Shown one piece after another: positions 1-64,000 of a stretch of DNA of 64,000 nucleotides. The position numbers and the translations under genes are program-made. The notes under the pieces were generated by a model. It ran no database searches and was not told the origin of the DNA. It saw only the letters and a program-made list of their open reading frames with translations. Positions within the stretch are counted from its first letter, which is position 1. The number at the start of each line of letters is the position of its first letter. Source of the DNA: Halieaceae bacterium (lineage in GTDB: Bacteria > Pseudomonadota > Gammaproteobacteria > Pseudomonadales > Halieaceae); contig JANQLM010000019.1 in NCBI GenBank assembly GCA_028280635.1, positions 1 through 64,000 of the forward strand, read 5' to 3'.

Positions 1-774
1 CAGTAGGTGAGGTACTACCAGCCCCACGAAACCGATATTGCCACTGACCGATACCGCGGCACCGACACTGGCGGCCACACCGCCCACCACGATCCAGCGC
101 CAGCGCCGGGGATCAAAACCCAGGGTGGTGGCGGTTTCCTCGCCGAGACTCAATGCATCGAGATAGCGCCCCGAGGTGAGCACGGCCAGGCTGCCCGCCA
201 GCATGAAGGGCGCGGCGATATAGACATCCTGCAGGCTGCGGTTGGCAAAGGAGCCCAGCAACCAGTAGACAATTTCACTCATGGCGAAGGGATTGGACGC
301 GACATTCAGCACCAGGGAAATCAGCGCCCCCACGAAAGCATTGACTGCCATGCCCGCCAGGATCAGGCTGAACAGGCTGGATTGATTGCCGGACAGCAGA
401 TAGACCAGCAGCACCGACAGGCCGGCACCGACCATGCCCCCGAGCGGCAGGGCAAACCAGGCCACCGCCGCCAGCCCTGAATACAACACCACCACCGCGC
501 CCAGCGCCGCGCAGGCGCTGACGCCGACAATGCCGGGGTCCGCCAGCGGGTTGCGCAACAGGCCCTGCAATGCAGCACCTGACAAACCGAGCACAGCGCC
601 CACGAAAATGGCCAGCAAGACCCGCGGCAGGCGAAGCTCCCACAACACCGTGTAGCGCCAGCTCTCACTGCCCGCCGCCAGCGGGTTCAGCCAGACCTCA
701 CCGTGGGCCAGGGCAAACAGCGACACCGTCACCAGTAACGCCAGCAGCAATCCCAGCACCATGGAGACTCTCAT
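1..774 (-). CDS. FecCD/BtuC-family ABC transporter permease (3' end cut by the window)
   Basis: Inner-membrane permease of a vitamin B12/heme/iron-siderophore type importer. Translating the minus strand from ATG at 774 gives an open frame to the window edge (258 codons), with a hydrophobic N-terminus, then the family signature around ELRLPRVLLAIFVGAVLGLSG and LQGLLRNPLADPGIVG, several membrane segments, and SGNIGFVGLVVPHLL just before the edge. Family members run about 330 residues, so roughly the last quarter is missing. The start overlaps the stop of the binding-protein gene (ATGA), indicating translational coupling. No ATPase is seen and it presumably lies beyond base 1. The substrate (cobalamin versus iron chelate) cannot be decided. 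Confidence 0.9.
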   Translation of the reverse strand, partial: MRVSMVLGLLLALLVTVSLFALAHGEVWLNPLAAGSESWRYTVLWELRLPRVLLAIFVGAVLGLSGAALQGLLRNPLADPGIVGVSACAALGAVVVLYSGLAAVAWFALPLGGMVGAGLSVLLVYLLSGNQSSLFSLILAGMAVNAFVGALISLVLNVASNPFAMSEIVYWLLGSFANRSLQDVYIAAPFMLAGSLAVLTSGRYLDALSLGEETATTLGFDPRRWRWIVVGGVAASVGAAVSVSGNIGFVGLVVPHLL

Positions 775-1622
775 GGCAGGCCCAGCCGCAGGGCCAGCAG
801 CCGTTCCGCCGCCTCCGCCGAGGTCGGCCCCACGCAGGCCATCAGGCTGGGGGGCAGGTTCATCACCTGCCCGGCCGCAAACTGGCGCAACAGGACGGGG
901 TGGCGCATGGCCTGGTGGGCAATGGAGTTTGTATCCCCGGACAGGTCGTCGAGTATCAGCACATCCGGCTGCGCCATCACCAGGGCTTCCAGCGACAGCG
1001 TACCGTAGCTGACGATATCGAGCTCGGCGGCCAGGTTGCGTATGTCTGCCAGCATCAGCAGGTCATTCATGAGGGTATCGCGACCCGGGCTCACGCCCTG
1101 GGGCCCGTACACGGCCGCCAACGGCGCCCCACCGGCGGCCTGCCGGGCACGGGCGGACACCAGTGCCAGGCGCCGGTCGAGCTGGGCCGCCAGTGCTTCC
1201 GCACGGGATGGCTCGCCCACCAGTTCACCGAACTCGAGGATGTACTCGCGCATGCCCGCCAGGGTCAATGGCACATCAAGCACCGCCACCCGGTGATTCA
1301 TGCGCCGCAGCAGCTCCACCACCTTGACATCACTGAACTGCCCGGCCAGCACCAGGTCCGGCTGCTGCGGCACAATTTCCTCGGCGAGGCTGCGGTTGAG
1401 GGGAATATCGCCGACCTGGTCCGCCAGGTAGCTCATGTCCGGGTCCGCCGCCCAGTAGGTCAGTGAAACGATGCGTTCCCGAGGCACCAGTTCGAGCAGC
1501 AACAGGTCAGTACACAGATTCAGGGAGGCAATACGCCGGGGCTCAGCAGCCTGCTGTGCGGTGGCGCCGGTGGCAAGGTGCAGGAGTAAACAGCAGGCCA
1601 GCAGGCCGGGAAAGCAACGCAT
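771..1622 (-). CDS. BtuF/FhuD-like periplasmic substrate-binding protein
   Basis: Periplasmic binding component (283 aa) that would deliver a metal chelate or corrinoid to the permease encoded immediately downstream. It starts with a signal peptide (hydrophobic stretch to about residue 20, ending ATGATAQQ). The class III binding-protein fold shows as RIASLNLCTDLLLLELVP near residue 30, then PDLVLAGQ, and a C-terminal half with PDVLILDDLSG. Its stop overlaps the permease start by 4 bases. The gene follows the GGDEF-fusion gene by about 20 bases on the same strand, so the three may be cotranscribed. No cobalamin riboswitch was recognised upstream; the upstream neighbour leaves almost no leader. 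Confidence 0.85.
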   Translation of the reverse strand: MRCFPGLLACCLLLHLATGATAQQAAEPRRIASLNLCTDLLLLELVPRERIVSLTYWAADPDMSYLADQVGDIPLNRSLAEEIVPQQPDLVLAGQFSDVKVVELLRRMNHRVAVLDVPLTLAGMREYILEFGELVGEPSRAEALAAQLDRRLALVSARARQAAGGAPLAAVYGPQGVSPGRDTLMNDLLMLADIRNLAAELDIVSYGTLSLEALVMAQPDVLILDDLSGDTNSIAHQAMRHPVLLRQFAAGQVMNLPPSLMACVGPTSAEAAERLLALRLGLP

Positions 1623-1642
1623 CAGCGGGTCTGGGAACTGCC

Positions 1643-3145
1643 TCAGGCGACCTTCACACAGTTGCGACCGGCCTGCTTGGCGCAGTACAGGGCACCGTCA
1701 GCTGCCTTCAGCAACTCGACTGGCGACTTGCGGGTAGAGGCAATAAAGCTGGCCACCCCGGTGCTGACGGTAACGATGCGGTCGCCGTTGGCGTATTCGT
1801 GGGGGATATTGAGCGCCTCGATATTGCGGCGGATATTGTCAGCCAGGGCCTGGGCCCCTTCCCGGTCGGTATCCGGCAGCACGCAGACGAATTCCTCGCC
1901 GCCGTAGCGGCCGGCGAAATCCGCGCCCCGGCGCATGGTCGCCTGGATGGTGAGCGCCACCTGACGGATGCACTCGTCGCCGGCGTCATGGCCGTAGCCG
2001 TCGTTGTAGGCCTTGAAGTTGTCGATATCGATCATCAGCAGGCTGAGCGGGTCACCGGAGCGAATCGCTCGCAGCCACTCAATTTCCAGGGTACGGTCGA
2101 ACTCGCGGCGGTTGGGAATCTCGGTGAGGCCGTCGATGCGGGCCAGCTTGCCGAGCATTTCCGCCGACTGTTTATAGCGGGCCAGGCCACGGGTGCGAGC
2201 CAGCCACACCACCGGGTCCTGCTCACCGTGCATGTAGTCCAGGGCGCCGAGGCTTAGGGCCTCCACTTCCTGGCGGGCATCAGCCTTCTGGTTGTAGACC
2301 ACGATGGGAATATGCTGGGTGACCTCCAGGGCACGCAGCCTCAGACACAGGGGCTTGTGGCGCTCGTCGGCACCGTCCAGCATCACCAGGTCGGCCTCGG
2401 CCGCCTCCAGGGCCAGCAGTTCCAGGTCATCTGTATAGTCGGACTGGCGCAGGGTGAACTCGCTCTGGTCGGCATTAAAGGCCGGCTGCACCAGGCTGAC
2501 ATTGCTGCCGATCACCAGGATGCAGCGACGGTGCTGGATCTCGCAGGTGGCGCCCAGCATCACATCGTCGTCGACCTGGCCCTGCAGAAAGGGCATCAGG
2601 CGCGGGATGGCGGGGAAACCCAGCATCCTGCCGCCGAAGCCGTTTTCCATGGAGGGGACGCGGCGGTCGAACTCGCCCTTCTCCCAGAGCTGCTGCCAGG
2701 CGGAGGTGAGCTTCTGTTCGTCGTCTCCCGGAGCCGAGACGTTGAGGCCCGCCTGCTCTGCCAGCCGCGTCAGCACGTTGAGGTCGGAGATGTCCTCGCC
2801 GTCGCGCCACAGGGCGCGGTAGACCAGCGTGCGGAAATGCGGCAACTCGGGGGCACCCGCCAGCTCGGCGGTGGCGATAAACAGGTTGGCCAGTTTGGTA
2901 TTGGGACGTGCCGGCGGTGTGATGATCTGTACTTCCGGGGCGCGCTTGCGCACCGAGGCCACCTCGGCGGTGAGCTGAGTCTGCTCCTGGAAGCTGGGCG
3001 AACTGGCGTCCACGAAAGGCAGGTGCTGTACCGCCATCCAGCGGATTTCAAAATCACGGGCATAGACCTGCAGCCGCTCGGAGAGCGCGTAGCAGAAAGG
3101 ACAGTTGAAATCCCCGTAGACCGTGATTATTGGTTTTCTCGGCAT
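1643..3145 (-). CDS. DsbA-like thioredoxin / degenerate receiver / GGDEF diguanylate cyclase fusion
   Basis: Predicted cytoplasmic diguanylate cyclase (500 aa) with an unusual N-terminus. Residues about 5-200 resemble the DsbA/FrnE/HCCA-isomerase thioredoxin family, with CPFC at residues 15-18 and a cis-proline-like GFPAIPR. Residues about 205-325 look like a response-regulator receiver: the phospho-acceptor-type aspartate is kept (VMLDGAD), but the usual Thr/Ser and Lys positions are not conserved. The C-terminus is a GGDEF domain with LTEIPNRREFD, DIDNFKAYND, an RGAD inhibitory site, and active-site GGEEF at about residues 415-419, so it should be catalytically competent for c-di-GMP synthesis. 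There is no signal peptide or membrane segment. ATG at 3145 is preferred over a TTG at 3163. It lies 20 bases after ispA. Confidence 0.85.
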   Translation of the reverse strand: MPRKPIITVYGDFNCPFCYALSERLQVYARDFEIRWMAVQHLPFVDASSPSFQEQTQLTAEVASVRKRAPEVQIITPPARPNTKLANLFIATAELAGAPELPHFRTLVYRALWRDGEDISDLNVLTRLAEQAGLNVSAPGDDEQKLTSAWQQLWEKGEFDRRVPSMENGFGGRMLGFPAIPRLMPFLQGQVDDDVMLGATCEIQHRRCILVIGSNVSLVQPAFNADQSEFTLRQSDYTDDLELLALEAAEADLVMLDGADERHKPLCLRLRALEVTQHIPIVVYNQKADARQEVEALSLGALDYMHGEQDPVVWLARTRGLARYKQSAEMLGKLARIDGLTEIPNRREFDRTLEIEWLRAIRSGDPLSLLMIDIDNFKAYNDGYGHDAGDECIRQVALTIQATMRRGADFAGRYGGEEFVCVLPDTDREGAQALADNIRRNIEALNIPHEYANGDRIVTVSTGVASFIASTRKSPVELLKAADGALYCAKQAGRNCVKVA

Positions 3146-3165
3146 CGTGACAGTGTAGCCCAAGT

Positions 3166-4101
3166 TCAGCGCAGACGGTGCACTATGAAATCGGCGATTT
3201 CCCGCAGCAGGGCGGCGCTGTCCCCAAAGAATTCCAGGGCGGCCTGGGCGTCGGTGAGCAGCACCTCGGACTTGTCGCGGGCGGCCTCCAACCCGAGGGT
3301 ACTGACATAGGTGGGCTTGTGCAGTGCCTCGTCGGCGCCGGCGCGTTTGCCGAGGGTTTCGCTGTCGCTGGTGGCGTCAAGGATGTCGTCACAAACCTGG
3401 AAGGCCAGGCCGATGGCATCGGCATAATCGTCCAGGGCGGCCTGCTGTTCCTCACTGGCGCCGGCGGCCTGGGCACCCAGCGCCACGCTGGCGCGGATCA
3501 GTGCGCCGGTTTTCAGGGCGTGCATGGTTTCCAGATGGCCGGCAGTAATCGCCTGGTCCACGGCGCCGATATCGATAGCCTGTCCGCCCACCATGCCGCG
3601 CAGGCCGGCCGCCGCCGAGAGGCTGCGCACCAGTTCCAGCCGCACCGCGGCGGGAATGTCCGGCGCATCTGCCAGCAGCTCCAGGGCGCGGGCCTGCAAG
3701 CCGTCCCCCACCAGGATGGCGGTGGCCTCGTCGAAAGCGATATGACAGGTGGGCTGGCCGCGGCGCAGGTCGTCATCGTCCATCGCCGGCAGGTCGTCGT
3801 GCACCAGGGAGTAGGCGTGCACCATTTCCGCGGCGCAGGCGACGTAGTCGAGCCCGGTGATACCGCCTTCCTCCACATCCAGCGTGGCGGTATCGATGGC
3901 GGCGGCGGAGGCGTAGACCAGCAGCGGCCGCACCCGTTTGCCACCGCGGGTCAGCGCATAAGCCGACGCCTCGAACAGGCGCACAAGGAGGGGGCCGGCA
4001 TCAGCGGCGAACTCACTGTTGCCGTGGCCCAGCAGGCCCACCAGGGCATCGTTGCAGCGCGCCTGCAGTTGCGCCAGTGCCGGAGAGGGTTCCGCGCTCA
4101 T
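3166..4101 (-). CDS. ispA: Farnesyl diphosphate synthase
   Basis: Short-chain all-trans prenyl diphosphate synthase (311 aa) condensing IPP with DMAPP and GPP to FPP in the cytoplasm, the branch point for undecaprenyl phosphate, ubiquinone and hopanoid precursors. The first aspartate-rich motif is [11 protein letters not shown] at about residues 101-111 and the second is DDILD near residue 240; GGKRVRP and the central GGQAIDIG are also intact. Length fits E. coli IspA (about 299 aa). The start ATG overlaps the xseB stop (ATGA), the usual xseB-ispA coupling. Isoprenoid output also feeds the undecaprenyl carrier needed by the many glycan genes in this window. Confidence 0.95.
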
Positions 4102-4355
4102 GCCTCGTCCGCGTCGTCCTCAAATTCGTCCGGATCCAGGGGTTCGGAGACCAATTCACCGCCCTGTTTCATCAGCACCTCGACCTTCTGTTCTGCATCC
4201 TTGAGGGCCTGCTGGCAATCGCGGGTGAGCTTCATGCCAGCCTCGAAGGCCTTGAGGGATTCCTCCAGGGTCAGCTCGCCCTCTTCCATCTGGTCGACCA
4301 GGGCCTCCAACTCTGACAGGGATGCCTCGAAATCAATTTTTTTGACTCTGGCCAT
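4098..4355 (-). CDS. xseB: Exodeoxyribonuclease VII small subunit
   Basis: Small subunit (85 aa) of exonuclease VII, which with XseA degrades single-stranded DNA. The family core is visible: [20 protein letters not shown] followed by [14 protein letters not shown], predicted as two helices, then an acidic tail ending EDDADEA. It overlaps ispA by 4 bases. In many gammaproteobacteria the order is xseB-ispA-dxs; here dxs is not downstream of ispA but transcriptionally upstream, separated by two plus-strand genes. XseA is not in the window. Confidence 0.93.
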
Positions 4356-4546
4356 GGGATGAACTCGACTGCTGGAAACGCTGGAATTGTAGCAGTAGAA
4401 GGCTGTCTTGGTTACGGGCGCGGCGAGATACCTTGCCAGGGTCGCACTGGAATCGGGAGGGGTGAGGTAAACAGGCGGGAAACTGGACTTGCCCGTGCGA
4501 GGCGCTACATTGAGCGGATTCCGACAAAAAACCTCCCGGAGCCCGC

Positions 4547-6001
4547 ATGACCGACATCCTCTACCGCCCCGCTTTCGAACTGGCCGCCGACATCAAGGCC
4601 GGCAAGCTCTCCTCCGCCGCCGTGCTGGAGTTTTTCCTGGACCGGGTCGCCAACGTCAATCCCGGGCTGAACGCCGTGGTGGCTCTGGATGTGGACCGCG
4701 CCAAAGCCCGCGCCGCCGAGGCCGATGCCGCTGCGGCCCGCGGCGAGGACTGGGGCCCACTGCACGGAGTGCCGCTAACGATCAAGGACGCGCTGTGCAC
4801 GGAAGGCCTGGTGACGGTGGGGGGCATCCCCGAGTGCCGGGACAATATCCCGGCCAGCAACGCGTTGGCGGTGCAGCGCTACCTGGACGCCGGCGCCATC
4901 ATCTTCGGCAAGACCAATGTGCCCTTCATGAGCTCGGACCTGCAGAGCTTCAATGAAGTCTACGGCACGACCAACAACCCCTGGAACCCTGAGCGCACCT
5001 GTGGCGGCTCCTCGGGTGGCGCCGCCGCTGCGGTAGCTGCCGGGCTTACGCCGCTGGAACTGGGCAGCGATATCGGCGGCTCCATCCGCACCCCCAGCCA
5101 CTTCAACGGCGTGTTCGGCCACAAGCCCAGCTTCGGCATTGTCAGCCAGCGCGGCCACCTGCCGCCCGGGGAGAACGTGATCAGCGAGTCGGACCTGTCG
5201 GTGGTGGGCCCTATCGGCACCAACGTGGATGATCTCGAGCAGGCCATGGACATCCTGGTGGCGCCCAACCCCGAGGACGCCCGCGCCTACCGTATCGAAC
5301 TGCCGCCGGCGCGCACCAACAACGTCACCCAGCTACGCGTGGCGGTATGGTCGGATGATCGCTTCTGCCCGGTGGACAAGGATATTCGCGCAGCCATCGA
5401 GGCCGCCGCCGACAGTCTCGCGGCCGCCGGCGCCACGGTGGACCGCAACGCCCGCCCGGGTATAGACCCGGATGCCAACCAGGTGAACTACGCCATCATG
5501 CTGATGGCCGCCATGGGCGCCGGCATGCCCGACGCCGTGTACGACATGATGAAAGAGCTGGCGAACAACAGCGACCCCGCCGACCTCAGCCTGCCCGTGC
5601 TGCAGGCCCGCGGCATCGCCGCCAGCCACCGGGAGTGGACCCGGCAGATGGAAAAGCGCGAGCACATCCGCCGGGCCTGGGCCGAGTTCTTCCAGGATTA
5701 TGACGTGCTGCTGTGCCCCTGCGCCTTCACCACCGCTTTCCCCCACGACCACAACCCGGACATGCACGCCCGCACCCTGACCGTGAACGGTGAAGCGCGC
5801 CCCTACCTGGATGTCCTGGGCTGGGCCGGCCTGACGCTGAATGCCCTGCTGCCGATTACCGCCGTACCTGTGGGTACCGCCAGTGACGGCATGCCCATCG
5901 GGGTACAGGTGGTGGCGGACTACCTGGAAGACCGCACCGCCCTGGCCGCCGCGCGCATGCTGGAAGCGCACCATCGCGGCTTTGAGGCGCCGCCGCAGTA
6001 A
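4547..6001 (+). CDS. Amidase-signature family hydrolase
   Basis: Amidase-signature enzyme (484 aa) predicted to hydrolyse a carboxamide; the substrate is unknown. The Ser-cisSer-Lys triad region is intact: lysine in [10 protein letters not shown] at about residue 79, then [15 protein letters not shown] and [22 protein letters not shown]. It is not assigned to GatA because no gatB/gatC neighbours are present and the C-terminal half ([27 protein letters not shown]) is more like generic bacterial amidases. A GGAG ribosome site lies close upstream of the ATG. It is divergent from xseB. Confidence 0.88.
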
Positions 6002-6315
6002 GGGGCCGTTGAGACTGAGACCGCTGTCACAGCTCTGTCATATTGAGCTGCATCCTGAATTAGGAAAACACGCTAAGCTTCTCTTTCTGAACGCTTTTTT
6101 GTAGCCAGTGCTACCGAAAAACTGCTGGACCAGAGCGCTGAGTTGCATTACGGTACCGGCATGGCAGGTGTAAACGACCTGAACGCACATCGCATGCCGT
6201 CAGCGAGCGCCCTGGCCAGGTGCCCGACCCCGCCTGAAAACAGGACCATGGAAGCCAGAGCAAGCGGTTCATATAGACGAGCAACCAGAAAAGCAGACCG
6301 AGAAGAGAGCGCACT
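6002..6315. other. 314-base intergenic region with a PHO-box-like site
   Basis: No gene was recognised between the amidase and the small protein starting at 6316. Its distinctive content is the PHO-box-like direct repeat at 6024-6041 (listed separately). A run of thymines follows at about 6095-6101. The remaining sequence shows no convincing open frame or RNA structure to the eye. Confidence 0.5.
6024..6041 (+). promoter_or_regulatory. Putative PHO box (PhoB-binding direct repeat)
   Basis: CTGTCAC-AGCT-CTGTCAT: two 7-base repeats with a 4-base spacer, matching the PhoB consensus at 13 of 14 repeat positions. It points toward the gene starting at 6316, about 275 bases downstream. A following -10 is weak (CATCCT at 6051). 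No phoB, phoR or pst gene is in the window, so phosphate control is inferred from the site alone. Confidence 0.5.
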
Positions 6316-6738
6316 GTGATTCAGCATCGAATCCTTAAAGAGCTGGGCTGCGTCTTCATAGACGTGCGCCAGTCGCCCTCTATCGCCGATTTCAAGTCCG
6401 CCGCCACACTGATGACGCGCGACCCGGCCTACCGCAAGGAAATGAACCGCCTCTGCGACCTGTCCCAGGCCAACCTCAACCACCTGACTATTGCCGAGAT
6501 GGTGGACTTCGTGGACTTTTCGAAAGAGAACATCCCCATGTCCGCCGGCGCCCGGGTGGCGGTGGTGGTGCCGGAGAACGATCGCGCGGGGATTATCCGC
6601 TCCTATGCTGACCTGATTGATCACGGCAGCTTCCGGATTTTCAACGACCCCATGGACGCCAAAAACTGGCTGCAGAAGCGGCCGGGCTTTTTCAAGGAAG
6701 ACGGCACCTTCTGCAAGGTGCTGGGCGGCGTTTCCTGA
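6316..6738 (+). CDS. Conserved hypothetical protein, possibly STAS/SpoIIAA-like
   Basis: A 140-aa soluble protein with no signal peptide or membrane segment. It begins at GTG 6316 behind a purine-rich AAGAGAG ribosome site. The layout (short strand, MNRLCDLSQANLNHLTIAEM, then a beta strand ARVAVVVPENDRAGIIRSYAD, a helix, and FRIFNDPMDAKNWL near the end) resembles small SpoIIAA/STAS-like domains in marine proteobacteria, but this rests on general shape and no function is assigned. It is convergent with dxs and has the PHO-box-like site upstream. Confidence 0.7.
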   Translation: MIQHRILKELGCVFIDVRQSPSIADFKSAATLMTRDPAYRKEMNRLCDLSQANLNHLTIAEMVDFVDFSKENIPMSAGARVAVVVPENDRAGIIRSYADLIDHGSFRIFNDPMDAKNWLQKRPGFFKEDGTFCKVLGGVS

Positions 6739-6767
6739 CACGCCCGGCTTGGGCGCGGCGTAGAGGT

Positions 6768-8702
6768 CTAACCAGCTTCAGCCGGTATTACCGGCTTTTC
6801 GCTCTCAGTCTCTGAACCCGGCAGGCGCTTGCTGATGGCCTGGTAGATGCCGTCAGCATCGAGGCCTACCCACTCGAGCTGCAGCTCGCGCTTACCGTGA
6901 TCGACAAAGCGGTCCGGCAGGCCCAGATTCAGCAGGCGCACGTGGGAGTTTTCGCGGATCAGTAGTTCATTGACGGCGGAGCCGACACCACCAGCGATTG
7001 CGTTGTCTTCCACGGTGACAATCAGCTCGTGGGAGCCCGCCAACTCGAGAATGCGGGCCTCATCCAGGGGCTTCACCCAGCGCATGTCATACACTGTCGC
7101 GTCCAATCGGCTGCCCGCCTCCAGGGCCTGGGGTAGGAGTACGCCGAAGTTGAGAATGGCCACCTGCCGGCCACGACGCACCTGCAGGGCTTCGCCGATG
7201 GGCAGGCGCTTCATCTCTTTCTTGATCTCGGCGCCGGGACCTGTGCCACGGGGATAGCGCACCGCCGAGGGGCCCTCATACTGGTAACAGGTGTACAGCA
7301 ACTGCCGGCATTCGTTCTCATCGGACGGTGCGGCAATCACCATATTCGGAAGGCAGCGCATATAGGACAGGTCGAAACTGCCGGCGTGGGTGGCGCCGTC
7401 TTCCCCCACCAGGCCGGCGCGATCGATGCCGAAGGTGACATCCAGGTTCTGCAGGGCCACATCGTGAACGAGCTGATCATAACCACGCTGCAGGAAGGTG
7501 GAGTAGATCGCCACCACCGGCTTGCCGCCTTCACAGGCGATACCCGCCCCCAGGGTAACCGCGTGCTGCTCGGCAATGGCCACGTCGTGGTAGCGCTCGG
7601 GGTAGCGCTCGGCAAACTCCACCATGCCCGAGCCCTCACACATGGCCGGAGTAATGCCGATCAGGCGCTCGTCCAGCAGCGCCATATCGCAGAGCCAGTC
7701 GCCAAACACCTGCTGGTATTTTGGCTTCTTGGGTTTTTCCTCTTCATTGGCCGCCTTGGGTTTCAGCGGCTCCGGGTCCACCTTGTTGATAGCGTGGTAA
7801 CCGACCTGGTCGGACTCGGCAGGCTCGAAACCGCGGCCTTTGCGGGTTTGGATGTGCAGGAACTGCGGGCCTTCCAGCTCGCGCATGTTCTCGATGGTAT
7901 GCAGTAGCTGCGGCAGGTCGTGGCCGTCGATGGGGCCGATATAGTGCCAGCCCAGTTCCTCGAACAGAGTGCCCGGGGCCACCATGCCCTTCATGTGCTC
8001 CTCGGTGCGCTTGACCAGGTCCCAGGCCGGCGGCATGCGCTTGAGCACGCTCTTGCCGCCCTCTCGCAGGGAGATATAGGTCTTGGAAGACCACATCTTC
8101 GCGAAATACGAGGCCAAACCACCGGAGTTGTGGCCGATGGACATCTGGTTGTCGTTCAGCACCACCAGCATATTCGGGCGCACGTGGCCGGCATGGGCCA
8201 GGGCCTCGATGGCCATGCCTCCGGTCATGGCGCCGTCGCCAATCACCGCGCAGACTTTGCGCCTGTCGCCGGCATTGGCCAGCCCCACCGCCATACCCAT
8301 GGCGGCAGAAATCGAGGTGGAGGAGTGCCCCACCCCAAAGGTGTCGTACTCACTCTCGGCGCGCTTGGGAAAGCCCGACAGCCCCTCGGCCTGGCGCATG
8401 GTGTGCATGCGGTCCTTGCGGCCGGTGAGAATCTTGTGGGGATAGGTCTGGTGGCCCACGTCCCACACCAGGCGATCAGTGGGTGTGTCGTACAGGTAGT
8501 GCAGGGCGATGGTGAGTTCCACCACCCCAAGGCCGGCCCCGAAATGCCCGCCAGTCTGACCCACGGACCACAGCAGGAAGGCCCGCATCTCCTCGGCCAG
8601 GGGCTCCAACTGCTCCCGGTCCAGCCGGCGCAGGTCCGCCGGCAGATTGATAGCATCCAGCAGCGGTGTGTCAGGCCGAATTAACGGAATCTCGTGTAAC
8701 AT
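6768..8702 (-). CDS. dxs: 1-deoxy-D-xylulose-5-phosphate synthase
   Basis: First enzyme of the MEP isoprenoid pathway (644 aa): thiamine-diphosphate-dependent condensation of pyruvate and glyceraldehyde 3-phosphate. Visible landmarks are [13 protein letters not shown] near residue 83, the ThDP/metal motif [30 protein letters not shown], the transketolase-like [14 protein letters not shown], and [20 protein letters not shown]. The C-terminus carries about 15 extra residues ending PVIPAEAG, encoded over a palindrome, which looks like a repeat-derived extension. It is transcribed toward xseB-ispA but separated from them by two opposite-strand genes, unlike the common xseB-ispA-dxs order. Confidence 0.97.
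6775..6800 (+). terminator. Hairpin terminator overlapping the dxs 3' end
   Basis: Perfect stem AGCCGG / CCGGCT with loop TATTA at 6780-6796, followed by TTTTC on the plus strand. It lies about 40 bases after the stop at 6738, so it could end that transcript. It is inside the last codons of dxs on the other strand. Confidence 0.45.
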
Positions 8703-8771
8703 AGCTCAAGTTTAACGTATGCGAGGCAAATCTGCCTTCCACGAACCACAACGGCCCAAAAGGCTCAACTC

Positions 8772-9164
8772 CTACTCCTCAACAGGCTCCAGCGGATCAC
8801 CCACGCCCCCCAGGGCCGGCACTCGCAGCACCGTCGCCCGCCCCCGAAAGGTGGTCACCTTGTCGTATTCCAACTGCCCCGGCAGGCGGCCATAGCGCGG
8901 CACCGAGCGCTCCAGGCGCTGCATATCGTCCACCACCAGGGCATTGCCGCCCAGCCGCGCCGCCTGGCGCCTGAGGTCCCGCAGCACGTAGTTCCGCTTG
9001 CCGGTGTCGGTGTTGCCGGCAAACTGCCGGCTGGTGGCGTTTATCTCCCCCAGCACAATGGCATCGTCCGGCGCCTGTTCCAGCACCTGCACCGAATCAT
9101 CGGCCAGCGCCAACCCAGCAGCCAGGCAAACGCTCAGCAAAACAAATTGTAGAAATCGCTTCAC
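8772..9164 (-). CDS. Small exported protein of unknown function
   Basis: Predicted 130-aa secreted protein. The start is GTG at 9164, overlapping the stop of the VanZ-like gene (GTGA), which suggests translational coupling. A signal peptide is clear (VKRFLQFVLLSVCLAAGLALA followed by DD). The mature part has the pattern DAIVLGEINATSRQF...LRRQAARLGGNALVVDD, reminiscent of small RcsF/DUF4156-type periplasmic domains in which an Ala-rich helix precedes LGxNAxVV. That similarity is pattern-level only. No lipobox is certain. The much longer frame upstream of this start is the shadow of VanZ and gmd. Confidence 0.65.
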   Translation of the reverse strand: MKRFLQFVLLSVCLAAGLALADDSVQVLEQAPDDAIVLGEINATSRQFAGNTDTGKRNYVLRDLRRQAARLGGNALVVDDMQRLERSVPRYGRLPGQLEYDKVTTFRGRATVLRVPALGGVGDPLEPVEE

Positions 9165-9559
9165 GAACCCGGGACCGTGCGCCGCACAGCGGCACCCAAT
9201 CCGCGCCGCCAGACAAGCAACGCCGCTACTGCCAGCGTCACGCCCGCGCCATTGGCCAGCAAATCCAGCCCACTGGGATGGCGCCCTGGCACCAAGGCCT
9301 GTCCCGCTTCGAGGCCGGCACTGTAGAGGAAGATCATCGCCGCCAGCAGCCAAACCGTCCGCAGCGAGCTCACCAGCACGACAGGCGCGGCCAGCATCAT
9401 GAACAGGCCATAGGCGCCCACATGCAGCAGCTTGTCGGACACCGCGACACCGGCGGGCACCGGGGTCAGCGACAGCCAGGCCAGGCAGGCCCCATAGGCC
9501 ACCAAAAGCAGGGCTGTAGCCCGCTGAATCACGGGCTGTTGCAGGGCTTGAGCCAACAT
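9161..9559 (-). CDS. VanZ-family membrane protein
   Basis: A 132-aa integral inner-membrane protein with about four hydrophobic segments. The VanZ-like pattern is present: SDKLLHVGAYGLFM near residue 42, then a membrane stretch followed by GLEAGQALVPGRHPSGLDLLANGAG. VanZ homologues confer low-level teicoplanin resistance in some Gram-positives, but in proteobacteria such short homologues have no settled role and often sit beside polysaccharide genes, as here (gmd starts 65 bases away, divergent). It overlaps the downstream small secreted protein gene by 4 bases. Confidence 0.8.
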   Translation of the reverse strand: MLAQALQQPVIQRATALLLVAYGACLAWLSLTPVPAGVAVSDKLLHVGAYGLFMMLAAPVVLVSSLRTVWLLAAMIFLYSAGLEAGQALVPGRHPSGLDLLANGAGVTLAVAALLVWRRGLGAAVRRTVPGS

Positions 9560-9623
9560 ACCGCCATTCTATCCGGTTCAGGCGCTGTGCTAACATCCGC
9601 GCTTCACGAAACAAGGTCTTTTC

Positions 9624-10754
9624 ATGTCCCAGAAAGTCGCCCTCGTCACCGGCATCACCGGCCAGGATGGTTCCTACCTGGCTGAGTTCCTGCTGGAGAA
9701 AGGTTATGAAGTTCACGGCATCAAGCGCCGCAGCTCCCTGTTCAATACCGAGCGGGTCGACCATATCTACCAGGACCCCCACGTGGCGGACCGGGACTTC
9801 ATCCTGCACTACGGCGACCTGACCGACGGCAGCAACCTCACCCGGCTGGTACAGGAAATCCAGCCCGACGAGATTTACAACCTCGGTGCCCAAAGCCACG
9901 TGGCCGTGTCTTTTGAATCACCCGAATACACTGCCGACGTCGACGCCCTCGGCGCCCTGCGCCTGCTGGAGGCGATCCGCCTGCTGGGGCTGGAGAACAA
10001 GACCCGCTACTACCAGGCCTCCACCTCGGAGCTGTACGGCATGGTGCAGGAAGTGCCGCAAACCGAGAAAACGCCTTTCTACCCGCGTTCACCCTACGGC
10101 GTGGCCAAGCTCTACGCCTACTGGATTACCGTGAACTACCGGGAGAGCTACGGCATCTACGGCTGCAACGGCATTCTCTTCAACCACGAATCGCCACGCC
10201 GGGGCGAGACCTTCGTCACCCGCAAGATCACCCGCGGCCTGGCCAATATCAGCCAGGGCCTGGAGCCCTGCCTGTACATGGGCAACATCAACTCCCTGCG
10301 CGACTGGGGCCATGCCCGCGACTATGTGGAGATGCAGTGGCTGATGCTGCAGCAAGCGCAGGCCGAGGATTTTGTGATCGCCACCGGCATCCAGATCTCG
10401 GTGCGCGAATTCATCACCAGGACCGCGAGCAAGCTGGGCATCACCCTGGAGTTCAGCGGTGAGGGCACCGACGAGGTCGGCACCGTGGTGGCGATCAACG
10501 AATCCGTCGCCGACCCCGAGATCACCACCCAGGTCGGCGACGTAGTCGTGCGCATCGACCCCAAGTACTACCGGCCCGCGGAAGTCGACACGCTGCTGGG
10601 CGACCCCAGCAACGCCAAGACCAAGCTGGGCTGGGAGCCGAAAATCACCCTCGATGAGATGGTGGCCGAGATGGTCGACAGCGACCTGCAGCACGCCCGC
10701 AAGCAGCGGCTGCTGAAAAGCCACGGCTTCGATATCAACCTGGCCCAGGAGTAA
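9624..10754 (+). CDS. gmd: GDP-mannose 4,6-dehydratase
   Basis: Converts GDP-D-mannose to GDP-4-keto-6-deoxy-D-mannose (376 aa), the first committed step to GDP-L-fucose, GDP-rhamnose or GDP-perosamine. It is an extended SDR with the NAD(P) loop [21 protein letters not shown] at the N-terminus, [25 protein letters not shown], catalytic STSELYG, and YxxxK in [31 protein letters not shown] is typical of Gmd. The start follows an AAGG ribosome site. It is followed 9 bases later by fcl, so the product is predicted to be GDP-L-fucose. Confidence 0.97.
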
Positions 10755-10763
10755 GCGGCAGCC

Positions 10764-11732
10764 ATGGCCAAACAGCGCATCTTCGTCGCCGGCCACCGCG
10801 GCATGGTGGGCGCCGCCCTCATGCGCCAGCTCGCCGGTGATAGCACTGTGGAACTCATCACCCGCACCCGGGCCGAGCTGGACCTGACCGAGCAGGCACA
10901 GGTGCGTGAGTTCTTCGCCGGCGAGCAGATCGACCAGGTCTACCTGGCCGCCGCCAAGGTGGGCGGCATCCACGCCAACAACACCTACCCGGCGGATTTC
11001 ATCTACGAAAACCTGGCGATTGAGACCAACGTTATCCACCAGGCCTATGTGGCCGGTGTGGACCGATTGCTACTGCTGGGCTCCTCCTGCATCTACCCCA
11101 AGATGGCGGAGCAACCCATGGCCGAGAGCGCCCTGCTCACCGGCCCTCTGGAGCCCACCAACGAGCCCTACGCCATCGCCAAGATCGCCGGCATCAAGCT
11201 GTGCGAGAGCTACCAACGTCAGTACGGCCGCGACTACCGCAGCGTAATGCCCACCAATCTGTATGGTCCCAATGACAACTTCCACCCGGAAAACAGCCAC
11301 GTGATCCCGGCCCTGCTGAGACGCTTCCACGGAGCCAAACTCAACAAGGCGCCCGGTGTGGCCATCTGGGGCACCGGCAAGGCCATGCGGGAATTCCTGC
11401 ACGTGGATGACATGGCCGCCGCCAGCATCCACGTGATGAATCTGGAAAGAACACAGTACGACAGCGTCACCGAACCCATGCTCAGCCACATCAACGTGGG
11501 TACCGGCGTCGACTGCAGCATTCGGGAACTGGCGGAGACCATCAAGGCTGTGACCGGCTACACCGGCGCGATTGAGTTCGACACCAGCAAACCCGACGGC
11601 GCCCCCAGGAAGCTGCTGGACACCGGCAAACTCAGCCAGCTTGGCTGGACACCGCAGCACACACTGCAATCAGGATTGGAAGACGCCTATGCCTGGTTCT
11701 GTGAGCACCAGGAGAGTTTTCGGGCGGCCTAG
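10764..11732 (+). CDS. fcl: GDP-L-fucose synthase
   Basis: Bifunctional epimerase/reductase (322 aa) making GDP-L-fucose from the Gmd product. Landmarks: N-terminal [65 protein letters not shown], catalytic YAIAKIAG, and [20 protein letters not shown]. Length equals E. coli Fcl (321 aa). It forms a two-gene unit with gmd and converges on the exopolysaccharide operon, whose last gene ends 13 bases away; fucose is therefore a likely component of one of the local glycans. Confidence 0.97.
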
Positions 11733-11745
11733 TGTTCGCTAAGCC

Positions 11746-13149
11746 TCAGTAGGCACGCTTGCTGGTAAAGCCTTTAAAGACTGTCATCATGATGATGAAG
11801 ATATCGAGCCTCAGCGACCAGTTGCGGATGTAATACAGGTCGTGCTCGATGCGACGCTCCATCTTCTCATGGGTATCTGTTTCGCCACGCCAGCCGTTCA
11901 CCTGTGCCCACCCGGTGATTCCAGGCTTGACGAGATGACGCAGCATATAGCCATCGATAGTAGCGCGATACTCTTCATTGTGGGCTACCGCGTGTGGACG
12001 TGGCCCGACCACTGACATGGTGCCCTGCAGCACATTAAAGAACTGCGGCAGCTCGTCCAACGAAGTCTTGCGCAGGAAGGCGCCCAGTTGTGTGACACGC
12101 TGGTCACCCAGGCGCGCCTGGACGATCTGATCACCATCTTCGCAGACCGTCATACTGCGGAATTTCCAGACGTAGATCTCTTCACCACTCATCCCGTAGC
12201 GACGTTGCCGAAAAATCACCGGCCCCGGCGAGGTCAGCTTGATAGCGACAGCGATGAAGAGCATGGGGATGGAAACCACGGCCAGGCAAATAGTCGCCAC
12301 CGCTATGTCCTCAAGGCGCTTAAGCAGGTAGCCGCTATCATCCAGGGGGGAATCGTAAACGCTGATCACCGGCATGGGACCCACGTTTCGGGTGCGGGAG
12401 TTCACCAGCTTGAAGGTCAACAGGTCGGGGACCAGATTGACCTGTACAGAACAATCCGCCAGGCCGTCGATGGTGTCGCGAATTTCCTCCACCGCCGTCA
12501 TGGGCAGGGCGATATAGACCTCGTCAAAATGGCCACTCCGAGAATCCGCGATAAGCTGGTCGAGATCCCCGAGGTAAACCAGGTTCTTTTCCGCGGCAAG
12601 CTCTACCGGGATTCCCTCGTTGCCGTACATGCCGGTGACGTGGATGCCCATCCACTGGTTGTCACGGAAATTCTGGACGAGGTCCTGACCCAGATTGCCA
12701 ACACCCGCCACGGCCACACGCCGATAGTTGCGCCCGTCGATGCGGGCCTGGTGCAATGCCATGCGCAGAAATGCGCGGAATACAGCAAGGTTGAGCGGCG
12801 CCAGTGCCATCCAGGTGAGAATAACCCGCCGGGAATACTGATCAGAGATTTTCAGCGAATAAGCAATCAGTAACAGGCAGAGCAGAACACTGACCCAGGT
12901 TGCAAGAACCTGGCGGACCTCGGAAGCAACGCTCTCCGTACGCCAGGAGTTGTAAAGGTTGTACTGCCGGCCCAACAGCCAGAACAGCAGCGACGTCACC
13001 AACGCGCCACCACTGAAAACCGGCTGCCATGGAACCTGGTAAACAACGGCCGTCGACCACAGCGTCATCCAGATTACGCCAATGTCGACGGATTGCTGAA
13101 TGAAACCGATAAGAGTGCTGTTGCTCCGCGCAAATCCACTACGGGGCAT
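11746..13149 (-). CDS. Undecaprenyl-phosphate glucose phosphotransferase (WcaJ-like)
   Basis: Polyisoprenyl-phosphate hexose-1-phosphate transferase (467 aa) expected to start the repeat unit by moving a hexose-1-phosphate from UDP-sugar to undecaprenyl phosphate at the inner membrane. N-terminal membrane segments are followed by a CoA-binding-like domain (VAGVGNLGQDL) and the catalytic domain: FRQRRYGMSGEEIYVWKFRS, then KTSLDELPQFFNVLQG, SVVGPRPHAVAHNEEY and KPGITGWAQVNGWRGETDT. It is the last gene of the exopolysaccharide operon. ATG at 13149 is chosen over a TTG at 13179. Glucose is the usual substrate of this subgroup, not proven here. Confidence 0.9.
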   Translation of the reverse strand: MPRSGFARSNSTLIGFIQQSVDIGVIWMTLWSTAVVYQVPWQPVFSGGALVTSLLFWLLGRQYNLYNSWRTESVASEVRQVLATWVSVLLCLLLIAYSLKISDQYSRRVILTWMALAPLNLAVFRAFLRMALHQARIDGRNYRRVAVAGVGNLGQDLVQNFRDNQWMGIHVTGMYGNEGIPVELAAEKNLVYLGDLDQLIADSRSGHFDEVYIALPMTAVEEIRDTIDGLADCSVQVNLVPDLLTFKLVNSRTRNVGPMPVISVYDSPLDDSGYLLKRLEDIAVATICLAVVSIPMLFIAVAIKLTSPGPVIFRQRRYGMSGEEIYVWKFRSMTVCEDGDQIVQARLGDQRVTQLGAFLRKTSLDELPQFFNVLQGTMSVVGPRPHAVAHNEEYRATIDGYMLRHLVKPGITGWAQVNGWRGETDTHEKMERRIEHDLYYIRNWSLRLDIFIIMMTVFKGFTSKRAY

Positions 13150-13298
13150 GATTGTTACCACTACTTTTCGTTCAGGCAAAGTCTAGCCTAACCAGAACAG
13201 CACACAAGCCGGCATGGGAAATACTTACCTAGCAGTCGCTACTTTTTCAGACCCTGATACCGAGCGCCGCCCTTCCAAGAACAGAGCCAGAGATAGAT

Positions 13299-13327
13299 AT
13301 TATAGAAATTGAGTTTTCTAATTGCCC
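13299..13327 (-). promoter_or_regulatory. Possible promoter for the WcaJ-like gene
   Basis: A perfect TATAAT lies on the minus strand at 13304-13299, in the 168-base gap before the WcaJ-like gene; the matching -35 position (GGGCAA, 17-base spacer) is poor. It could give separate expression of the initiating transferase. Confidence 0.3.
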
Positions 13328-14646
13328 GCTTGGCTCTCGGAGACCCCGAGTAAGTTGAGCGACGCCCACAACAAACCCATTATCGAGAGGAACGTGACTG
13401 CAGTGGCGGGAATGTGCATGTTGAAGTCGACGCTCGAAGACATCAACAGCCAGACGATGGCGAGCGACCCGGAGAATCCCATGGCCTTTTGAATACGCGA
13501 CTTCCCGTGCCACTGCACAACGATCGCCGCCCAGGCGCAACTCGCGAGAAACAACACCAGAGGAACGGAACCAATCACACCAAGCTCAGCGCCGATCTCC
13601 ACGTAGTCGTTGTGGGCATGCATCCACTTCCCCACGCCGGTACTCGTACTGCGATAACGCGGAAACTGTGAATAAAAGGAGCCTGCCCCCGTGCCCGAAA
13701 GCAAGTTGTCCTGCCACATAAGCAAGGTATCCGCCGAGACATCATCACGCGTTTCGGTGGCGACACTGGTCTGCTCAATCCGCTCGACCACCTGCTCGAA
13801 GCCAAACCAGTTGCCCAGAATCAACAGGTCCACCAGCAACAGGCTGGCAAATAGTATTAGTGCATTCCTTGTCATCCGCCGCTGCAGTAACAGCGCCAGG
13901 AAACCCATGGAAACCAGGCCAGTGAAGAACGCCGCGTTACCCATCCTCGATCGAGTGAGTACCAGGCCAATCACCATGACCGCCAACAGCAGGCGCATTC
14001 TCAACTTCGGCCCCAACAGGGTATTCACTACACGTCGCTGAAACTCCCTCCAGTTGTGCGCCGGGTGGCGTTCCATGTCCGCCAGCAACAGGCCCACCCC
14101 CACCGCCAGACACAGCACCAGGTAGCCGGCCAGGTGCGGGCGGGCATAGAAGGTGCCGGTAGCCAGGCCAACGTAGGCCTCCTTCTTGTAGAAAAAGGCA
14201 TACTCGAAACCTGAAAGGGTCATGAACCCGCCATAGGCGGCCTGGAAAGCACCGCTTATCACCAGCACATAACAGACAGCCCGCAGCCGCGACTTGCTGT
14301 CAACCAGCGCCACAGTCACGGCAAAGAGCAGTGTAAAGGCCACCCCTTCGTAAAGGTTCCGGCTAGTCGCCCAAACATCTCGTGTTTGCCAGGCAGTAGG
14401 CTGTAACTGGAAAAACACCCAGAGCTGCGCCAGACACAACATGAGCAATGGGAACCAGGCCGCTTTCAACGCAGGGGGGAAGGCCACCCGGCCCCGCGCC
14501 AACTGAGCCAGCCAGACAGCCGCAAGCGATAGTATCAAGGCGATCAGCAACCATGAGGCCCAGGAACGATTACTACCCACAGGCAACGGCGCCCAGGCCA
14601 GAATGACGAGCAAGTATAGAAACAAGCCGTGACCGGACTTATTCAT
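13318..14646 (-). CDS. O-antigen ligase/polymerase-like membrane protein (WzyC family)
   Basis: Multi-spanning inner-membrane protein (442 aa) of the Wzy/WaaL family, expected to polymerise or ligate lipid-linked repeat units on the periplasmic face. About ten hydrophobic segments are visible. The conserved periplasmic loop region includes SRMGNAAFF, then GTGAGSFYSQFPRYRS and WMHAHNDYVEIGAELGVIG, whose HAHNDY and E-G-G residues typify WzyC. The position between the VpsP-like gene and WcaJ supports polymerase rather than ligase. The start overlaps the previous gene's stop by 8 bases. Confidence 0.87.
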   Translation of the reverse strand: MNKSGHGLFLYLLVILAWAPLPVGSNRSWASWLLIALILSLAAVWLAQLARGRVAFPPALKAAWFPLLMLCLAQLWVFFQLQPTAWQTRDVWATSRNLYEGVAFTLLFAVTVALVDSKSRLRAVCYVLVISGAFQAAYGGFMTLSGFEYAFFYKKEAYVGLATGTFYARPHLAGYLVLCLAVGVGLLLADMERHPAHNWREFQRRVVNTLLGPKLRMRLLLAVMVIGLVLTRSRMGNAAFFTGLVSMGFLALLLQRRMTRNALILFASLLLVDLLILGNWFGFEQVVERIEQTSVATETRDDVSADTLLMWQDNLLSGTGAGSFYSQFPRYRSTSTGVGKWMHAHNDYVEIGAELGVIGSVPLVLFLASCAWAAIVVQWHGKSRIQKAMGFSGSLAIVWLLMSSSVDFNMHIPATAVTFLSIMGLLWASLNLLGVSESQAGN

Positions 14647-15349
14647 CGTTCATCCGGCAGGTATTGTCCTTGTAATCGACAAAACCCTGTGAGTTCAGAT
14701 ACTCCAGGCGGGCACAGAATAAGCCAAGGCGGCCATAGCGTTCCGCAATGCTGAAGACATCCGCCGCTACATTCGGTTTGGCTTTTACGGCGGCATCAAA
14801 ATGGGTACGCAGCGCACTGCGGGTATCGTCTTCCAACCGCGGCCAGTTAAAGATACCGGCGTTGTAAGCCCGGAGGTAGACATCCCGCTCCCAGGGACCC
14901 AGTTCGAGGGAACTGACGATGTCCGCATTCATTTGTTCGCTGACCTCGCCGCGCCGTGCCGCCAGCACGGCGCGTGAAGACACCACGTCGGCTGAATGTG
15001 GATGCAGCTCCATTGCACGCTCAACATGGCGTGACGCCTCGTCCAGTCGCTCCCGAAGCACGTCTCCATCCAACTCGGGCACGCTGCCGTACCACTGCAT
15101 CAGGCGTGCATGGCGCAGATGCTTGAAGGGGTCGGATGTATCCAACGCCAGTGACCGGGTGGACCAGTCTACGGCCCTCTCCCACTGATAAAGGTCTGCA
15201 GGTCCGCCGGTATCCTGCCACAACAGCTCATAGCGGCGGGCCTGGTAGTTCAGGGCATTGGCGTAGGACATGACGAAGGCATAGCCGGAGGCTGCCAGCA
15301 AGGCGACCGCCATCGCCCCGACCAGGGCTCGCGGGATCATGGACTTCAT
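14639..15349 (-). CDS. VpsP-like exopolysaccharide locus protein
   Basis: A 236-aa protein with one N-terminal membrane anchor (residues about 8-28) and a helical remainder that looks like degenerate TPR repeats: WERAVDWSTRSLALDTSDP, then EASRHVERAMELHPHSADVV. Proteins of this kind (VpsP family) occur in Wzx/Wzy exopolysaccharide loci between the polymerase and the kinase/phosphatase genes, as here. No enzymatic motif is seen. It overlaps the phosphatase gene by 4 bases and the polymerase gene by 8, consistent with one polycistronic message. The biochemical function is unknown. Confidence 0.75.
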   Translation of the reverse strand: MKSMIPRALVGAMAVALLAASGYAFVMSYANALNYQARRYELLWQDTGGPADLYQWERAVDWSTRSLALDTSDPFKHLRHARLMQWYGSVPELDGDVLRERLDEASRHVERAMELHPHSADVVSSRAVLAARRGEVSEQMNADIVSSLELGPWERDVYLRAYNAGIFNWPRLEDDTRSALRTHFDAAVKAKPNVAADVFSIAERYGRLGLFCARLEYLNSQGFVDYKDNTCRMNDE

Positions 15350-16095
15350 GCGGCAGAGGTGGTGCCAGTAGCCGCAAACTTCGATTCTGAGAGACGCCGG
15401 GGGCGTTCACGCACCAGGGCCCAACTTTCCTCCTCGCCCAGCACTTTGGCAGCCGCCAGCCTGCCAGCCTCGAGCGCCGGGGGGCGATGCTTGCTGTTGT
15501 GAGCATCGGAAGCGAGGATGGTCACAACACCCGCCTCGAGGAGTTCCAGGGCGCGGCGGTGGGCGCCCTCACCGAAGGCGCCAGCCACTGACATGGCCGT
15601 CACCTGGAACAAACAGCCCGCGTCAATAAAGGGTGCGATCTTGTCGTAGCGACGCATCACATCTTTGTTGCGCTCCGGGTGGGCGATCATCGGCTGGATA
15701 CCTCGAGACACCAGCCACGCCACCAGTTTGTCACTGCCGGGTGGAATGTGGCTGTGGGGCAGTTCCAGCAATACTACAGGCTTGCCTTCCCACTCCCCGA
15801 GGAAGGGCACATCACCATCGGCGATCATCGGTAACACCTCGGGGCTGACACGCACTTCACCCGCCAGAGCCAGTTCGAGCGGAATCCTGGCGTCCGCGAC
15901 GGCGCCGGCGAAACCCTCAAACACCGGGACCAGCGACGCCAGAGTGTTTTCATAGCGCCCGGGATGAACATGAGGCGTGAGTACCGCGCGGCGAATACCG
16001 TTATCTACCGCAAGCTGTGCCAGCTCAAGGGCGGATTCCAAGTCAGGGGCACCGTCATCCACCCCCGGCAGCAGGTGACAGTGCAGGTCGATCAT
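15346..16095 (-). CDS. CpsB/YwqE-type PHP-family protein-tyrosine phosphatase
   Basis: Manganese-dependent PHP-fold phosphatase (249 aa) expected to dephosphorylate the tyrosine cluster of the adjacent autokinase and so control polymer export. Metal-binding signatures: MIDLHCHLLPGVDDGAPD at the N-terminus, AVLTPHVHPGRYEN near residue 38, PMIAHPERNKDV, and LASDAHNSKHRPP near residue 195. Length matches family members of about 250 aa. Start and kinase stop overlap (ATGA). This Gram-positive-type phosphatase takes the place of the low-molecular-weight Wzb found in E. coli. Confidence 0.93.
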   Translation of the reverse strand: MIDLHCHLLPGVDDGAPDLESALELAQLAVDNGIRRAVLTPHVHPGRYENTLASLVPVFEGFAGAVADARIPLELALAGEVRVSPEVLPMIADGDVPFLGEWEGKPVVLLELPHSHIPPGSDKLVAWLVSRGIQPMIAHPERNKDVMRRYDKIAPFIDAGCLFQVTAMSVAGAFGEGAHRRALELLEAGVVTILASDAHNSKHRPPALEAGRLAAAKVLGEEESWALVRERPRRLSESKFAATGTTSAA

Positions 16096-18332
16096 GCCAC
16101 GCGAGGACTACCCGACTTACCACCATGAATCGGCGTTACATTCTCCGCCTCATCGTCGGCGGCACCGCTGTAGCCGTAATAATCGTAGTAGCCGCCATAG
16201 TTATAGTAGTCACCGCCCATCTTGGCCGCCTTGCGGGGGTCGAACTCATTGAGGACCACGCCCGCAATCGGTGTGTTTGAGTTTTGCAAACGCTGGATAC
16301 CGTTTCTGGCGAGGGTGTAGGGCGTTGAATCAGCTTTAACCACATAAACTACCGCATCTGCGTAAGACGCCAGCACCAGGGCATCACTCACCGCCTGAGT
16401 AGGTGCTGAGTCAATCAGAATGCGGTCATAATGTTCCTTGAGAATAGCCAGGGCGTCCACAAAGCGCTTGGAGGAAATCAACTCCAGCGGGTTGGAGGGA
16501 ATCACGCCGGCGCAGAGCACATCCACGCGCGCTTTTTCGTAGAACTGAATACAGTCCTTCAAGTCCTCGGTACCGGCAATGAAATTGGAAAGCCCAGGAG
16601 TATTGGGCGGCAACTTGCAAGTCTTGGCCAGTGTGGGCCGACGCATATCCGCATCGATGATCAGCGTCTTCTCCATTTGGCCCAGTGCCGAGGCCAAATT
16701 AATACTCAGGGTAGACTTACCCTCCCCTGGCACCGACGAGGTCACAACCGTCAACTGGTGGGATTTCTCGAGACCGGACAACAGTAGGCCGGTGCGTATT
16801 GTTCGGATGGACTCTGCAAAGGTGGACTGGTAGTCCTCCAGTAGTGGCGTGAGCGGATGATCTAGCTTCTTGCCAGGAATTAGCGGCAACGCACCCAGCA
16901 TAGGCACACCCAGGCGCTCATCGACATCGGCCGGGGTTTTGAGAGTATTGTCAAGCGCGTCCTTCAGGAAGGCCAATACAACACCCGCCACCAGTGCAGC
17001 AATAAACGCCAGCATTACCGATAGCGTCTTGCGTGGCTTAACAGGCAGGCGCGGCACGATGCCTGCATCCACCACCCGGGCGTGGGCCGCTTCCATGCCG
17101 CTGGCCTCATCGGTTTCCCGGATGCGAGTGAAGAACATATCGTAGAGCTGACGGTTGGTTTGCACATCGCGCTGCAGCTCACGTAGCTTGAATTCCTTGC
17201 GATTGACGTCCTGCACCTGCTTCTTGGCGATGGCCAGTTGGGATTCCAGGGCGCGCTCGCTTCGCGAGGCGACCTGGTAGTCTTTCTGCACACCTTCGAC
17301 TACCCGCAGGACCTGCCGATTCATGTTTTCCACGGCGGAGCGCAGCTCTGACTGAGCGGCAATCATCTTCGGGTGCAGCGGGCCGTAGCGCTTGGAGAGC
17401 TGCGCCACATTTCGTTCAGCGGCGGCTTCCTCTTCCTTCATTTTCTGGATCAGTGAGTGGGACAGGACTGCCGGCAGCGATGCCAGGGCCTCCGGTGAAC
17501 GATCAGTAAGTGCCTGTACCTCGGTGAAAACCGCCTCGGCCTCCGCCCGACGGCCACGGGCCTCCACCAAGGCCTCGGTCACTTCGTCCAGCTCCCGCGC
17601 GGCGAGCGTGCGAACGCCGGATACGTCCACCAGTTCTTCCTGCTCGCGGTAGGCCTGCAGGGCAAGCTCAGCCGTTTCCAGGTTCTGGCGCAGGCCTTCG
17701 AGCCGCTCACCCAACCAGGTCGCCGCCTTCTGCGTGGCCTCCAACTTGGCATCCAGGTGGCTGTCGATATAGACACTGGCCAACTCATTCACCACAGTGG
17801 CCGCCAGCGCTGCGTCGTGGGCCTCGAAGCTCACTTTTACCAACTGAGTATTGCGCACGGGTGCCACGCTGAGGCCTGCGACAAACTGATCGACCACGCC
17901 GGCCAGCTTCTCTTCTTCGGAGGCGTCTTCCACTTCAAAGTCGATGGGCAGCCAGGCCTTCCAGTCGACCAATGGTTCCTGAAGGTCAGGATCAAAGTCA
18001 GGGTGGTACCGAATATCCAGCTCCTGTACCACTTTCTGGGCCAGTTCCCGTGATTTCAGGATTTCAAATTGGGTGAGGAAATACTCCTTGTTTGCGGCGC
18101 CCAATCCATACACTTCCTCGATGGAAAGGATATTGGCCTGCTGGGATTCAATCATCAGAGTGGCGGTGGACCGATACACCGGCCTGACGGCGAGTACCAC
18201 CAGAGCAGTAACCACAGCGATGACCATGGCCAGGGAAGCAATGTTCCAGCGCTGACCGTACACGACACGCCAGTAGTGTCGCAGGTCAATCTCGTCTTCC
18301 GCCACCTCGCGACGCTCGAAGTCAGCCGGCAT
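16092..18332 (-). CDS. Wzc-type polysaccharide co-polymerase / tyrosine autokinase
   Basis: BY-kinase (746 aa). An N-terminal Wzz domain has a membrane segment near residues 36-54, a long periplasmic coiled coil spans about 170-400, and a second membrane segment lies near 425-445. The cytoplasmic kinase has Walker A VTSSVPGEGKSTLSINLASAL, Walker A' TLIIDADMRRPT, and Walker B RILIDSAPT. The tail carries a dense tyrosine cluster (GGDYYNYGGYYDYYGYSG). It controls chain length and couples synthesis to export through the outer-membrane proteins encoded upstream. It overlaps Wza by one base and the phosphatase by four. Confidence 0.95.
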   Translation of the reverse strand: MPADFERREVAEDEIDLRHYWRVVYGQRWNIASLAMVIAVVTALVVLAVRPVYRSTATLMIESQQANILSIEEVYGLGAANKEYFLTQFEILKSRELAQKVVQELDIRYHPDFDPDLQEPLVDWKAWLPIDFEVEDASEEEKLAGVVDQFVAGLSVAPVRNTQLVKVSFEAHDAALAATVVNELASVYIDSHLDAKLEATQKAATWLGERLEGLRQNLETAELALQAYREQEELVDVSGVRTLAARELDEVTEALVEARGRRAEAEAVFTEVQALTDRSPEALASLPAVLSHSLIQKMKEEEAAAERNVAQLSKRYGPLHPKMIAAQSELRSAVENMNRQVLRVVEGVQKDYQVASRSERALESQLAIAKKQVQDVNRKEFKLRELQRDVQTNRQLYDMFFTRIRETDEASGMEAAHARVVDAGIVPRLPVKPRKTLSVMLAFIAALVAGVVLAFLKDALDNTLKTPADVDERLGVPMLGALPLIPGKKLDHPLTPLLEDYQSTFAESIRTIRTGLLLSGLEKSHQLTVVTSSVPGEGKSTLSINLASALGQMEKTLIIDADMRRPTLAKTCKLPPNTPGLSNFIAGTEDLKDCIQFYEKARVDVLCAGVIPSNPLELISSKRFVDALAILKEHYDRILIDSAPTQAVSDALVLASYADAVVYVVKADSTPYTLARNGIQRLQNSNTPIAGVVLNEFDPRKAAKMGGDYYNYGGYYDYYGYSGAADDEAENVTPIHGGKSGSPRVA

Positions 18333-18913
18333 CAGAAAAAGCTCTCCTCGATGGTGATAATGTCCCCCGGGCGAATCAGGGTGTTGAGCTTGGCCAGGCG
18401 GCGCTCTTCCTCCTCCGCATTGTCAGAGACGATGTAAAACTTGCTACGGGAGGCGCGATCAGTAAACCCCTCCGCCAAGGACACCGCCTTCTGCAAGGTC
18501 ATACCGGGCTCATAGGGGAAGCCACCCGGTTTATTCACCTCACCGCGCACGAAGAAACGGCGGTATTCGAGGATCGTGACAGACACTTTCGGATCCACCA
18601 GGTAAGGGCCTTTGAGACCGCCAATAATCTCGTTTTCGAGCTGGCTAACAGTCAGGCCGCGGGCGTTGAGCTCACCCAGAAACGGATAGGAGAAAGAGCC
18701 GGCATCATTCAGCAGGGCCTCTACGCTGAGATCATCCTCGCCAAACACGGTAATACTGACGCGATCCCCGGCACCGAGGGCGTAGGCAGACACACCCACC
18801 TCATCCTGCGCATGGGCACTGGTCACACTGCACAGTACCGCAAACGCAGCCAGTAGCAGGAGCCAGGCAGGAACAAACCGTCGTTGCAGGTTTAGCAGCA
18901 ATGCGTCAGTCAT
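18332..18913 (-). CDS. Short Wza-family polysaccharide export protein
   Basis: Periplasmic polysaccharide-export protein (193 aa). A signal peptide ends near TSAHAQD; the Poly_export domain begins YALGAGDRVSITVFGEDDLS, with the SLBB-type repeat FVRGEVNKPGGFPYEPGMTLQKAV. There is no good lipobox and no extended C-terminal amphipathic helix; E. coli Wza is about twice as long and uses that helix to cross the outer membrane. This copy is therefore unlikely to form the outer-membrane pore alone, and the beta-barrel gene directly upstream is a natural partner. Confidence 0.9.
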   Translation of the reverse strand: MTDALLLNLQRRFVPAWLLLLAAFAVLCSVTSAHAQDEVGVSAYALGAGDRVSITVFGEDDLSVEALLNDAGSFSYPFLGELNARGLTVSQLENEIIGGLKGPYLVDPKVSVTILEYRRFFVRGEVNKPGGFPYEPGMTLQKAVSLAEGFTDRASRSKFYIVSDNAEEEERRLAKLNTLIRPGDIITIEESFF

Positions 18914-18931
18914 AGATCAAACCGCATCTAA

Positions 18932-18963
18932 CAAAAAAGGCCGCGCTCACCGAGCACGGCCTT
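18932..18963 (-). terminator. Rho-independent terminator after the beta-barrel gene
   Basis: Stem of 12 pairs (one G-T type) between 18937-18948 and 18952-18963 with a 3-base loop, followed on the minus strand by six thymines (18938-18933). It lies between the beta-barrel stop and the Wza start, so the beta-barrel may be expressed separately or at a higher level than the rest of the operon. Confidence 0.75.
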
Positions 18964-18982
18964 CCAATTATACGCCCAGTTG

Positions 18983-20179
18983 TTAAAGGCTGAAATCCAG
19001 CCCTACCAGGAAGACGTTGCGCTCGTAGTCGAGGCTAAAGACATTGGAATCGCGCTCGTCGTAGGTATAAGAGGCGCTCACCGTAAACCAGCGGCGAATA
19101 TCGCGCTCAATCCCTACCTCGAAGAGAATCAGGTCGTCATCCCGCACATCGCCCTCGTACTCGTCCTGGGCATAGCGGAAGAAGGCGTTGATACGAGTCA
19201 GGTCGTTAACTTCCCAATCCCAGGAAGCGGTGTACTCATCGGTGTTGATAAAGTCACTGGTGCCGACGGCTTCAGACACAACATTGGCTGCGCCGAACGA
19301 GAACAGATGGAAATCATTGGCCTGGTAGAATACATCCGCATCCCAGGTGAACTCGTCTTCCCAGTCATCCCGCAGGTTGTCGTCGAAGTCTTTGTTGATC
19401 ACACCAAGAAGGACCCTGCCGGTTGTCTTGCCGGTGGCTTCCCACTCCACACCGGCGAGGAAGGCAGTTTCTTCACTATCCAGACCCGGATTGACATCCA
19501 GCGGTGCCTCATCGTAATCGACGTCGGTGTAGCGGCCTTCAAAGACAAAGTCGGTCTTGTCGCTCAGCGCCCAGTAGAACGTGCCTTTGAAGTTGGTGTT
19601 ATCCCGGTCCCGGGTGAGGTTCGGGTTGTCGAAGCGGTCGTACTCTTTCTCGTAGACGTCTGCCGCCAGCTTGATGCGACCCTTGGCATCCTCGCCGCCG
19701 AAGGTGTAAGCGCCCCCGTAAACGACTTCCTCAAAGGTATCAGGCCGATCAATCAGGAAAACCAGCTCACCCTGGCTGAAACCGGTACCCCGGTTCTCAT
19801 GCAGGAAGTGGTAGCCGGCGAACAGGTCGAAGGCATTGCGGGAGTTGGCCTCAAGGTGCACATCGGTATCCACGGTCCAGTCAGTGTACTCATCCGGGTC
19901 GCTGTCCTCATAGGTCGCATCAGTCAGGGACAGGTCGATGGACCAGGAGTTCTCACCCTTCTCCGCCACTGCGGAAATCTTGGGGATCACCTCGATAATA
20001 AAATCGTCATCTTCGTCCTCAAAGGAGCTGAAGATGTTGTCGTTGTAGCGTGAATCAACAGTCAGTTCGGGAGTAACCTCGAACATACCCATTGAGAAGC
20101 TTGATGGGTCAGTCGCCATCACCTGCGCGGAAAACGCTAATAACGACACCATCCATAGCCCACCACCATGAACTCTCAT
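18983..20179 (-). CDS. Outer-membrane beta-barrel protein of the exopolysaccharide locus
   Basis: A 398-aa protein with signal peptide (MRVHGGGLWMVSLLAFSAQVMA) and a body of alternating polar/aromatic strands separated by acidic turns, ending GLDFSL, typical of outer-membrane barrels (EpsL / BBP2_2 type). Repeated patterns such as VFEGRYTDVDYD and FTVSASYTYDERDSN support many antiparallel strands. It could serve as the outer-membrane conduit for the polymer, complementing the short Wza encoded next. An upstream in-frame start at 20242 is possible but would spoil the signal peptide; ATG 20179 is chosen. A terminator follows it. Confidence 0.85.
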   Translation of the reverse strand: MRVHGGGLWMVSLLAFSAQVMATDPSSFSMGMFEVTPELTVDSRYNDNIFSSFEDEDDDFIIEVIPKISAVAEKGENSWSIDLSLTDATYEDSDPDEYTDWTVDTDVHLEANSRNAFDLFAGYHFLHENRGTGFSQGELVFLIDRPDTFEEVVYGGAYTFGGEDAKGRIKLAADVYEKEYDRFDNPNLTRDRDNTNFKGTFYWALSDKTDFVFEGRYTDVDYDEAPLDVNPGLDSEETAFLAGVEWEATGKTTGRVLLGVINKDFDDNLRDDWEDEFTWDADVFYQANDFHLFSFGAANVVSEAVGTSDFINTDEYTASWDWEVNDLTRINAFFRYAQDEYEGDVRDDDLILFEVGIERDIRRWFTVSASYTYDERDSNVFSLDYERNVFLVGLDFSL

Positions 20180-20220
20180 GTTTGTCTCCAAAGTTCGCTC
20201 AATTGTAGATCCCTTGTCGA

Positions 20221-20247
20221 AGTATAGACACAACCCGCGCAATTCAA
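20221..20247 (-). promoter_or_regulatory. Possible promoter for the beta-barrel gene
   Basis: On the minus strand TTGAAT (20247-20242) and TATACT (20226-20221) are separated by 15 bases, about 40 bases before the ATG at 20179. The hexamers are good but the spacer is short. Confidence 0.35.
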
Positions 20248-20295
20248 CAGCAGTTGGGCCGTAATGAGTGGTGAATTGTTGCAGCTATGATTAGG

Positions 20296-22521
20296 TTACT
20301 TAGTTTCATGTTTGAACGTGCCGGTCCACTCTGCACTCAGGCCAGCGCCGGCGAGCTCATCAATTCGCTCTAGCATCAAAGACTGTTGCACATCAGGTGC
20401 TCGCGTCTGGAGCGCTTCAAATGCAACACGGGCCTCCTGTAACATGCCCATCATGTAAAGGCGCATAGCCTCGGCGTGCTGCTCCAGCAAGTCGCGCTGC
20501 TCAAGGGTCGCCTCCTCAAAGCGGCAGATAGGCTCATAGATACGCACCGAGCGGCCCTTGCCCTTGACCTGCACCTTGTCAATAAAACGGTAGAGAAACC
20601 CGTCATCTGCGCGACGCGATTCTTCGCCCACCAACAGGCTCACGCCATAGTACTTGGTCAATCCCTCAAGCCGGGAGCCCAGGTTTACCGCGTCGCCGAG
20701 AACCGTGTAGGCGCGCCGATAGCTGGAGCCCATGTCGCCCACACTCATCGGGCCGCTGTTGACTCCGATACCAATGTGGATCTCCGGGTAGCCGGCAGCC
20801 ACCAGTTGAGGCCTGATCTCGTCCACCGTCTTGAGCATGTCCAAAGCGGCGCCGATAGCGTGGCTGCGGTGCTCGGGATCGTCCAGCGGCGCCCCCCAGA
20901 AGGCCATCACCAGGTCGCCAATGTACTTGTCGATGGTGCCGCCGCTGTCAAAAATCACCTGGGTAACCGGCGTGAAAAACTCATTAAGCATGGTCTTGAG
21001 TTGCACCGCATCCAGGCCCTCTGAGATGGTGGTGAAACTGCGGATATCCGCAAACAGCACACTCATCTCACGGGTTTCGCCCTCAAAGCTGCCGGCGTCA
21101 TCGCTGGCCAACATGCGGTTGATATGGGCCGGCGGCACATACTGGCCGAACATGCCGTGCAGTTCCTGGCGGCGCTGGGACTCGTTGAAAAAGCCCCGCA
21201 CCATATTGGCCACGGCGATCACCAGCACCAGCAGCACAGGCAACACAGGAGATACGCTCACCCCCCGGGCTTCCCACAGCCACACATTCCCAAGAACAAG
21301 GCCTGCCATCAAACCAAGGGCACTCAATCCCAGCGCCAGCGCACTCATGCCCGGCGCCAGTAGGGACAACACCACACCAAGTGCTACCAAGAAAAGCAAG
21401 ACCAGCATATCGTCCCAGTCGGGCTCCACGGGGAAAGCCAGCTCATCACTGATTAAGGTCTGCAACAGGCTGGCCTGCGCCTCCACACCGGGAAACGCCG
21501 GTTGCAGCGGCGTATTACGCAGATCATAAAGACCCAGCGCCGAGGTGCCGACGATAACCGCTTTGCCATTGAGCTGGGGCAAGGCATCCAGCGAAGTGGC
21601 GGACAGCACATCGGCCGCCGACACGTAAGGGAAGGTGCCCTCGCCACCAAAATAGCGGATCAGGACACGGCCATACCGATCAGTAGGAATATGCAGTTCA
21701 TCCAACTCAATGCCGGTCGCATGGTGCTGCTCCTGCACCGGCGCACTGTTGAGCCTGAACCGCACTGCGTCTCGATACACCCGCGCCATAGCCAGCGCCA
21801 GGGACGGGTACACCAGCTCCCCATGCCGCATCACCAGTGGTGTACGTCGCATCACCCCATCGTCATCCGACGTGGCATTCAAAAAACCGCCGTATGTTGC
21901 CGTGGCCTGCAAAGCGGGAAGATTGGCGCTGTAGCCCGGCATATCCAACACCTGGTGAGTAGCGGCCTGCTCCGGCTTCAAGAAGAACCAGGGCGGCGGC
22001 AGTTGCCCGGCCAGCTCAGCCCCATCGCTGGAAAACAGCACACCCAGCACCACATTGCGCCCGGGCAACACGCTCGCCAGCAGGGCATCCCGGTCGAGCT
22101 GCGGGGCCAGGGACTCCAGCCAGGCCCGCTGCGCGGGTGCCGCCGACTCGCTGTGTTGCGAGCTGAGCACCTCCAGCGCGGCATTGCGCTCGGCCTCGGG
22201 AAAGCTGATATCAAAGCCTACGACGGCGGCACCGAACTGATGCAGACGAACCACCAGGTCAGCGATCACCAGCCGGCTCCAGGGCCAGCGGCCGTGCGCG
22301 GCTAGGCTGCGCTCATCAATGTCGATAACCACCACATCTAGATCTGCCGGCGAGACCGGCATATGCGTCGCCTGCAAGCGCAAATCATAGGTAAGGAAAT
22401 TCAGCCTATCGACAGCGCTGCGCACCCAGCCCGAGCCCGTCAGATGCGTCCACACCAACAGAAGTGTGAGCACCAGCCCGAGCGTGATCATACGACCGTG
22501 CGTCTTGAAGTAGGCAAACAT
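20296..22521 (-). CDS. CHASE2-domain class III adenylate/guanylate cyclase
   Basis: Membrane-bound nucleotide cyclase (741 aa). A first membrane segment (residues about 12-30) leads into a periplasmic CHASE2 sensor (DVVVIDIDERSLAAHGRWPW, GFDISFPEAERN), then three membrane segments near residues 360-440, then a class III catalytic domain with both metal aspartates (VLFADIRSFTTI and YIGDLVMAFWG). The lysine in IDKYIGD favours ATP, so cAMP is the likely product. It is paired with the FecR-domain gene upstream, a recurring arrangement, though a strong terminator separates the two. A CRP-type site elsewhere in the window (58217) makes cAMP signalling relevant. Confidence 0.93.
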   Translation of the reverse strand: MFAYFKTHGRMITLGLVLTLLLVWTHLTGSGWVRSAVDRLNFLTYDLRLQATHMPVSPADLDVVVIDIDERSLAAHGRWPWSRLVIADLVVRLHQFGAAVVGFDISFPEAERNAALEVLSSQHSESAAPAQRAWLESLAPQLDRDALLASVLPGRNVVLGVLFSSDGAELAGQLPPPWFFLKPEQAATHQVLDMPGYSANLPALQATATYGGFLNATSDDDGVMRRTPLVMRHGELVYPSLALAMARVYRDAVRFRLNSAPVQEQHHATGIELDELHIPTDRYGRVLIRYFGGEGTFPYVSAADVLSATSLDALPQLNGKAVIVGTSALGLYDLRNTPLQPAFPGVEAQASLLQTLISDELAFPVEPDWDDMLVLLFLVALGVVLSLLAPGMSALALGLSALGLMAGLVLGNVWLWEARGVSVSPVLPVLLVLVIAVANMVRGFFNESQRRQELHGMFGQYVPPAHINRMLASDDAGSFEGETREMSVLFADIRSFTTISEGLDAVQLKTMLNEFFTPVTQVIFDSGGTIDKYIGDLVMAFWGAPLDDPEHRSHAIGAALDMLKTVDEIRPQLVAAGYPEIHIGIGVNSGPMSVGDMGSSYRRAYTVLGDAVNLGSRLEGLTKYYGVSLLVGEESRRADDGFLYRFIDKVQVKGKGRSVRIYEPICRFEEATLEQRDLLEQHAEAMRLYMMGMLQEARVAFEALQTRAPDVQQSLMLERIDELAGAGLSAEWTGTFKHETK

Positions 22522-22535
22522 GCAGGCAGGCTAGC

Positions 22536-22565
22536 AAAAAAAACGCCCCTTGGAGGGGCGTTTTA
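22536..22565 (-). terminator. Strong rho-independent terminator after the first FecR gene
   Basis: Eleven-pair stem (AAAACGCCCCT / AGGGGCGTTTT, 22540-22550 and 22554-22564) with loop TGG, followed on the minus strand by eight thymines down to 22536. It ends the FecR transcript and lies 15 bases before the cyclase start, so the cyclase would depend on readthrough or its own promoter. Confidence 0.85.
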
Positions 22566-22596
22566 CTGTCACTGAAGGGGATAGCGTGTGCTCAGC

Positions 22597-23418
22597 CTAC
22601 TCATCTGTATTAATAATCGCCTGGTTGAACGTGGTGTCACCGGAGATCACCCTGAGATCAGTATTGCTAGTACTGATAACACCACCATAGTCCGAACGAT
22701 CGCTAGTATCGATTTGAACAACGGTCTCATTACCGTCTTTATCGGTAATCGTCACCTCAATAACGGTTGTCGTAGATGCCAATCCACTGTCGGAGTCTTC
22801 CGTATTGGCATTTGGAATCGAGGCAGCATTATTCCCGTCAGCGTCCAAGTCGGCCAGGGGCTTGCGGCTCTCGCTGTTGCTACGCCCCAACATCATCAGT
22901 AACCCGCCAACTTGAGTCCTGGTGATCAATTCCAGTTTGACCTTTCCTTCGGTTACCCGGACATCCAGCTTCCCGGTGCGGCGGTTGTATACAATCTGGA
23001 AAGCCGTGCCGCGAATTCCCAGCGCAACATTGCCTGCGGCCACCATCACATCATCGTAATCATTGGCACCGATCAATCCCGACGTATAGCGCAGCGTACC
23101 GTCCAGCACGTCGACGATCTGGGCATTGACTGAGGGATCAGCCGGATTGTAGGCATAGGTTTGCACCAGCACCTCGGTATTGGAGCGCACATCCAGCACA
23201 GACTGATCGTCCATTTCCACAATCATCCAGGCGCCAAACGCCGTCTTCAGCGTGTCACCACTGCTGACCTCGTCACCTTGTGAAGCCGGGTTTCCATTCA
23301 CAAAAATGTCGCCGGATGCCGACCGGATAACGCCATCGGCCGCAAACGCCTGGGCGCTCACAAACAGCAATATGGCCAGCAACCCGCGGTAGACCGGCAT
23401 CAGTGGATGATGGTTCAT
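22597..23418 (-). CDS. FecR-domain periplasmic protein (copy 1)
   Basis: A 273-aa exported protein with signal peptide (to about residue 26, ending SAQAFAA) and a FecR/LysM-like beta domain: SGDIFVNGNPASQGDEVSSGD, SVLDVRSNTEVLVQTY, and NVALGIRGTAFQIVY. It lacks the N-terminal anti-sigma part and the membrane segment of true FecR regulators. The acidic C-terminal third ends TFNQAIINTDE, nearly the same as the end of the second FecR protein in this window (TFNQAIPNTDI). It precedes the CHASE2 cyclase; such pairs are recurrent, suggesting the FecR domain signals to, or is sensed by, CHASE2. Function is unproven. Confidence 0.85.
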   Translation of the reverse strand: MNHHPLMPVYRGLLAILLFVSAQAFAADGVIRSASGDIFVNGNPASQGDEVSSGDTLKTAFGAWMIVEMDDQSVLDVRSNTEVLVQTYAYNPADPSVNAQIVDVLDGTLRYTSGLIGANDYDDVMVAAGNVALGIRGTAFQIVYNRRTGKLDVRVTEGKVKLELITRTQVGGLLMMLGRSNSESRKPLADLDADGNNAASIPNANTEDSDSGLASTTTVIEVTITDKDGNETVVQIDTSDRSDYGGVISTSNTDLRVISGDTTFNQAIINTDE

Positions 23419-23453
23419 GGTGAACTCCCTAGCGGTTCCTTGTTCGCCCAGAG

Positions 23454-23482
23454 ACTATAGACCCGACGTGGCAATCTGTCAC
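23454..23482 (-). promoter_or_regulatory. Sigma-70-type promoter for FecR copy 1
   Basis: On the minus strand GTGACA (23482-23477) and TATAGT (23459-23454) each match the consensus at five of six positions with an ideal 17-base spacer. The start of transcription would fall near 23447, about 29 bases before the ATG at 23418. Confidence 0.65.
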
Positions 23483-23635
23483 GCTTATGGAGTGTAGCCG
23501 GTCAATTGATTTAACGCAGCACCAGCTAGCTAGAGACTACTGCGAAGAGCAACTCACCATAGGCTGCTGGTAATGGCGGCCGCGGGGTGGTAGATGCAGC
23601 ATCACCGGGCTTGCGAGCAGCAGCTTTGAGGGACA

Positions 23636-24391
23636 TCAGGGACCGACCTCGTTATTGGGTTTCAGATATACCTCTCCAAGCAAATCATCGTCCTGAACAC
23701 GCTTTAGCTTTCCCTTATAAGATTCTATGTCGATTTCAATTTTTCGAAGCCTCTGGCCTACATACAAAGCTGGCCCCGCAAGGTTCTCCGCAATGACGGC
23801 CCCGGCCCCAACATGCACATTGTCATCAATCGAGACTCCAGGGTTGATAATGCAGCGTGAGCCTATGTAAACATTGTCCAGAATTGAAATTGCGCCATCA
23901 ATGCGGATTCTCTCCGGAGGCGGGTCGCCATGCACGAATCCGTGCGTCCATAACTGCGAACCCAAACCGCCAATCACACAATAGTCCCCAACGGACACAC
24001 TGCATGTCAGATCTATGTGGTGGCCTTTGGTGATATTGGAATGTCGACCCAACCGCATACTGGACTCTCCGTAGGAGATTCCCTTCCCTCCTCGCGTGAG
24101 ATAGTTGAGAGACCCTATTGTGGACTGACTGGCCAGGTGGACCTGGAAAGGACCCTTGAAGATATTCAGGTGCTCAATCCTGGCATGGCCGCCCAGGTGA
24201 ATCCCGCTACAGGTAAGCAAGTTCATATGACCTATAGCGGAGCCTTCACTAGCATCGAGACTGTTGAGAAAAAGCACGCTGAACCCGCAACGGAAGTCCT
24301 GTCCTACATTGTGCCCAAGCAGTCGAAGTACAGCGGGAAGCAGCAGCGAAGGTAACAGAAAGGTAGCAAGACCTGTCAGTATTCGAATCAT
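23636..24391 (-). CDS. Left-handed beta-helix acyltransferase
   Basis: Hexapeptide-repeat acyltransferase (251 aa) of the WbbJ/maltose-acetyltransferase type, probably O- or N-acetylating a sugar. An N-terminal hydrophobic stretch (FLLPSLLLPAVLRLLG) is followed by LbetaH coils (SAIGHMNLLTCSGIHLGGHA and later NVYIGSRCIINPGVSIDDNVHVGAGAVIA). The active-site region LWTHGFVHGDPPPERI has the expected histidine. It opens the low-GC glycan block and is divergent from the flippase gene. Acceptor unknown. Confidence 0.85.
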   Translation of the reverse strand: MIRILTGLATFLLPSLLLPAVLRLLGHNVGQDFRCGFSVLFLNSLDASEGSAIGHMNLLTCSGIHLGGHARIEHLNIFKGPFQVHLASQSTIGSLNYLTRGGKGISYGESSMRLGRHSNITKGHHIDLTCSVSVGDYCVIGGLGSQLWTHGFVHGDPPPERIRIDGAISILDNVYIGSRCIINPGVSIDDNVHVGAGAVIAENLAGPALYVGQRLRKIEIDIESYKGKLKRVQDDDLLGEVYLKPNNEVGP

Positions 24392-24617
24392 ACTAGGATA
24401 CTCACCTGAGTGTGCCAGATGTCATTGTGGGTAGGATTGCTACGCCTCGGGCGGAAAACAAATATATGCGCGCCCGATTTTCGTATATAAAGTGCCGGAA
24501 GCGCCATTTATTGTACAAGAGACTTTCTGCCTGCGAACCAGGTCGAACAAGCGCAGCGCTCTCGGCCAATCAGGTATTGCAGCCAATTGACCCCAAACCC
24601 CACTCACCTTTAGAGCA
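24392..24617. other. AT-rich divergent intergenic region
   Basis: 226 bases between the acyltransferase (minus) and flippase (plus) genes. It is visibly AT-rich (TATATA around 24484) and probably holds divergent promoters, but no -35/-10 pair was convincing. Confidence 0.4.
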
Positions 24618-25910
24618 GTGAACGTGAGAGATAAGCTCAAAGAGCTGTCGATACCAAGACTATCTGCCTTCATGGCTGCGAAATCCGCAGTCTTCTTTTC
24701 GCCAATTCTGCTGAGCAGTCAGATCCCGCTCAAACAGTACGGTGTGTTTGAATCTACGCTTGCTCTGGCAATGCTACTTGGAACCGCTGTTGCATTCGGC
24801 ACACCAGCAGCAGCGCCTTTCTTCAGGCTAAAGCAATATGAGCCCAACCCACACCTGGCAGCAATATTCCATTGCGTTGCTCTGTCTGTCGCGTTTCTTG
24901 CCTGTTCTGTCGTGGCGCTGTATCTAAATTATGAGAAAGCTTCCCTGTTGCTGATACTCGTTTCGCACGTCCTTCTGCAGCGTATACTCCAGGCTGAGTA
25001 CGCGGCCAGAGGCAACCCGGTTGCATCCAGCTTTTTCAGCTCCTATTTCTATCTGGTTATACTCACTGTAGTTCTAATCTACTGGTATACCGGTACCCAC
25101 TCCTCACCCTGGCTCTTATCTGCAAGTCTGATTGTTGGAGCTGCCTTTCTGCTTGCATGTCTTGCTCCCATGCTGATGAAGCTCAACCTCACGCTTGAGC
25201 GCCCACTGACTCGTCCTGACTTTGGAGCGGCATACCGCTTTGCATCGATAGCCTTCCTGTACAGCATGTTTGTTATGGGGCTAGCCTTCTTTGTCCGATT
25301 AGTAGGCGCACAGCTAACAAATGAGGAGGATCTCGGCCGATATGCCATCGTCTTCCGCATCGGCTCGATTGCCGTTGTCATGTATCAGTTTCTTTGGGTG
25401 ATCTTCTACCGCAAGATTTATCAGTCCACGGGAAGAGAGACAAACTACTGGCTGGCTACATCTTGGGCGGTTGTTGCCATCTCTCAAGCTCTGGTTCTGA
25501 TAGTCTTTCTCGCGTTACTGGAGGAACTCCAGTATGAGCCTGTGCTGGCTCTTTTGAATCGCAGCGAGTTGATTGTACAAGTCCTGCTCTTCTGCATACT
25601 GTGGACGTCCCTGGCTATGACAGAAGCGCTTGTTGTCAGAGATGGTCTGTGCATAGCTTCGATGAAGATAAACCTCCCAGTCTGCGCCAGCTTTGTTGTT
25701 ATCTGCCTGCTGTTGCTTCAAACGATGCAAGCGAAGGTATCGATTGAGCTTTTGACCTCACTACATTCAGTACTTACGGGGATAGTAGTTCTCGTGAACT
25801 GTCATCTGCTAAAAAGGCGAGGATCACAGGTAGGGGGATTTGCGAAGTTAAACGCCGGCACCGTCGCCATCGTGATCATAACTACCGCTCTGCCGCTTCC
25901 ATTCTCCTGA
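24618..25910 (+). CDS. Wzx-like oligosaccharide flippase (low-GC block)
   Basis: Predicted polytopic membrane protein (430 aa) of the MATE/MOP polysaccharide-transporter superfamily, expected to flip undecaprenyl-linked repeat units. It starts at GTG 24618. About twelve hydrophobic segments are visible, with the typical N-terminal pattern KSAVFFSPILLSSQIPLKQYGVFESTLAL and central FVMGLAFFVRLVGAQLTNEEDLGRYAIVFRIGSI... the last a commonly conserved stretch in Wzx proteins. Sequence divergence in this family is high, so substrate cannot be inferred. It is the second flippase in the window; the other lies in the pseudaminic acid operon. Confidence 0.8.
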   Translation: MNVRDKLKELSIPRLSAFMAAKSAVFFSPILLSSQIPLKQYGVFESTLALAMLLGTAVAFGTPAAAPFFRLKQYEPNPHLAAIFHCVALSVAFLACSVVALYLNYEKASLLLILVSHVLLQRILQAEYAARGNPVASSFFSSYFYLVILTVVLIYWYTGTHSSPWLLSASLIVGAAFLLACLAPMLMKLNLTLERPLTRPDFGAAYRFASIAFLYSMFVMGLAFFVRLVGAQLTNEEDLGRYAIVFRIGSIAVVMYQFLWVIFYRKIYQSTGRETNYWLATSWAVVAISQALVLIVFLALLEELQYEPVLALLNRSELIVQVLLFCILWTSLAMTEALVVRDGLCIASMKINLPVCASFVVICLLLLQTMQAKVSIELLTSLHSVLTGIVVLVNCHLLKRRGSQVGGFAKLNAGTVAIVIITTALPLPFS

Positions 25911-26039
25911 GTCCGGGCTTTCTTGCAAACGCATGAGGGGCGATCCTCAATCTACAAACAACTCAACGCAAACCCGTGCCAGTCAATACCAGTTAGGCTG
26001 GAGCAATAGCTCCATGAATTCGTGAAGGCGACGACAACA

Positions 26040-27809
26040 ATGACTTACATCCTCAAAGTGAACACACACAGCATGAACTACGAAATCAGCGACGAGAAGC
26101 GGCTTGATTTGGTGGAGTGCTCACTGGGCCCGGAGTCCTGGCTGGTTGGTCGTGTAAAGCTCAACTACACGTGTCGCACCCTGGACCTTCAGGCAGAAGC
26201 GTCCAGACGTGTTGATGGAGTGGAGGCACTCAAAGAGCTGCTTGACGAGCACGCCTACCAATATGTGATCACTTACTATGACGGGCACCGAAATAGACTG
26301 CACCTGCTCAGAGACTTCACGGGTTGCGAGCCTGGTTACTACGCCCTATCGGGCGAACAGTTGTTTGTCTCTGATAACGCGAGCAAGGTCGCAAAGGAGC
26401 TGAGCCAACAAAACGATATCTGCGAGCAAGGAGCTTTCTGTTTTGTCTACTGCGAAATGCACTGGAAACCCTCAACGCTGTACAAGTCTGTTAAGAGCAT
26501 ACTGAACGAATGCATATACACCTTTGATCCAAATGCTGGCGATTTCAGGATAAGCGACCATTTTTCTGTGCCTCTGGAGAGCGAAGCGGAAACGTTTGAC
26601 CCAAGGACACTGCGAGAGAACATTTGCCTGGCGCACGAAAGACGAATCGGAGACAGGAACTCGATCTACCTATCAGGTGGCATAGACTCCCAGGTAATGG
26701 CAATCACACTCATTCGTGATTTGGGTATTCGGGACACTGAGTCTGTTCACTTTACCGTGAAAGGCAATCAGACGAGTGAAGTTGAGTTTGCCAAAAACGC
26801 CGCTAAGCAGCTCGGAATACCATTCCAGTCCGTGGAGATCGATCCATGTGTCGAAACATGTATCGACCAGCGAATGCTGGACTCAAATTCTCCCTACATT
26901 GGAACACTCTTACTCCAGGAAGCTATTCGTGGGAGTGCAAGCCAGCAAACTACATTCTTTGGAGGCCAAGACACCCGACTCCATACGCCGGCACTGTCAC
27001 GGGCAGATTTATTGTACTGGCAATTTGCTTCCATGCTGGATGGCTCACTGCTTGTATTTCCCTGGCTTTTTGCACGTCTTGCGACGTTCCTCGGAGCACA
27101 TTCCGTTTTGTTTCGCGATGTAGAACGGCGCTCACGATTGAAAGCACTGCTGGACAACATCTATCCCCCCCAGAAATTCTGGAAGTATCGCCACTTCCAC
27201 ATACACCCTTTTGATTTCGCTCTTCACCAGCTAAACAGCCACGCAGCCTTTCAAAGTCTCGAAGACTCGCTAAAAGAGCTTAGAAATGACTCTCACAGAT
27301 CCAGATACAACAAGCTGGTAATGCTCAATTGGAGAAAGCAGTACTTGTTCGACATGGAATACATGGTCGAATCAACCAGGACACTAGGGCACGACTGTGT
27401 ACTTCCCTTTTACGACAGAAGGCTCGCTAAAGAATCGGCGAAAATCAATTTCAGCATTGCGACGCAGTTTTCGAAAGGACGAGCGGGACACTCTTCGCGG
27501 CGAATGCTGGTCAACAAGTATTGCCTACGGGAAGCATACAAGAATGAACTCACTGAAGAACTGATTTTTAGGGATAAAGCGGTATCACCTAGTGCCTCTC
27601 AGTTCTTTAATGGAGGTCTCGCCGGCGAGGTGTCGGCATTCATAACTGACAATCCTCTAAGAGGAACCGCCTTGGGTGAGGCGTTGCACGTTGAAAAGCT
27701 GATTGATATAGCAAAACGCAATGAGCTGCGCTGGTCTTCCTCCGACAACGGCATAATTACCATTCTCTTCAACGCCATTGTGGTCGCAAAGCTATATGCA
27801 GCCAGCTAA
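26040..27809 (+). CDS. Asparagine-synthase-like amide-forming enzyme without a glutaminase cysteine
   Basis: A 589-aa asparagine-synthetase-family protein in a glycan locus. The C-terminal ATP-pyrophosphatase signature is intact (SIYLSGGIDSQVMAITL, about residue 211). The N-terminal Ntn-hydrolase-like region is recognisable (LHLLRDFTGCEPGYYALSGEQLFVSDN), but the residue after the initiator Met is Thr (Lys if GTG 26022 is used), not the cysteine required for glutamine hydrolysis. The enzyme should still adenylate a carboxylate. By analogy with WbpS-like proteins it may amidate a uronic or ulosonic acid with ammonia or another amine; beta-lactam and lasso synthetases are other Cys-less relatives. 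ATG 26040 is favoured by a GAAGG site 11 bases upstream. Confidence 0.8.
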   Translation: MTYILKVNTHSMNYEISDEKRLDLVECSLGPESWLVGRVKLNYTCRTLDLQAEASRRVDGVEALKELLDEHAYQYVITYYDGHRNRLHLLRDFTGCEPGYYALSGEQLFVSDNASKVAKELSQQNDICEQGAFCFVYCEMHWKPSTLYKSVKSILNECIYTFDPNAGDFRISDHFSVPLESEAETFDPRTLRENICLAHERRIGDRNSIYLSGGIDSQVMAITLIRDLGIRDTESVHFTVKGNQTSEVEFAKNAAKQLGIPFQSVEIDPCVETCIDQRMLDSNSPYIGTLLLQEAIRGSASQQTTFFGGQDTRLHTPALSRADLLYWQFASMLDGSLLVFPWLFARLATFLGAHSVLFRDVERRSRLKALLDNIYPPQKFWKYRHFHIHPFDFALHQLNSHAAFQSLEDSLKELRNDSHRSRYNKLVMLNWRKQYLFDMEYMVESTRTLGHDCVLPFYDRRLAKESAKINFSIATQFSKGRAGHSSRRMLVNKYCLREAYKNELTEELIFRDKAVSPSASQFFNGGLAGEVSAFITDNPLRGTALGEALHVEKLIDIAKRNELRWSSSDNGIITILFNAIVVAKLYAAS

Positions 27810-27834
27810 TCATTCCTGCCCGGATACAGACGAT

Positions 27835-29145
27835 CTATCTGACGACCCTTCTAACACCGATGACTCTAGACAGAAATGCGGTGATGATAAGTGCTACGAG
27901 GAAGTAGAACCGTCCACCTGAAAACGCATTGACCATAAAGCCGCTAATGATTAATGAAGCAAAAAACGGATATAGGAGTATGCCAAGCATTTGGTTTCTA
28001 CGAGAACTCAAATATAAATAGCCACTAATCCAACCTAGAATGGCACCTTCCAGCAGTAGACCAACAAGCCCAAAGTCAATATAGGCGTCACCAAGAAAGG
28101 TCTGATATCGGCCCGGCCTGGGGTTTACGGTCGCAATTGACACCATATCGAAATCTACGAGGTCAAACAGTGAGAGGAACTTGAAGATAACGAAGAACTG
28201 TTTGACACCATGGGTTCGATCTTCAGCATTGAAGCGATCAATGAGATAGGAAAACTCCGCAGTTCCCTGTACGAGATAGTCCACAAGCCAGAAAAACACG
28301 AAGAAGGCATTTCCGATGATTGGCATTGCGACAAGATCAAACAACGTCTCGGAAGGCTTGATGAAACTGTTAAGCGACGTGAGCTCAAGATACTGCTGTT
28401 TGCTGCCGAAAATCAGCTCAACTCGGTCAATAAAAAGGAATCCTCCAACAGCAACAATGGCGATCGCGAGCGCTGTCATCAAACGTGGATACGGAACGAG
28501 CCTGGCTCCTGCGTCGGATGGAAGGCTTAAGCTCTTGCCAGCCAATGAAAAGAAAAAGAACAGGAAAGTAAATGCAGCCGCCCAGCTTCCACCGAGCAGG
28601 AACCCCTCAATGGCAGGGTAGAGGGAAATAGCGACGGCGAGCCGCCGAGTTGACCGACGGATGTCGCTCCAGAAGTAGATAAGAAATACTATCAGTGGAT
28701 AGGTGAATCCTATAAAGAGTGCAGCGAGCGCGCCGACCATACCGGCCTGACCGACTTCCGCCACGCCGTAGTCATAGCTGAGCGTTTGTAGACTTAGTCT
28801 TAGGGCGGCTGAGCCCTGCGACAAATCGAAACCTCTAATATAAAAATTTGAAACTATTCGAGCGAGAACACCTACCAGTGAGATTACAAGGAGAAGCCAG
28901 AAAAGACGCCTGCATTTACCATCGAATTCCGGGGCCAGGTAACGCTCGCCCGGAGGAGTGGTAAGTGAGCACGCCAGGATACTGGAAACACAGAAAACGG
29001 CGACGAATGCCCATATCACTAAGACGCCGGCCAGCGAAGTCAGGTCGTAGCCGAACGGGACGACTATGTACAGAAAAAGAAGGGCAAGCGCGAAATTGAA
29101 TACCAGGCTATGTGGACTGAGGAGTAGCCCTTTTCGCAACCGCAT
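27835..29145 (-). CDS. Wzy-like O-antigen/oligosaccharide repeat-unit polymerase
   Basis: Polytopic membrane protein (436 aa, roughly eleven hydrophobic segments). It resembles repeat-unit polymerases: a large periplasmic loop between late membrane segments contains SIATVNPRPGRYQTFLGDAYIDFGLVGLL, and the N-terminal half carries FYIRGFDLSQGSAALRLSLQ, a pattern seen in Wzy proteins of oligosaccharide repeat units. Low GC matches its neighbours. It is convergent with the asparagine-synthase-like gene and is read after the GT4 gene in the same direction. The other polymerase candidate in the window (13318-14646) belongs to the separate exopolysaccharide operon. Confidence 0.75.
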   Translation of the reverse strand: MRLRKGLLLSPHSLVFNFALALLFLYIVVPFGYDLTSLAGVLVIWAFVAVFCVSSILACSLTTPPGERYLAPEFDGKCRRLFWLLLVISLVGVLARIVSNFYIRGFDLSQGSAALRLSLQTLSYDYGVAEVGQAGMVGALAALFIGFTYPLIVFLIYFWSDIRRSTRRLAVAISLYPAIEGFLLGGSWAAAFTFLFFFFSLAGKSLSLPSDAGARLVPYPRLMTALAIAIVAVGGFLFIDRVELIFGSKQQYLELTSLNSFIKPSETLFDLVAMPIIGNAFFVFFWLVDYLVQGTAEFSYLIDRFNAEDRTHGVKQFFVIFKFLSLFDLVDFDMVSIATVNPRPGRYQTFLGDAYIDFGLVGLLLEGAILGWISGYLYLSSRRNQMLGILLYPFFASLIISGFMVNAFSGGRFYFLVALIITAFLSRVIGVRRVVR

Positions 29146-29170
29146 AGCGATTTCCTATCTGTTACGCATG

Positions 29171-30340
29171 CTATGAAGAGCTAGCAGTGTTGCTGCTTCT
29201 ATCCGAAGCTAAACACTTCGAGACGTAAGCGGACAGCTCGTTCTGAAATTTTGCCGCTGAAAAACGGCTGGCGTTTTCTAGCAGCCTACCCTGTTCGAAG
29301 CAGTGTTCTTGCGATTCAAACTCCCCTACGGCACGGCATATTGCTGAACTCGTTTGCTCATGGAAATAGACGCCCGTTTTTCCAGGGACCACGGTCTCTA
29401 GCGCACCTCCCTTTGCGTAGCATATTACGGGAGTTCCGGAAGCCTGGGCCTCAACGGGGACTATTCCAAAATCTTCCTCCGCGGCATAAACGAATGCTCG
29501 AGCTCGCGACATTGTCTCCCTAACGACGTGGTCAGGTTGATAACCTAAAACCTCTATGTTCTTCGCCGCCGCCATTCGCACTTTCTGCATATCTGGGCCA
29601 TCACCAATGACAACAAGCTTCTTGTCAGGCATATCCGAAAAGGCCTCAACAATCAGTGGAATTCTCTTGTAGGGAACAAGCCTGGAACAGGTTAGATAAA
29701 AGTCTTCCTTGCTGGGAACAGTAGAAAAACCATTCAACTCGATTCCAGGATGTATCACATGCGCTTCTCGCCGATAGGTCTTGAAAATCCTTCTGGCAAT
29801 GAAATTTGAATTGGCAATGAAGTAGTCGACTCCAAGGGAGTTGCGGCAATCCCAATCCCTCATTCGACTGAAGACCCACCTAATGATGGCGCCTCGAATA
29901 CCTTTCTGAAGCCCGAGGCTATCGAGATACTCTTCTTGCATATCCCAGATGTACCGCATTGGGGAGTGGCAGTAACAAATGTGAGTTTGATCAGGTCCAG
30001 AGATCAAACCTTTCGCAACAGCAGAACTGCTGCTGATTATCAGGTCGTATCCCCGAAAGTCCAAGCTCTCCATAGCAAGCGGCATCAACGGTAGATACTT
30101 CCGGTAGCCCTTTGAGAATGGCAGCCGTTGTATAAAGGAAGTCGAGACGTTCTCCACGCCCAGCGCCTCGAGCTCTGAATCCTTGAGAAAACAGACGGTG
30201 CTAAACAGGTCTGCCTGTGGAAACAGTTTCAGCAGTTGCTGCAGAACTCTTTCAGCTCCACCAAGGTCCAGCAACCAATCATGTACTATCGCCACTCGAG
30301 CTTCTTGGAGTGCACGCTGGGAATTCGCTTCAGTCTCCAA
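29171..30340 (-). CDS. GT4-family glycosyltransferase (WbaZ-like)
   Basis: Cytoplasmic retaining GT-B glycosyltransferase (389 aa). Landmarks: VAIVHDWLLDLGGAERVLQQ near the N-terminus, ICYCHSPMRYIWDMQEEYL, FIARRIFKTYRREAHVIHPGI, KLVVIGDGPDMQKVR, and the E-x7-E region AAEEDFGIVPVEAQASGTPVI. The VHDWL...GGAERVL opening is shared with mannosyltransferases such as WbaZ, suggesting a mannose- or related sugar-transfer step in repeat-unit assembly. The start used is TTG 30340 behind GAGAGGG; a GTG 45 bases downstream is an alternative. Confidence 0.88.
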   Translation of the reverse strand: METEANSQRALQEARVAIVHDWLLDLGGAERVLQQLLKLFPQADLFSTVCFLKDSELEALGVENVSTSFIQRLPFSKGYRKYLPLMPLAMESLDFRGYDLIISSSSAVAKGLISGPDQTHICYCHSPMRYIWDMQEEYLDSLGLQKGIRGAIIRWVFSRMRDWDCRNSLGVDYFIANSNFIARRIFKTYRREAHVIHPGIELNGFSTVPSKEDFYLTCSRLVPYKRIPLIVEAFSDMPDKKLVVIGDGPDMQKVRMAAAKNIEVLGYQPDHVVRETMSRARAFVYAAEEDFGIVPVEAQASGTPVICYAKGGALETVVPGKTGVYFHEQTSSAICRAVGEFESQEHCFEQGRLLENASRFSAAKFQNELSAYVSKCLASDRSSNTASSS

Positions 30341-30346
30341 AGCCGT

Positions 30347-31714
30347 CTAAACCCTCTCTTCTGACACTTGTATGTCGTATCCATGTGCCTCGACCAGGGC
30401 TCTCGCAACCTTTGTCAGATTCTTGGGAGACATCACATCCTCACTCAGATACCTATCTCCTACCAGGCCAGGAAAGGATGTACGGAAAAGGAAGTCCGAC
30501 AGCTGACGCTTTTCCTCGCCACTCGCCAAGAACTCACCCTCATTGCAAGCATGGTTAACCATGCTTTCCAGAGAATCTCTATTGGATCGCATCGCTTGAT
30601 GGCGTTCGAGAAAATCGAGTGGACCATGACCGACCTGTAAAACCGGTATGTCACGAAAAACACACTCTACAGCAAGCGTACCAGTTATCGTTATCACTTG
30701 GTGCACTTTGCTGAGCACTTCCCCAATGCCGACGTCCAGAGGAAGGAGATGAACATTAGGTAGCTTGATCACGCGATCGAGGAGAGGGCCAAGGAGCTCA
30801 TATTTAGCTTTGGGATTTGCCTTGACAAGGACCTGCCAGTTTCGAGGAGCAACAGAGCTCAATTCTTCAATAAAGGCGCATTGGTCGTTGTATTCGCTCG
30901 CCCAGACATCAATATTTGATTCGGGTTGAAGCTGCATCGGAAAAAGCAGGGACTTTTTCGACGGAATCTGCGAGAGCTCAGTTTGATTTCTCTTCCATTC
31001 CTGTAGAGCCCGTTTCAGCCGCATATGCAATCGCAGCTTTGTAGTTGGGGATGGCGTGTTGAACCTCTCACCCGTGAAGAACCCTTGAAGCTTCCTGAGT
31101 TTCTGAGGATCGCTTACGGGCCGGCTGCTCAGTACGTTTTTGACGTTCCGCATATAAACTGGCGCGGAGTGATATGAAGCCACAGATTCGATCAACGACG
31201 TAACATCTGTTTCCGAATAGTCTTGAGCCCGGTTTAGAACCGGGCTCTTCCGATGATGCTTGTAAATGCAGAACCGACCAGGAGGATAACCAGGTGTACT
31301 TGGAGATAAATACGGGATGCCGAATTCCTCTGCCACGAGTGATGTCATTACTTCATGGAAGAGCGTAGCTTCCCCAACGATCAAGTCTGGATCAAGCTCA
31401 GAGAGCGCGCGACCGATGGCGTCCCAGTAATAAGGGTAGTGATCAGTAGATACACCAAAAAAACGCACCGCCCGGTCCGTTCGTGCAACATAGTTTAGCT
31501 TTTCTTTTCCTACGCAAAACCTTGGCTCGGAGCACCCTGCCAGTTCAGATTTTGGCGGGTAACCCAACCGGACGACCTTATCACCACACCTTGGGGCGTA
31601 GCAGTTGTTCTGCACGATCCAACTGGTCTCATAGCCAAATCTATCCTTTAACTCCCGAGCCAAAGCCAACCAAAACTCAGTCTTGTACCGGTTTTCCAGA
31701 AACGCAATCTTCAT
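30347..31714 (-). CDS. Capsule-synthesis-like GT-B protein
   Basis: A 455-aa soluble protein weakly resembling capsule polysaccharide biosynthesis proteins (KpsC/KpsS-like and surface-carbohydrate GT-B families). The C-terminal half shows the typical order: LLFPMQLQPESNIDVWA, a VLVKANPKAKY strand-loop where many relatives have KPHP, then VITITGTLAVECVFRDIPVLQVG, equivalent to the usual S-x3-E-A region. No other catalytic motif is certain. It precedes the GT4 gene by a few bases on the same strand, so it likely acts on the same glycan. The enzymatic role is a guess. Confidence 0.6.
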   Translation of the reverse strand: MKIAFLENRYKTEFWLALARELKDRFGYETSWIVQNNCYAPRCGDKVVRLGYPPKSELAGCSEPRFCVGKEKLNYVARTDRAVRFFGVSTDHYPYYWDAIGRALSELDPDLIVGEATLFHEVMTSLVAEEFGIPYLSPSTPGYPPGRFCIYKHHRKSPVLNRAQDYSETDVTSLIESVASYHSAPVYMRNVKNVLSSRPVSDPQKLRKLQGFFTGERFNTPSPTTKLRLHMRLKRALQEWKRNQTELSQIPSKKSLLFPMQLQPESNIDVWASEYNDQCAFIEELSSVAPRNWQVLVKANPKAKYELLGPLLDRVIKLPNVHLLPLDVGIGEVLSKVHQVITITGTLAVECVFRDIPVLQVGHGPLDFLERHQAMRSNRDSLESMVNHACNEGEFLASGEEKRQLSDFLFRTSFPGLVGDRYLSEDVMSPKNLTKVARALVEAHGYDIQVSEERV

Positions 31715-31827
31715 AACTCAGGATCTTGGTGGAGTTCTGCGGAGTCTAGGGCATTTCTTGCACAGATCATGCTTTCGTTTATCGTAGTAGCCTCTATTCA
31801 CGAGTTGAGCGTAGCTGGACCGGCATC

Positions 31828-32676
31828 ATGTTGAATCTTTCAAACATCATTGAGCCATTTAAGGAGTTCATATTTGCTAGCGGTTCTTTCAATTACCGGA
31901 AAATGCGACTTCTAGGAAGAATCCCTCGTTTCAGAAAGTACACTCCTAACCCAATGGAGCACCCAACTTCCTCTCCCAACGAGCCGATCTCAGGTTTGCA
32001 TCCATTGACTTTTGTCGAGAAGGCTATAACTGGTTTACGCCAATATGGCTACTACGATGGGATAGCCGTTGATTGCACCTTGCTTGACCATCTTCATGAG
32101 ATCGTAAAGTCGTCTCAATTTACGCCGAGAGATATTAGCAACCACCGAGACCAGAACCTATACAATATTGATCCATTGAATCTACAAAATCCCGGAGGCG
32201 CGTATCTCTACGCTCTGCTCAATCCGCATCTTAAACACCCGTGGCTGCACAGCTTCATATCTCAGAGCCTCGGCCCGGTAGCTAAAGCCTACCTCAATAG
32301 TGAGACCGTCAGTGTCAGCTCACAAATATGGGCTAGCTTTGACGACGGTGGACGCGCATACAACCCAGATTTCGGCTTCCACTACGACCTCGACGACTAT
32401 CGATTTCTGAAGTTCTTCCTCTACCTATCCAATGTGGATTCAGGCTCGGGTCCTCACCAGGTCGTTGAAAGTTCACATCAACATGACCACTTCTTTAGGT
32501 TCTTTAACAGAAGGCTGAGAGAGCATTCCCGCTATCTGGATGGCAAGACGATAAAGACCTTCGTGGGCAATGCTGGTACGTGTTTCTTTGAGGACACCTT
32601 ATGCTATCACCGGGGCGTGCGCCCCGAAGAACCTCGCCTGGTTTTCCAAGCCGAGTTCTGCATAAACGACTACTAA
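31828..32676 (+). CDS. Phytanoyl-CoA dioxygenase-like Fe(II)/2-oxoglutarate oxygenase
   Basis: A 282-aa protein with the double-stranded beta-helix oxygenase pattern: metal-binding H-x-D in FGFHYDLDDYRFLK near residue 190, the following FFLYLSNVDSGSGPHQVVESSH, and the distal histidine and 2-oxoglutarate-binding arginine in CYHRGVRPEEPRLVFQAEF. It would hydroxylate or otherwise oxidise a small substrate with Fe(II), oxygen and 2-oxoglutarate. PhyH-like genes sometimes sit in natural-product and glycan loci; here the substrate could be a sugar, an acyl group or a lipid carrier, unknown. It is divergent from the GT-B-like gene and convergent with the SDR gene. Confidence 0.75.
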   Translation: MLNLSNIIEPFKEFIFASGSFNYRKMRLLGRIPRFRKYTPNPMEHPTSSPNEPISGLHPLTFVEKAITGLRQYGYYDGIAVDCTLLDHLHEIVKSSQFTPRDISNHRDQNLYNIDPLNLQNPGGAYLYALLNPHLKHPWLHSFISQSLGPVAKAYLNSETVSVSSQIWASFDDGGRAYNPDFGFHYDLDDYRFLKFFLYLSNVDSGSGPHQVVESSHQHDHFFRFFNRRLREHSRYLDGKTIKTFVGNAGTCFFEDTLCYHRGVRPEEPRLVFQAEFCINDY

Positions 32677-32840
32677 GTCGTCAACGAAAACAAAGACTCC
32701 AGTGATTAGCAAAGCTAAACGAATCAATTGCAAGAATGGGCATTTGGCAACGCAGCACTGTCACGTATTTCTCTCATCTGCGATAAGTGGCTAACAGGAC
32801 GCCAAAGCGCTTGGGCTCCCAGCAACCTATGGATACCTTT

Positions 32841-33563
32841 CTACGCGGTGCTGCCGGCATCCACTGTTATTGTGGTGCCTGTTATCGATGCAGCCTCACT
32901 ACTCATGAGGAAGCCCACCGCCCGGGCAGAATCTTCTACGGTGGCCAACCTTCCCAACGCACTACGGCGCTTGATGGTTTCCAGCTTTTCACCCTGCAGG
33001 CTACTGGTCATTTCCGTTTGCATGTATCCAGGGGCCAACATGTTGACAGTCACCCCCATCCGACCCACTTCTCTACAGAGCGACCGGGTGAAGCCGGTCA
33101 TAGCAGATTTGCTTGCTCCATAGACTGACAGACCGCTGAAGCCCGTGTTTGCCATGATTGATGAGATATTAACTATGCGCCCCTCTTTATTCAGCATCAT
33201 CGGCCTGAGTAGGTACTTTGTTAGCAGGATCGGCGCCTCCACGTTAACCGCTAGTACCTCCCTAATATCCGATTCATGCATTGTCGCCAAAACGCCATCC
33301 GAGCCAATGGCCGCATTGTTCACAAGCCCGTATATGCGGCCGTAGGTATCCGAAATCCTCTTCGACAGACCGTATATTTCGGAGGTGTTAACAAAATCGA
33401 ACGCTTCAAAATGGACCTGATTGGGGTGCTCCGCCGCCAGTGCCTCCAGCATCTCGGTTTTCTGGCGACCAAGTGCGATGACATTGAAACCGTCGCGCAC
33501 TAGCTGACGAACGATTGCCAGGCCCAAGCCCCGTGTACCGCCAGTGACTACAACATAACGCAC
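32841..33563 (-). CDS. FabG-like short-chain dehydrogenase/reductase
   Basis: Classical SDR (240 aa), NAD(P)H-dependent. Landmarks: VVVTGGTRGLGLAIVRQL, VNNAAIGSDG, catalytic Ser in VNISSIMANTGFSG, YGASKSA, and GVTVNMLAPGYMQTEM. The pattern fits 3-oxoacyl-ACP reductases (FabG). It starts at GTG 33563. It is the last gene of a minus-strand cassette with a PseH-like acetyltransferase, an acyl carrier protein and an acyl-adenylating enzyme, so reduction of a 3-oxoacyl-ACP to a 3-hydroxyacyl-ACP is a reasonable proposal. A sugar-oxidoreductase role cannot be excluded. Confidence 0.85.
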   Translation of the reverse strand: MRYVVVTGGTRGLGLAIVRQLVRDGFNVIALGRQKTEMLEALAAEHPNQVHFEAFDFVNTSEIYGLSKRISDTYGRIYGLVNNAAIGSDGVLATMHESDIREVLAVNVEAPILLTKYLLRPMMLNKEGRIVNISSIMANTGFSGLSVYGASKSAMTGFTRSLCREVGRMGVTVNMLAPGYMQTEMTSSLQGEKLETIKRRSALGRLATVEDSARAVGFLMSSEAASITGTTITVDAGSTA

Positions 33564-33574
33564 GATTTGTTTTC

Positions 33575-34915
33575 CTAACGCCTCAGTTTGCCGGCATCAC
33601 TGGTTTCCAGATGCTCGCTGAATGTGACTAACGCTGGCCATTTGTGTTTTTGCAGTTTGGAAGCACAGTGCTGGCGAATAGCTTTCTTTAGCTCTACCCC
33701 AGAATCGCGATCTTGGTTCGACGGCACCACCGTCGCGGAGACTATCTGCCCTACAAGGGCGCTTTCCTTCGCCGTCACAACAACATCGTCGACGCCAGGA
33801 ACCTCCCTGATAACGCACTCTACTTCCTCCGGGAGAACTTTCAAACCACCCACGTTTATCGCGCCGGATGAGCGCCCCATGAAGACCACGCGATCACCTT
33901 CGATCCTGACGATGTCACCAGTATCGAAGAAGCCTTCCGCATCAGTGCTGGCCTCAACAGCTTCGCAGGTCGCCATAAGCTGGGTGCGAATCAACAGGTT
34001 TCCGTTGCCCCCAATCCGCAATTCCACCGGCCTCTCCTCCTGCAACCAGGTGGCGGGAAAGCCCGGCAACCCATCGCTTACTGAAAAGCCTACGCCTGCC
34101 TCTGTAGACGCATATATATGAACGATTCGCGCATCGCCGTACGCACTCCGGAGGGCACTGAGAATGGAGCCGTCAGCAATCTCTCCACCCAGGGTTATCT
34201 GTTTCAACCGGCAGTTCTTGATATCCCCTTGCATTATCAGTTTACGCCACATGGAAGGAGTCGCAGATAGTGCGGTCACTTTTTCGCGCACAAGCTCGCC
34301 GCAGCGCTCAACAAAGGCTCTTGAGCTACATTCCACCAGGGTTGCGCCAGAAAACAACGCCTGGAGAAAAACCTGGAGCCCGGCAAACCGATCAAATTCG
34401 TAGAGCGTCCCCCATACAAGGTCGCTCAGTTCTCCTTGCGATACGGACACGGAGCGCGTGAGCGTGTTTAAGGTATGGTCGATGAGCTTGGGCACGGAAG
34501 TCGTACCAGAGGTAGCAATCACCCAACGCGTCTCAATGCCAGCTCCGGAGTCCGCACCCGCACTCCCATCATCCGGGGTGCTGCTCGCCTCGTCGCCGCC
34601 GAGAACATCCGAGATTCCAGCTCTCTGAAGTATTTCACTCGAGTCATTCTTCGAGATCGACGAAGGCAGCAACAGTATTCGGCTGACCCACCCATCCAGC
34701 GCGACAAGGTGCAGGACAAAACTCAGCCTGTCCTGCGTTGATAGCGCAACGGGAAGATTGAAATAGCGGGAGTAATGCTGTCGAAGTGCTGTTGCTTCCT
34801 GTCGTAGCCTGTCTGAGCTCCATTCTTCGCCATCAAAGAGCAGCTTGAAGGTACTGCCCTCACACGAAAGCGCATCAAACAGATTCTTAGACTTCTCTCG
34901 AGGCATGATTGTCAT
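33575..34915 (-). CDS. AMP-binding acyl-adenylating enzyme (acyl-ACP ligase candidate)
   Basis: ANL-superfamily adenylating enzyme (about 446 aa). ATP-binding ATSGTTSVPKLIDHTL, IYASTEAGVGFS, FFDTGDIVRIEGDRVVFMGRSSGAINVGGLKVLPEEVE, and the C-terminal lysine in TSDAGKLRR at the very end are all present. It would activate a carboxylic acid as an acyl-adenylate and load it onto CoA or onto the ACP encoded immediately upstream. Length is short for an acyl-CoA synthetase, closer to stand-alone acyl-ACP ligases. ATG 34915 or 34906 are both reasonable starts; either overlaps the ACP gene end, implying coupling. Confidence 0.85.
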   Translation of the reverse strand: MTIMPREKSKNLFDALSCEGSTFKLLFDGEEWSSDRLRQEATALRQHYSRYFNLPVALSTQDRLSFVLHLVALDGWVSRILLLPSSISKNDSSEILQRAGISDVLGGDEASSTPDDGSAGADSGAGIETRWVIATSGTTSVPKLIDHTLNTLTRSVSVSQGELSDLVWGTLYEFDRFAGLQVFLQALFSGATLVECSSRAFVERCGELVREKVTALSATPSMWRKLIMQGDIKNCRLKQITLGGEIADGSILSALRSAYGDARIVHIYASTEAGVGFSVSDGLPGFPATWLQEERPVELRIGGNGNLLIRTQLMATCEAVEASTDAEGFFDTGDIVRIEGDRVVFMGRSSGAINVGGLKVLPEEVECVIREVPGVDDVVVTAKESALVGQIVSATVVPSNQDRDSGVELKKAIRQHCASKLQKHKWPALVTFSEHLETSDAGKLRR

Positions 34916-35147
34916 ATATGGAAACAAATTCCGACCAGGTGCGCGGGTACTCTGCGTTCTCCAGAGCAACAAACGGGTCGAAACCAAAGTCCTCTTCAAG
35001 CCGCGCTACGAGGAACGCAAATCCAATCGAATCCAGCCCGCATTCGAGCAACACGGTATCTGCATTCAACTCTCCAGTGAGTTCACAATCTGTTGCGTCT
35101 GCAGTTTCGATCAGAAGCTCTCGTATAACCGGTTCAAGTGATTTCAT
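34887..35147 (-). CDS. Dedicated acyl carrier protein
   Basis: An 86-aa acidic carrier protein. The phosphopantetheine attachment serine lies in LLECGLDSIGFAFLVARLEE near residue 38 and is followed by the usual acidic recognition helix and FDPFVALEN. It starts at ATG 35147, 5 bases after the PseH-like stop at 35152. It is distinct from housekeeping AcpP, whose motif is DSLDTVE. Embedded in a glycan cassette with an adenylating enzyme, an SDR and an N-acyltransferase, it probably carries a specialised acyl group for sugar acylation. The longer frame reaching 35297 is not needed. Confidence 0.88.
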   Translation of the reverse strand: MKSLEPVIRELLIETADATDCELTGELNADTVLLECGLDSIGFAFLVARLEEDFGFDPFVALENAEYPRTWSEFVSIYDNHASREV

Positions 35148-35151
35148 AGGA

Positions 35152-35736
35152 TTATCTGACTTCAATAAATTCAATTTTTTGGCAAGCTCTGGAAATCTGC
35201 TCGGGTAGACGATCGAGCATACTGTCGCGGCAATCAGCCCAACTATCCCTCGTAAACGAAAACTCAATGACTCGAAAGACGTCCTCCCCCCTGGCAACTG
35301 TCTTGGACCCGGGCGACTCAGACCATTCGAAATATCTGTTTAGTTTCAGTGCAGTGTGGTTCGATTCTATGACCTCACCAACCAGTTTATTCAGCCCCAT
35401 GCAGTGGAAAGCATATTCCAGACTGGCAAAATTCAGTACCAGCCCCATCCCTGGCCAAACTCGCTCTTCTCCTATGTAGCACCCCCACTTACAAGACTCA
35501 CCTTCCAGAATCTCAAAGAAATTCAACACCCCCACAGGTCGCCCATCCAGATGGATGATGAAGTACTTCCTGGCATTGTCACCTAACAATCCATTGAACC
35601 AGTTAAGCTGCTGTTCAGAGGAAATCACTGAATCGTCAAGACTATTCTGTCTGATCCTTGGCTTGTTTCTCCAGTTGCGCACTTGCTCGATGTCAGATTT
35701 CGTAATGGATACGAAATCGATCTTGGGCCCACTCAT
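35152..35736 (-). CDS. pseH: PseH-like GNAT N-acyltransferase
   Basis: GNAT-fold acyltransferase (194 aa) resembling PseH, which acetylates the 4-amino group of UDP-4-amino-4,6-dideoxy-beta-L-AltNAc in pseudaminic acid synthesis. Landmarks: EQVRNWRNKPRIRQNSLDD, SSEQQLNWFNGLL, VGVLNFFEI, the acyl-CoA loop region GLVLNFASLEYAF and MGLNKLVGEVIESNHTALKLNRYF. It is the only PseH candidate in the window, about 8.5 kb from the pseB gene, in a low-GC cassette with ACP, adenylating enzyme and SDR, so the donor may be an acyl-ACP or unusual acyl group rather than acetyl-CoA. A long hairpin lies 37 bases upstream. Confidence 0.82.
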   Translation of the reverse strand: MSGPKIDFVSITKSDIEQVRNWRNKPRIRQNSLDDSVISSEQQLNWFNGLLGDNARKYFIIHLDGRPVGVLNFFEILEGESCKWGCYIGEERVWPGMGLVLNFASLEYAFHCMGLNKLVGEVIESNHTALKLNRYFEWSESPGSKTVARGEDVFRVIEFSFTRDSWADCRDSMLDRLPEQISRACQKIEFIEVR

Positions 35737-35772
35737 AATCGCATTGCTTCCATCACACGCTTTGGACTGTAT

Positions 35773-35814
35773 CGACCCATCAGTTGTCTCCGTCGCTGAT
35801 CAACGGATGGGTCG
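35773..35814. promoter_or_regulatory. Imperfect long hairpin/inverted repeat upstream of pseH
   Basis: Arms CGACCCATC (35773-35781) and GATGGGTCG (35806-35814) pair perfectly, followed inward by one mismatch and four more pairs (GTTG / CAAC), with a 14-base loop. There is no T-run, so a terminator is unlikely; an operator or a leader structure for the pseH cassette is possible. Confidence 0.5.
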
Positions 35815-35908
35815 GGAGTTTGGCGCTATCATCATCCCAACGTCCTGGAGCCAGGTCTGACCAACAGAAGACTGAGAATTCCTGGACAGAGCAAGTACTT
35901 CTATCAAT

Positions 35909-36496
35909 CTACCCCATCAAGTGCCCAAGTTTTCCAGCCTTGGTTGCCAGGTACTTCTGATTATGGGGGTTGTGTGGGGTCTCCAGGGGCAGTCGCTCCA
36001 GAACTGCAAAACCCAGTTCCTCCAGGGCCTGCACCTTGCGCGGATTGTTTGTCATCAGCCTGAGGCGCTCAATACCCAGGTGCTCCAGCATGGGCCTGCA
36101 GATTGAGTAGTCGCGGAGGTCGGCACCAAAGCCAAGCGCTTCGTTGGCTTCCACAGTGTCTGCGCCATCGTCTTGAAGCCTGTAGGCCTTGATCTTGTTA
36201 ATGAGCCCGATACCACGTCCTTCCTGCCTGAGGTACAGGAGCGCGCCGCGCCCTTCCGTCGCTATTGCCATCAGAGCTGCATGAAGCTGCTCGCCACAGT
36301 CACAACGCAGGCTGAATAAACCATCTCCGGTAAGGCACTCAGAGTGGAGTCTCGCCAACACAGGTTCTCCGTTGGCTACATCGCCGAGAGTAAGCGCTAC
36401 GTGCTCCTTGCCCGTTTCCGGGTCTTCGAAGCCATGCATATCGAACACGCCCCATTGGGTGGGGAGGCGGCAGCTTTCAACGTAACGTACTGACAA
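35909..36496 (-). CDS. ribA: GTP cyclohydrolase II (stand-alone)
   Basis: Opens the imidazole ring of GTP at the start of riboflavin synthesis (195 aa). Zinc ligands are in [15 protein letters not shown] near residue 54, and the catalytic region [20 protein letters not shown] and the C-terminal [16 protein letters not shown] are intact. It starts at TTG 36496, which aligns with the usual N-terminus; no ATG fits better. It sits away from the other rib genes (46.6-52.6 kb), whose RibBA has lost the zinc cysteines of its own GTP cyclohydrolase domain, so this copy is probably the functional enzyme. Confidence 0.95.
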
Positions 36497-36609
36497 TCTT
36501 GGGGTTTTCCAGTTATGGATTGGAGGCTTGTGTGCCCTGAGGGCGCGTAGTGTATCAAGCTGGTGGAGTGATTTGAATCTGGAGTATGTTTCCGATTCGC
36601 AATGATGGC

Positions 36610-37245
36610 CTAGAACTTCCCGGTCAGCATCAGCACCCCATCCTTCTCCTGCATATCCACATGCTGCAGGTAGGTCACCCCCAGCAGCACCATCTCCGGA
36701 AAGCCGCCTTCGATCACTGAAGCCTGCACATGTTGCACGTTGATGCCGCCCACATTGACGCTGTTTAGCATAACCGACCAGGCATTGGCGACGCCGGAGG
36801 CGGTGGAGACGCGGCTGCGCGGCGCGTTCTCGAAATCCACCCCCAGGGCCCGGGCGGTATTGCTGTTCATGGCGACAATGTTGGCGCCGGTGTCCACCAG
36901 CACCGTGGTGCCGAAGCCGTTGATGGTGGCATTGGTAATGTACTGGCGGTTGGCATTGCGGCGAATGCGCACGGTGCTGGCGGCGGGTTTGACGAAGTTG
37001 GTGCTGATGCGGGTGGAGACGGTCAGCGTCATGCGCTCGCCGTTAACGTCGGCCAGGGCTTCCCGGGAGTTGGCCTTGAGCAGGGCCACACCTTTCCACT
37101 GCTGGCCTACTTTGATCATTTTCTGCTCGCCGTCGATCTTCAGCAGGGCCGCGCCCTTGAACAGGCCCAGCACCTCCACATCGGCCCGCGCCGCACCGGA
37201 GAGGGTGAGGAGCAGGACCAGGCAAATCAGGTAACCAGTTTTCAT
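36610..37245 (-). CDS. Retropepsin-like periplasmic aspartic protease (TIGR02281 type)
   Basis: A 211-aa exported protein. A signal peptide ([21 protein letters not shown]) is followed by a region with a short SH3-like stretch ([20 protein letters not shown]) and then an aspartic-protease domain with the catalytic loop [29 protein letters not shown], and [26 protein letters not shown]. Such single-domain clan AA proteases are thought to dimerise like retropepsins. The physiological target is unknown. ATG 37245 is chosen over a GTG 18 bases upstream because it begins the signal peptide. Confidence 0.88.
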
Positions 37246-37365
37246 ATTTCTTGATCCCGTCACGGCTTTCGAGTCTAGACGAGGGCGGGGGCTTTGCCTA
37301 TTAGTCGGTATCTGCCCTATCCGGCCCCGGTGCTACAGTGGGGTGAATACGCTGGGAGGCTCACG

Positions 37366-37815
37366 ATGGACGAGTTGGTAATACGCCCGCTGGAGGCGAG
37401 TGATGAACCGGAATGGCGGCGGCTGTGGACGCTGTACCTGGAATACTACGAAAGCGAGGTCTCGGAAGAGGTCTACCAGACCACCTGGCAGCGACTGCTG
37501 TCGGGTCTGCCCAACGAGTACCGGGGGCTGATGGCTTTCGCCGATGGCCGCTCGGTGGGGCTCACCCACTACCTGTTTCATCGCCATTGCTGGCGCATTG
37601 AGAACGTGTGCTACCTGCAGGACCTGGTGGTGGATACCGAGATGCGCGGCAAGAGCGTGGGCCGGGCGCTGATCGAGGCGGTATACGCCGCCGCCGACGC
37701 CGAGGGCTGCCCTCAGGTGTATTGGACCACCCAGCATTTCAATGACGCGGGGCGCCGGCTATACGACCGCGTGGGAGAGTTGACACCGTTCATCAAATAT
37801 CAACGACAACAATGA
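37366..37815 (+). CDS. GNAT-family N-acetyltransferase
   Basis: A 149-aa GCN5-related acetyltransferase. The acetyl-CoA binding region is LQDLVVDTEMRGKSVGRALIEAVYAAA (R/Q-x-x-G-x-G/A variant RGKSVG), followed by VYWTTQHFNDAGRRLYDRVG at the C-terminus. The substrate is unknown; such free-standing GNATs modify amino groups on small molecules, antibiotics or proteins. ATG 37366 is chosen (LVIRPLEASDEPEW begins the domain); the 24 residues upstream look noncoding. It is divergent from the aspartic protease and convergent with the second FecR gene. Confidence 0.85.
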   Translation: MDELVIRPLEASDEPEWRRLWTLYLEYYESEVSEEVYQTTWQRLLSGLPNEYRGLMAFADGRSVGLTHYLFHRHCWRIENVCYLQDLVVDTEMRGKSVGRALIEAVYAAADAEGCPQVYWTTQHFNDAGRRLYDRVGELTPFIKYQRQQ

Positions 37816-37851
37816 CACCTCGACACAGAGAAGCCGGGCTTCCCGGACGAC

Positions 37852-38631
37852 CTAGATGTCGGTATTGGGGATCGCCTGGTTAAAGGTAGGAATCACCCCC
37901 GCGGGCAATTCTCCAGTGGTCTCCAGCGCCACATCGGCGCCATTCTCGCCGTCGTCGGATGAGTCCCCAGGCTGATCACCGCCAGTATCATCATTTCCTG
38001 CGAGCATGCCATCACTCTGACCACCATCGAAATTGTCAGGCGCTTCCAGAAGCTGTGTCACCTCCCCCGAATCAGAGACGGTACCAAAACTAAAGTCCTC
38101 TCCTTCGCCGAAGGAGATGACAGTATCGGTGCCTGTGCCTGTGTCAACCGTCAGATCGATCGCTCCGTCCCATACTGCCAGAAACATGTCTCCATCGACG
38201 ATTTCGATCTCGAAGTGCGTGCCTTTCGGCCGTATCTTGGAGTCACCCACCATTGTAAACACTGCGGACCGGTTGAGCTTCGCGGTTTCACCTGTTTCAA
38301 GATTCAGCCGCCCGGAAACCAGCCGCGTTTCAAACGCATTTGCGCTCGCCTGGCTGGGATCGTAGCGATAAGCAATCAATGCGAACTCGGAAGAGGGTCC
38401 AAGGCTAAAAGTGGTCCCGTCACTCATAACACCTACAACGGAGCCATCTTCACCCGTGGTGACCACATCTCCGCTTTTCAACCGGGCTCCCGGTTTCGCG
38501 GGCAAGGAGTTGACGAACACATTGCCGCTCAACTGCCTTATCTCACTGCTCTGGGCGCGAGAATAGGGTGCGAAGAGAGCGGACGCTAAAAGTACGACAA
38601 GGACGGTGACGAGCGAGCGAGCGATGACCAT
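37852..38631 (-). CDS. FecR-domain periplasmic protein (copy 2)
   Basis: A 259-aa exported protein with a signal peptide from ATG 38631 (ending FAPYSRAQ) and a FecR-like domain: IRQLSGNVFVNSLPAKPGA, LKSGDVVTTGEDGSVVGV, GTTFSLGPSSEFALIAYRYD, and IRPKGTHFEIEIVDG. The C-terminal third is acidic and low-complexity (GGDQPGDSSDDGENGADV) and ends TFNQAIPNTDI, matching the end of the first FecR protein (TFNQAIINTDE). Unlike copy 1 it is not followed by a cyclase. The shared tail suggests a common partner or processing signal. Function unproven. Confidence 0.85.
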   Translation of the reverse strand: MVIARSLVTVLVVLLASALFAPYSRAQSSEIRQLSGNVFVNSLPAKPGARLKSGDVVTTGEDGSVVGVMSDGTTFSLGPSSEFALIAYRYDPSQASANAFETRLVSGRLNLETGETAKLNRSAVFTMVGDSKIRPKGTHFEIEIVDGDMFLAVWDGAIDLTVDTGTGTDTVISFGEGEDFSFGTVSDSGEVTQLLEAPDNFDGGQSDGMLAGNDDTGGDQPGDSSDDGENGADVALETTGELPAGVIPTFNQAIPNTDI

Positions 38632-38658
38632 CGAGATACCCCTGGATTTGTTGAGCAA

Positions 38659-39059
38659 TGAGTATAGCTTACGCGCAATCTCAATATCCGTCAGTTGTCG
38701 GGTTGACGCATATTTTTCTGAAACTGCGCCGCGTTAAGCTAGTAGGGACAATCTTATTTAACGCCGTCGCAAACCAGAAGTGGTCCAGCCGCAACCGACA
38801 AACGGATATTCTGAAGCGGGATAGACCTATGGCGCTCAAACCAGTGGCCAGATACCCGTAATCGAGCTCCACACCTCACAGAGCTCTCAGTGATCTGGCG
38901 CCCATGGGATTTGCGGCACAGAGTGCAAACTAGAGGCTGGAAACTCTCAGGCCTGGTGGTTCAGACAATGGGGACCCCTCAGTAATGGGAAACCTCTTGC
39001 TGGTTTTGACTACCCTGGTGGGTAGATCAAATACGAGCGGCCCGGGTGAGGCTTGTCCG
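38659..39059. other. 400-base intergenic region
   Basis: No gene was recognised between the second FecR gene and the sialyltransferase-like gene, both read on the minus strand. A good -10-like TATACT lies on the minus strand at 38666-38661, just before the FecR start, without a convincing -35. A 7-base inverted repeat (GCGTTAA / TTAACGC) lies at 38731-38737 and 38758-38764. Confidence 0.4.
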
Positions 39060-40070
39060 TCACGGATCGCTGGCCACGCATTCCACCCCAGCGCGGTGAA
39101 ACAGCGCGATGACGTCGGCCAGGGCCGGGTTGTGAGCCTCGATTACATCGAGGCCATAGGCGACACCCCGCACGCCGGGGTGGGCATTCACGATGCTGAC
39201 CAGCGCTGAGGAGCAGAAGCTGATCACCGCGGCTGGCTCGAGTTCGTGTACCAGCTCCTCCACCGGCCTGTTGTCTTCACACAGGCTGGGGGCCAGGGTC
39301 TGCATCTCAGGGCGTATTTCGCTGGGTGCGGAGGGGTGCGGCTTGAAGATGAATTCGCCCTGCGGCCACGTGGTTTGCAGATAGCGCCGGAAGGCGTTGT
39401 GTAAGCGTTCGGCCACCTCACTCGGCAGTATTTGTACCAGCGGCTGGTCCAGGATCAGCACCCGGTTGGCCAGCGGAGTAAATGCCGGCTTTGCCCTGGA
39501 GACCGGGTGGATGGCGGCAAAGCGCTCTGGGGCGTATACCGAGTCCGGCTGTGAAAACCAGCCCACCAGTGGCCTGTCCGTGGCGTGGATACCCGACAGG
39601 TGGCCTTCGTATAGCCGATAAGACAGTGGAAACAGGCGCATATAGCGCGCCCGCTTTTCCAGCTTGCGGCGCAGGAAGTCGGTGGGTGACGCGTTGTAGT
39701 AGTTGAGGATCCCGTCTTCAAACAGGTTGATGGTGTTGACGTTTGCGGAAAAAAAGAAGTGGTTGCCCGCCGCATGGACGGGGTGCGGCAGGTAGAGGTC
39801 GAACCGTTCCCGGTCAACGCGGCGGCGAGCACGCCAAACCTCAAGGAGCAGCCGTGGCAGGCCCAGGCTTCTTTCGAACACCTGCCACTGGCGAGCGTTG
39901 CCAGCGCCCTGGCCTCCTGCCAGCGGTCGTTCCGAGAAGTTGAATACCACCACCTGTTCCGGCAGGGCCAGCGAGCCACTGAATTCCTCCCAGAACCAGG
40001 AATGAAACTGGGTGTACAGGAAGACAATGCCCAGCCGTACGCTCAGTTGCTCCGGCGCCTCTAAGCCCAT
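39060..40070 (-). CDS. Sialyltransferase-fold (GT52-like) glycosyltransferase, candidate pseudaminic acid transferase
   Basis: A 336-aa cytoplasmic protein with the motifs shared by bacterial sialyltransferases: the acidic motif in INLFEDGILNYYN near residue 118, the HP motif in FIFKPHPSAPSEIRP near residue 240, and the serine pair in VISFCSSALVSIVNAHPG. These fit GT52 and polysialyltransferase-like families that use CMP-nonulosonic acids. It is the last gene of the pse operon, 46 bases after pseI, so CMP-pseudaminic acid is the natural donor. Lst of Aeromonas caviae is a known example linked to Pse genes. The acceptor (LPS, capsule or flagellin) is unknown. Confidence 0.78.
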   Translation of the reverse strand: MGLEAPEQLSVRLGIVFLYTQFHSWFWEEFSGSLALPEQVVVFNFSERPLAGGQGAGNARQWQVFERSLGLPRLLLEVWRARRRVDRERFDLYLPHPVHAAGNHFFFSANVNTINLFEDGILNYYNASPTDFLRRKLEKRARYMRLFPLSYRLYEGHLSGIHATDRPLVGWFSQPDSVYAPERFAAIHPVSRAKPAFTPLANRVLILDQPLVQILPSEVAERLHNAFRRYLQTTWPQGEFIFKPHPSAPSEIRPEMQTLAPSLCEDNRPVEELVHELEPAAVISFCSSALVSIVNAHPGVRGVAYGLDVIEAHNPALADVIALFHRAGVECVASDP

Positions 40071-40116
40071 AGATGGGGCGTGCTCACACCCGGTGGGACC
40101 AGTGGATCGTGCCGGG

Positions 40117-41166
40117 TCATTCCAGCAGCTCCCACTTCACCGGTGTGTTGCCGGCGATGTCGCGGCTGGCCTTGCGGCCAATCACCTCGTCCAGGTGTTT
40201 GGGCGCGAGGCCAAAACCCGGCCGCACGCTGCGCACGCAGCTCGCGTCGATGGTATCCCCGGCCCTGATATCGCGCACGAAGTAGAGCGAGCGGCGGAAC
40301 TGCACGTTGCCCTGCTCACTGGACTTGCGCCCGTAGTCCACCTCCCCCAGCGCCTTCCAGGCGGTCAGAGTGTCTTTGCAGAGTGCCTGCAGGTCCTGGG
40401 GTTCCAGGGAGAAGCTGTCATCCGGCCCACCGCCACTCCTGTCGAGGGTGAAGTGCTTTTCGATGATGGCGGCGCCGAAAGCCACGCTGGCGACGGCGGC
40501 GGCATTGTCCAGGGTGTGGTCAGAGAGCCCGGTCACCAGACCGAAGCGCTCCATCATGTCGGCGATAGTGCGCAACTTGTAGTCTTCCGGCGGGGCGGGA
40601 TAACCGCTCACACAGTGCAGGATCGCCAGTTGGGTGCAGCCGCCCTGCTTCGCGGCATCGACCGCCTCCTGGATTTCTTCCTGGTCGGCCATGCCGGTGG
40701 AGATGATCATCGGCTTGCCGGTGCTGGCCGTATAGCGAATCAACGGCAAATCCACGGCTTCAAAGGAGGCGATCTTGTAGGCGGGGGCATTGAGGTCTTC
40801 GAGCAGGTCGACCGCCGTGGTATCAAAGGCCGAGCTGAATATCTGGATGCCCGCCTCCCTGGCATGCTCAAACAGCGGCTGGTGCCACTCCCAGGGCATG
40901 TGGGCCTCTTCGTAGAGCTCGTACAGGCTGCGGCCGTCCCACAGGCCACCGCTGATGACGAACTCCGGCGCATTGGAATCCAGCGTGATGGTGTCGGGGC
41001 GGTAGGTCTGCAGCTTGACCGCATCGGCGCCCGCCTTCGCCGCTTCAGAGATCATCGTCAACGCCGACTCCAGCTTGCCGTTATGGTTGGCCGAGAGCTC
41101 CGCAATGATATAGGGCGGATGATCTCGTCCAATCTTCCGCCCGGCTATACAGATTTCTGCTGCCAT
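40117..41166 (-). CDS. pseI: Pseudaminic acid synthase
   Basis: NeuB-family enzyme (349 aa) condensing 2,4-diacetamido-2,4,6-trideoxy-L-altrose with phosphoenolpyruvate to pseudaminic acid. Landmarks: IIAELSANHNGKLESAL, ADAVKLQTYRPDTITLDSN, PAYKIASFEAVDLPLI, MIISTGMADQEEI, LAILHCVSGYPAP, GLSDHTLDNAAAV, IIEKHFTLDRSGGGPDDSFS, and a C-terminal antifreeze/SAF domain (DIRAGDTIDASCVRSVRPG). SANHNG and DHTL point to PseI rather than NeuB. It follows pseG after a 110-base gap occupied by a 38-codon frame. Confidence 0.95.
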   Translation of the reverse strand: MAAEICIAGRKIGRDHPPYIIAELSANHNGKLESALTMISEAAKAGADAVKLQTYRPDTITLDSNAPEFVISGGLWDGRSLYELYEEAHMPWEWHQPLFEHAREAGIQIFSSAFDTTAVDLLEDLNAPAYKIASFEAVDLPLIRYTASTGKPMIISTGMADQEEIQEAVDAAKQGGCTQLAILHCVSGYPAPPEDYKLRTIADMMERFGLVTGLSDHTLDNAAAVASVAFGAAIIEKHFTLDRSGGGPDDSFSLEPQDLQALCKDTLTAWKALGEVDYGRKSSEQGNVQFRRSLYFVRDIRAGDTIDASCVRSVRPGFGLAPKHLDEVIGRKASRDIAGNTPVKWELLE

Positions 41167-41169
41167 CGC

Positions 41170-41286
41170 CTAGACCCTCAACCGCTTTGCTAGCGAAGCA
41201 ATCCCATGGTCTCGAAGGACAGCCCCAGCAAACAGACCCGGCAGGCCAATCTCCATAATGCGACTCTCCAATGGGCTCACCTCCAT
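41170..41286 (-). CDS. Possible 38-aa small ORF filling the pseG-pseI gap
   Basis: ATG at 41286 lies just before the pseG stop, in another frame, and the reading frame runs exactly to a TAG at 41170, 3 bases before the pseI ATG (41166). The product would begin MEVSPLESRIMEIGLPGLF and end SLAKRLRV: a short hydrophobic centre and basic tail. No family was recognised. It could be a real coupled peptide, a ribosome-coupling leader for pseI, or the scar of a lost gene such as a pseH at this common position. Confidence 0.35.
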   Translation of the reverse strand: MEVSPLESRIMEIGLPGLFAGAVLRDHGIASLAKRLRV

Positions 41287-42368
41287 GACCTCAACGCTTC
41301 AAGGACTCGAGAACACCCCATGCCATCTACCAGCACGGAACCGCGGCTGAGCGTCCTCTCCAGATAGTCCTCAAAAGTGCCATCGCACCACAGCCGGCCG
41401 AGCGTGTCACCGACTTGCGCACCACTTTCGACGATGATGGCGATATCGAGTTCACTCAGGACCTGCGCCACGGCCTTCTGGTTCTCTGCAATGACGACCA
41501 TTATGGTGGGCAACCCCAGGCAAAAGCGCTCCCAGGACGCGCTGCCCACAGCACCAATCGCCAGGTCCGCCAGGCACATCCGCTGCGCCATATCTGCCAC
41601 CCCGACGCTCACTGTTGCCTTGAACGGCATGCGTTCCGCCAGCAGTCTTACTGTCTCGACATGTGGGGCGGAGGCGCCCAATACAATATCCAGCTCGCAT
41701 TCCGTGGGAAGCGATTCCGCCGTAAGGCTGGCGAGCACCTCACCAGTCACATTCGCGGGGTCGGAGCCTCCCAAAGACACCAGCACTCGCTTTACCGTTG
41801 CCCGCTTGCGCCTGCTCAAACTCTGTTGCCGAAGCGCGGCAAACTCCGGACGTAGCAATGCGTAGTCAGGGCCAATCAAACGGGTGCAGCCGTCGGGCAC
41901 CAGCCGGTCATAATCCACTGGATGTCGGCCCAGGTTCTGGTCCAGCAGCAGGCCGCAGACATGCTGCCTGTCTGCCAGGTCGTCGATCACCATAATCCTG
42001 TCGATTGTTTCGACAAGCTGTTGCTCCCAGCGCGCATCGAGTGCGTAATGATCGGCCACCAGCAGGTCAAAACGCTCGGATGACAGCGCAGCGTGAGTCT
42101 GTGCCGCATCATCAGGCCAGCGGGCGCCCAACCAGGATGTCTCAGCCGCGGCATCATCTGCCGCGCCTTCTCTATCAGCGTCGACGGGCAGCAAGCGCAA
42201 CTCGTGTCCCCTGCTGGAGATCAGGTCCCCCAGGTGGCCGTGATGGGTGCGGCATATGAACCGGCATTGCCCGCCCTGGCGGGCCAGCTCATCCGCCAGC
42301 GTGAGACAGCGCATCACATGGCCGGTGCCAATGTGTGTGCCGGCATCCACGCGGAAAGCCACCTTCAC
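41277..42368 (-). CDS. pseG: UDP-2,4-diacetamido-2,4,6-trideoxy-beta-L-altropyranose hydrolase
   Basis: Releases UDP from the PseH product to give the free sugar used by PseI (363 aa). GT-B-like fold with N-terminal FRVDAGTHIGTGHVMRCLTLAD (His in the GxGHxxR motif is catalytic in PseG), the mid-protein VDHY-type LLVADHYALDARWEQQL, and C-terminal RVLVSLGGSDPANVT, IGAVGSASWERFCLGLPTIMV. Starts at GTG 42368, overlapping pseF by 4 bases. The motif set is that of PseG rather than of NeuC-type hydrolysing epimerases. Confidence 0.95.
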   Translation of the reverse strand: MKVAFRVDAGTHIGTGHVMRCLTLADELARQGGQCRFICRTHHGHLGDLISSRGHELRLLPVDADREGAADDAAAETSWLGARWPDDAAQTHAALSSERFDLLVADHYALDARWEQQLVETIDRIMVIDDLADRQHVCGLLLDQNLGRHPVDYDRLVPDGCTRLIGPDYALLRPEFAALRQQSLSRRKRATVKRVLVSLGGSDPANVTGEVLASLTAESLPTECELDIVLGASAPHVETVRLLAERMPFKATVSVGVADMAQRMCLADLAIGAVGSASWERFCLGLPTIMVVIAENQKAVAQVLSELDIAIIVESGAQVGDTLGRLWCDGTFEDYLERTLSRGSVLVDGMGCSRVLEALRSWR

Positions 42369-43090
42369 CCTTCTTTGGCCTCAGCCTGCATCGCCCGAAA
42401 CAACCATTCGGCGCGTGTCCAGTCCTCCGCAGTATCGATGTCCTGTACACGGTGGGCAGGCAGCTTCACCGGCACCGAGTCCTGGCCAAAAATCATTGTT
42501 CCCTGCCGCCAGGCCTCTGCTGTGCCCCAGTAGAACTGGCCGGCATCATGCCAGGCCTCCTCGAGGTCCTGCGAGCGGCTGGTGAAGTGCTCTGGATGGA
42601 ACATTTCCATGCGTCCATCTTCCTTGATTTTGATCGCGCGCTGCACCGGAAACGTGTAGCGGGCGACAGAGAACGCGTAGCTGCAAGCCTCCCGCAGAAG
42701 CAATTCAAGGCCGGTACGCAGATCCTCAGGCGAAACGAAGGGCGCTGTCGCAAACAGGCAGCACACGTAATCGAGCGCTTCCCTCTGCCCGGATCGCTGC
42801 TCATCAAACCATTCCACCGCGTGTTGGATGACGCGAGCGGCGCTGGTGTGGTCGTCTGCCAGCTCCTGCGGACGCATGAAAGGCACCTCGGCACCCCAGG
42901 TTCTCGCCGTGTTGGCAATTTCCAGATCATCGGTCGACACAACAATCCGGTCGAAACAGCCGCTGGCCTGCGCAGCCTCAATCGACCAGGCGATCATGGG
43001 CTTGCCGCAGAATGGCTTGATGTTCTTGCCCGGGATGCGCTTGCTGCCACCCCGCGCCGGAACAACGCAGAGCCGGGTCAAGGCAGACAC
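42365..43090 (-). CDS. pseF: CMP-pseudaminic acid synthetase (cytidylyltransferase)
   Basis: Activates pseudaminic acid with CTP (241 aa). N-terminal CTP-binding signature LCVVPARGGSKRIPGKNIKPF, then GKPMIAWSIEAAQ, IVVSTDDLEIANTARTWGAE, and VCCLFATAPFVSPEDLR. Length and residues fit PseF (CMP-NeuAc synthetase superfamily). GTG start 43090 lies inside the pseC 3' end (13-base overlap) and the stop overlaps pseG by 4, so the operon is tightly coupled. Confidence 0.95.
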   Translation of the reverse strand: MSALTRLCVVPARGGSKRIPGKNIKPFCGKPMIAWSIEAAQASGCFDRIVVSTDDLEIANTARTWGAEVPFMRPQELADDHTSAARVIQHAVEWFDEQRSGQREALDYVCCLFATAPFVSPEDLRTGLELLLREACSYAFSVARYTFPVQRAIKIKEDGRMEMFHPEHFTSRSQDLEEAWHDAGQFYWGTAEAWRQGTMIFGQDSVPVKLPAHRVQDIDTAEDWTRAEWLFRAMQAEAKEG

Positions 43091-44244
43091 TCGCTGGTGG
43101 CACGCTGCAGGGATTCCACCACGGCATCTTGTTGCTCTTCAGTCATGGTCGGAAACAGCGGAATGCTCATGGCTTCCCGGTAGTAATTCATCGCTTCAGG
43201 GAAATCGTCTTCCTGAAAGCCCATGGCCTGGTAGTAGGGCTGGATATGAATCGGGATATAGTGGAGGTTCACACCGATGCCCTGCTCACGCAGCGATTCG
43301 AACACCCGGCGATGCGCCTCGCTGCTGGAAGCCTGGAGGCGAATCACATACAGGTGAAACGCCGAGCTGCTGTCCGCATGCTCGCCTGGCGTCGTCATCG
43401 GCAGGTCTTGAAGCAGCTCGTGGTAACGTTGCGCGAGCTGCCGCCGGCGCGCCACGAACTCATCCAGCCGCTGCATCTGGCTGATTCCCAATGCCGCCTG
43501 CAGGTCAGTCATTCGGTAGTTGTAACCCAGCTCAAGCTGCTGGTAATACCAGGGCCCATCTGACGGCTTTGTCATCAGCTCATGGTCACGGGTGATGCCG
43601 TGGCTGCGGAACAGGGCCATGCGCTGGGCCAGGGTGTCGTTATTGGTGAGCGCCAGGCCGCCTTCTGCCGTTGTCACTATCTTCACCGGATGAAAGCTGA
43701 ACACGGTGATATCGCTATAAAGGCAGTTGCCGATGTACTCACCCCGATACTTGCCGCCCACTGCGTGGGAGGCGTCCTCGACGATGTGAAAGCCGTAGCG
43801 TTGGCTGAGTTCGTGCAGCGCCGCCATATCGCAGGGCTGGCCACAGAGGTGCACGGGCACCAGCACCTTTGGCAAGCGGCCCTCGCCTTCCGCCTGCTCG
43901 AGTTTGGCAGCCAGCGCCTGCGGGCAGAGGTTGTAGGTATGCGGATCGATATCGACAAAATCAACGCTTGCGCCGCAGTAGAGGCCGCAATTGGAGGAGG
44001 CCACAAAACTGATGGGGCTGGTCCACAGCCAGTCCCCCGGGCCCAGACCCAGTGCCAGGCAGGCGATATGCAGCGCCGAGGTGGCGCTGTTGGCGGCCAC
44101 CGCGTGTCCGGCGCCAACATGTGCCGCCACTTTTGCCTCGAACTCGGGCACCTTGGGGCCCTGGGTCAGGAAATCAGACTGCAATACCTCCAGCACCGCT
44201 TCGATATCCGCTGGGCTGATATCCTGCCTGCCATAGGGAATCAT
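43078..44244 (-). CDS. pseC: UDP-4-keto-6-deoxy-N-acetyl-beta-L-altrosamine aminotransferase
   Basis: PLP-dependent DegT/DnrJ/EryC1/StrS aminotransferase (388 aa) transferring an amino group to C4 of the PseB product. Landmarks: MIPYGRQDISPADIEAVLEV, AVAANSATSALHIACLALG, LVPVHLCGQPCDM, VEDASHAVGGKYRGEYIGN, and the PLP lysine in VFSFHPVKIVTTAEGG. The tail RQLAQRYHELL and HLYVIRLQ are typical of PseC. It overlaps pseB by one base and pseF by 13. Confidence 0.95.
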   Translation of the reverse strand: MIPYGRQDISPADIEAVLEVLQSDFLTQGPKVPEFEAKVAAHVGAGHAVAANSATSALHIACLALGLGPGDWLWTSPISFVASSNCGLYCGASVDFVDIDPHTYNLCPQALAAKLEQAEGEGRLPKVLVPVHLCGQPCDMAALHELSQRYGFHIVEDASHAVGGKYRGEYIGNCLYSDITVFSFHPVKIVTTAEGGLALTNNDTLAQRMALFRSHGITRDHELMTKPSDGPWYYQQLELGYNYRMTDLQAALGISQMQRLDEFVARRRQLAQRYHELLQDLPMTTPGEHADSSSAFHLYVIRLQASSSEAHRRVFESLREQGIGVNLHYIPIHIQPYYQAMGFQEDDFPEAMNYYREAMSIPLFPTMTEEQQDAVVESLQRATSECLP

Positions 44245-45242
44245 CAGATTTTTCCAATCTCACCGAGGTGCTGGTCAATCCACGCCTGGAGCTGGGTGTC
44301 CGTCATCCAATCGGCGTTGGTATCGCTGGCGTACACGAAGCCTTCATCGACCTTCCGCCCATCCTGGATACGCTCCTCACAGGTGTTCCACTCATTGATG
44401 TTGGGAAGAATCTTGAAGTGTTCGTCGTACTCATAGGTGAAGTAGGCGTCTTCCAGGCCCACCATCTGCTCGTGCAGCTTTTCACCGGGCCGGATACCCA
44501 CAATCTCCTGTTTGGCTTCCGGCGCAATCACTCGCGCGATATCGGTAACTTTCATGGACGGAATCTTTTTCACGTAGATTTCACCCCCCACCATATCCTC
44601 GAAGGCCTTCCATACCAGTTCCACCCCCTGCTCCAGGGAAATCATGAAGCGGGTCATCCGGGCATCGGTGATGGGCAGGGTGCCGGTGTCGCGGATGGAC
44701 ATGAAAAAGGGGATGACGGAACCGCGGGAACCCATGACATTACCGTAGCGCACCACGGAAAAGCTGGTGCCGTGCTCGCCGGAGTAGGAGTTGCCCGCTA
44801 CAAACAGCTTGTCGGAGGCGAGCTTGGTGGCGCCGTACAGGTTGATGGGCGAGCTGGCCTTGTCGGTGGACAGCGCCACGACGCGCTTAACACCCTTGTC
44901 GATGCAGGCATCCACAACGTTCATCGCCCCGTTGATGTTGGTCTTGATGCACTCAAAGGGGTTGTACTCGGCGGTAGGTACAATCTTGGTGGCGGCGGCG
45001 TGAACCACGTAATCGACACCATCGAGGGCACGCATCAGTCGTTCTCGATCACGTACATCGCCGATAAAAAACCGCAGGCGCTTGTCACCTTGGAACTTCT
45101 TGGCCATCTCCCACTGCTTCATCTCGTCGCGAGAGAAGACAATGATCTTCTTGGGGTCATACTTTTCCAGCGTCATGGGAACAAAGGTATTGCCAAAGGA
45201 ACCCGTGCCGCCGGTGACGAGGATGGTGGAGTTTGTGAACAT
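44244..45242 (-). CDS. pseB: UDP-N-acetylglucosamine 4,6-dehydratase (inverting)
   Basis: First step of pseudaminic acid synthesis (332 aa): dehydration with C5 inversion of UDP-GlcNAc. SDR core: ILVTGGTGSFGNTFVPMTLE, IVFSRDEMKQWEMAKKF, RFFIGDVRDRERLMRAL, VVHAAATKIVPTAEYNPFEC, VALSTDKASSPINLYGATK (catalytic YxxxK), VVRYGNVMGSRGSVIPFF. The short length and lack of membrane segments distinguish it from WbpM/PglF-type long dehydratases. It follows the flippase gene by 3 bases on the same strand. Confidence 0.97.
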   Translation of the reverse strand: MFTNSTILVTGGTGSFGNTFVPMTLEKYDPKKIIVFSRDEMKQWEMAKKFQGDKRLRFFIGDVRDRERLMRALDGVDYVVHAAATKIVPTAEYNPFECIKTNINGAMNVVDACIDKGVKRVVALSTDKASSPINLYGATKLASDKLFVAGNSYSGEHGTSFSVVRYGNVMGSRGSVIPFFMSIRDTGTLPITDARMTRFMISLEQGVELVWKAFEDMVGGEIYVKKIPSMKVTDIARVIAPEAKQEIVGIRPGEKLHEQMVGLEDAYFTYEYDEHFKILPNINEWNTCEERIQDGRKVDEGFVYASDTNADWMTDTQLQAWIDQHLGEIGKI

Positions 45243-45245
45243 TAT

Positions 45246-46559
45246 TTATCCCTGTTCAGAGTGTGTTGCTCTCAAAAGACTGAAGTTCTCCGGGGTTAGA
45301 AGGATGTAAGCACAGGTTTTCCAAGTTAAAACACTGAGAAAGCCCATGCACAGCCCCCAGGGTATCGCGGTCGTTGTATCGTAAGCCGAGACGACCCAGG
45401 TGGTCAGCACAAACATGCCCAGGCCCAAGAAATGACTATATAAAATATGCTCATCTTTGCCCTGGGCATAGAGTGCGTAGTGCGGAACCATTGAAACCGA
45501 AAATGCAGCGGTACCTGCCATGATCAGGCCAAACAAACCGGCGTGATTGATGTAAATCGGGTTCCCAATCCAGTTCAGCAAAAACGGCATCACAAGCTGA
45601 GCGAGGGCAATGAAGGCTATTGTAAGGCCCATGGTATAGCCCAACAGCTCTTTCGTCTCGCGCTTGAATTGACTGTCACACTGGCCAGCCCAGCTCTTCA
45701 CCATGGCAGGATAGGAAAAGGCAAATACGCCTGATTCCAGGAAAGACACCAGGGCGCCGGCAATGCCCAGGAACAGCACATAGGCCGCCAGCACATCCAG
45801 GCCTTCGAGGTGGGCAAACCAGTAACGGTCCACAGTGTAAATGCCGCGCAGGGCCAGCGTGGCGGCCAGCAGTGGCAGGGAAATCGCCACTCCTCTGCGC
45901 ACCCAGCGCCAGTCGATTTTCTCGCGCCAGCCGCCGAGATGCATGCGGTACAGTGTGCCGGCGCCAAGCAGTGTTGCGGCCAGCGCACCCAGCGTCCAGG
46001 CCGCCAATACGGCCTCCAGCGACTGCAGAGCCGGGTTCACCAGCATCAGCGCAACCACCAGCAGCGCCCAGCAACCGCTCCTCAGAAACAGCACCAGGCT
46101 GGCGGTCAGCGGCCGGAACATGGCGACCAGCAGCCGGAACAGCTCCTGGTTGATGTGCTCCAGCACCAGCAGGGCGTAGAACCAGGCCGCCAGCGACGTC
46201 GGCAGTATCTCGAACAGGAATAGCAGCGCCAGCGCGGGCATAACAAGCACGTACAGCACGCCCTGGAAACCCGCCTGCGCCTTCAGCAAGCGCCCCCACT
46301 CGCTGCTGTCGCAGGCGGAGATCTCGCGGGCCGAGTAGTTGTAGAAGTCGAAGCCCAGCAGATACAGGGAATAGGTGATAGTGGCGGCAAGCAGGCCGTA
46401 GAGACCCACCTGTCCCGGCTCCAGGTACCTGGCGAGAAAGAACAGCAGCAGGAACCGGCTCCCCAGCGTCACGGCACGCAGCGATACGTTGAGCAGCTTT
46501 CGCTTGTGGGCTTGATCGGTCAGTGCAGGCACTCTGCGTCCGTGTTTCCAGCCTCGCAT
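45246..46559 (-). CDS. Wzx-like flippase of the pse operon
   Basis: Predicted polytopic membrane protein (437 aa, about twelve membrane segments) of the MOP/Wzx family. N-terminal KLLNVSLRAVTLGSRFLLLF and FLARYLEPGQVGLYGLLAATITYSLYLLGFDFYNYSARE are characteristic of oligosaccharide flippases, with a long C-terminal set of hydrophobic helices. It opens the pseudaminic acid operon, so it may export a Pse-containing lipid-linked glycan; this would not be needed if Pse only decorated flagellin. The start ATG 46559 lies 65 bases after the thiL/pgpA stop, and no promoter was confidently identified. Confidence 0.8.
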   Translation of the reverse strand: MRGWKHGRRVPALTDQAHKRKLLNVSLRAVTLGSRFLLLFFLARYLEPGQVGLYGLLAATITYSLYLLGFDFYNYSAREISACDSSEWGRLLKAQAGFQGVLYVLVMPALALLFLFEILPTSLAAWFYALLVLEHINQELFRLLVAMFRPLTASLVLFLRSGCWALLVVALMLVNPALQSLEAVLAAWTLGALAATLLGAGTLYRMHLGGWREKIDWRWVRRGVAISLPLLAATLALRGIYTVDRYWFAHLEGLDVLAAYVLFLGIAGALVSFLESGVFAFSYPAMVKSWAGQCDSQFKRETKELLGYTMGLTIAFIALAQLVMPFLLNWIGNPIYINHAGLFGLIMAGTAAFSVSMVPHYALYAQGKDEHILYSHFLGLGMFVLTTWVVSAYDTTTAIPWGLCMGFLSVLTWKTCAYILLTPENFSLLRATHSEQG

Positions 46560-46623
46560 GCTAGCAGCTTATGGAGAGCGCGAGCAGTTGCGCGGATTTG
46601 ATGGGTTTGCGACGCGAAGCCAG

Positions 46624-48054
46624 TCATCCAGCCCAAGGGATGGCAGCGGAGCCGGTCAACCCATACCACCCCACATGCATCACCGCGCAGGCGAACAGGC
46701 CCGCCAGCATATCGTCGACCATGATGCCGAAGCCGCCGTGGACGTGTTTGTCCAGCCAGCGAATGGGCCAGGGTTTGGCGATGTCGAAGATACGGAAAGC
46801 CACGAAACCAGCCAGCACGGTTTGCCAGGTCACCGGCAGGGCCCACATGGTGATCCAGTAGCCCACGAATTCATCCCAGACAATGCCGGGATGGTCGTGC
46901 ACGCCCAGTTCCCTGCTGGCTGCGTCACAGAGGTAGATGCCAAGGGCAGCGCCCAGCACCACCAGACCTGAGTACAGCGGAAGGTTGAGCTGGCTCATCA
47001 GCAGGAACAGGGGGATGGCAGCCACCGTACCGGCCGTACCGGGGGCTTTGGGTGAGAGGCCGGAGCCGAAGCCAAAGGCCAGGAACTGGGCCAGGCTGCG
47101 GAAGGGTTTGGGGCGTCCGGGGGTTGGCGCCGACGCACTGGCACTCTGCGGCTCCGGCTGGAAGTGCTGGTAGCCCGGCAGGTCCACGGCGAAGTCGCAG
47201 TACACGCCCTCGCCTTCCACCACCTCACCAATCAGCGTGCAACCCGCGGGGGCTGCCTCACCCACGGGCAGGGTGAACAGGAGCTCGAAGTCTTCACCGC
47301 CACTGAGCGCCCAGCGCCTGGCCTGTTCCGCCTCGGGAATGGTCTGCAGCGCGGGGCTGATGGGCAGCCTGTCGGAATAGATGCGAATGCCCACCTCACT
47401 CTGCTCGGCGATATGGCCGGCGTCGGCCAGCAGGCCGTCGGAGACATCGATGGCGCTGGTAGCCTGGCCCAGCAAGGCCTGACCCAGCTCAACTCTCGCG
47501 GTGGGGCGATAGAAGCGTGTCAGCAGATAAGTCTTGTACTGACTATGCCCCGGCCATTGGCCGTCGATCACCGCAAGGCCGGCGGCGGCATCGCCGGGGG
47601 TGCCGCTGACATACACCTGGTCGCCGGGTCGAGCGCCACCGCGCTCCAGGGCCCTGTCGGCGGGCACGGCGCCCATCACGGTGCAGGTGATGGTGAGCGG
47701 GCCGCGAGTCGTATCGCCACCCACCAGTTCCATGTCGTATTCCTCGGTGGCCTGTTGGATACCACGGGCGAACTGTGACAGCCAGGTATCGTTGGCCTCC
47801 GGCAGGGTCAGGGCCAGAGTCAGGGCGCGGGGGGTGGCGCCCATGGCGGCAAGATCAGAGACCGCCGCCGCCACGGCGCGGTAGCCCACCTGGTCGGGCG
47901 GAGCATCGGGATAAAAGTGCCGGCCTTCCACCATGGTGTCGATGGAAGTCGCCAGGCGCTCGCCGTGGGCCAGTTCGATAATGGCGCAGTCATCGCCAAT
48001 CTCCCGGGAGAACGGCGCGAAGTACTTGTTGATCAGGGAGAATTCGTCGGTCAC
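46624..48054 (-). CDS. Thiamine-monophosphate kinase / phosphatidylglycerophosphatase A fusion (ThiL-PgpA)
   Basis: A single 476-aa frame joining two enzymes normally encoded by neighbouring genes. Residues 1 to about 310 are ThiL (IGDDCAIIELAHGERLATSID, TMVEGRHFYP, GGDTTRGPLTITCTVMG, SAIDVSDGLLADAGHIAEQS), phosphorylating thiamine monophosphate. A Pro/Ser/Ala linker (SASASAPTPGRPKPF) leads to PgpA at about 330-476: FGFGSGLSPKAPGTAGT, HPGIVWDEFVGYWITM, FRIFDIAKPWPIRWLD and GIMVDDMLAG, a membrane phosphatase making phosphatidylglycerol. Start GTG 48054. No in-frame stop or frameshift signature is visible at the junction. Confidence 0.9.
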   Translation of the reverse strand: MTDEFSLINKYFAPFSREIGDDCAIIELAHGERLATSIDTMVEGRHFYPDAPPDQVGYRAVAAAVSDLAAMGATPRALTLALTLPEANDTWLSQFARGIQQATEEYDMELVGGDTTRGPLTITCTVMGAVPADRALERGGARPGDQVYVSGTPGDAAAGLAVIDGQWPGHSQYKTYLLTRFYRPTARVELGQALLGQATSAIDVSDGLLADAGHIAEQSEVGIRIYSDRLPISPALQTIPEAEQARRWALSGGEDFELLFTLPVGEAAPAGCTLIGEVVEGEGVYCDFAVDLPGYQHFQPEPQSASASAPTPGRPKPFRSLAQFLAFGFGSGLSPKAPGTAGTVAAIPLFLLMSQLNLPLYSGLVVLGAALGIYLCDAASRELGVHDHPGIVWDEFVGYWITMWALPVTWQTVLAGFVAFRIFDIAKPWPIRWLDKHVHGGFGIMVDDMLAGLFACAVMHVGWYGLTGSAAIPWAG

Positions 48055-48068
48055 GGGCGTGCCGCGAA

Positions 48069-48530
48069 TCAGGAACGTGCTTCGGCGGCCACTTCCACGC
48101 TGCGCAGTTCGTGGGCGACCTGGTCCAGCACACCGTTGATGAACTTGTGGCTTTCGCTGGCGCCGAACTTCTTGGCCAGGTTCACCGCCTCGTTGATCAC
48201 CACCTTGTAAGGCACGTCGATGCGCTCTTTCAACTCGAAGGTGCCAATGCGCAGCAGGGCGCGCTCGATGGGGTCGAGCTCGTCAAGGCCGCGCTCCACC
48301 ATGTAGGGGGCGAAGGCAGTTTCCAGCTCATCAACACTGGCGGGAATATCGTGCAGCAGGGTATGGAAGTAGTCACCGTCCACCTTGTCAAAATCATACT
48401 CGGTGCGGAACTCCGCCTCGATATGATTCAGGGGCGCACCCGCCATATGCCACTGGTACAGGGCCTGCATGGCGTAGTGACGGGCCTTGTGCCGCTTGGC
48501 GGCCAGCGGGTTGACGGGTTTCTTTGACAC
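48069..48530 (-). CDS. nusB: Transcription antitermination factor NusB
   Basis: All-helical RNA-binding protein (153 aa) that with NusE binds boxA of rRNA leaders. Landmarks: AKRHKARHYAMQALYQWHMAG at the N-terminus and the C-terminal LRIGTFELKERIDVPYKVVINEAVNLAKKFGASESHKFINGVLD, split here by my reading into RIGTFELKERIDVPYKVV and NEAVNLAKKFGASESHKF. GTG start at 48530. It lies between ribH and thiL/pgpA, the usual gammaproteobacterial order. Confidence 0.95.
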   Translation of the reverse strand: MSKKPVNPLAAKRHKARHYAMQALYQWHMAGAPLNHIEAEFRTEYDFDKVDGDYFHTLLHDIPASVDELETAFAPYMVERGLDELDPIERALLRIGTFELKERIDVPYKVVINEAVNLAKKFGASESHKFINGVLDQVAHELRSVEVAAEARS

Positions 48531-48566
48531 GGGAACGGCTCCGGGAATGCAGCGACGTGGGCAGGA

Positions 48567-49037
48567 TTAAAGCTTGCCCAGCAGGCTGACCATTTCCAGG
48601 GCAGACAGGGCGGCTTCTTCACCCTTGTTGCCGGCCTTGGTGCCGGAGCGCTCTATGGCCTGTTCTATGCTGTCCACGGTGAGCACGCCGAAGGCCACCG
48701 GCAGGCCGTGCTTGCCGATCACGCTGGCGATGCCTTTTACGCATTCACCGGCCACATACTCGAAATGGGGAGTGCCGCCGCGAATCACCGCGCCGAGGGC
48801 AATGATGGCGTCGTAGTCGTTGGAGGCGGCGAGCTTCTGGCATACCAGGGGAATCTCAAAGGCGCCGGGGGCATAGACCACGGTGATGTGCTCCTCGGCC
48901 ACACCGTGACGCTTCAGCGCATCGATGGCACCACTCTTGAGGTGCTCCACCACGAAGCTGTTCCAACGGCCTACCACCAGGGCGAGCTTCGCGCTACCTG
49001 CATTAAAGTCGCCTTCAATGGTTGTGATTCCACTCAT
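48567..49037 (-). CDS. ribH: 6,7-dimethyl-8-ribityllumazine synthase
   Basis: Penultimate riboflavin enzyme (156 aa), assembling as a pentamer/icosahedron. Landmarks: [58 protein letters not shown], the catalytic His region, and C-terminal [27 protein letters not shown] (beginning GVLT and AGNKG are diagnostic). It follows ribBA by 45 bases and precedes nusB by 36. Confidence 0.95.
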
Positions 49038-49082
49038 GTTCGCTCTCCTTGTTGCTGTCCGGTCTGCACGCTTCCCAAAGAC

Positions 49083-50195
49083 TCAGGGTGACACGAATTC
49101 GGTCACTTCCAGGTCGAAACCGGAGATCGCATTGTACTTGATTGGTGCACCCATCAGGCGGATTTTTCCGACTCCCAGGTCGCGCAGAATCTGTGAGCCG
49201 ATACCCACGGTCTGGTAGCTGGAGGCGTTGGCCAGGGCACTGTCTTCGCGGTTGAACTGGCCGAGGGCGATGTCCACACTCTCCAGCAAGGCGTCCTCGG
49301 ATTCCTGGGCGGCCAGCACCACTACCACGCCGGTGCCCGCTTCGGCCACGGCGGCCAGACAGCGGCCAATGCTCCAGCTCGGCCATCCCGGGGCCTCCGC
49401 GCCGAGCAAGTCGCGCACCGTGGACGGTGCATGCACCCGCACCAGGGTCGGCACCTCGGCGCTGATAGCGCCGCTGTGGAGTGCCATATGCAGGCGGCCG
49501 CTGGATTGGTCGCGGTAGGTCGACAGGGTGAACTCGCCGTGTTCGGTTTGCAGCTTGCCCTCGCGCACCTTGCGTACGGTGCGCTCGCTCACCAGGCGGA
49601 AATGAATCAGGTCGGCAATCGAGCCGATCTTGAGGCCATGTTCAGCGGCGAAGTCGGCGAGTTCAGCGCCGTCGGCCAGTTCCCCGGCGGGCGTGAGGAT
49701 GTCGGCGATCATGGCTGCCGGTTGCAGGCCTGCCAGTCGGGCGTAATCCACTGCCGCCTCGGTGTGGCCGGCGCGGGTCAGCACGCCGCCAGGCATGGCA
49801 TTGAGCGGGAAGATATGGCCGGGCTGCACGATGTCCTCAGCCACGGTGCCGGAGGCCACGGCGACCTGGATGGTGCGGGCGCGATCAGCGGCGGAAATGC
49901 CGGTGGTAATGCCCTCCCGGGCCTCAATGGATACGGTAAAGTTGGATTTTTCGCCGCTGGGGTCATCGGCCATGGGCGGCAGGCCCAACAGACGGCAGCG
50001 GTCTTCGGTAAGCGCCAGGCACACCAGGCCCTTGGCCCTGCGGGCCATGAAGTTCACATGGTCCGGTTCGACGTGCTCGGCGGCCATCATCACCACGCCC
50101 TCGTTATCGCCGTTCTCGGTTTCATCGTCCAGCAACACCACCATGCGGCCCTGTCGCAGGTCACTGATGATGTCTTCTACCGTGTTGAGTTCCAT
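49083..50195 (-). CDS. ribBA: 3,4-dihydroxy-2-butanone-4-phosphate synthase with a degenerate GTP cyclohydrolase II domain
   Basis: RibB domain (residues 1 to about 200) is intact: GRMVVLLDDETENGDNEGVV, FMARRAKGLVCLALTEDRC, DFTVSIEAREGITTGISAADR-like motif with NFTVSIEAREGITTGISAAD, and GHTEAAVDYARLAGLQPAAM. The C-terminal half aligns in position with GTP cyclohydrolase II but lacks the three zinc cysteines and the RQEGRG catalytic stretch (370 aa total), so it should not hydrolyse GTP. Such RibB-RibX proteins are common in this group; the stand-alone RibA at 35909-36496 supplies the activity. It sits between ribE and ribH. Confidence 0.93.
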   Translation of the reverse strand: MELNTVEDIISDLRQGRMVVLLDDETENGDNEGVVMMAAEHVEPDHVNFMARRAKGLVCLALTEDRCRLLGLPPMADDPSGEKSNFTVSIEAREGITTGISAADRARTIQVAVASGTVAEDIVQPGHIFPLNAMPGGVLTRAGHTEAAVDYARLAGLQPAAMIADILTPAGELADGAELADFAAEHGLKIGSIADLIHFRLVSERTVRKVREGKLQTEHGEFTLSTYRDQSSGRLHMALHSGAISAEVPTLVRVHAPSTVRDLLGAEAPGWPSWSIGRCLAAVAEAGTGVVVVLAAQESEDALLESVDIALGQFNREDSALANASSYQTVGIGSQILRDLGVGKIRLMGAPIKYNAISGFDLEVTEFVSP

Positions 50196-50203
50196 GCCGC
50201 TGC

Positions 50204-50941
50204 CTATTTGCCGCCCATGGAGCCATCAGCCCCTGGGGAGCCATCAGCCCGTAGAGAGCCATCAGCCCGTAGAGAGCCACCAGCCCCTAAAAAGCCATGC
50301 TCCGCCAGGAGGGCCCGGCTGATGCCGGCAGCGTTGGGGTCCGCGGCCTGCTCACCCTGCAGCAGACGCTCCAGGTAGCGGGCAATCAGGTCCACTTCCA
50401 GGTTTACCCGGGTGCCTACCTGGTACTCGCTGAAAATGGTTTCTTCGGTGGTCTGGGGGATGATGTTGAGGTCGAACTCGGCGCCGCGCACCGCGTTCAC
50501 CGTGAGGCTGGTGCCGTCCACGGTGATGGAGCCTTTGTGGGCGATATACCTGGCCAACTCATCCGGCGCCCGCATCACCCAGCGCACCGAGCGGCCGTCG
50601 TCGGCGAAGCTCACCACCTCGCCCACGCCGTCCACGTGGCCGGACACAATATGCCCGCCCAGGCGACTGCTGGGAGTGAGGGATTTCTCCAGGTTCACCT
50701 TGCTACCCACCCTGAGGTCCCCGAGGGTGGTCAACGCCAGACTCTCGTTGGACACGTCGCACCAGTAGCCATCCCCCGGCAGGCCGGTCACCGTGAGGCA
50801 ACAGCCGCTGGTGCAGATACTGTCCCCCAGCTTCACGTCACCCAGGTCCAGCTTGCCGGTGCGGATGCGCAGGCGCATATCACCGCCGCTGGGCTGCATG
50901 TCGGCGATCTCACCGATGGCTTCTACAATTCCTGTAAACAT
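50204..50941 (-). CDS. ribE: Riboflavin synthase with a repetitive C-terminal tail
   Basis: Dismutates two lumazines to riboflavin (245 aa). The two lumazine-binding repeats are clear: MFTGIVEAIGEIADMQPSGG and LGDSICTSGCCLTVTGLPGD, then ESLALTTLGDLRVGSKVNLE, LGGHIVSGHVDGVGEVVSF and GSITVDGTSLTVNAVRGAEF. Normal family members end near residue 210-220; here an extra tail is made of six-residue repeats of the form GS(L/P)(R/G)AD ending GSMGGK, encoded by four 18-base direct repeats. The tail is probably repeat-derived and not catalytic. Its start is preceded by a second set of short repeats in the ribD-ribE gap. Confidence 0.93.
   Translation of the reverse strand: MFTGIVEAIGEIADMQPSGGDMRLRIRTGKLDLGDVKLGDSICTSGCCLTVTGLPGDGYWCDVSNESLALTTLGDLRVGSKVNLEKSLTPSSRLGGHIVSGHVDGVGEVVSFADDGRSVRWVMRAPDELARYIAHKGSITVDGTSLTVNAVRGAEFDLNIIPQTTEETIFSEYQVGTRVNLEVDLIARYLERLLQGEQAADPNAAGISRALLAEHGFLGAGGSLRADGSLRADGSPGADGSMGGK
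50219..50290. repeat. Four 18-base tandem repeats in the ribE 3' end
   Basis: Units at 50219, 50237, 50255 and 50273 read (G/A)GAGCCA(T/C)CAGCCC(C/G)T(G/A)(G/A) with few differences. Since 18 is a multiple of three they add six-residue repeats to RibE. The 9-mer TAGAGAGCC occurs at 50252 and 50270 and is the exact reverse complement of the repeats before ribE. Confidence 0.85.
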
Positions 50942-50955
50942 AGCTTTCTCTGAAG

Positions 50956-51008
50956 CGGCTCTCTAAAAACGCCCTCTAAAAAGGCTCTCTAAATAGGGCT
51001 CTCTACGC
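50956..51008. repeat. Short tandem repeats in the ribD-ribE junction
   Basis: The 9-mer GGCTCTCTA occurs at 50957, 50983 and 50997, with a variant GCCCTCTA at 50971, giving a roughly 13-base period over the ribD stop codon and the ribD-ribE gap. It is the inverse of the TAGAGAGCC copies in the ribE tail. Confidence 0.75.
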
Positions 51009-52109
51009 CGGTTCTTCGGCCGGGGTGAACACCATACGCAGGTCCTCCCCCACCCGGCGCACATCGTTCAATGCCAGCCGGCGCTGATCCTTCATCACGT
51101 CAATCGGCAGATCCACCAGCGGCCTCGCATTGCTGCCGAGCAAGGTCGGGGCGGTATACACAACCAGTTCGTCCACCAGATGCTGGTCGAGGAAGGCGCC
51201 TGCCAAACGGGGGCCGCATTCTACCAGAACTTCATTCACTTCCCGCTGCCCCAGCAGGGCCAACAATGCGGGCAGGTCGACGCGCTCCGCGCCGGGAAGC
51301 ACCAGTACCTCGGCACCGGCGGATTCCAGCGCGTCGGCCGCGGCGGTGCGCTCCCTGCAGACGATCAAAACGTCGCCCGGCGGGTGGAGGATTTCGGCAT
51401 CGGCCGGGGTTCGCAGGCTGGAATCCAGCACCACGCGCAGGGGCTGCGCGGGTATATCCAGCGCCGGGTCGCGCACGGTCAGGGCCGGGTTGTCGGCGAT
51501 CACAGTATCCACACCGGTGACGATAGCGCCGGAGCGACCACGCCAGCGCTGCACATCGGCGCGGGCCGCCGGGCCGGTGATCCACTGGCTTTCGCCGCTG
51601 GCCATGGCGGTACGGCCGTCGAGGCTGGCAGCCAGTTTGACCCGCACCAGGGGGAGGCCAGCGCGCATGCGCTTGAGAAAGCCGGGATTGACGGCCGCCG
51701 CCTCGGTTTCCAGCAGGCCCAGTTCCACCTGAACGCCCGCCTGGGCCAATGCCCTGATGCCACTGCCGCCCACCGCCGGGTTCGGGTCCTGCAGAGCGAT
51801 CACGGCGCGGCTGATACCCGCCTCAATCAGGGCTGTGGAACAGGGCCCGGTTTTGCCAGTGTGGCTGCAGGGTTCCAGGGTCACATAGGCGGTGGCGCCG
51901 CGCGGGTCGAAGCCGTTGGTGCGGGCGGCGTTGAGTGCCTCTATCTCGCCGTGGTTGTCACCGGCCGGCTGGGTGGCCCCCTCTCCAATCACCTCGCCGT
52001 TCAGCACCAGCACACATCCCACCGCCGGGTTCGGGCGGGTGCGATAGCGGCCGCTGCGCGCCAATTGCAGGGCGCGGGCCATCATCTCGGTGTCGAAGGG
52101 GGTGGGCAT
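51003..52109 (-). CDS. ribD: Bifunctional pyrimidine deaminase/reductase RibD
   Basis: Second and third steps of riboflavin synthesis (368 aa). The deaminase domain has the zinc motif region NHGEIEALNAARTNG and YVTLEPCSHTGKTGPCSTALIEAGI near residue 70. The reductase domain follows from about residue 145 with LPLVRVKLAASLDGRTAMAS, GESQWITGPAARADVQRWRG and VLVECGPRLAGAFLDQHLVDE. It follows nrdR by about 32 bases; its stop lies inside the short repeats before ribE. Confidence 0.95.
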   Translation of the reverse strand: MPTPFDTEMMARALQLARSGRYRTRPNPAVGCVLVLNGEVIGEGATQPAGDNHGEIEALNAARTNGFDPRGATAYVTLEPCSHTGKTGPCSTALIEAGISRAVIALQDPNPAVGGSGIRALAQAGVQVELGLLETEAAAVNPGFLKRMRAGLPLVRVKLAASLDGRTAMASGESQWITGPAARADVQRWRGRSGAIVTGVDTVIADNPALTVRDPALDIPAQPLRVVLDSSLRTPADAEILHPPGDVLIVCRERTAAADALESAGAEVLVLPGAERVDLPALLALLGQREVNEVLVECGPRLAGAFLDQHLVDELVVYTAPTLLGSNARPLVDLPIDVMKDQRRLALNDVRRVGEDLRMVFTPAEEPA

Positions 52110-52141
52110 GTCGGCGAAGGGTCAAAGCGCTCAGGGGGCGA

Positions 52142-52618
52142 TCACTCGGCGGTTTCCGTCGCCGGGGCAGCTTCCTGCAGGCGCGTAATCTCAGCCTGGA
52201 ACTCGGCGAGGTCCTGGAAGCTACGATAGACGCTGGCAAAGCGCACGTAGGCGACTTCGTCCAGGTCGCGCAGGGCGTCCATGACCAGTTCGCCCACCAC
52301 CCGGGATTTCACTTCCCGCTCGCCGGTGGCCTGCAGGGCGTGCTTGATGCCGGTAATGGCGGCTTCTATCTCTTCCACGCTTACCGGGCGCTTTTCCAGG
52401 GCCCGCAGGATACCGCTGCGCATCTTTTCCTCGTTGAAGGGCTCGCGGTTGCCGTTGTGCTTGATGATCTTGGGCATCATCAGTTCCGCCACCTCATAGG
52501 TGGTAAAGCGCTCGGAGCAGCTCAGGCATTCGCGGCGGCGGCGCACCTGGTCACCCTCGGCGACCAGGCGGGAGTCGATAACCTTGGTGTCATCTGCACC
52601 ACAGAAGGGGCAATGCAT
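52142..52618 (-). CDS. nrdR: Transcriptional repressor NrdR
   Basis: Zinc-ribbon/ATP-cone repressor of ribonucleotide reductase genes (158 aa). It starts at ATG 52618: [19 protein letters not shown], the four zinc cysteines being CPFC and CLSC (in [16 protein letters not shown]), then the ATP-cone with [18 protein letters not shown] and the C-terminal [17 protein letters not shown]. Upstream extension to 52807 is not real. It is the first gene of the nrdR-rib-nusB-thiL run, the usual order after glyA, from which it is separated by a terminator. No NrdR box was noticed in the window. Confidence 0.95.
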
Positions 52619-52671
52619 GGCGGGCTCTTTATGTTGTTTGTTGCGGCAAGATGTGCCGTAAAGCCTTGAAG

Positions 52672-52702
52672 TGTAACAAAAAAGGCGCGTTGCCGCGCCT
52701 TG
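52672..52702 (-). terminator. Terminator after glyA
   Basis: Stem AAGGCGCG / CGCGCCTT with loop TTGC at 52682-52701, followed on the minus strand by a T-run (complement of the A-run ending at 52684 and AACAAAAAA upstream). It lies between the glyA stop (52738) and the nrdR start (52618). Confidence 0.8.
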
Positions 52703-52737
52703 TTCGTGGACCTGGGGCAAACGCCCCGGCAGGTAAA

Positions 52738-54042
<1,305 letters not shown>

Positions 54043-54303
54043 GCATTTCCCCCGGGGCCGGCGCCCAAAAATCAGTCTGCGGTAAAGAGGCGAAGTCTAC
54101 CGCCTCGCGACTCCCAGTACCATAAACAGCCGCCTCAAACGTAGGTGAACATCGCCGGTCAGCACCCGCTCAGGTGTCACAAAAAGCGCTGCAATCCAGG
54201 GTTTTCGCAGGGTCGTGTTGCGATTCCCCGCGGCGGAGCTTTTAGCAATCTTGTAACAAAGCCGACATAAACTGCCGCTTTTTCAACAGCAACCGGAATC
54301 AGC

Positions 54304-55650
54304 ATGGATATCAGCGTATTTGGAAGCGGCTATGTGGGCCTGGTGCAGGCCGCCGTTTTGGCAGATGTCGGCCACAAGGTCACCTGCATGGACGTGGACA
54401 AGGAGCGGGTCAAGGAATTGAAGGCGGGCACCGTGCCCTTCTTCGAGCCGGGCCTGGCGCCGATGATGCGGGAAGCCATCGACAACAAGCTGCTGAGCTT
54501 TACCGACAATGCCGGTGTTGCCATCCGGGCCGGAACATTCCTGTTTATCGCGGTAGGCACCCCGTCAGACATCGACGGCGCCGCCGATCTCAAGTACGTG
54601 CTGGAAGTGGCCACCACCATCGGCCGTCATATGACCGAGCGCAAGGTGGTCATCACCAAGTCCACGGTGCCGGTGGGCACCGCCGACAAGGTAAAGGAAG
54701 CGATTGCAGCGGCCCTGGCGGAACGTGGTGAGGACATTCCCTTTGAGGTGGTTTCCAACCCCGAATTCCTGAAAGAGGGTTCGGCGGTGGCCGATGCCAC
54801 CCGCCCGGACCGGATCATCATCGGCTCGGATTCCGAGCAGGCCATCGACGAGCTGCGCATCATGTACCAGGCCTACAACCGTAACCGCGACAAGCTGATG
54901 GTCATGGACCAGCGCAGCGCGGAAATGACCAAGTACGCCGCCAACGCCATGCTGGCCACCAAGATCAGCTTTATCAACGAGATGTCGAACATCGCCGAAG
55001 CGGTGGGCGCCGACATCGAGGAAGTGCGCCGCGGTATCGGCGCCGACCCGCGCATCGGTTACCAGTTCATCTACCCCGGCGCCGGCTACGGCGGTTCCTG
55101 CTTCCCCAAGGACATCCGGGCGCTGAAACACCTGGCCAAGGAACACGGCCAGGGCGCGCCGATCATCACCTCCGTGCACGACACCAATCAGCGCCAGAAG
55201 AACAAGCTGGGCGAGCGCGTGCTGAACTGCCTGGGGGCGGATCTTTCCAGGTACCGCATCGCGGTGTGGGGCCTGTCCTTCAAACCCAACACCGACGACC
55301 TGCGCGAGGCCCCCAGCGGCTACCTGCTGGATGTGCTGTGGGCCCAGGGCGCCACCGTGCAGGCCTATGACCCGGAAGCCATGGACAACGCCCGCCGCCA
55401 GTACGGCGAGCGCGAGGACTTTGTGCTGTGCGACAGCAAGGAAGACGCGCTGAAACGCGCAGAATGCCTGGTCATCTGCACAGAATGGAAGGCCTTCTTC
55501 TCTCCCAACTTCGAGCAGGTGAAGAAACTGATGAAGCGGCCGCTGATCATTGACGGCCGCAACCTGTACGATCCCGAATACGTGGCCAATCAGGGCATCG
55601 AGTACTACGCTATTGGCAGAGGACTGTCAGTAAAGAAACCGAATGCCTAA
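54304..55650 (+). CDS. ugd: UDP-glucose 6-dehydrogenase
   Basis: Oxidises UDP-glucose to UDP-glucuronic acid (448 aa), supplying acidic sugars for polysaccharides. N-terminal NAD-binding MDISVFGSGYVGLVQAAVLAD, then VAVGTPSDIDGAADLKYVLE, VITKSTVPVGTADKV, SNPEFLKEGSAVADATRPDRI, catalytic cysteine in GAGYGGSCFPKDIRALKH, and C-terminal WGLSFKPNTDDLREAPS. UDP-glucose is the likely substrate, but close relatives use GDP-mannose or UDP-GlcNAc. Its 3' end overlaps the next gene by 8 bases, so it is coupled to the RimK group. Confidence 0.93.
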   Translation: MDISVFGSGYVGLVQAAVLADVGHKVTCMDVDKERVKELKAGTVPFFEPGLAPMMREAIDNKLLSFTDNAGVAIRAGTFLFIAVGTPSDIDGAADLKYVLEVATTIGRHMTERKVVITKSTVPVGTADKVKEAIAAALAERGEDIPFEVVSNPEFLKEGSAVADATRPDRIIIGSDSEQAIDELRIMYQAYNRNRDKLMVMDQRSAEMTKYAANAMLATKISFINEMSNIAEAVGADIEEVRRGIGADPRIGYQFIYPGAGYGGSCFPKDIRALKHLAKEHGQGAPIITSVHDTNQRQKNKLGERVLNCLGADLSRYRIAVWGLSFKPNTDDLREAPSGYLLDVLWAQGATVQAYDPEAMDNARRQYGEREDFVLCDSKEDALKRAECLVICTEWKAFFSPNFEQVKKLMKRPLIIDGRNLYDPEYVANQGIEYYAIGRGLSVKKPNA

Positions 55651-56098
55651 GCAATACCTGGGCTGGCGCGAATGGCTGGCCCTGCCCGAACTTGGCATCG
55701 ACTATATAAAAGCCAAGGTCGACACGGGCGCACGCACCAGCGCCCTGCACGCTTTTCGAGTGGAACCCTTCAGCAAGCACGGCGAGGATTGGGTGCGCTT
55801 CGGCATGCACCCGCTGCAGTACGACCCGTCCAAGGTGGTGGACTGTGAAGCCCGAGTCCTGGACCGGCGCGACGTGCGTGACTCCGGCGGCCATATGGAG
55901 TTGCGTTATGTCATTCGCTCCACCATTCTCATCGGTGGTGCGGCGGTCGACGCCGAAATCACCCTCACCGACCGGGAATCGATGAAATTCCGCATGCTGC
56001 TTGGCCGTACCGCCATGCGCGGCAACTACCTGGTCGACCCGGGCCGCTCCTATCTGAGCCGGCCACCGCCGCAGGCGGACGGCGATGAACCCGCTTAA
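55643..56098 (+). CDS. RimB/COG4067-type retropepsin-like ATP-dependent zinc protease
   Basis: A 151-aa protein of the family found beside RimK ligases (COG4067, RimB-like). The retropepsin-like active-site region IKAKVDTGARTSALHAF is intact near residue 27, and VIRSTILIGGAAVDAEITLTDRESMKFRMLLGRTAMRGNYLVDP completes the domain (read here in two parts, TLTDRESMKFRMLLGRTAMRG being the best conserved). In Pseudomonas, RimB is reported to affect RimK activity and turnover; cleavage of glutamate tails is a possible role. It starts inside the ugd 3' end and is followed by rimK after 78 bases. Confidence 0.85.
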   Translation: MPKQYLGWREWLALPELGIDYIKAKVDTGARTSALHAFRVEPFSKHGEDWVRFGMHPLQYDPSKVVDCEARVLDRRDVRDSGGHMELRYVIRSTILIGGAAVDAEITLTDRESMKFRMLLGRTAMRGNYLVDPGRSYLSRPPPQADGDEPA

Positions 56099-56176
56099 GG
56101 CTGAGAACCGGGGCGCCGATCCGGCCCGCTCCGGCAGCGACAAACTCCCAATCCCCCAATTCCCAGGAGCGGCACC

Positions 56177-57085
56177 ATGAAAATCGGCATCCTGTCGCGC
56201 AATCCGCGCCTGTACTCCACCAGTCGCCTGGTCGAGGCCGCAGAGAATCGCGGCCATGAAGTACAGGTCATCGATATTCTTAAATGCTACATGGACATCT
56301 CCTCTTCCAAGCCTGGCATCGTCTACCGGGACCAGAAGCTCGAAGGTTTCGATGCGGTGATTCCGCGCATCGGCGCATCAGTTACCTCCTACGGCACGGC
56401 GGTCATCCGCCAGTTCGAGATGATGGGCGTGTACTGCCTGACCGAGTCGATTCCGCTGGGGCGTAGCCGGGACAAGCTGCGGGCCTTGCAGCTGCTGTCG
56501 CGCAAGGGCGTGGGGATGCCGGTGACGGGCTTCGCCCACGACGTCGGCAATGCCCGCCAACTCATCAAGCTGGTGGGTGGTGCGCCGCTGGTGCTCAAAC
56601 TACTGGAAGGCACCCAGGGACGCGGCGTGGTGCTGGCGGAAACCATCAAGGCGGCAGAATCCGTGATCGACGCCTTCCAGGAACTGGGAGCAGACTTCCT
56701 GGTGCAGGAGTTCATCAAGGAAGCCGGCGGCACCGACATACGGGCCTTTGTGATAGGCCGTAGGGTTTACGCGGCCATGCAGCGCACCGCGGCGGAGGGA
56801 GAATTCCGCTCCAACCTGCACCGCGGCGGCAGCGCCGAGCTCGTTAAACTGACGCCGGCGGAGCGCGCCACCGCGGTCAAGGCGGCCCAGACCATGGGGC
56901 TCAATGTTGCCGGCGTCGACATGCTGCGTTCCAGCCGGGGGCCGCTTATCATGGAGGTGAATTCATCACCGGGGCTGCGCGGCATCGAAGAGGCCACCGG
57001 CAAGGATGTGGCTGACAGGGTCATCCAGTTTGTGGAGGAAGCCGCCGCCGGCCACAAACCCAAGGGCAGACGCACCCGGGGTTGA
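56177..57085 (+). CDS. rimK: RimK-type alpha-L-glutamate ligase
   Basis: ATP-grasp ligase (302 aa) adding glutamate residues, classically to the C-terminus of ribosomal protein S6. Landmarks: [80 protein letters not shown], and metal-binding [19 protein letters not shown]. Length matches E. coli RimK (300 aa). A CAGGAG ribosome site precedes the start. Between a RimB-like protease and an aspartoacylase-like protein, the context fits regulated protein or peptide glutamylation. Substrate in this organism is inferred. Confidence 0.95.
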
Positions 57086-57123
57086 GGAGAGAACGGGGCA
57101 ACAGACTGAGCAACAGGCAGACC

Positions 57124-58194
57124 ATGGACGACAAATCAGACAGGGATCTGGAAATCAGCGGTACCGCCATCGCCCCCGGGGAACGCCGCGAGGTTAACCT
57201 GCGAGTGGCGCCCACCTACACCCATGACGACCTGTCCATGACCGTGCAGGTCATCCGCGGTAAGAAGCCCGGCCCCACCCTGTTTATTTCCGGCGCCATT
57301 CACGGTGATGAGATCAACGGCGTGGAGATCATCCGCCGGGTGCTGCAGGCCAAGGCCCTGAAAAACCTGCGCGGCACCCTGCTGGCGATTCCCATTGTCA
57401 ACGTACATGGCTTTCTCAACCAGTCCCGCTACCTGCCCGACGGGCGGGATCTCAACCGCTGCTTTCCCGGCTCCGCGAAAGGCTCCCTGGCGGGACGGGT
57501 AGCCCATACCTTTATCGAAGAGATTGTCAGCAAGTGCACCCACGGCATCGACCTGCATACTGGTGCCCGGCACCGCAGCAATTTCCCGCAGATTCGCGCC
57601 GACCTCGACCAGCCCGGCACCCAGGCCATGACCGAGGCCTTCGGTGTGCCGCTGGCGCTGGACTCCAAGATTCGCGACGGCTCGCTGCGGGAGTGCGCCG
57701 GCGACCTGGGTATACCGGTGATTCTGTATGAAGCCGGCGAGGCGTTACGCTTCGACGAGGTGTACATTCGCGGCGGCGTGAAGGGTGTGATCAACGTGAT
57801 GCGTGAGATTGGCATGCTGCGCAAGAGCCGTCGCAAAACCGCGCCCAAAGCGCCGGAGTTCAGCGACCAGACCTTCTGGGTGCGGGCACCGGAGAGCGGT
57901 GTGCTGCGCACCCTGGTGCCGCTGGGCGCCAAAGTGGACCGCAATCAGGTGATCGGCATTGTCGGCGACCCATTGGGCAGCAGCGAAACCGAGGTCACCG
58001 CCGCCTATGCCGGCGTGGTGATCGGCCGCAGCAACTTACCGCTGGTGTATTCGGGCGATGCCCTGTTCCACGTCGCCCGCTACGGCCGCAACAATCAAAA
58101 GGTAGAGCGCCACGTGGAGGAATTCACCGAGGAGCACGAGCCCACAGAGCTGTCTATCGACCCGGAAGACCCCAGCAACGCGCCTATTACCTGA
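57124..58194 (+). CDS. Succinylglutamate desuccinylase/aspartoacylase-family metallopeptidase-like protein
   Basis: A 356-aa zinc carboxypeptidase-fold hydrolase (COG3608). The zinc ligands are visible: H and E in GAIHGDEINGVEII near residue 60 and the distal His in GIDLHTGARHRSNFPQIRADL; the catalytic glutamate region is PVILYEAGEALRFD. Unlike AstE it carries a C-terminal beta domain (WVRAPESGVLRTLVPLGAKV). It follows rimK by 38 bases; this trio is recurrent in proteobacteria, so it may remove or trim amino acids added by RimK. ATG 57124 is chosen over a TTG at 57082. Confidence 0.85.
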   Translation: MDDKSDRDLEISGTAIAPGERREVNLRVAPTYTHDDLSMTVQVIRGKKPGPTLFISGAIHGDEINGVEIIRRVLQAKALKNLRGTLLAIPIVNVHGFLNQSRYLPDGRDLNRCFPGSAKGSLAGRVAHTFIEEIVSKCTHGIDLHTGARHRSNFPQIRADLDQPGTQAMTEAFGVPLALDSKIRDGSLRECAGDLGIPVILYEAGEALRFDEVYIRGGVKGVINVMREIGMLRKSRRKTAPKAPEFSDQTFWVRAPESGVLRTLVPLGAKVDRNQVIGIVGDPLGSSETEVTAAYAGVVIGRSNLPLVYSGDALFHVARYGRNNQKVERHVEEFTEEHEPTELSIDPEDPSNAPIT

Positions 58195-58216
58195 CTTCAC
58201 CGCCCGGCCGGCCAAG

Positions 58217-58232
58217 TGTGAACTGGCTCACA
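58217..58232 (+). promoter_or_regulatory. Perfect CRP-type site
   Basis: TGTGA-ACTGGC-TCACA, within the longer palindrome GTGTGAACTGGCTCACAC (58216-58233). Both half-sites match the CRP/Vfr consensus perfectly with the N6 spacer. Its centre (58224.5) is about 30 bases before a TATCTT hexamer at 58253, the geometry of a class II CRP-activated promoter for the gene at 58316. Confidence 0.7.
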
Positions 58233-58252
58233 CAAATACAGTCCGGTCACAG

Positions 58253-58258
58253 TATCTT
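58253..58258 (+). promoter_or_regulatory. -10 hexamer of the putative CRP-dependent promoter
   Basis: TATCTT, four of six consensus positions. A CRP site centred at -41.5 would place the transcription start near 58266 and the -10 at about 58254-58259, one base from this hexamer. There is no clear -35, as expected for a CRP-dependent promoter. Confidence 0.45.
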
Positions 58259-58315
58259 CACAGTCCCGCTTTAGCGTAGCGCGCTCACCATTTCCCTTCA
58301 CAGGCCTTTCGCCCC

Positions 58316-59386
58316 ATGAAATCCCTGCTTGGCGCTGTATCTACCCTCGCAGCCTTACTCTTCGCCCACCCTGCCAGCGCACTGGTCATCCTCCAGTACC
58401 AGTACATCAGCGACAGCACGCCGGCAGCCACCAGCACCTCCCCTGACATTTTCGAACAGCACCTGGACATGATCGCCCAGGCCGGCCTGGACGTGGTCGA
58501 CCTGGACACCGTCACCCGGCTGCTGCGCCGTCGCAAGGCGCCGCCGGAAAACGCGGTGCTGATTACCTTCGACGGCGGCCACAGCTCGGTGTACAGCGAG
58601 GCCTACCCGCGGCTGAAATCACGCGGCTGGCCCTTTGTGGTGTTCACCCGCACCCAGGCCGTGGACGGCGGTAAAGCCGGCTACCTGGGCTGGGCCCAGC
58701 TTCTGGAAATGGCGGACAACGGCGCCGCCATCGCCAATAACAGTGTCAGCGGTGCCCTGCTGGCGCGGCGCCCAGCAAACGTGCCGGAGGCGATGTGGCG
58801 GGCCCAGGCCCAGCGAGAAATCCAGTATGCCGAGGCGCGGATTCTCACCAACGTCCGCCAGCAGCACAAGGTGTTTGCTTTCCCGCTGGGTGAGTACAAC
58901 GAGGAGTTGCAGAGCCTGCTGGATGCGCTGGAGTTCCTCGGTGTCAGCCGCACCCCAGGCGTGGTGGACCGCAGGGACGGTCTGGCCATGCCGCGCTTTC
59001 CCATGACCGGCGCAGATGGCCGTCCGGAGGCGCTGCGCGACAAGCTGATTGCCCGGCCCATGGCCATCGACTCCCTGCGCCTGCGCGATGAAGACGGCGA
59101 CCGGCTGCGGGACGGCGCCCTGCCCGCAGACGTGACCCAGCCGATCCTGGAAATCCAGCTAGACGACCGGGACCTGCAGGCGGGCCTCGTATGCCGCAGC
59201 AACGGCGAGCCGCTCAGCCGCCGCGAAGACCGCAGGAAGCTGTTGTTCCAGGCGACCTCGGCACTGCCCGCCGGACGCTCACGCTATGACTGCAGCGCGC
59301 GCGACGAAGCCAGCGGTGAGGTGTTCTGGTTCTCGGTGGCCTTCCTGCGCCCCAACCCTGACGGCAGCTGGCCCGCCAGCCGCTGA
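58316..59386 (+). CDS. Exported NodB-fold polysaccharide deacetylase-like protein lacking metal ligands
   Basis: A 356-aa periplasmic or secreted protein with signal peptide (MKSLLGAVSTLAALLFAHPASA). The fold follows polysaccharide deacetylases: VLITFDGGHSSVYSEAYPRL aligns with the TFDDG motif, but the second aspartate (metal ligand) is glycine, and the H-(S/T)-x-x-x-H motif is replaced by IANNSVSG, so both histidines are gone. FAFPLGEYNEELQSLLDAL matches the later PxG-x-(Y/N) motif. A C-terminal beta-rich domain follows. It is probably a carbohydrate-binding pseudo-enzyme. A perfect CRP-type site lies 84 bases upstream. Confidence 0.88.
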   Translation: MKSLLGAVSTLAALLFAHPASALVILQYQYISDSTPAATSTSPDIFEQHLDMIAQAGLDVVDLDTVTRLLRRRKAPPENAVLITFDGGHSSVYSEAYPRLKSRGWPFVVFTRTQAVDGGKAGYLGWAQLLEMADNGAAIANNSVSGALLARRPANVPEAMWRAQAQREIQYAEARILTNVRQQHKVFAFPLGEYNEELQSLLDALEFLGVSRTPGVVDRRDGLAMPRFPMTGADGRPEALRDKLIARPMAIDSLRLRDEDGDRLRDGALPADVTQPILEIQLDDRDLQAGLVCRSNGEPLSRREDRRKLLFQATSALPAGRSRYDCSARDEASGEVFWFSVAFLRPNPDGSWPASR

Positions 59387-59473
59387 ACCTCCTCGCCTCT
59401 CGCGAAAGGGCTTGCGCGGCGTTGACAGCCGGTACATAAACCGGAAAATCGCGAGCCTCACCCCGGAGGACCC

Positions 59474-61138
59474 ATGGCCCAATACGTCTACACCATGAAT
59501 CGCGTCGGCAAGGTCGTGCCGCCGAAACGCAAGATCCTGGAAGATATTTCGCTGTCGTTTTTCCCCGGCGCCAAGATCGGCGTGCTGGGCCTGAATGGCG
59601 CCGGCAAATCCACCCTGCTGAAAATCATGGCGGGCATCGACACCGACATTCTCGGCGAGGCGCGGCCCCAGCCCGGCATCAAGGTGGGCTACCTGCCTCA
59701 GGAGCCCCAACTGGATCCCGACAAGGACGTGCGCGGCAACGTCGAGGAAGGCCTGGCAGATGCCATCGATGCGCTGGCCGAGCTCGACAAGGTGTACGCC
59801 GCCTACGCCGAGGAAGACGCCGACTTCGATGCCCTGGCCAAGCGCCAGGGGGAACTGGAAGACATCATCCAGGCCGCCGACGCCCACAATATCGAAACCC
59901 GGCTGGAAATTGCCGCCGACGCCCTGCGGCTGCCGCCCTGGGATGCCGATGTCGGCAAGATTTCCGGCGGCGAACGGCGCCGGGTGGCCCTGTGCCGGCT
60001 GCTGCTGTCCAACCCGGATATGCTGCTGCTGGACGAGCCCACCAACCACCTGGACGCTGAAAGCGTGGCCTGGCTGGAGCGCTTCCTGCTGGATTTCCCG
60101 GGCACCGTGGTGGCGATTACCCACGACCGCTACTTCCTCGACAACGCCGCCGGCTGGATTCTGGAGCTGGACCGCGGCCGCGGCATTCCCTACGAGGGGA
60201 ACTACTCTTCGTGGCTCGACCAGAAGGAAAAGCGCCTGGAAATGGAGCAGCGCCAGGAGGCCTCGCTGCAGAAAACCATTAAGGCGGAGCTGGAGTGGGT
60301 GCGCGCCAACCCCAAGGGCCGGCAAGCCAAGAGCAAGGCCCGCCTGCAGCGCTTCGAGGACCTGCAGTCCCAGGAATTCCAGACCCGCAACGAGACCAAC
60401 GAGATCTATATTCCCCCGGGCCAGCGCCTTGGTGACCTGGTGATTGAGGTGGACGGGGTAACCAAGTCCTTTGGCGATCGCCTGCTGCTGGATGGGGTGA
60501 GCTTCTCCGTACCGAAGGGCGCCATCGTCGGCATCATCGGCGCCAACGGCATGGGCAAATCCACCCTGTTCCGCATTCTCACCGGTGCCGAGCAGGCCGA
60601 CGGCGGCACGGTGCGCATCGGCGATACGGTGCAGATTGCCTACGTCGACCAGAGCCGCGATGACCTCGACGGCAGCAAGACCGTGTGGGAAGAGATTTCC
60701 GACGGCCACGACAACCTGCAAATCGGCAGCTACGAGATCAACTCACGCTCCTATGTGGGCAAGTTCAACTTCAAGGGAACCGATCAACAGAAGTTTGTGA
60801 AGGACCTGTCCGGGGGTGAGCGCAACCGCCTGCACCTGGCCAAGCTGCTCAAGCAGGGCGCCAACGTGCTGCTGCTGGACGAGCCCACCAACGACCTGGA
60901 CGTAGAAACCCTGCGCGCCCTGGAAGAAGCCCTGCTGGCCTTCCCGGGCGCTGCCCTGGTGATCTCCCACGACCGCTGGTTCCTGGACCGGGTGGCCACC
61001 CACATTCTCGCCTACGAGGACGACGGCGGCGTGGTGTTCCACGAAGGCAACTTCACCGACTACGAAGAAGACCGCAAGGCCCGCCTCGGCGCCGAGGCGG
61101 ACCAGCCTCACCGGGTGAAATACAAGAAACTGAAGTAG
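59474..61138 (+). CDS. ettA: Energy-dependent translational throttle protein EttA
   Basis: ABC-F ATPase (554 aa) that binds the ribosomal E site and gates entry into elongation according to ATP/ADP ratio. It has two ABC cassettes: Walker A GLNGAGKSTLLKIMAG and GANGMGKSTLFRILTG; signature sequences KISGGERRRVALC and DLSGGERNRLHLAKL; Walker B LLLDEPTNHLDAES and LLLDEPTNDLDVET. The linker with the arm motif and the C-terminal RKARLGAEADQPHRVKYKKL fit EttA of 555 aa. A strong GGAGGA site precedes the ATG. Confidence 0.96.
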   Translation: MAQYVYTMNRVGKVVPPKRKILEDISLSFFPGAKIGVLGLNGAGKSTLLKIMAGIDTDILGEARPQPGIKVGYLPQEPQLDPDKDVRGNVEEGLADAIDALAELDKVYAAYAEEDADFDALAKRQGELEDIIQAADAHNIETRLEIAADALRLPPWDADVGKISGGERRRVALCRLLLSNPDMLLLDEPTNHLDAESVAWLERFLLDFPGTVVAITHDRYFLDNAAGWILELDRGRGIPYEGNYSSWLDQKEKRLEMEQRQEASLQKTIKAELEWVRANPKGRQAKSKARLQRFEDLQSQEFQTRNETNEIYIPPGQRLGDLVIEVDGVTKSFGDRLLLDGVSFSVPKGAIVGIIGANGMGKSTLFRILTGAEQADGGTVRIGDTVQIAYVDQSRDDLDGSKTVWEEISDGHDNLQIGSYEINSRSYVGKFNFKGTDQQKFVKDLSGGERNRLHLAKLLKQGANVLLLDEPTNDLDVETLRALEEALLAFPGAALVISHDRWFLDRVATHILAYEDDGGVVFHEGNFTDYEEDRKARLGAEADQPHRVKYKKLK

Positions 61139-61239
61139 CTTTCCGTCGCCGCCACGCCGCCGGGTGGCCTCGCACGGCTTGTCACGGCAGCCAGGGATTT
61201 ACGGCAGTCCCGACGATTCAAACTGTGCCGGCGAAGCAC

Positions 61240-62238
61240 TTACGCCGCAATCCACTCCGGGTAGGGCAGCTTGTGCGCCCACAGGAACTCGGCGTTGAAG
61301 AGCTTGCTGGCATAGCGGGCGCCGGAGTCGCAGAGGATAGTGACGATAGTGTGCCCGGGCCCCAGCTCTTCCGCCAGGCGCACCGCGCCGGCGATGTTCA
61401 CCGCCGCTGAGCCACCCACGCTGATGCCCTCTTCCTTGAGCAGGTCGTAGAGATAGGGCAAGGCCTCCTCGTCGCTGACCTGGCAGGCGAAGTCCACCCC
61501 CAGGCCCGCGAGGTTACCGGGCACGAAACTCACGCCAACCCCTTCCACAATGGATGACCCCTCCTTGCGGGGTTCACCCTCCCGGAAATAGTGGTAGACG
61601 CCGGAACCCATGGGGTCGGCCACGCCGATTCTGACACCCGGGTTTTTCTCACGCAGCGCGGCGGCCACACCGCTCAAGGTGCCACCGGTACCCACCGAGC
61701 AGATGAAGCCATCCACCTTGCCGTCGGTCTGGTGCCAGATTTCCTGGCCGGTGGTGTCGCAGTGAATCTGCGTGTTGGCGGGATTGTCGAACTGGCGCGC
61801 CCAGATGGCGCCATTGGGCTCCTGGTGGGCGCGACCGGCGGCGACCTGCTCGGCGGTGTGAATATAGTGGTGTGGATTGTCGTAACCTACCGTAGGCACC
61901 AGAATCAGTTCAGCGCCCAACATTTCCACCTGGTTGATCTTCTCCTGGCTGGCGCCCTGGGGCATGACCACCACGGTTTCAAAGCCCATGGCATTGGCGA
62001 CGATGGTCAAGCCGATGCCGGTATTGCCCACCGTGCCTTCCACCACCACCCCACCGGGGCTCAGGTCTCCCGCCGCCACCGCGGCCTGGATAATGCCCAG
62101 TGCAGTGCGGTCTTTCACGGAGCCGCCCGGGTTCATGAACTCGGCTTTGCCGTAGATTTGGCAGCCGGTCAGCTCCGACACCTTGCGCAGATGCAGCAGA
62201 GGTGTGTTGCCGATGATCTGGGGCAGGTGATTGTCCAT
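61240..62238 (-). CDS. Cysteine synthase family enzyme (CysK/CysM-like)
   Basis: PLP-dependent beta-replacement enzyme (332 aa), probably O-acetylserine sulfhydrylase. Landmarks: IIGNTPLLHLRKVSELTGC, the PLP lysine in FMNPGGSVKDRTALGII, TVGNTGIGLTIVANAMGF, VVVMPQGASQEKINQVEMLG, and ICSVGTGGTLSGVAAAL. Valine replaces the usual serine in the asparagine-loop motif TSGNTG, and the C-terminal part lacks a CBS domain. Assignment to CysK, CysM or another cysteine/cystathionine synthase relative is not certain. It is convergent with ettA across a 101-base gap without a clear terminator. Confidence 0.9.
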   Translation of the reverse strand: MDNHLPQIIGNTPLLHLRKVSELTGCQIYGKAEFMNPGGSVKDRTALGIIQAAVAAGDLSPGGVVVEGTVGNTGIGLTIVANAMGFETVVVMPQGASQEKINQVEMLGAELILVPTVGYDNPHHYIHTAEQVAAGRAHQEPNGAIWARQFDNPANTQIHCDTTGQEIWHQTDGKVDGFICSVGTGGTLSGVAAALREKNPGVRIGVADPMGSGVYHYFREGEPRKEGSSIVEGVGVSFVPGNLAGLGVDFACQVSDEEALPYLYDLLKEEGISVGGSAAVNIAGAVRLAEELGPGHTIVTILCDSGARYASKLFNAEFLWAHKLPYPEWIAA

Positions 62239-62304
62239 AGTCAGTCCTTAGCGGGCAGGCGCCACCCAGTGGCAACAGGGTTCATCCACCTGAGTGTAGC
62301 ACCG

Positions 62305-62345
62305 CAAAAAAGGGGTCAGAGCCCTTTTCCGAGAGCCCTTTTCCG
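62305..62345. repeat. Direct repeat and short palindrome between sorB and the cysteine synthase gene
   Basis: A 13-base direct repeat GAGCCCTTTTCCG occurs at 62319-62331 and 62333-62345. The first copy is also the right arm of a partial palindrome AAAAAAGGGGTCAGAGCCCTTTT. It resembles short G/C-rich repeats seen in many copies in proteobacterial genomes, and it lies between genes read in the same direction. Confidence 0.6.
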
Positions 62346-62361
62346 CCGGGTCCGCCTGGCG

Positions 62362-62694
62362 CTACTCGAAGCTCACTTCGAGCGGGGCGCGCCGTCCCCG
62401 GGGCAGCGGGCCGTAGTTGGCGGCCAGGTAATCGAGGATCACCGGCTCCGCCTCACCCAGTGGCCACAGGTTCTGGGTATCCTGCATCCAACGAATCATC
62501 TGCAGCCAACCTGCCCGGTCGGCACGGTTCTGGGCCACCAGCCTGCCCGAGTGGCAGGCAGTGCACTGGGCTTTCACCTCGTCGAAGCCGGAGGCGATCA
62601 CCAGGCCGCTGACGGGGTCGATGTCGGCGGCGGAAGCGGGTCTCAACGAGAGCGCGAAAAACAGCATAAAAAACATCCGCGCCGCTTTCTGCAT
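62362..62694 (-). CDS. Small monohaem c-type cytochrome (SorB-like)
   Basis: A 110-aa periplasmic cytochrome c. Signal peptide MQKAARMFFMLFFALSLRPASA is followed by the haem-binding CTACHS near residue 45, and ends LEVSFE. The methionine ligand probably lies in RWMQDTQNLWPLGE. Start ATG 62694 overlaps the molybdoenzyme stop by 4 bases, and the pair matches SorAB sulfite dehydrogenases in which the cytochrome receives electrons from the molybdenum subunit. It would pass electrons to the respiratory chain. Confidence 0.85.
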   Translation of the reverse strand: MQKAARMFFMLFFALSLRPASAADIDPVSGLVIASGFDEVKAQCTACHSGRLVAQNRADRAGWLQMIRWMQDTQNLWPLGEAEPVILDYLAANYGPLPRGRRAPLEVSFE

Positions 62695-63977
62695 CACACC
62701 ACCTTGACCGCAATGCGGTGGGTGGCATTGTTCAGGTAACCGCGCGGATTCCAGCCCGGCACCACCATGGGCTGGGCAATGCCCGAGGAATCCGTGGCCC
62801 GCGCCCAGACCTCGTAATAACCCCGCTGAGGGAACTCGATGCCGGCGGACCACTGCTGCCAGGCCAGCCGGTTGGCCGGTTTGCGCACCCTGGCGGGCCG
62901 CCAGGTCTGGCCAAAATCAATGGAGACGTCCACATCGCTCACGGTGCGGTCACCGGCCCAGGCATGGCCACGCACCTCAAGCGCAGGGCCTGCGCGGTGC
63001 ACCAGGCCCGACTTCGGGTAGGTCACCAGCGACTTCACCGGCATGGACTCGATGATGCACATATCCTCTTCGGGCACATCGGCGCCCGGCACCACAGGCT
63101 CACAGGGCACCCGGTAGGAATAGCCGCCCATCTTCGGGCCATCGTGCACCTGGTTGCGAACGCTGATGCGGGTCAGCCATTTACCCGAGGTGGAGGCCGG
63201 CCAGCCACCGAACACCAGCCGCAGCGGGTGGCCATTGTGGGCCGGCAGGTCCTCGTCGTTGATGGCCCAGGCGATCAGGGACTGCTTCTCCATGGCCTTG
63301 GCAATGGGTACACCGCGGGAAATGACGACCTTGTTGGGGTCGCCGGAGATATGGGTGTCGGCGCCGTAGTAGCCGATGTAAACCGCATCGTCTTTGACGC
63401 CGGCATCCCTGAGTACATCCCGCAGCCGCACCCCGGTCCAGCGCGGGCAGCCCACCGCGCCGGTGGTCCACTGGTTGCCGCGGGCCGGCGGATTGAACTC
63501 ACTGCGGCCGTTGCCGCCGCACTCCAGGGTGAGCTGGTAGCTGTAGGTCTTGAAACGGGCCTTGAGCGTGGCCAGTGTGTAGCGCCGGGTGGATTTGGCG
63601 GACTCGCCGTCGATAGTCAGCGCCCACTTGTCAGTATCCACGCGCAGCGGCGGCAGGCCGTTGTTGCGCACGAACAGTCGCTCGGCCGGGGTGACCGGGT
63701 CATCCAGCAGGTGCGGTGGCGTCTCGGCATTGAGGGGGCGGTCGTTGAGTACCACCAGGCCCGGGTCCTTGCCGGGTATCACAAAGGCTTCGGTGGTCTC
63801 CGCCAGCGCAGCCGGGATCAGGCCTGTCGGCATGTAGCGGCCAAACACCAGCTCTGCGCCCAACACCGCGCCCATGCCCGCCAGGAAATCCCGGCGGCCA
63901 AACAGCCGCGCCTGGGCGCGCTCCGGGTCGTCCCGGTATAGCGCGTGCAGGCCAAGCTCAGTTCTCCTACTCATCAT
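62694..63977 (-). CDS. Sulfite oxidase/dehydrogenase molybdoprotein (SorA-like)
   Basis: Molybdopterin-dependent periplasmic oxidoreductase (427 aa). A Tat signal is visible (FGRRDFLAGMGAVLGAEL). The molybdopterin-binding cysteine is in LTLECGGNGRSEFNP near residue 150, followed by TTGAVGCPRWTGVRLRDVL, the substrate-binding loop GPKMGGYSYRVPCEPVVPG, and a C-terminal dimerisation (Mo-co_dimer) domain with VDVSIDFGQTWRPARV. It would oxidise sulfite, or a related organosulfur/sulfoxide compound, with electrons to the adjacent cytochrome. The upstream 23 bases at the window edge hold no recognisable feature. Confidence 0.9.
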   Translation of the reverse strand: MMSRRTELGLHALYRDDPERAQARLFGRRDFLAGMGAVLGAELVFGRYMPTGLIPAALAETTEAFVIPGKDPGLVVLNDRPLNAETPPHLLDDPVTPAERLFVRNNGLPPLRVDTDKWALTIDGESAKSTRRYTLATLKARFKTYSYQLTLECGGNGRSEFNPPARGNQWTTGAVGCPRWTGVRLRDVLRDAGVKDDAVYIGYYGADTHISGDPNKVVISRGVPIAKAMEKQSLIAWAINDEDLPAHNGHPLRLVFGGWPASTSGKWLTRISVRNQVHDGPKMGGYSYRVPCEPVVPGADVPEEDMCIIESMPVKSLVTYPKSGLVHRAGPALEVRGHAWAGDRTVSDVDVSIDFGQTWRPARVRKPANRLAWQQWSAGIEFPQRGYYEVWARATDSSGIAQPMVVPGWNPRGYLNNATHRIAVKVV

Positions 63978-64000
63978 GCCGCCCCCGGGTTGGCTCCATC

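Follow-up and report, generated by a model that had tools for sequence, protein, structure and literature searches.

The window, that is, the whole 64,000-nt stretch of Halieaceae DNA analysed here, carries a gene of the PseH family next to genes for an acyl carrier protein (ACP), an AMP-forming ligase and an SDR. This arrangement raises the question of whether the pseudaminic acid precursor is acylated in this bacterium from acetyl-CoA or with another acyl group delivered by the ACP.

The pse operon and the PseH cassette

The minus strand of the window encodes the inverting 4,6-dehydratase PseB (44244..45242; TIGR03589, 545 bits against a cut-off of 407), the aminotransferase PseC that produces the PseH substrate (43078..44244; TIGR03588, 569 against 423), the CMP-pseudaminic acid synthetase PseF (42365..43090; TIGR03584, 336 against 205), the UDP-sugar hydrolase PseG (41277..42368; TIGR03590, 315 against 153) and the pseudaminic acid synthase PseI (40117..41166; TIGR03586, 504 against 340). 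A gene for a Wzx-like flippase (45246..46559, minus strand; PF01943, 34 bits against 28) adjoins pseB, and a polysialyltransferase-like glycosyltransferase (39060..40070, minus strand; PF07388, 49 bits against 23) is, from its position, a candidate pseudaminic acid transferase. The preliminary description had noted that the window holds no PseH other than that of the cassette, and indeed none was present among the PseB, C, F, G and I genes at 45242-40117. Across the genome, which is 98.6% complete, no second pseH reached the TIGR03585 cut-off of 93.1 bits and the next-best GNAT scored 42 bits.

The cassette consists of four intact ORFs on the minus strand, for a PseH-family acyltransferase, an ACP, a ligase of the ANL type and an SDR. 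Their description as four co-oriented, nearly abutting genes was confirmed: 4 nt separate PseH from the ACP, the ACP and ligase genes overlap by 20 nt, and 11 nt lie between ligase and SDR. The ORF listed at 35297-34887 is the ACP with an over-extended start. As also stated earlier, the ORF list and Pfam showed the cassette to lack a KAS III gene, the ligase standing in its place; this absence would be simply explained if the ligase loads a preformed acid. By the same means luxE and luxC were found to be absent, and no acyltransferase besides PseH was found in the cassette. The GC content of 47-55%, against 56-63% for the pse operon, and the distance of 4.4 kb from that operon both count against a role of the cassette in pseudaminic acid synthesis. 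A convergent 282-aa dioxygenase-like gene (31828-32676) was tried as a fifth member and excluded; it gave no Pfam match at 1e-3, its relatives were not found near other ACP-ligase-SDR trios, and its similarity to a PhyH-like gene of locus L113 was not significant.

The PseH-family enzyme is altered around the predicted CoA site

The 194-aa PseH-family GNAT (35152..35736, minus strand), a proposed acyl-ACP:UDP-4-amino-4,6-dideoxy-AltNAc N-acyltransferase, scored 113.6 bits with the TIGR03585 equivalog and thus passed its curated cut-off. Its AF2 model (pLDDT 95.2) matched best in the PDB to 4ri1, the H. pylori PseH with acetyl-CoA (TM 0.74/0.82, E 5e-12), and the PseH-type GNAT fold together with PseB, C, F, G and I in the same genome places the protein among the PseHs. 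It resembles an ordinary PseH in family score, fold (4ri1, 4xpk), pathway position, WRN motif and nearby pse genes, but differs in a WPGMGL loop, Cys86, a helical C-terminal extension, the abutting ACP, ligase and SDR genes, and the proposed donor, acyl-ACP.

By alignment, the window PseH has lost the CoA-pyrophosphate motif (R/K/Q)GxG, the corresponding residues 94-99 (35440..35457, minus strand) being WPGMGL. The motif was found in 38 of 41 PseHs not linked to a trio, in one of 13 other linked PseHs and in none of the 28 members of the linked clade to which the window enzyme belongs. Cys86 (35479..35481, minus strand) aligned with Ile93 of H. pylori PseH, which lies beside the acetyl group in the published structure (PMC4363471), the equivalence of the two positions having been transferred by alignment in the present analysis. 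Position 86 is C in 27 of 28 linked-clade members and F, Y or W in 40 of 41 unlinked enzymes. The linked clade also has in common the C-terminal extension (residues 163-191; 35164..35250, minus strand), which in the alignment and the AF2 model comprises two helices and a strand with the signature LPxxIxxAxxxIxF. Asn133, aligning with the proposed general acid Tyr138 of H. pylori, counts against the proposed role.

In the tree, the window PseH fell within a trio-linked clade of 27 rows with support of 99/99. This 27-member clade was sampled via the ligase, a possible bias; when sampling started from PseH, two more window-type PseHs (L127 and L141) were obtained, and both were trio-linked. Because the 28 clade members share ancestry, their loop change represents few events. 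The loop is not strictly defining for PseH, since the acetyl-CoA-using H. pylori enzyme has also been described with an atypical P-loop (PMC4964394). Moreover, no ACP gene was found nearby in the available sequence of the three unlinked PseHs without the motif, one of which lies on a short contig, and therefore a missing motif is not exclusive to ACP use and marks it imperfectly. Natural PseH-ACP fusions were looked for as proof of direct transfer and none was found.

Passing an acetyltransferase cut-off and having a fold nearest to an acetyl-CoA-bound PseH would be expected of an ordinary acetyl-CoA enzyme making Pse5Ac7Ac, with the acyl group of the trio being used elsewhere, for instance in polysaccharide O-acylation by another enzyme; a trio beside an MBOAT, an O-acyltransferase type, does occur in the window's own family. 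We consider this reading unlikely, as both the CoA loop and the acyl-side residue are changed, the cassette offers no other acyltransferase, and in 26 of 80 trio loci the gene immediately before the ACP is PseH, at a median gap of 3 nt, this PseH being the sole one in the linked genomes that were checked.

The ACP-ligase-SDR trio recurs with different transferases

Searching genomes with the ligase sequence alone returned no relatives, whereas scanning about 85,000 species with a ligase alignment returned 261, of which the best 80 loci were examined. The strict order ACP-ligase-SDR was found in 74 of these 80, from many phyla, and the gene arrangement is thus beyond chance. PseH was present within 9 kb of the trio in 30 of the 80 loci, in 26 of them immediately upstream of the ACP, usually within a pse operon, and the four-gene order of the cassette recurs widely. 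Environmental strains with the cassette include Rheinheimera pacifica, Paraglaciecola and Massilia solisilvae. In all 18 linked genomes that were checked, the cassette PseH was the only PseH, its position matching that of the linked gene. At other loci the trio stands beside hexapeptide acyltransferases and DegT sugar aminotransferases, in amino-sugar loci. The varied transferase partners of the trio indicate that it is tied to acyl transfer and not to any single sugar, and suggest a portable module for the supply of acyl-ACP. Since sugar genes surround it, the trio was not taken for part of a polyketide or NRPS cluster. VioB, of the viosamine pathway, is a hexapeptide enzyme.

The carrier, ligase and reductase and the putative acyl group

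The dedicated ACP of 86 aa (34887..35147, minus strand) scored 26.4 bits with PF00550 (gathering 20.8); its predicted phosphopantetheine serine is Ser40, in GLDSIGF, and D39 and S40 were invariant in 26 homologues. The ligase of 443 aa (33575..34906, minus strand), a proposed acid--ACP ligase, was above gathering for PF00501 and PF13193, and its T132-T135, E269, D331, R345 and K440, invariant in 28 homologues and including the C-terminal Lys, place it in the ANL superfamily of adenylate-forming enzymes. The structures nearest to its AF2 model (pLDDT 88.7) are MenE-type ligases, and its profile also scored best against MenE-type acid ligases, with weak similarity to DltA and amino acid adenylation domains. 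The latter similarity would fit the loading of an amino acid and an N-aminoacyl sugar as product, with Dlt-type D-alanylation as a model, but profile and fold both favour an acid ligase and the ketoreductase-like SDR, always present, would be left without a role, making this quite improbable.

The SDR of 240 aa (32841..33563, minus strand; PF00106 and PF13561), a proposed 3-oxoacyl-ACP reductase, has the N-S-Y-K catalytic set N107, S135, Y148 and K152 invariant in 25 homologues. Its best profile scores were with 3-oxoacyl-ACP reductases, and with 199.9 bits against the 297.75 cut-off of the FabG equivalog TIGR01830 it is to be called FabG-like only. With this qualification, profile scores and catalytic residues agreed with the earlier assignment of each gene to its family by motifs. 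SDR enzymes are common in sugar pathways, and this one might have a sugar substrate, being an epimerase or reductase of the nonulosonic acid or a nucleotide precursor, which would leave the acyl group to the ligase and ACP. There is little chance of this, as the same SDR accompanies ACP and ligase at loci with a PseH, with a hexapeptide enzyme and with an MBOAT alike, and scores as described. Its identity of 55-65% over 24 homologues of several classes suggests a common acyl product across the loci.

The sole PseH, the recurring gene order and the alteration where CoA pyrophosphate binds together support the earlier reading of possible ACP-dependent acylation of pseudaminic acid, and on these sequence features we regard an ACP-dependent N-acylation with a non-acetyl group as the likely function of the cassette. 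The ligase would adenylate a short acid and load it on the phosphopantetheine arm of the dedicated ACP; the SDR would then reduce a 3-oxo intermediate on the ACP, most simply acetoacetyl-ACP to 3-hydroxybutyryl-ACP. In the best supported step, the PseH-family enzyme would take the acyl group from the ACP as direct donor, and not from acetyl-CoA, to the 4-amino group of UDP-4-amino-4,6-dideoxy-L-AltNAc, the PseC product, after which PseG, PseI and PseF would yield CMP-Pse5Ac7Acyl for a surface polysaccharide.

The assignment of the acyl group as 3-hydroxybutyryl is tentative. There is nearly an even chance that this scheme holds with a different acid, such as a dihydroxybutyryl (tetronate-type), glyceroyl, malyl or other hydroxyacyl group. 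Arg173 of the RFAG motif is invariant in the ligase family and His occupies this position in other ligases, which favours a different acid. In the same direction, Aeromonas piscicola AH-3, with pseH, ACP, reductase, ligase, luxE and luxC in its island, has a nonulosonic acid of 376.14 Da (PMC7874193), and 376.148 was computed for mono-N-acetyl Pse plus C4H6O3. This mass, however, fits other isomers too, e.g. N-formyl plus C5H8O3, and Aeromonas-type cassettes differ from that of the window in another kind of ACP and in LuxE and LuxC.

More broadly, and with less confidence, a PseH subfamily annotated as acetyltransferase may be acyl-ACP-dependent N-acyltransferases, the switch from CoA to ACP with decay of the CoA loop having occurred several times within PseH, and the trio may be a general, horizontally mobile source of acyl-ACP that feeds GNAT, hexapeptide and MBOAT enzymes acting on bacterial surface sugars across many phyla. 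Surface antigens and phage receptors of bacteria change when the acyl groups of pseudaminic and related acids vary. If the proposal is true, a PseH beside ACP-ligase-SDR would be a simple gene test predicting non-acetyl pseudaminic acids, the TIGR03585 label would be corrected for linked PseHs, the 'fatty-acid synthesis' genes of glycosylation islands would be explained, enzymes for new sugar derivatives would be supplied, and GNAT sugar acyltransferases would be seen switching donor from CoA to ACP.

Relation to known systems

The occurrence of ACP, reductase and ligase genes together with pse genes has been reported in Aeromonas. The group II flagellar glycosylation islands of this genus have pseH, an ACP, a 3-oxoacyl-ACP reductase and an AMP-dependent synthetase between pse genes, but in the order PseH-ACP/SDR-ligase and with extra LuxE and LuxC, and these genes were read as fatty-acid synthesis or 'liposugar' genes (PMC7874193). 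Loci of this type in our set had another kind of ACP and a distant ligase (40-58 bits to the window-family profile), and a luxE/luxC-type cassette is present in L179. The tetronate genes of V. cholerae O1 include ones for an ACP and a ligase. The products of these genes (VC0248-VC0252, including wbeL, which is needed for the tetronate) likewise place a non-acetyl hydroxyacyl on the 4-amino group of a dideoxy sugar, a precedent for an acid other than 3-hydroxybutyrate, but there the sugar is perosamine, with extra reductive steps and a different transferase (PMC3441752).

As the preliminary description had stated, non-acetyl N-acyl groups are known on pseudaminic acid; Pse5Ac7-(R)-3-hydroxybutanoyl, with the acyl group proposed here, exists in A. 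baumannii (psaABCGHF), which favours the proposal, whereas the naming of no dedicated ACP, ligase or SDR and of no acyl-donor source there counts against it (PMC9676051). A search covering few subscription journals found no paper that links pseudaminic acid with both hydroxybutyryl and ACP. The use of ACP and reductase genes in viosamine acylation, also stated there, proved correct for the P. syringae island (vioA, B, M, R, S, T and acp), in which acp, the KAS III gene vioS, the SDR gene vioR and VioB, described as a dTDP-viosamine acetyltransferase, lead to 3-hydroxybutyryl viosamine and vioR deletion loses the 3-hydroxybutyryl group (PMC3927599). This island likewise combines a dedicated ACP, an SDR and a transferase in 4-amino sugar acylation, but has a KAS III instead of a ligase, VioB as transferase and a dTDP sugar instead of pseudaminic acid. 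KAS III genes were also observed beside the trio in related loci of Azospirillum brasilense Sp7 (L023) and in L134.

The sole PseH of the window genome lies in a four-gene cassette

As the preliminary description had claimed, the four genes are co-oriented and nearly abutting; the minus-strand ORFs of PseH (35736-35152), an acyl carrier protein (ACP; 35147-34887), an AMP-forming ligase of the ANL superfamily (34906-33575) and a FabG-like reductase (SDR; 33563-32841) are separated by +4, -20 and +11 nt, respectively. PseH scored above the curated TIGR03585 cut-off and the other three above the Pfam gathering score, and family alignments showed no variation in the ligase and SDR catalytic residues or in the serine of the ACP. 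The pse operon (PseB, C, F, G and I; 45242-40117, minus strand; all over cut-off) contains no PseH of its own in the profile search. The claimed absence of another PseH also held beyond the window, as a genome-wide search (4.48 Mb, 98.6% complete) found no second one over the TIGR03585 cut-off. Exactly one PseH over this cut-off was found in each of 18 genomes with the four-gene block, and its coordinates were those of the cassette gene in 18/18. The cassette PseH therefore stands in for the ordinary enzyme, provided that those assemblies are complete.

The gene order recurs and the ACP-ligase-SDR trio has several partners

Scanning genomes with an alignment of six ligase sequences yielded 261 relatives, and the ORFs around the best 80 were labelled using HMMs built up from the window proteins. 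Among these 80, the ACP was directly upstream and the SDR directly downstream of the ligase in 74; a PseH-like protein occurred within 9 kb in 30 and immediately upstream of the ACP in 26, with at least two other pse genes in 25. The four-gene order recurs in other genomes (median gaps 3, -4 and -4 nt), with hosts including Paraglaciecola, Rheinheimera, Alishewanella, Massilia, Nitrincola, Zixibacteria, Sulfurimonas and an Ilumatobacter. In 30 other loci, a hexapeptide (LbH) enzyme was near the trio in place of PseH, often along with a DegT aminotransferase (Chlorobaculum, planctomycetes, Rhodobacterales). That a single module is shared by transferases of several kinds speaks for ligase, ACP and SDR supplying the acyl donor, with the partner transferase selecting the acceptor. 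Genes for PIG-L deacetylases and formyltransferases are recurrent neighbours of trio loci (L035, L046, L070, L107). In the window's family, loci L026-L031 have a more distant trio, after which come a SAM methyltransferase, an MBOAT O-acyltransferase and membrane-anchored proteins of ~400 aa, an arrangement reminiscent of Dlt-type polysaccharide O-acylation.

Genomes were also sampled by PseH instead of ligase (398 Pseudomonadota, 392 order-level and 369 class-level genomes). Apart from the window, the 398 contained 20 PseH loci, four of them beside ACP/ligase/SDR genes; G873 (L127/L137), from this phylum sample, is also linked. Window-type PseH, defined as a match to the PseH alignment A4 running past position 185, was confined in the order- and class-level samples to the window and G1093 (L141/L178), the latter with the order PseG-PseH-ACP-ligase-SDR-GNAT-PseI. 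A second architecture, PseH-ACP-SDR-ligase-LuxE-LuxC (L179-L181; LuxE and LuxC confirmed by Pfam in L179), has a different ACP type (NSIxQWDSxAHM); in its variants, the SDR precedes the ACP (L135) or no separate SDR was seen (L136). These five loci agree with the description of Aeromonas group II islands. A third architecture combines KAS III genes with the trio (Azospirillum brasilense Sp7, L023; L134).

The linked PseH proteins differ at the CoA loop

In a maximum-likelihood tree of 52 PseHs, the window protein fell in a 27-row clade (support 99/99) whose members are all linked to ACP/ligase/SDR genes, and linkage required 6 changes on the tree versus 13.9 in shuffles. Residue 95, in the CoA loop, is Pro throughout the clade (28/28) versus Arg/Lys in 37/41 unlinked PseHs, and residue 99 of the loop is Leu/Ile/Val versus mostly Arg/Thr/Ala/Ser. 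Residue 86 is Cys in 27/28 versus Phe/Tyr/Trp in 40/41, and a C-terminal LPxxIxxAxxxIxF extension also sets the clade apart. Of the unlinked PseHs, 38/41 retain the (R/K/Q)GxG motif, against 0/28 in the clade and 1/13 among other linked PseHs. The corresponding strand of Helicobacter pylori PseH holds the thioester, and the loop binds the pyrophosphate (PMC4363471). A switch of donor would predict such a loss of a CoA-phosphate site next to a new ACP gene. The loop argument is limited by the atypical loop of H. pylori PseH itself (PMC4964394) and by three unlinked PseHs that lack (R/K/Q)GxG and have no ACP nearby. The window PseH model was well folded (pLDDT 95) with ordered C-terminal helices, and its top structural match was 4ri1.

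Several PseHs are fused to other domains. A MaoC-like hotdog domain is fused to PseH in L109 (6685-7599) and L122 (1486-2400), both with a canonical CoA loop, in L109 despite a trio one gene away. In L041 (1863-4115), the fusion partner of PseH is an FkbH-like region (weak Pfam matches), and a glyoxalase-fold protein and the trio lie downstream; elsewhere, FkbH proteins load glyceryl groups onto ACPs. A formyltransferase domain is fused to PseH within a pse operon in L176 (9140-10360).

Candidate acyl group

The findings support, at the genomics level, the proposed cassette in which an acid is loaded onto the ACP, reduced by the SDR and transferred by PseH to a pseudaminic acid precursor. Since the ketoreductase-like SDR is always present and 55-65% identical among homologues, its conservation suggests one common acyl product, which would derive from a 3-oxo precursor. 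By analogy with the P. syringae case (PMC3927599) and the known Pse5Ac7-(R)-3-hydroxybutanoyl (PMC9676051), 3-hydroxybutyryl is the first guess. The island of A. piscicola AH-3, of a different class from the window cassette, carries pseH, ACP, reductase and ligase with LuxE/LuxC, and its nonulosonic acid is 376.14 Da (PMC7874193). Computed masses are 376.148 for mono-N-acetyl Pse plus C4H6O3 and 316.127 for the di-N-acetyl form; the reported mass agrees with the former and is consistent with a non-acetyl acyl group in another strain whose PseH is associated with an ACP, isomers also being possible. Ligase residue 173 (alignment A6; window 34906-33575) is an invariant Arg in an RFAG motif, a position typically His in other acid ligases, and may mark an unusual acid substrate.

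N-acylation of amino sugars fed by an ACP has precedent, and the window cassette would be a variant of it. ACP, reductase and synthetase genes have been listed in flagellin glycosylation islands and read as fatty-acid synthesis (PMC7874193, PMC4875605). A literature search covering few subscription journals found no paper proposing ACP-dependent N-acylation of pseudaminic acid.

Genomic surroundings

A Wzx-like flippase adjoins pseB, a polysialyltransferase-like enzyme (PF07388) neighbours PseI, and Wza-, Wzc- and Wzy-like genes lie at 13.3-18.9 kb; therefore, the pseudaminic-type sugar probably ends up in a capsule or exopolysaccharide. The cassette has a GC content of 47-55% and the adjoining 26-32 kb one of about 49%, compared with 56-63% for the pse operon and 64% for the flanks, a contrast suggesting that cassette and operon were acquired separately. 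PseI was absent from the three same-genus genomes checked. The low-GC island (26022-35736; about 47-55%), bounded by regions of 57% and 64% GC, contains an asparagine-synthase-like protein, a glycosyltransferase, unassigned proteins and the cassette. Convergent with the cassette, a 282-aa protein (31828-32676, plus strand) with no Pfam or NCBIfam match at 1e-3 shows an HxD...H pattern suggestive of an Fe/2OG dioxygenase.
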